This document shows, in pieces, positions 1 to 17,257 of a stretch of DNA of 17,257 bases. The stretch is taken from contig JABXJV010000490.1 of assembly GCA_013375355.1 (NCBI GenBank), forward strand, positions 1 through 17,257, written 5' to 3'. How positions within the stretch are numbered: position 1 is the first letter of the stretch; every line of letters starts with the position of its first letter. The position numbers were made by a program, and so were the translations under genes. The notes below the pieces were generated by a model. That model was not told the origin of the DNA. It saw nothing but the letters and a program-made list of their open reading frames with translations, and searched no databases. This DNA is from Candidatus Helarchaeota archaeon. GTDB taxonomy: Archaea; Asgardarchaeota; Lokiarchaeia; Helarchaeales; JABXJV01.

Positions 1-533
1 TGGGGCATTTCTCGTAGTTTATAGCCTAGTTTCATGTGTCTGCGATCAAAAAAATCCTCATCACCATATGCGTACCACCAATCTACTGGAAACCCGTCCT
101 CCATGTGAATATTAAACATAAGCACACATTCACGCGTTATATCATTTATACCTAAGAAACTTATATCATGGGAAGGACCGTATATCATTACGCTACTTGA
201 GGAGTGGAGGTCTGCCCTAATTGTTAAACTGGGCGGGAAACCCCAATAAACCATCGTTTCCGACTTTCGCGTGATCTTACCCTCTTCAATGGCTTTTTCT
301 AAAGCAATTCCGTCCTCCATTCTACCATGGAGGACACGTCCAGCTTCTTCTGAGATGTCATATTTTAAAAAAGATTCGTATTCGTCCCAATCTATAAATT
401 GTAGAATCCAGAGCACCCCTGGAGTAAGTGGAATGAATTTTTTTGTATAAAGGTTATCGGGAATAGTTTTATATGCTTCAGTTATTGTCCGTTTCGGTTT
501 TAATTCAGAAATATCTAAAGCTTCTAATTTCAA
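1..533 (-). CDS. Family A protein, partial (C-terminus beyond window)
   Basis: The minus strand is open from position 533 to the window edge (about 177 codons, no stop). The product is a close paralogue of the protein at 589-1905. Shared blocks include PKRTITEAYKTIP near the N-terminus, RADLHSSSS, MIYGPSHDIS, GINDITRE, NIHMEDG followed by PVDxWW, and RRHMKLGYKL. I place the start at TTG (533-531): a GGAGATGA ribosome-binding site lies at 545-538, the aligned neighbour starts the same way, and no ATG is available near the conserved N-terminus. The gap to the upstream gene is about 55 bases, so the two are probably one operon. I do not recognise the family and assign no function. The product is predicted soluble in the visible part. 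Confidence 0.85.
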   Translation of the reverse strand, partial: MKLEALDISELKPKRTITEAYKTIPDNLYTKKFIPLTPGVLWILQFIDWDEYESFLKYDISEEAGRVLHGRMEDGIALEKAIEEGKITRKSETMVYWGFPPSLTIRADLHSSSSVMIYGPSHDISFLGINDITRECVLMFNIHMEDGFPVDWWYAYGDEDFFDRRHMKLGYKLREMP

Positions 534-588
534 ATATTCATCTCCCAATTGAAAAAAAGTTATTTTGTAATAGAAGGAAACTAATAAA

Positions 589-1905
589 TTAGGGAGTCTT
601 TTTATACTTGATTATCTTTCGGATCTTCTTAACCTTTTTTCTGGCTCGTTTTTTACGCTTTTCTTCTTCCATCCACCCCTCGGGTTTTAAGTATTTTGTA
701 TCTTCTCCGAGACCGATTGAAATTATATGATCTCGGGTGACTTTATCAATTTTTGACTTATGAGTTATATTAAAAAGTACACCCGAAGTCGCTTCATCGA
801 ATGAAAGGTCTAAATCCTCATAAAATACTCGAGGACCTGGTGGGAATTTAAAATCTAAAGTTTTCCATTCCCCTCTTACCGGATCATATTCTGGAGGGAT
901 AACATTCGCCGTTTGAGAGGGTAGGGGTATACCCAGCTTTTTTAATTGATAGCTTATCATTAAAAGCATACGATCAAACTGTTCTGGAGCCTGAGTTTTT
1001 AATTCTTGCATCATATCCCTACCAAAAGGTTGCATGTAAAGTAAGTTACCAGATAACATTCTTGACAGTGATGTGCACCACTGGGACCGTTTCAAAGCAA
1101 ACATTGTATTTAAAACAGAAGGCCAAGGCTCATAGCCGAAAAGAGGGTGCGGTAGCTTGTATACATTTTCAGCATTGACCCCATCCCAAAGTTGGCCTAG
1201 TGCATCGTAATTAGAGACGGGTGTGATGATTCCAACAGCAATGAATACGAAACAGACCGCATAAGAGGCGTGAGCCCATTGTGGTGTTCGTTCATTTCGA
1301 ATATCCATCATTATATCCCGAATTCTATTGGCTGCCTCAGAAATATGGTCGAATTTTTGTGGCATTTCTTTTAATTTATATCCTAATTTCATATGTCTCC
1401 TCTTAAACAGCTCATCATCACCAGCTATCCACCACCTATCTACTGGCGTTCCGTCTTCCATATGAATGTTGAAAGCGAACTCGATCTCACGAGTTATATC
1501 ATTGATACCGCAGAAACTGATATCATGTGATGGCCCATATATCATGATACTGCTGGAGGAGTGCAGATCTGCCCTTATCGTCATGTTAGGTGGAAATCCC
1601 CATGGGATCATCGTTTCGGACTTTCTTTTAATATTATCGGCAGTAGACATTAAAAAAGAGGTATCAAAATCGTCTACATCAAATTCCTCCATACGGTCTG
1701 CAAGAGTTTGTCCAGCACGTTCGGAAATGCCCTCTTTTAAATCACGCTCAAAATCGTCATAATCTATAAATTGTAAAGCCCATAGAAGGTGAGGAATAAG
1801 TGGAACCCATTTCTTAGTATAAACAGTATCAGGAATAGTTTTATATGCTTCAGTAATCGTACGTTTTGGGGTTAATTCTTTATCATCTAAGGCTTCTAAT
1901 TGCAA
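589..1905 (-). CDS. Family A protein, 438 residues, unrecognised, basic tail
   Basis: This is the first gene of a minus-strand pair. I chose TTG at 1905-1903 because GGAGATGA sits just upstream (1917-1910) and the tandem paralogue has the same arrangement; the only nearby ATG (1913-1911) is out of frame. Conserved blocks are RADLH (111-115), YGPSHDIS (123-130), NIHMEDG then PVDxWW (146-159), RRHMKLGYKLKE (169-180), DIRNERTPQW (201-210), WDGV (240-243), PWPS (260-263), NITHKSK (379-385) and IISIGLG (394-400). Several recur in the more distant members at 6647 and 7940. Residues about 414-438 form a strongly Lys/Arg-rich tail absent from those members, which may bind nucleic acid or acidic lipid (inference). 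No signal peptide or clear membrane helix is seen. I recognise no known family; the invariant His/Glu/Asp/Arg residues would suit an enzyme, but this is untested. Confidence 0.88.
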   Translation of the reverse strand: MQLEALDDKELTPKRTITEAYKTIPDTVYTKKWVPLIPHLLWALQFIDYDDFERDLKEGISERAGQTLADRMEEFDVDDFDTSFLMSTADNIKRKSETMIPWGFPPNMTIRADLHSSSSIMIYGPSHDISFCGINDITREIEFAFNIHMEDGTPVDRWWIAGDDELFKRRHMKLGYKLKEMPQKFDHISEAANRIRDIMMDIRNERTPQWAHASYAVCFVFIAVGIITPVSNYDALGQLWDGVNAENVYKLPHPLFGYEPWPSVLNTMFALKRSQWCTSLSRMLSGNLLYMQPFGRDMMQELKTQAPEQFDRMLLMISYQLKKLGIPLPSQTANVIPPEYDPVRGEWKTLDFKFPPGPRVFYEDLDLSFDEATSGVLFNITHKSKIDKVTRDHIISIGLGEDTKYLKPEGWMEEEKRKKRARKKVKKIRKIIKYKKTP

Positions 1906-1913
1906 AAACTCAT

Positions 1914-2363
1914 CTCCAAAAAGTATAATGTTTTTTAAACTAATTAATTGTGATTTGTAGATATCTACAATATATTTATAGAAATCTATATTTTTCTAAT
2001 ATTTAAATTTTTAGTTAATTAATTACAGAATAAATGAGATTTTAAATCCATTGACTAATAATTATGACTATTTGCCAATCTTAATCTTAACTAACTAATA
2101 CAAGTAAGGTGAAGGACATTTTAAACCTTTAACAAGAGTACCTTCTGTTAAACAATCTATTATTTATGAAGAAATGCGCAAATTTACCCCTTTTTAAGTA
2201 TAAAATTTATATCTTGCGAATTTTTTATTATATTTGTTGGTGTTATCCAATTAAATATTAATATTTGATTTGATTTATAATTAGGTCATTATTTATTGAT
2301 AATATAACTTAGTAATTTTTTTATCAATTGTAATTTAAAAATTTCATTATTTGAAGGGATATT
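1914..2363. other. AT-rich intergenic region between divergent genes
   Basis: About 450 bases separate the family A operon from the surface-protein gene. The left end holds the TATA box and palindromes described separately. The middle (about 2040-2290) shows no convincing ORF, tRNA or repeat. Near the right end, 8-base inverted arms ATTGATAA (2295-2302) and TTATCAAT (2321-2328) flank 18 bases. A weak TATA-like AATATAAC (2301-2308) could serve the gene at 2364. Confidence 0.5.
1955..1990 (-). promoter_or_regulatory. TATA box with overlapping palindromes upstream of the family A pair
   Basis: Read on the minus strand, TATAAATATA (1980-1971) is a good archaeal TATA box. It lies roughly 27 bases before a plausible transcription start near 1949, which leaves a short leader carrying the GGAGATGA site. 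Directly downstream is a perfect 16-bp palindrome, TTGTAGATATCTACAA (1955-1970). A second near-palindrome, TATAGA-AA-TCTATA (1977-1990), overlaps the upstream edge of the TATA box. Symmetrical sites on both sides of a TATA box are typical of archaeal repressor operators. The regulator is unknown. Confidence 0.5.
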
Positions 2364-3266
2364 ATGAAATTTAAAAAAGGAATAATCCAATTTACTGCGA
2401 TTTCCATAGTGCTATTATTTATTATTGGTAGTACCCCTAGATTTGATGCTTTTATTACAGTATCTTCGGTTGATAACAAAAACATTTTTTCCTTAAGTAC
2501 TTCTTGGGCTAATGCAACCGTGATCTCGGATGATCCAACTGGGTGGAATAATGGTGATAGTTGGTATCCTGCCATCGCAATCGATAGTGCTGGAAACGTG
2601 CATGTAGTCTGGGAGGATTGGACTATTGGTGAATGGGGAACGGATATAGAAATTATGTATGCAAATTATACTGCGATGGGGTGGTCTAATGCAACCGTGA
2701 TCTCGGATGATGCAACTGGGTGGAATACTGAAACTAGTTATGATCCTGACATCGCAATCGATGGCGATGGAAACGTGCATGTAGTCTGGTATGATGATAC
2801 AGATAGTGTTGGTGAATGGGGAACAGACCTCGAAATAATGTATGCAAACCGCACTGGTGCTGGCTGGTCTAATGCAACAGTTATCTCGGATGATGCAACT
2901 GGGTGGAATGATGGTTCTAGTCTTTATCCTGACATCGCAATCGATGGCAATGGAAACGTGCATGTAGTCTGGGGAGATGCCACTAATGGTGAATGGGGCT
3001 CAGATTCGGAAATCATGTATTCAAAGAAATCAGCCCCCAGCTCTCCACAGACACCTTCTGAAGAATCACCAGTATATTTAATTGGACAACAAGGCGGTGG
3101 AGATATTTCCAGCTTCTTGTTATCGCCATTGGGTCTTGGAATTATTGCTGGCTTTGGGGCGATGTTTCTAATATTGGTAGTAATTGTAATTAATAATAAT
3201 AAAACTATCAAAGAGCTTAAAAAAATTATTAAAACTCCGACTTCTAAAAAATCAATTGAGAAATAA
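2364..3266 (+). CDS. Membrane-anchored surface protein with three BNR/propeller-like repeats
   Basis: The 300-residue product begins with a short basic stretch and a hydrophobic segment (about 7-22), consistent with a signal peptide or signal anchor. Three repeats follow, starting at residues 50, 109 and 170. Each reads roughly NATVISDDxTGWN, then IAIDxxGNVHVVW, then EWGxDxEIMY. This pattern resembles sialidase/BNR-type beta-propeller blades, and the Asp/Asn-Gly turns could bind calcium. A Pro/Ser-rich linker (about 223-236) leads to a membrane helix (about 255-277) and a basic Lys-rich tail, so the repeats should face outside. Three blades are too few for a closed propeller, so the protein may oligomerise or form an open beta-sheet array. 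GAAGGGAT precedes the ATG by 4 bases. Its ligand is unknown. Confidence 0.85.
   Translation: MKFKKGIIQFTAISIVLLFIIGSTPRFDAFITVSSVDNKNIFSLSTSWANATVISDDPTGWNNGDSWYPAIAIDSAGNVHVVWEDWTIGEWGTDIEIMYANYTAMGWSNATVISDDATGWNTETSYDPDIAIDGDGNVHVVWYDDTDSVGEWGTDLEIMYANRTGAGWSNATVISDDATGWNDGSSLYPDIAIDGNGNVHVVWGDATNGEWGSDSEIMYSKKSAPSSPQTPSEESPVYLIGQQGGGDISSFLLSPLGLGIIAGFGAMFLILVVIVINNNKTIKELKKIIKTPTSKKSIEK
2511..3022 (+). repeat. Three tandem intragenic repeats of 177-183 bp
   Basis: Units begin at 2511, 2688 and 2871 (spacings of 177 and 183 bases, in frame); the third is shorter. Long stretches are nearly identical at the DNA level, including silent positions, for example the roughly 39-base segments at 2511, 2688 and 2871. 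Another conserved stretch around 2573-2610 recurs at about 2750 and 2933. This points to recent expansion or homogenisation, so the repeat number may vary between strains. Confidence 0.85.
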
Positions 3267-3290
3267 AAATAATAAATACCTAATTTATTC

Positions 3291-3300
3291 TTTTTTTTTT
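3291..3300 (+). terminator. Oligo-T terminator after the surface-protein gene
   Basis: A run of ten T residues lies 25 bases past the stop of the gene ending at 3266, just before the convergent corrinoid-protein gene ends at 3309. Archaeal RNA polymerase terminates at such tracts without a hairpin. Confidence 0.6.
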
Positions 3301-3308
3301 AATTCTGA

Positions 3309-3944
3309 TTAATCAAACAATTCCATAATTTTTCTTAAACCACTAACTGCATCTTCGGCATAAGCATCTGCACCTAATTTTTTTGCGAGTTTTAAATTTA
3401 AAGGTGCACCGCCTACAATAATCTTTACTTGATCCCTAAGCTTTGCATCTTTTAGAGCCTTATCAACGACTGAAATTTCCTCCATTGACATAGTAAGAAG
3501 GGAGCTTAAAGCAAGGACCATCGCTCCAGATTCTTTTACTGCATTAACAATCTTATCCGCTGGACAATCCATTCCCAAATCAATAACATTAAAACCGTTT
3601 GACCTTAACATAGTAATTAAAATATTTTTACCTATATCGTGATTATCTCCTCTTACAGTTGTAGCAACAATCGTTTTTCCCGACCCTTTTACATCTGATT
3701 TTAAATGTGGTTCTAGAGTTTTCATTGCTTGCCTCATTATTTCGCCTGCCAAAACTAATTCTGCTAGATAATACTCTTGATCCTCATATAATTTTCCTAT
3801 TACATTCATTCCCTCAGTAAGCGCATTCATAATTTCTTGGGGATTTATACCCTCATCTAATTCCGATTGAATTAAATTTACTATTTCTTCAATGTCAAGA
3901 TCAATCAAGACATCTTTAACATTTTTTATTGTCAAACTAAGCAC
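3309..3944 (-). CDS. Corrinoid (B12)-binding methyltransferase protein, MtaC/MttC type
   Basis: This 211-residue protein has the two-domain layout of the corrinoid carriers. A four-helix cap (about 1-85) is followed by a B12-binding Rossmann domain (about 89-211). The base-off cobalamin motif D100-N-H102-D-I-G105-K-N is intact, with H102 as the expected lower ligand; SSLL (147-150) and GGAPLN (178-183) match the later cofactor-contact loops. It should carry a methyl group on cobalt between a donor methyltransferase and the UroD-type protein encoded just upstream. The upstream stop (TAG, 3947-3945) abuts the GTG at 3944. A more likely start is TTG at 3935-3933, because AGGTG (3946-3942) then sits at ideal spacing; this would shorten the protein by three residues. 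The methyl donor is unknown, since no MtaB-, MttB- or MtmB-like gene is in the window. Confidence 0.92.
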   Translation of the reverse strand: MLSLTIKNVKDVLIDLDIEEIVNLIQSELDEGINPQEIMNALTEGMNVIGKLYEDQEYYLAELVLAGEIMRQAMKTLEPHLKSDVKGSGKTIVATTVRGDNHDIGKNILITMLRSNGFNVIDLGMDCPADKIVNAVKESGAMVLALSSLLTMSMEEISVVDKALKDAKLRDQVKIIVGGAPLNLKLAKKLGADAYAEDAVSGLRKIMELFD

Positions 3945-5105
3945 CTAAGAATATTTCCCAAATTCTTGTATTGCTTTAAATTGTGCAACAATATTTTCCG
4001 GCGGTTGATCTAGAAGAAAATTAGTGGGACCTGGAATGTATCCTCCTTTTCTTCCCAAAGTTTTAATACTCGTTTTAACCGAATTTCTAATGAATTCAGG
4101 TGACTCATATTTTAACAGTTCAGAATCATCAATTGTTCCAATGAGGGTTATTTCAGGATATTCTTCTCTATACATCTTTAGATCATTATTTTTTGGTTTT
4201 AATGATTCCACACCATCAATTCCAATCTCAACAAAATCCGGAAAAACTTCGTGAATATCTCCGCAGCTATGTATAACAAATTTCGCTCCCCCATCATGCG
4301 CAATTTTTACATAATTTGCTAGTATGGGTTTGATAAACTGACGCCATTGTTTAATATGAATCTGCAGACCCGAATTATAACCATAGTCATCCCCACACAT
4401 GACAATATCCGGCTTAGTTTTCATTAATAACTTTAATGACGGTTCTTCAAATGTTTCCCATTGAAATTCTATATGTTGTTGAAGAAAGTCTGGATATTTT
4501 CTTGCAAAACGAGCAAAATTTGCATGTCCAATACCAAATATACAATTTTCAAATGGTCCTGGTATTCCTTGGGACACTACAATATCATATTTATCTAGCA
4601 TATTTCTTCGAATTTTTGATAAATTTCTAAAATTTGATTTATCTGGTTTCATTTCTTTTCCTTTATTCCAGTAGGCTTCAATATGTTCTTTTTTCAAAAG
4701 TCCCGGACCTATGTACCAAAAGTGTGGGATACCATTATCACGAACTACTACTTTGAATAACCCTCCGTGAGCAAGAAGGAGCTCATCTGTATGCTCCATT
4801 TTCATTAATCCTAAGCCTCCAACTGTTTGCCAGCACATATCAACTTTCGCATCTAGACCACCTGGCAATATATCAGTTGGAGAAAATTTAGCCATTATAG
4901 CATGTATAAATGGAATAGCATATGACACTCTATCTTTATCTAATTGATCCATATCTTCATCAGTAAGAGCATATGGGGATTTCATGAAATTATTAACAAA
5001 TTCAAAATCTCCACCTAAGCAAAAACTAGGAACTCTATCCGGGATTTTTCCTTCTAATACGGTCAATATCCTTTCAAGAGCAGACATTTTTTCTTCTTTT
5101 GCCAT
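3945..5105 (-). CDS. UroD/MtaA-family methyltransferase paired with the corrinoid protein
   Basis: The 386-residue product is a uroporphyrinogen-decarboxylase-fold protein. Visible landmarks are ERILTVLEGKIPDRVP (11-26), the GDDYG stretch (238-242), H279-S-C281-G-D (zinc-ligand type), the DGVESLKP segment (297-304), IGTID (322-326) and GGYIPGP plus PPEN (354-371). Family members paired with corrinoid proteins (MtaA, MtbA, CmuA types) transfer the methyl group between cobalamin and a thiol or tetrahydrofolate, which is the likely role here, rather than haem synthesis. Canonical methyltransferases have a third zinc ligand, Cys, in the late PGC-like loop. Here that loop reads PGPTNFLL (358-365) with no Cys, so zinc coordination or acceptor may differ. 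The ATG directly follows the upstream gene's TAA, implying translational coupling; GGTG lies about 8 bases before it. Confidence 0.88.
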   Translation of the reverse strand: MAKEEKMSALERILTVLEGKIPDRVPSFCLGGDFEFVNNFMKSPYALTDEDMDQLDKDRVSYAIPFIHAIMAKFSPTDILPGGLDAKVDMCWQTVGGLGLMKMEHTDELLLAHGGLFKVVVRDNGIPHFWYIGPGLLKKEHIEAYWNKGKEMKPDKSNFRNLSKIRRNMLDKYDIVVSQGIPGPFENCIFGIGHANFARFARKYPDFLQQHIEFQWETFEEPSLKLLMKTKPDIVMCGDDYGYNSGLQIHIKQWRQFIKPILANYVKIAHDGGAKFVIHSCGDIHEVFPDFVEIGIDGVESLKPKNNDLKMYREEYPEITLIGTIDDSELLKYESPEFIRNSVKTSIKTLGRKGGYIPGPTNFLLDQPPENIVAQFKAIQEFGKYS

Positions 5106-5468
5106 TTACAACACCGATAAAATTTTTCCTAATATTCCTAATGCACTAGGATTTTTCATTTTAATTCTTTTTTCCGCCACACCATCTATAATGCTATTAA
5201 TGCCTCCCAATATATCATCTGTTGATAAAGCCAGATAAGCATCACATTCGACATTATCTAAATCTTTAACATCTTTTACATTTTCTAATAATTCTATTTC
5301 AAAATCACCTTTATCAATTTTAATCAAGGTCGCTGGAGGGGCATCAGTAACAAAAAAAACAATATCTATTTTTAAATCTGGAAATTGTCTTCTTAATTTT
5401 CCAAAGGTTTTAAGTAACCATAATCCCGAGTAAGCAACTGCTGGAAAACCTTCATATTTTGAGCTCAT
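5106..5468 (-). CDS. Small SCP2 (sterol carrier)-like protein, first gene of the corrinoid operon
   Basis: This 120-residue protein has no signal peptide or membrane helix. An N-terminal segment (about 8-60) is followed by ECDAYLALSTDDILGGINSI (74-93) and a C-terminal IKMKNPSALGILGKIL (102-117). That order, a strand ending in a tolerated-substrate acidic pair, a helix, then a short strand and a hydrophobic terminal helix, resembles the SCP2 lipid-binding fold seen in small standalone proteins. I base this on pattern memory only. The start ATG (5468) has AGGGA about 8 bases upstream, and the stop abuts the next gene, so it belongs to the methyl-transfer operon. It may bind a hydrophobic substrate or shield an intermediate (inference). 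CTAAATAAAA (5520-5511) is a weak promoter candidate. Confidence 0.5.
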   Translation of the reverse strand: MSSKYEGFPAVAYSGLWLLKTFGKLRRQFPDLKIDIVFFVTDAPPATLIKIDKGDFEIELLENVKDVKDLDNVECDAYLALSTDDILGGINSIIDGVAEKRIKMKNPSALGILGKILSVL

Positions 5469-5665
5469 TTTTTTTCCCTGTTAATTTTTTTCATACATAT
5501 TATCGAATTCTTTTATTTAGAACTTAAAAATGATATTAATTATTTAAATTATCTTCTAATGTATCAAAAATATTGTATAGAAAAATATTTTTAAAATTCA
5601 AAAATTCTTTTGAATTAATCTTAATTTTAAATTATTCTTAAAAAAGAAAGAAAAAGGGATAATTC
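5469..5665. promoter_or_regulatory. Shared divergent promoter region
   Basis: About 200 very AT-rich bases separate the corrinoid operon (minus) from the zinc-ribbon operon (plus). AT-only stretches suitable for TATA boxes occur for both directions, but I cannot pick one with confidence. AAAGGGAT (5653-5660) is the ribosome-binding site of the gene at 5666. No palindromic operator stands out. Confidence 0.35.
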
Positions 5666-6259
5666 ATGAAAAGTGCACTAGAAGTTATTGCTGAAATGTT
5701 TATAAAAGGTTTAGAAGCTAAGGAAGATCGTGAACAAAGAAAAGTTATGAATAGGATGTTTGGTAAAGTAGTACAATTAACTCTCATGAATTTTAATGAA
5801 GCAGTAGTATTTTTCTTCGAAGAACTAGAAGTTGATGGCAAACCAAAAAAATGGGTGCGATATGAGTCATATCCTACACCAATGTTAAAATGTAAAAAAT
5901 GTGGTTGGAAGGGGACTTGGAAGGACTTACCAAGAGAAAAAGTGAAATTTGATGTTCCAGAAGGAGACGTTAAATCAATCCTATTAGATAGGGTTGAAGA
6001 AACGATAGAGAAATGTCCGAAGTGTAATAGAACGAATTATCTTTACTGGAAGGATTGGGTTCACCCCATGGCTAATGTTAATTTATATGTTTCAAGCCAG
6101 TGGGAAGTCGGAAAATTCGGAACCCTTATTGTGGGACCAATACATGTTCGTTTAAAAGCATTAATTAATGTAGCATTTTCTTTACTAAAAGGAAACACAA
6201 AAATAACGCCCTTTTCGGCGCTCTGGACGGTAATAAATTTTGGAACTATTTTGTTGTAG
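5666..6259 (+). CDS. Zinc-ribbon protein with possible SCP2-like C-terminus
   Basis: The 197-residue protein contains two CxxC pairs, C76-KK-C79 and C117-PK-C120, about 37 residues apart, which form one four-cysteine zinc ribbon set in the middle of the chain. The flanks look like a single split domain: the N-terminal helix and strand (about 1-65) and the C-terminal part (about 134-197). The end, INVAFSLLKGN then FSALWTVINFGTIL, is vaguely like the C-terminus of the small SCP2-like protein encoded divergently at 5468-5106, so a ribbon inserted in an SCP2-like fold is one reading (low confidence). AAAGGGAT precedes the ATG by 5 bases. It is followed 8 bases later by the membrane-protein gene, with the ribosome-binding site AGGTGAT overlapping the stop. 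Function unknown; I do not recognise the full-length family. Confidence 0.78.
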   Translation: MKSALEVIAEMFIKGLEAKEDREQRKVMNRMFGKVVQLTLMNFNEAVVFFFEELEVDGKPKKWVRYESYPTPMLKCKKCGWKGTWKDLPREKVKFDVPEGDVKSILLDRVEETIEKCPKCNRTNYLYWKDWVHPMANVNLYVSSQWEVGKFGTLIVGPIHVRLKALINVAFSLLKGNTKITPFSALWTVINFGTILL

Positions 6260-6267
6260 GTGATAGT

Positions 6268-6618
6268 ATGTTTAAAATTGGATTTGCATTTATACAACCT
6301 CCAATCGCAATAGATTTTATAGATCCACTGTTACTATTAGTCGGAATAGCGATTCTCACGATAATTGCCTCTTGGTGTGCGATGTTATCTGAAGATCTTT
6401 TAGCTATTTTCATTGCAGGTATGGCATTTGAATGTTATGCATTCTTATTTAACTTGTTTTTCCGCTTAATTTACCAACTTGATATCACAGCAGTTACCGT
6501 ATTGACAGTCATAGAATGTGGAGTAATAGGATTTTTTATGATTATAAAGTTATATTGGGCTTTAACTGGCGGATGGCATAAGTTAAAAAAGGGTCAATTC
6601 AAGGTAGCTCCCTTTTAA
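6268..6618 (+). CDS. Three-helix membrane protein, weakly MbhD/DUF4040-like
   Basis: The 116-residue protein has three predicted membrane helices (about 19-39, 43-66, 72-98) and a basic C-terminal tail (HKLKKGQFK). The stretch SEDLLAIFIAGMAFE (41-55) and the later LDITAVTVLTVIECG (71-85) recall the pattern of the DUF4040/MbhD subunits of Mrp antiporters and membrane-bound hydrogenases, where a DLLAAVI-like helix is followed by a PDVALTE-like motif. No other antiporter or hydrogenase subunit is nearby, and the Glu of that motif is not at the same place, so the similarity may be only compositional. It lies between the zinc-ribbon gene and a family A gene on the same strand and is probably cotranscribed with both; it might anchor one of them at the membrane (inference). 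Confidence 0.75.
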   Translation: MFKIGFAFIQPPIAIDFIDPLLLLVGIAILTIIASWCAMLSEDLLAIFIAGMAFECYAFLFNLFFRLIYQLDITAVTVLTVIECGVIGFFMIIKLYWALTGGWHKLKKGQFKVAPF

Positions 6619-6646
6619 AGATGTCCCTTTTAAAGAGGTATATTTT

Positions 6647-7840
6647 ATGTCTGACGAAAAAAGAATGACATATGGAGATTTGCCAGACACTCTGATAACA
6701 AAACCCTATTTTCCTCTATCCAGACACATATGGAGATTGTATCAAGAGCTTGGTTACGAGGATATGATAGAGGAAGCTCTCCCTAACCTCTCAACCGAAA
6801 TGCTCTATGATATTTTTAAAGCTCGATTAGATGAAAGTATTCTTACTGCAAAAGATGTATTAGATGGTACAATTAAAAACCCTGACAAACGATTAGCTTG
6901 GATGATCTTTCCTCCTGTTCTTCCTTTACGCTCGGATTTAACACAAGGAACAATGAAATTACTTTACGGTGATTCGCTTGATATGACTTTTTATGCATTA
7001 GCAGATCTTGACCAGGAACTAATATTTTTGTTAAATGGTCATATCGAAAATGGCGTACCTGTTGATTGGTGGGTTGTAGGACCCGAGGATGACCTTCTAG
7101 AACGGCGTCACTTAAAATACGGCTTTAAACTCAAAGATGCCTTTAAACATTCAAAAGATATGACTAAATGTGGTCTTGAAGTTATAGATATTCTAAGAGA
7201 TGTAAGAAATGAGCGAACTCCTCAATGGGCAACGGCTCCATATTCGGTCTGTACAGTGTGGGTGAGTGGAATTGCTGGTTTTCTCGTTGAACCTTCTATG
7301 TTTGAGTTAATCGGTATGATTTGGGATGGAGTTGCAACAAAACGAGCTTATGGCTTACCAGATCACTGGTTCGCCTATATTCCTTGGCCTTCGATGATTA
7401 AAATGCTTCTTTATATGAAACGCGAAGATTTTATCTTAAGAATGGCAGGATTATTAAGTTCAAATCGTTTATGTTTAAATCATATTGAACAAGAAATGCA
7501 AGATATAGGAAGAGAAGTTCTTGAAGGGACCGATTTTTGGGAAAAAGCATTTGTGGATACTTGGAAGACAGGATTTCCATGGCCAGTCCAATCATTGGGA
7601 GCAAAAGGTCCAAATTTAAAAAAGAAATCTACTTATGCAAAGGAAGAATTTGATTGGAAATATCCAAAGGGAAGGTGGATAAATCCAGACGATTTAAATA
7701 TGACCGTTGAGGAGATGACTAAAGGGATACTCTTTGATATCACACATAAGACGAAACCATGGAGTCTTGAGCCAAAAGATGAGATTGTTTCTATTGGATG
7801 GGGCAGAGAAATCGAGGTCTTCAAAGATATTCGTTTATAA
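6647..7840 (+). CDS. Family A protein, 397 residues (copy C), unrecognised
   Basis: ATG at 6647 has GAGGT about 7 bases upstream. Landmarks: YGDLPD (9-14), PLRSDLTQGT (93-102), YGDSLDM (107-113), NGHIENG then PVDWW (130-142), RRHLKYGFKLKD (153-164), VRNERTPQWA (186-195), WDGV (226-229), PWPSM (246-250), DITHKTKPW (364-372) and EIVSIGWG (379-386). It is very close to the next gene (7940) along the whole length and more distantly related to 589-1905, but the key blocks align in the same order. Compared with that gene it lacks the basic tail. The chain is probably soluble and rich in Trp and Tyr. It is downstream of the zinc-ribbon and membrane-protein genes with a 28-base gap. I know no described family with this motif set. 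Confidence 0.88.
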   Translation: MSDEKRMTYGDLPDTLITKPYFPLSRHIWRLYQELGYEDMIEEALPNLSTEMLYDIFKARLDESILTAKDVLDGTIKNPDKRLAWMIFPPVLPLRSDLTQGTMKLLYGDSLDMTFYALADLDQELIFLLNGHIENGVPVDWWVVGPEDDLLERRHLKYGFKLKDAFKHSKDMTKCGLEVIDILRDVRNERTPQWATAPYSVCTVWVSGIAGFLVEPSMFELIGMIWDGVATKRAYGLPDHWFAYIPWPSMIKMLLYMKREDFILRMAGLLSSNRLCLNHIEQEMQDIGREVLEGTDFWEKAFVDTWKTGFPWPVQSLGAKGPNLKKKSTYAKEEFDWKYPKGRWINPDDLNMTVEEMTKGILFDITHKTKPWSLEPKDEIVSIGWGREIEVFKDIRL

Positions 7841-7851
7841 AATAATTTACC

Positions 7852-7860
7852 TTTTTTTTT
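7852..7860 (+). terminator. Oligo-T terminator after copy C
   Basis: Nine consecutive T residues follow the stop at 7840 by 11 bases. The flank (AATTTAC then the T run) resembles the flank after the broken copy at 13601 more than the flank after copy D, which has no comparable T run. Confidence 0.55.
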
Positions 7861-7881
7861 CCATTTTTGTAATGATTGAAA

Positions 7882-7897
7882 TTTCAAATATTTGAAA
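7882..7897. promoter_or_regulatory. 16-bp perfect palindrome in the promoter region of copy D
   Basis: TTTCAAATATTTGAAA is perfectly symmetrical and lies 43 bases before the GTG start of the gene at 7940. The following AT-rich stretch (7897-7905) may be its TATA box. This and the preceding terminator suggest that copy D has its own promoter. The site may bind a dimeric regulator; its sequence differs from the palindrome at 1955. Confidence 0.4.
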
Positions 7898-7939
7898 AAT
7901 TTTATGCTCTAGAAAAATACCAATTCTGGAGGGATTTCA

Positions 7940-9130
7940 GTGTCTAATGGTAATTATAAATATGGGGATTTACCGGATGATATGATTACGAAACCATATA
8001 TCCCTCTTTCCCGTCATATATGGAATTTATATAAAGTTCTGGGATACCAAGAATTATTTGAGGTGATTTTACCTCGTGCATCAACAGAAATTTTATATGA
8101 TGTTTTTAGAACTAGATTAGATGAAAGTATTCTTACTGCAAGAGATGTATTAGATGGGGTTATCCAACACCCGGATAAAAGATTAGCGTGGATGATTTTT
8201 CCTCCCGTTCTCCCATTGCGTGCAGATTTAACACAAGGGACTATGAAATTGCTTTATGGGGATTCACTCGATATGACATTTTTCATTATCACAGATCTTG
8301 AACAAGAATTATTATTTCTATTAAATGGACACATGGAATCGGGAGTACCGGTTGATTGGTGGATAGTAGGTCCTGATGATGAAATTTTAGAGCGACGCCA
8401 TTTAAAATATGGGTTTAAATTAAAAGATGCATTTAAACATACGAAAGATATTACTAAATGCGCCTATCAAGTAACGGATGTTCTTCGCGATATCAGAAAT
8501 GAACGTACTCCGCAATGGGCGACGACCCCCTATTGTGTGTGTATGGTTTGGATGACAGGTGCAATAGGGTTTATAGTTGAATTGAGTATGTTCGAAATGA
8601 TCGGAATGATATGGGACGGAGTCGCAGCCAAGAGAACTTACGGTCTTCCTGACTATTGGTTCGCGTATATCCCGTGGCCATCTATGGTTCAAATGCTTTT
8701 ATATATGAGTCGGGGCGATTTTATCCTACGATTAGCAGGTCTCTTAAGTTCTAATCGTCTATGTTTAAACCACATTGAACAAGAAAATCTGGAAACTTTG
8801 AAAGAGTTATTGGATGGAACTGGGTTTTGGGAACATGCAATTATTAACGCATGGACCCGTGGTTTTCCATGGCCGTCTCACTCACTTAAAGCAAAGCCGC
8901 CTAATCTTAAAAAGAAAGCGATCTATAAAACAGAAAAGTTTGACTGGAAATATCCTGAAGGACGATGGATAACACCTGACGATTTGGAAATGTCTGTTGA
9001 GGAAATTTGTAGAGGCATTCTTTTGGATATAACACACAAAACAAAGCCTTGGAGTGTTAACCCAAAGGATGAAATCGTTTCAATAGGTTGGGGAAGGGAT
9101 ATAGAAGTCTTTAAAGATATTCAATTATAA
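7940..9130 (+). CDS. Family A protein, 396 residues (copy D), unrecognised
   Basis: GTG at 7940 follows a strong GGAGGG site (7928-7933). The protein is a near full-length match to copy C, sharing YGDLPDD, PLRADLTQGT, YGDSLDMTF, NGHMESG then PVDWW, RRHLKYGFKLKDAFKHTKD, IRNERTPQWAT, WDGV, PYWPSM-like PWPSM, DITHKTKPW and EIVSIGWG. Differences are spread over the whole length, so the copies are not recent but are both apparently intact. The gene ends 23 bases before the convergent TPR gene at 9154, with no clear oligo-T stop, so transcripts may overlap. Its 3' end is the closest relative of most of the remnant at 13497-13601. The function is not recognised. Confidence 0.88.
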   Translation: MSNGNYKYGDLPDDMITKPYIPLSRHIWNLYKVLGYQELFEVILPRASTEILYDVFRTRLDESILTARDVLDGVIQHPDKRLAWMIFPPVLPLRADLTQGTMKLLYGDSLDMTFFIITDLEQELLFLLNGHMESGVPVDWWIVGPDDEILERRHLKYGFKLKDAFKHTKDITKCAYQVTDVLRDIRNERTPQWATTPYCVCMVWMTGAIGFIVELSMFEMIGMIWDGVAAKRTYGLPDYWFAYIPWPSMVQMLLYMSRGDFILRLAGLLSSNRLCLNHIEQENLETLKELLDGTGFWEHAIINAWTRGFPWPSHSLKAKPPNLKKKAIYKTEKFDWKYPEGRWITPDDLEMSVEEICRGILLDITHKTKPWSVNPKDEIVSIGWGRDIEVFKDIQL

Positions 9131-9153
9131 AAACTGTATATCTGATGGTGTTA

Positions 9154-12100
9154 TTAAGTTTCGAATATTTTTTGAACAAATTTCCCGATTTTTGAAAAAA
9201 CACTCAAATTTCCTGAATAGGTTTCAAATTCTTCTTGATAAAAATCTTCTATATCTTGAATTAATTGTTTTAATTTATTACGTAAGGTCATTAAGTTCTC
9301 TTCTGTTATTAAAGCAACAGTAGTATATTTTCCATGCTCGAGGAGGATAAGCATTTCTTCTTGCTCAACTATTTTTACTTTAGTCTGGCTTTTAGTTACT
9401 TCTTGTATTAATGCTGAAATTCCTGTTAGCCCTCCGGCAACTAATTGAGGTTCAACATCTTTTTCTACTCTAAAAGAATGGTCATAAATAGAGACTCCAT
9501 TTGGCATGATAAAATAAATATGATGGATTCGTTTTGACCAATTTAACTCAGATTCAGTTTGTAGATCAGTTTTTTGCATCTCGTCAATATTTACTGAAGA
9601 GCTAATTTCTATGGGGCAAGAAGGGGCTGAAATACCGACAGCACTTTCAGAAATTGCTGGTTTTTCAATAACATTTAATGCAGAGGTAAGAATATTTTTT
9701 TCATCATTAATCATTTCTAGACAATTTACAACTTCATCTTTTTTTTGTTTATATCCCGCTTCATCAAAGATGTGTAAAGCATTATTGAGATATTTTGTTG
9801 CTATATTCAAATATTGGTTCTTTTTAGAGAAATCAATCTCATTATCCGAGAGAATTAAATGCCAAATTGCATCAAAGAAAGTTGAAGTGGCTAATGCCCA
9901 TTGGGCATCTTGTTCGAAACCACCCATTTGATAATTTTTTGAAGCTTCTCTTAAAAACATTTTAATTTTTTTATAATAATTAATTTTTTCTTCTAAATCA
10001 GATGATTTATCAAATAAACCTCCAAATTCCAAGGCAGAACAATAAAGAGAATTTCCTAATGATAATTTTTTCATTCTACTTTCTGCAAAATTATTACAAG
10101 CTTTTTCAAATAACTCCGCAGCTATTGCATAAATGGATGATTTTTGTTCATAATTCGCTTGCTCCATATTTTTCCAAGCTTTGCATAAATAATATATGGC
10201 TGTTAATTCTTGTTTTTCGCGTTTAATTTTAAATAATTGACATATATTTTCAAAAAGAGACCCCGCTTTATTATATAACCCAGCTGCAATTAAATGTTCT
10301 CCTTTTTTACTTTCCAATCTTGCAGTTTCAATCTGGTGACGGGCAGTACAATATTGCTCTCGAATTTTTGCGACCTTGATTAAATTTGAGATCCTTTCTA
10401 TATCTTCTAAGGATTTTTTTTTGGCAAGGTATGAATTAAGGATTTTATTTGCATCTTGAAAATTGCTTTTAGAAACTATATATGCGGCGGCTGCCTCTTG
10501 ATGTTGATTTTTTTTACTTAAATATTCTGCTTTTTCCAACATTGCCCATGCAAAATAAAATGGAGATTCAAATTTATATTCACGGAGATTTTTTAATATT
10601 TGACTTGCTTGTTCATAATTTATTTGTGCTTTATAATGGTCTTCTAGGGTATGATATGATTTAGCTCTTTCAATAATGTTCCAAGCTTGCAAATAATTCT
10701 TTAGTTTCTCAATTTTTTTACCTAATTTACTATATGTAAGGGTTAGAATTGCTTGATCAAATGAATCAATAGCATTCTTATAATTTTCCGCGGCTGAAAG
10801 AAAATTTCCCAATCGATCTTCAATTTGAGCAATATTTACATAAACTGTACCCATTAAATTAAAATATCCTTTATTTTTACAGTATTCAATTGCATCCATA
10901 TAAGCCAAATGAGCTTTATTTAAAATTTTATTATCGTCAGTTAATTTTCCTATTTGATAATATGTATTCCCAATTAAAAACAGATTTTCTATATGCCAAA
11001 AGCCTACTGCCATTTTTTTAGTTTTTAATAAAAGGTCCAATGCTTTGTAAACATAATTTAATTTTTCTGAAATCTCTGATGAATTTCTGGCTAACCTAAT
11101 TCCAGTTCTAGAAGCAATAACTAAGTATCCCGAATAATAATTAAAGGTATTTTCATATTTTGGATAATTATATTTCGATATTTCGTTAAAAATTTCAAAT
11201 CCCGATTGTAAATATCTTGAGCTTTCTTTTTTATCTTTAATTAAGTTTCCTAATATTGAATTACCTGCGCTTAATTGGGTATTTTTAAATAAAATAAATA
11301 GTTTATAATTTGGATTATTCAGCATAAGAATTTTATTTTTGGCTAATTCAACTAAATCTAGAAACATTTTAGTAATATCAATGCGTTGACTATCTGGAAT
11401 AGCAGGATTATCCGCACTAACCCCTAAAACACCCAATGCATATAATGATAATTGTGCAGCTATTATTTTAGGAAATATTAAAGGTGCTAAATCAATACTT
11501 TGACTTAAATCATCTAAAATATATTTAAAACCTCTGCTAAGAAAACCCAAATATGCTAAAAAAATTGAAATTATAAATCTAACGAAGTGAAATATTGCTA
11601 TTAGTGCATTAGAATTAATCTGTGGTAGTAGTATTTCCCCTTTCTTGAGAGATTTTTCGGCTCTTTTAAAATATTTTTTTTGTTCAAATTGATTATTCAC
11701 ATAAAATATGGCATAGGTAATACTGAAATACGAGTAAAATAAATAAGCATTAAATTTATTGAGTATTTTTGTTGAGTTTTCAAAAGAATCGATAAGTTCT
11801 TTACATCTATTCAAATTATCGATGTGATATTGTTTAATATTCAAATCTTCAATTGGTAAATAAGATCCAATCCAACCAGCAAATTCCGTAATAGTGCATA
11901 GGAAATAATAAATATAGATTTCAGGAAAATCTTGCAGATTATTTATCTCTTCCCATACATTTGTTATTATTTTTACATTTTCTGAAGCCAATTCTGTGAA
12001 ATTTACATCTTCTTCAATACGGATGAGTTTTTCACCAATTAGTGAACCTAGTGCTCTAATTTCAAAAATTGCTACTTTTAATGAATCTATTAAATTTCCA

Positions 12101-12534
12101 TTTTTGAAATAAATTAATTTTGCTTGATTGAAATAATTTTTTGCAGATTCTAATAGGATATCCTTTTTTCCTTCTTCAATTTCGATTCTATATTTTATAA
12201 ATTCAATAAAACCCATAGACGCGTTTATTTTTTCTTCTTTTTTTAGTTCTTTAAATATCTTACACGCCTTTTGAAAACTTAAAATAGCTAATTGAAATTT
12301 TTTTAAGGCTTCATCTTGTGTTTTTTCGAAATCTGCGACTAAATGATTAATCTCTCCTAATTTATAGTAAACCTCGGCTTCAATTTCCTTTAATTTTTCA
12401 TCTAAACTAATTTTTTCTACTTGTTTTAGAATTTCAATTTCTTTATCCCAATTATATTTACGTTTCTCCTCTTCTGCTTGCTGGAGTAATTCCCTAATTT
12501 TTTTTGACGTTTCGTTTTGGGATGAATCTGACAT
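9154..12534 (-). CDS. Giant TPR-like solenoid protein with C-terminal longin/roadblock-like domain (TPR1)
   Basis: The 1126-residue protein is almost entirely helical. TPR-like helix pairs are recognisable at about 15-115, 505-600 (GYFNLMGTVYVNIAQ then GNFLSAAENYKNAIDSFDQA) and 635-800 (YEQASQILKNL, HQEAAAAYIVSKSNF, HLIAAGLYNKAGSLFENI). A linker (about 955-995) with SAPSCPIEISSSVNI joins the solenoid to a terminal domain (about 998-1126): strands around IHHIYFIMPNGVSIYDHSF, helix GGLTGISALIQEVTKS, then VKIVEQEEMLILLEHG and VALITEEN, then a long helix. This alternation fits the small longin/roadblock/profilin-like folds that Asgard archaea use with Ras-like GTPases; that is inference. GAGGAT lies 9 bases before ATG. 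It probably acts as a cytosolic scaffold or GTPase partner. Copy TPR2 has the same length. Confidence 0.87.
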   Translation of the reverse strand: MSDSSQNETSKKIRELLQQAEEEKRKYNWDKEIEILKQVEKISLDEKLKEIEAEVYYKLGEINHLVADFEKTQDEALKKFQLAILSFQKACKIFKELKKEEKINASMGFIEFIKYRIEIEEGKKDILLESAKNYFNQAKLIYFKNGNLIDSLKVAIFEIRALGSLIGEKLIRIEEDVNFTELASENVKIITNVWEEINNLQDFPEIYIYYFLCTITEFAGWIGSYLPIEDLNIKQYHIDNLNRCKELIDSFENSTKILNKFNAYLFYSYFSITYAIFYVNNQFEQKKYFKRAEKSLKKGEILLPQINSNALIAIFHFVRFIISIFLAYLGFLSRGFKYILDDLSQSIDLAPLIFPKIIAAQLSLYALGVLGVSADNPAIPDSQRIDITKMFLDLVELAKNKILMLNNPNYKLFILFKNTQLSAGNSILGNLIKDKKESSRYLQSGFEIFNEISKYNYPKYENTFNYYSGYLVIASRTGIRLARNSSEISEKLNYVYKALDLLLKTKKMAVGFWHIENLFLIGNTYYQIGKLTDDNKILNKAHLAYMDAIEYCKNKGYFNLMGTVYVNIAQIEDRLGNFLSAAENYKNAIDSFDQAILTLTYSKLGKKIEKLKNYLQAWNIIERAKSYHTLEDHYKAQINYEQASQILKNLREYKFESPFYFAWAMLEKAEYLSKKNQHQEAAAAYIVSKSNFQDANKILNSYLAKKKSLEDIERISNLIKVAKIREQYCTARHQIETARLESKKGEHLIAAGLYNKAGSLFENICQLFKIKREKQELTAIYYLCKAWKNMEQANYEQKSSIYAIAAELFEKACNNFAESRMKKLSLGNSLYCSALEFGGLFDKSSDLEEKINYYKKIKMFLREASKNYQMGGFEQDAQWALATSTFFDAIWHLILSDNEIDFSKKNQYLNIATKYLNNALHIFDEAGYKQKKDEVVNCLEMINDEKNILTSALNVIEKPAISESAVGISAPSCPIEISSSVNIDEMQKTDLQTESELNWSKRIHHIYFIMPNGVSIYDHSFRVEKDVEPQLVAGGLTGISALIQEVTKSQTKVKIVEQEEMLILLEHGKYTTVALITEENLMTLRNKLKQLIQDIEDFYQEEFETYSGNLSVFSKIGKFVQKIFET

Positions 12535-12617
12535 TTAGTAATTATCCTCTGATCTGTTACTTCATTTTCTTTAGAATCAATTGATAAATCTTCTCATTCA
12601 TTTTTAGAAGAATATAA

Positions 12618-13025
12618 TTAAAAATCGTAAGTGAATATTTTTAAATTCCGTATTTTAGGAAAATTTTTTTCAGTAGTATGAAGCGTGGCTTTTTCTTTTA
12701 ATGCAGTGGCAATAACAATCGAGTCATTATATGATAATTTTGTACGAAATTGGCATTTTAGAAGTCCTGCATCCAAAATTAATTCAGGAGTTAAATGCAT
12801 CAATTGGGGGCTAATTTTGTGTTTAAATGAACGAATGCTGCCAGCAGCATAATCTTTTCCACCAGCCACGCAAAGATGTTTAAAAACCTCCACTAATACT
12901 ACGTTCGGAACAGTTGCGAGTATTTTTCCAGCTTTGATTTTTCTCATCAAATCCAAGATGTCTTTTGGGGGGTCCTTTTGATAATAAAGAGAAATAACTC
13001 CTGCATCTAAACAAGCACGAGACAT
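12618..13025 (-). CDS. PIN-domain toxin, VapC type
   Basis: The 135-residue protein is a PIN-domain ribonuclease of usual VapC size. The acidic metal-binding residues visible are D7 (in CLDAG), E46 (NVVLVEV) and D101 (LSYNDSIVIATA). The fourth position, usually Asp in a TxD motif, appears as E119 in HTTEKNF, a conservative change. It should cut RNA unless held by its partner. The ATG (13025) directly follows the stop of the antitoxin gene, in the normal antitoxin-first order with translational coupling. The gene lies 83 bases upstream of TPR1 on the same strand, so read-through into TPR1 is possible; an AT-rich TTAATTATATTC overlapping its stop may instead be the TPR1 promoter. Confidence 0.88.
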   Translation of the reverse strand: MSRACLDAGVISLYYQKDPPKDILDLMRKIKAGKILATVPNVVLVEVFKHLCVAGGKDYAAGSIRSFKHKISPQLMHLTPELILDAGLLKCQFRTKLSYNDSIVIATALKEKATLHTTEKNFPKIRNLKIFTYDF

Positions 13026-13262
13026 TTATCTTTCGAGCTCCAGATCTTCCTTACGAGATTTCTTATAAATTTCACGAAATTCCTCAACAGTAAGTCCTTT
13101 TTTTCTTAGCGATTCTTCAGATTCAATGGGGATTATTTTTATTTCGCCATTTTCTTCTGTTACTATTATATAATCCCCGTCTTTGATTTTATGCTTTTTA
13201 CGAATACCTGCAGGTATTGAAATCATGCCTTTGTTGGTTACTTTTACGATTTTTTCAACCAT
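13026..13262 (-). CDS. AbrB/SpoVT-type antitoxin, VapB
   Basis: The 78-residue product starts with a swapped-hairpin AbrB DNA-binding domain (about 1-46): KVTNKGMISIPAGIRKKHKI followed by KDGDYIIVTEENGEIKIIPI is the classic pattern. A charged C-terminal tail (about 50-78, EEFREIYKKSRKEDLELE) would wrap the PIN toxin. I choose ATG at 13262 because AGTGA lies about 7 bases before it; a GTG at 13271 would add three residues without a good ribosome site. The protein should neutralise the toxin and repress its own operon. A symmetrical element lies upstream at 13287-13297. Confidence 0.88.
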   Translation of the reverse strand: MVEKIVKVTNKGMISIPAGIRKKHKIKDGDYIIVTEENGEIKIIPIESEESLRKKGLTVEEFREIYKKSRKEDLELER

Positions 13263-13286
13263 TTTTTTCACTAATTATTATCAATG

Positions 13287-13297
13287 ATACTAAGTAT
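13287..13297. promoter_or_regulatory. Candidate VapB operator
   Basis: ATACT-A-AGTAT is an inverted repeat with one central base, 25 bases upstream of the antitoxin start. Flanking GAT and ATC extend it imperfectly. AbrB-type antitoxins commonly bind such sites over their own promoter, so this is a reasonable autoregulation site, judged by position only. Confidence 0.4.
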
Positions 13298-13447
13298 TAT
13301 CTTTTTACTAATCAATCTGGAAATTACTTAATTTTTAACTTTTTCAAAATTCATTATTTGTCCCCATTGAATTATCCTAAAATAATTGATTTTTTTAAAA
13401 TATAAAAGAATAGTCATCTAATAAAGAAAGAAAATAGTTCTGACCTT

Positions 13448-13496
13448 TTTTAAAGATAAAGGTTTTGAAGTAAAATGCTTTGTTATATTAGCATTC
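13448..13496 (+). repeat. 49-bp direct repeat, left copy
   Basis: By hand alignment without gaps, 42 of 49 bases match 17124-17172 in the same orientation. The similarity stops exactly where the family A remnant begins (13497). The two copies are 3676 bases apart and enclose the remnant and TPR2. In the frame of the remnant both copies are open, but nearly all mismatches would change the amino acid, so this is probably not conserved coding sequence. Confidence 0.65.
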
Positions 13497-13601
13497 GATA
13501 TAACACATAAAACAAAGCCTTGGAGTGTTAACCCAAAGGATGAAATCGTTTCAATAGGTTGGGGACGAGAAATCGAAGTCTTCAAAGATATTAATTTATA
13601 A
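13497..13601 (+). pseudogene. Broken 3' end of a family A gene
   Basis: These 105 bases encode the last 34 residues of family A plus the stop: DITHKTKPW, then KDEIVSIGWG and EVFKDINL. The rest of the gene is missing, and the frame upstream is closed by a stop at 13422-13424 with no ATG or usable ribosome-binding site. The first 69 bases differ from the matching part of copy D (9026-9094) by one base. The last 36 bases differ from D at seven positions and from copy C at only four. The upstream junction carries GCATTC, also present just before the matching block in copy D, where TTTTG intervenes. It lies tail-to-tail with TPR2, as copy D does with TPR1. Confidence 0.88.
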
Positions 13602-13613
13602 ATTAATTTCAAC

Positions 13614-13622
13614 TTTTTTTTT
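13614..13622 (+). terminator. Oligo-T terminator retained after the family A remnant
   Basis: Nine T residues follow the remnant's stop by 12 bases, matching the spacing and flank after copy C (11 bases). The terminator thus travelled with the gene end and shows that the remnant carries true 3' flank. Confidence 0.5.
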
Positions 13623-13639
13623 ATAATTTGATAACTAAA

Positions 13640-16600
13640 TTAATTTTCAAATTTTTTTTGAACAAATTTTCCAATTTTTGAAAAAAGACTTAAATTTCCT
13701 GAAAATGATTCAAATTCTTCCTGGTAAAAGTCTTCTACATCTTTAATTAATTCCTTTATTTTATTACGTAAAGTTATTAGGTTTTCCTCAGTTATTAAAG
13801 CAATACTAGTATAATTCCCATGTTCGAGTAAGATAGTCATTTCTTCTTGTTCAACAATTTTTACTTTAGTTTGGCTTTTAGTTACTTCTTGTATAAGTGC
13901 AGAGATTCCTGTTAGCCCACCTGCGACTAATTGTGGTTCAACTTCTTCTTTTGTTCTAAAAGAATGATCATAAACACAAATTCCATTTGGCATAAAAAAA
14001 TAGATATGATGGATTCTCTTATTCCAATCCAACTCTGATTCAGTTTGTAGATCTGTTCTTTGCATCTCTCCAATATTTACTGATGAGCTTATTTCTATGG
14101 GGCAAGAAGGGGCTGAAATACCGATGGAACTTTCCGAAATGGCAGGTTTTTCAATAATGTTTAAGGCAGATGCAAGAATTTCCTTTTCATCTTTAATCAT
14201 TTCTAAGTAATTTGAAACCTCATCTCTTTTTTGATTATATCCCGCTTCATCAAAGATGTTTAGAGCATTATTGAGATATGTTGTAGCGATATTCAGGTAT
14301 CGATTCTTTTTAGAGAAATCAATTTCATTATCCGAAAGAATAAGATGCCAAATTCCATCAAAGAAGGTGGTGGTTGCTAAAGCCCATTTGGCATCTTGTA
14401 CGAACCCACCCATTTGATAATTTTTTGAGGCCTCTCTTAAAAACATTTTAATTTTTTTATAAAAATTAATTTTTTCTTCTAAATCAGATGATTTATCAAA
14501 TAAACCTCCAAACTCCAAGGCAGAACAATAAAGTGAATTTCCTAAAGATAATTTTTTCATCCTACTTTCAGGGAAATTATTGCAAGCTTTTTCAAATAAA
14601 TCAGAAGCTTTTGCATAACTTGAGGATTTTTGTTCTAAATTTGCATGTTCCATGTTTTCCCATGCTTTACATAAATAGTATATAGCTATTAACTCTTGTT
14701 TCTCCCGTTCAATTCTAAATACCTGACAAAGATTTTCAAAAATGGATCCTGCTTTATTATAAAGCTCGGCTGCGAATAAATGATTTCCTTTTTTGCTTTC
14801 TAATCTAGCAGTTTCGATCTGATAGCGTGCAGAACAATAATTTGCTCGAAGTTCTGCAACTTGGATTAATTTTAAAACTCGATCTTTTTCTTTAAAAGAT
14901 CTTATTTTACTTAAGGCTGTCCTAAGATTTTCAATAGCTTCCTGAAAATTATTTTTGGAAACCAAGTACGTGGCTGCAGCTTCTTGATGATTATTTAGCT
15001 TACTCAAACGTTCTGCTTTTTCTAATAAAGCCCATGCAAAATAAAATGGAGCCTCAAATTTATATTCACGTAGATTATTTAGAATCTGGCTCGCTTGTTC
15101 ATAATTCAATTGTGCTTTATGATGGTCCTCATTCGCATGGTAAGATTTAGCGATTTCTATAATATTCCAAGCTTTAACATAATTTTTTAATTTCTCAATT
15201 TTTTTACCCAAATTTGTATATGTAAGTGTCAATATTGCTTTATCGAAGGAACTGATTGCATTTTTATAATTTTCTGCCGCAGAACTAAAATTTCCTAACC
15301 TATCATCAATTTGAGCAAGATTTACGTATGCAGATCCCTCTAAATTAAAATAACCTTTATTTTTACAATATTCATTGGCATCTAAATATGCCGAATAAGA
15401 TTTTTTTAATATATTCTCATCATTTGATAATTTTCCAATTTTAAGATAAATATCCCCGATTAAGAATAAATTCTCTTGATGAAAAAGAGGTACCATCATT
15501 TTTTTGCTTTTTAATAAAAGTTCTATTGTTTTTTTATAAAAATCGATTTTATCCGAGTTATTTATTGAATTTCTAGCTAATAAGGGTCCAGTCCTAGAAG
15601 CAAAATACAAAAAGATATGATAATAGAAATAAGTGTCATTTATTTTTCTATCATCATAATTTGTTATTTTCTCAAAAATCCTAGACGCTATTTTTAAGTG
15701 TTCAGATTTGGTTTTATTATCTTTAATTAAATCTCCTAATACTGCATGGGCTGCACATGTAAGAACATCTCTATCTATATTTAGAATGTTGTAACTTGAT
15801 CCTTCAACTACTGTGATTTCACTTATTGCTAAATCAATTAGATGTAGAGCTTTTTGAGCAAAATCAACACGTTGTCCACTAGGTGTAGCGCGATTATTTG
15901 CACCAGCCAAAATAATACCTGCAGTATACAATAATATATTTATTACCATTATTTTAGGAAATATCAATGATGCTGAGTTAATACTAAAATCCAAATCTTG
16001 CAATACATGTTTAAAATCTCTTGTAAAAAACCCTGTGGCTATTAAAAACACCGAAGTTGTGAATCTTGTGAAATAGAAACATGCTAAGGCTGGATTGTTT
16101 TTTATTTTTGTTAGGGAGACCTCTCCTTTTTTTATCCATTTTTGAGCTTTTTTAAAAAATAATTTTTGTTCAACCTGATTATGTACATGTTGTATAGCAA
16201 AAATCATATTGAGATACGCGTAAATTGCATTACCGTAAAATAGAGCAATTATTTTATTTGAATTTTCATATCTGTTGACAAATTCTCCTAATTGATTTAA
16301 TATTTCGATTATAAATTCTTTTATATTTAGATCTTTTGTTGGTAAATAAATTATACTCCAAGTAGAAAATTCCAAAACATTAGCTAAGAAGAAATAGAGA
16401 AAAATTTCAGAAAGATCTTGCTGATTCATTATTTTTTTCCATATATTCGTAATTAATTTTTCAGCTTCTAAAGCAAATTGTTTGAAATCGGCTTTTTCAT
16501 CAATACGAATGAGTTTTTCACCAATAAGAAGACTTAAGGCTCTACTCTCCAAAATTTCCATTTCTAAAGAATCTATTAAATTTCCATTTTTTAAACTGGT

Positions 16601-17020
16601 TAATTTGGCTTGCTTGAAATTTTCTTTTGCATTTTCTAATAAAAATTCTTCATTTCCTTTTTCAATTTCAGAGATATATTTTATTAGACTAATAAAACCT
16701 AATGTTGCGTTTTCTTTTTCTTCATTTTTTAGTTCTATAAATATACTGTATGCTTTTTGAAAATTTGACATTGCTAACTTAAAATTTTTAAAGTTTTCTT
16801 CCCTTGATTTTTGCAAATCTGCCATAAATTGATAAATTTCTCCTAATTTATAATAGGATTTTCCTTCAAACTCTTTTAATTCTTTATCTAAACTAATTTC
16901 TACCGCATTCTTGAGTGCATTTATTGCACTATTCCAATTGGATTCGTTTATTTCTTCCTTTGCCTTGTGAAATAATTCATTAATTTGCGATAAACTCCCG
17001 CTCTCTGATAAATTTGGCAT
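13640..17020 (-). CDS. Giant TPR-like solenoid protein with C-terminal longin/roadblock-like domain (TPR2)
   Basis: The protein has 1126 residues, the same length as TPR1, and aligns with it end to end. The first half is clearly diverged, notably about 180-250 and 360-480. From about residue 530 the match becomes strong, and some blocks are identical, for example SRMKKLSLGNSLYCSALEFG (819-838), SAPSCPIEISSSVNI and the segment from QLVAGGLTGISALIQE to VKIVEQEEM in the terminal domain (about 998-1126). TPR-like motifs include GNFSSAAENYKNAISSFDKA and HLFAAELYNKAGSIFENL. ATG at 17020 has GAGGAT about 8 bases upstream. Only a family A remnant lies beyond its 3' end. A role as scaffold or small-GTPase partner is inferred from the domain style. 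Because it is intact after duplication, it has probably kept or changed a function rather than decayed. Confidence 0.87.
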   Translation of the reverse strand: MPNLSESGSLSQINELFHKAKEEINESNWNSAINALKNAVEISLDKELKEFEGKSYYKLGEIYQFMADLQKSREENFKNFKLAMSNFQKAYSIFIELKNEEKENATLGFISLIKYISEIEKGNEEFLLENAKENFKQAKLTSLKNGNLIDSLEMEILESRALSLLIGEKLIRIDEKADFKQFALEAEKLITNIWKKIMNQQDLSEIFLYFFLANVLEFSTWSIIYLPTKDLNIKEFIIEILNQLGEFVNRYENSNKIIALFYGNAIYAYLNMIFAIQHVHNQVEQKLFFKKAQKWIKKGEVSLTKIKNNPALACFYFTRFTTSVFLIATGFFTRDFKHVLQDLDFSINSASLIFPKIMVINILLYTAGIILAGANNRATPSGQRVDFAQKALHLIDLAISEITVVEGSSYNILNIDRDVLTCAAHAVLGDLIKDNKTKSEHLKIASRIFEKITNYDDRKINDTYFYYHIFLYFASRTGPLLARNSINNSDKIDFYKKTIELLLKSKKMMVPLFHQENLFLIGDIYLKIGKLSNDENILKKSYSAYLDANEYCKNKGYFNLEGSAYVNLAQIDDRLGNFSSAAENYKNAISSFDKAILTLTYTNLGKKIEKLKNYVKAWNIIEIAKSYHANEDHHKAQLNYEQASQILNNLREYKFEAPFYFAWALLEKAERLSKLNNHQEAAATYLVSKNNFQEAIENLRTALSKIRSFKEKDRVLKLIQVAELRANYCSARYQIETARLESKKGNHLFAAELYNKAGSIFENLCQVFRIEREKQELIAIYYLCKAWENMEHANLEQKSSSYAKASDLFEKACNNFPESRMKKLSLGNSLYCSALEFGGLFDKSSDLEEKINFYKKIKMFLREASKNYQMGGFVQDAKWALATTTFFDGIWHLILSDNEIDFSKKNRYLNIATTYLNNALNIFDEAGYNQKRDEVSNYLEMIKDEKEILASALNIIEKPAISESSIGISAPSCPIEISSSVNIGEMQRTDLQTESELDWNKRIHHIYFFMPNGICVYDHSFRTKEEVEPQLVAGGLTGISALIQEVTKSQTKVKIVEQEEMTILLEHGNYTSIALITEENLITLRNKIKELIKDVEDFYQEEFESFSGNLSLFSKIGKFVQKKFEN

Positions 17021-17077
17021 TAAGGGATATCCTCATTTTATTGCTAAATTTTACTAATTTAATTTGATATATGAAGA

Positions 17078-17085
17078 AATATAAA
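17078..17085 (-). promoter_or_regulatory. TATA box of TPR2
   Basis: On the minus strand TTTATATT, preceded by C and followed by TC, matches the archaeal TATA consensus well. A start about 25-30 bases downstream (near 17053) would leave a leader of about 33 bases containing the GAGGAT ribosome site. Confidence 0.45.
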
Positions 17086-17123
17086 GTGATGTTATCAAAA
17101 AGATTACAATTAATGTGAGCTTA

Positions 17124-17172
17124 TTTTAAAGATAAAAGTTTTAAAGAAAATTACTTTGTTTTATTAACATTC
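17124..17172 (+). repeat. 49-bp direct repeat, right copy
   Basis: This is the partner of 13448-13496, same orientation, 42 of 49 bases identical. It lies about 100 bases upstream of TPR2 and about 45 bases before a possible plus-strand start at 17217. It may mark the original flank of the duplicated segment. Confidence 0.6.
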
Positions 17173-17216
17173 TCGAATTTCAATAATTCTTAATTTGTCA
17201 AAATTTGGTATTATTT

Positions 17217-17257
17217 ATGAATGATGAAATCAATGACATAAAACCACTAGATATCAA
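17217..17257 (+). CDS. Possible start of a plus-strand gene, cut by window end
   Basis: ATG at 17217 opens a frame that stays open for the last 13 codons of the window (MNDEIND then IKPLDI). The upstream GGT is a poor ribosome site. The visible residues do not match the N-terminus of family A or the TPR proteins. The length is too short to decide. Confidence 0.22.
   Translation, partial: MNDEINDIKPLDI

What the first reader, a model, noticed from the sequence alone, without database searches (positions are those of the whole stretch)
1..9130. Unrecognised family A: four genes plus a remnant in 17 kb, in two subfamilies
Proteins at 1-533, 589-1905, 6647-7840 and 7940-9130 share a colinear set of motifs: R(A/S)DL, YG(P/D)S, a His-x-Glu-x-Gly block running into PVDxWW, RRHxKxGxKLK, RNERTPQW, WDGV, PWPS, (D/N)ITHK and ISIG(L/W)G. 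The invariant charged and aromatic residues look like an active or binding site. The copies sit as a tandem pair on each strand, with the corrinoid operon and the surface gene between. Local expansion suggests selection for dosage or for different substrates. I do not recognise the family.
Basis: partly seen in the sequence, partly recalled or inferred. Interest (0 to 1): 0.72.

Follow-up and report, generated by a model that had tools for sequence, protein, structure and literature searches.

The report
Helarchaeal protein family beside alkyl-CoM reductase
These genes belong to an undescribed protein family, found so far almost only in Helarchaeota-type Asgard archaea, whose relatives sit inside or beside the genes for the enzyme thought to activate hydrocarbons, so they may be missing parts of that poorly understood pathway.

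The parts
3..548 (-). A1: family A gene, N-terminal 182 residues only, cut off by the window's left edge (not a remnant)
   Evidence: 3open ORF; 65% to A2; 75% to a complete 433-aa LW55_61 gene
589..1905 (-). A2: family A gene, 438 aa, in the clade that also holds mcr-linked copies
6647..7840 (+). A3: family A gene, 397 aa; modelled here (pLDDT 93.7)
   Evidence: 94% to the LW55_61 orthologue
7940..9130 (+). A4: family A gene, 396 aa; nearest relative in the tree lies at another locus of LW55_61
13494..13602 (+). Remnant: last 35 codons and stop of a further family A copy, in a 3.4-kb segmental duplication
   Evidence: 109 bp, 91.7% to the A4 3' end; repeat 9023-12413 / 13494-16899
5666..6259 (+). 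[not shown]
   Evidence: hhalign against SCP2: whole protein 12 of 60 shuffles as high, with the Cys region left out 0 of 60
6268..6618 (+). [not shown]
   Evidence: also in L001; membrane nature read by eye
5106..5468 (-). M120: first gene of the corrinoid operon, possibly SCP2-like
   Evidence: hhalign against SCP2 score 22.9; 1 of 60 column shuffles as high; no Pfam family at its cut-off
3945..5105 (-). UROD-superfamily, MtaA-like methyltransferase
   Evidence: PF01208 4.5e-16; MtaA model 50 bits against a cut-off of 400
3309..3944 (-). Corrinoid protein, MtbC/MtgC-like
   Evidence: PF02310 and PF02607; TIGR02370 168 bits, below its cut-off of 215

Best explanation
Family A is a Helarchaeota-specific, strongly expanded family of proteins with an SCP2-like core (residues about 50-290), decorated by two inserts and a C-terminal extension. 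Each member binds a long hydrophobic molecule in a pocket that differs between paralogues, and holds its charged head group with one nearly invariant site (H132, E134, D140, R153, H155, K157, D185, R187, N188, E189, R190). Members work next to enzymes that act on such molecules. A dedicated subset serves alkyl-coenzyme M reductase (Acr/Mcr), handling the alkane or its alkyl-CoM product; the others serve later oxidation or lipid steps. Shown here: the family, its distribution, the mcr/acr linkage, the conserved site and a confident model. Inferred: the SCP2-like nature, ligand binding, the identity of the ligand, and that window copies A1-A4 do the same kind of job as the mcr-linked ones.
Confidence: 0.4

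Rival explanations
1. Family A is an enzyme family whose shared chemistry uses the invariant His/Glu/Asp/Arg/Asn site; paralogues differ in substrate, like other expanded catabolic enzyme families. The SCP2-like core would be a scaffold only.
For: Eight polar residues are 118/118 across homologues that are often only 36-48% identical to A3, more than a pocket that only holds lipids usually needs (my judgement). Diverse oxidoreductase neighbours.
Against: No enzyme family matched by sequence or fold. The mcr-operon copies have D140N and R190Q. No cofactor motif was recognised by eye.
Confidence: 0.33
2. Family A is related to LytR-CpsA-Psr (LCP) proteins or works like them, binding a polyprenyl (pyro)phosphate carrier with Arg/Asp residues, in cell-surface or archaeal lipid assembly.
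Against: No sequence match to LCP; SCP2 chains are covered more completely; the mcr linkage is not explained.
Confidence: 0.07
3. The mcr linkage is incidental: a large paralogue family of unrelated role (for example membrane lipid handling) happens to sit near mcr genes in two genomes.
For: 84 matches in four genomes; 23 of the 48 family A genes in the 36 stretches have no same-strand neighbour within 150 bp; 3 of 7 mcr loci lack A within 5 kb.
Against: Operon-internal position with 14-15 bp gaps, orthologous linkage in two genomes (100/100), P 5.7e-4 against controls at chance.
Confidence: 0.2

Closest known systems
Sterol carrier protein 2 (SCP2, PF02036) fold
   Same: By secondary structure the core reads helix - three strands - crossover - strand - helices - strand - helix; 113 of 129 SCP2 residues superpose.
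   Different: No sequence match; two long inserts that carry most of the invariant charged site, a C-terminal extension, about 380-440 aa against 100-130.
LytR-CpsA-Psr (LCP) domain
   Different: No sequence match; lower coverage; LCP acts in bacterial cell-wall assembly (recalled).
Alkyl-/methyl-coenzyme M reductase operon (mcrABG, component A2)
   Same: A few family A genes lie in or beside these operons in Helarchaeota.
   Different: Family A resembles none of the operon's known subunits; the family was not found in other archaea, with the limit that this scan used two short patterns.
MtaA/MtbA-type methyltransferase with corrinoid protein
   Same: Lies between the two family A pairs in the window, and between the A2 and A3 orthologues in LW55_61.
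   Different: Not homologous, and not linked to family A beyond chance genome-wide.

Membership tests
SCP2 (PF02036) | Sequence match to the SCP2 profile | tested here: not met
   No Pfam SCP2 match in any of 90 members at E 0.1; hhalign against 30 Helarchaeal SCP2 domains gave no in-register match above shuffles
SCP2 (PF02036) | SCP2 fold over the whole domain | tested here: inconclusive
   [not shown]
SCP2 (PF02036) | Binding of lipid or acyl-CoA | not testable with these tools
   Needs protein and binding assay
LytR-CpsA-Psr | Sequence match to a curated family model | tested here: not met
   No Pfam or NCBIfam family reached its cut-off for A1-A4, and no LCP match in 90 members (Pfam)
LytR-CpsA-Psr | LCP fold | tested here: inconclusive
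   [not shown]
Known Mcr/Acr operon component | Homology to McrA/B/G or component A2 | tested here: not met
   The mcr-locus genes carry these models; family A matches none
Known Mcr/Acr operon component | Gene in the operon | tested here: met
   Inside the operon at 1 locus, within 5 kb at 4 of 7; true of 6 of 84 matches, not of the window copies
Corrinoid-dependent methyltransferase | UROD or B12-binding domain | tested here: not met

The most novel reading that the evidence does not exclude
Family A contains a missing component of anaerobic alkane oxidation in Helarchaeota: it takes the alkyl-CoM made by alkyl-CoM reductase, gripping the CoM sulfonate with the invariant Arg/His/Lys site and the chain in the SCP2-like cavity, and hands it on or converts it towards acyl-CoA. 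The many paralogues would then cover different chain lengths and later intermediates.
Probability: 0.15. Interest if true: 0.93.

Novelty: new variant of a known kind. Interest (0 to 1): 0.7.

Why it matters
How archaea turn alkyl-CoM into acyl-CoA is an open question (passages of PMC6478937, PMC10322722 and PMC10811742). Two families without a curated name at Helarchaeal acr loci, one of them confined to those loci in the four genomes searched, give concrete candidates to express and test. They would also show how an Asgard lineage adapted an enzyme that is thought to be laterally acquired (PMC6478937, passages), and would turn up to dozens of 'hypothetical proteins' per genome into a testable group.

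Tried and rejected

Row handling: A1 was left out of the profile, the trees and the models as a fragment. The 90-row profile holds A3 plus 89 of the 120 homologues listed, two of which (P0001, P0004) are the window's own A4 and A2. The tree has the 47 copies plus four added from mcr loci or near them, so the share of mcr-linked rows in it is not a random sample. The first SCP2 alignment read minus-strand hits on the wrong strand and was redone with 30 rows. Of the neighbours of family A in the fetched loci only a chosen part was scanned for families (30 proteins). The linkage test treats loci as independent and uses rounded genome sizes.

Full report
What is in the window. ORF calling shows A1 (3-548, minus strand, running off the window edge), A2 (589-1905, minus), A3 (6647-7840, plus) and A4 (7940-9130, plus). 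Pairwise BLASTP confirms one family in two groups: A1/A2 65%, A3/A4 75%, A2 against A3/A4 33-34% over about 395 residues at E 2e-66 or better. Between the pairs lie a surface-type protein (plus strand), a corrinoid protein, a UROD-superfamily methyltransferase and a 120-aa protein (minus), and a 197-aa and a 116-aa protein (plus). A true remnant, 35 codons of an A4-like 3' end, sits at 13494-13602 within a 3.4-kb duplicated segment that also carries the 1126-aa gene.

Who has it. No curated family reaches its cut-off, and PHROGs gives only chance-level matches. A search of 5.8 billion proteins found 133 homologues, of which 120 are listed; those that carry an organism name are called Helarchaeota, Helarchaeales, Promethearchaeota or Lokiarchaeota, plus two from a MAG labelled Deferrimicrobium. 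A pattern scan of 84,980 species genomes found 35 loci, all in four Helarchaeota MAGs: LW55_61, Meg19_1012_Bin_504, Hel_GB_A and Hel_GB_B. Those genomes hold 33, 17, 25 and 9 matches, including a few fragments. Of 227 genomes held for the phylum only these four match. The window is a close relative of LW55_61: 85.7% DNA identity over 4.6 kb.

History. The syntenic LW55_61 locus has the A2 and A3 orthologues and the same corrinoid operon, but not A1 and A4; three more A1/A2-type copies lie about 12-18 kb further along that contig. A4 groups with an LW55_61 gene at another locus (100/97), and next to that gene lies the closest relative of A1 among the sequences compared. So the pairs are assemblies of old paralogues, not fresh local duplicates.

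Conserved site. In 118 full-length homologues (of the 120 listed) H132, R153, H155, D185, R187, N188, E189 and R190 never vary; E134, D140 and R154 are 115, 115 and 117 of 118. These are the best-scoring homologues. The two sister copies at mcr loci keep H132, E134, R153, H155, K157, D185, R187 and N188 but have D140N, R190Q, P138A and R154K (one also E189I), and a decayed-looking mcr-side copy in LW55_61 has lost H132 and others.

The mcr/acr link. A search for MCR alpha found six loci in three of 227 genomes. MCR gamma added a seventh, in the fourth genome, so MCR and family A occupy the same four genomes; its mcrA is present (588 aa, 36-44% to the others) but escaped the Pfam domain. Reading the loci: Hel_GB_A contig C94 has mcrA - family A - component A2 (TIGR03269, 680 bits against a cut-off of 517) - 166 aa - mcrB - mcrG on one strand, with 15 and 14 bp around the family A gene; LW55_61 C5 has A, A, mcrA, an A2-like ABC protein, 165 aa, mcrB, mcrG; LW55_61 C3 has A (decayed-looking), A, mcrB, mcrG, mcrA, 168 aa; Hel_GB_A C8 has mcrB, mcrG, mcrA, 171 aa and an A gene 2.7 kb from mcrA; three loci (LW55_61 C11, Hel_GB_B C103, Meg19 C27) have none within 5 kb. 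4 of 7 against 0.47 expected gives P 5.7e-4; with a 500-bp limit it is 2 of 7, P 0.009. The 5-kb limit was chosen after the coordinates were seen. As controls, UROD genes (3 of 61, expected 3.8), B12-binding_2 (2 of 33, expected 2.0) and SCP2 (3 of 45, expected 2.7) are at chance. The copy inside the Hel_GB_A operon and the 416-aa copy at LW55_61 C5 are sisters (100/100), so the linkage is shared by two genomes; window A2 lies in the same larger clade (97/92). Still, only 6 of 84 matches lie within 5 kb of mcrA.

A second acr-linked family. The 165-206-aa protein at the mcr loci occurs seven times in the four genomes, exactly at the seven loci. Five of its sequences as a profile align with Helarchaeal SCP2 domains (hhalign probability 89%, E 2.5e-6 for the single comparison, 0 of 100 shuffles), and one of seven hits Pfam SCP2 weakly (E 0.019). 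So a lipid-binding type of protein is tied to this reductase, independent of family A, to which its sequence shows no link (30 of 60 shuffles as high).

Reading. Helarchaeal ACRs branch with those of Methanoliparia, which use long chains (PMC9118554, passages), whereas the first description of Hel_GB_A/B proposed short-chain alkanes (PMC6478937, passages); [quoted passage not shown] A family with a lipid-carrier-like core, an invariant charged site and, in part, a place in the acr operon fits handling of alkane or alkyl-CoM. Ligand, direction of transfer and catalysis are inference. For the window copies themselves the role is inferred from relatives.

Noticed in passing
L086 11899-12396, L087 13591-14097, L088 8530-9030, L089 11350-11865, L090 11839-12459, L092 10552-11076, L094 7197-7697: A SCP2-like protein of 165-206 aa sits at all seven Helarchaeal mcr/acr loci and nowhere else in the four genomes; possibly an undescribed dedicated component of this alkyl-CoM reductase.
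   Followed up: partly
window 9154-12534 and 13640-17020: Two 1126-aa tetratricopeptide-like proteins (by eye), part of a 3.4-kb direct repeat; their shared C-terminal region looks by eye like a roadblock/longin-type domain.
   Followed up: partly
window 12618-13271: By eye a VapBC-like pair: 81-aa AbrB-type antitoxin and 135-aa PIN-type protein, between the two repeat copies; this stretch had no DNA match in the syntenic LW55_61 locus.
   Followed up: no
window 2364-3266: Surface-type protein with internal repeats, weak beta-propeller match (PF06739, 2.4e-6) and, by eye, a C-terminal hydrophobic segment.
   Followed up: no
window 3945-5105: The MtaA-like protein has an HSCGD motif but no later cysteine that could be the third zinc ligand of MtaA/MtbA (motif recalled), so it may not activate CoM in the usual way.
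   Followed up: no
window 5106-5468: The 120-aa first gene of the corrinoid operon aligns along 82 columns with SCP2 (1 of 60 shuffles as high); among the four genomes it occurs only in LW55_61, at the syntenic locus.
   Followed up: partly
L087 7138-8169: A decayed-looking family A copy near mcrB in LW55_61, with a long branch and several invariant residues lost.
   Followed up: no
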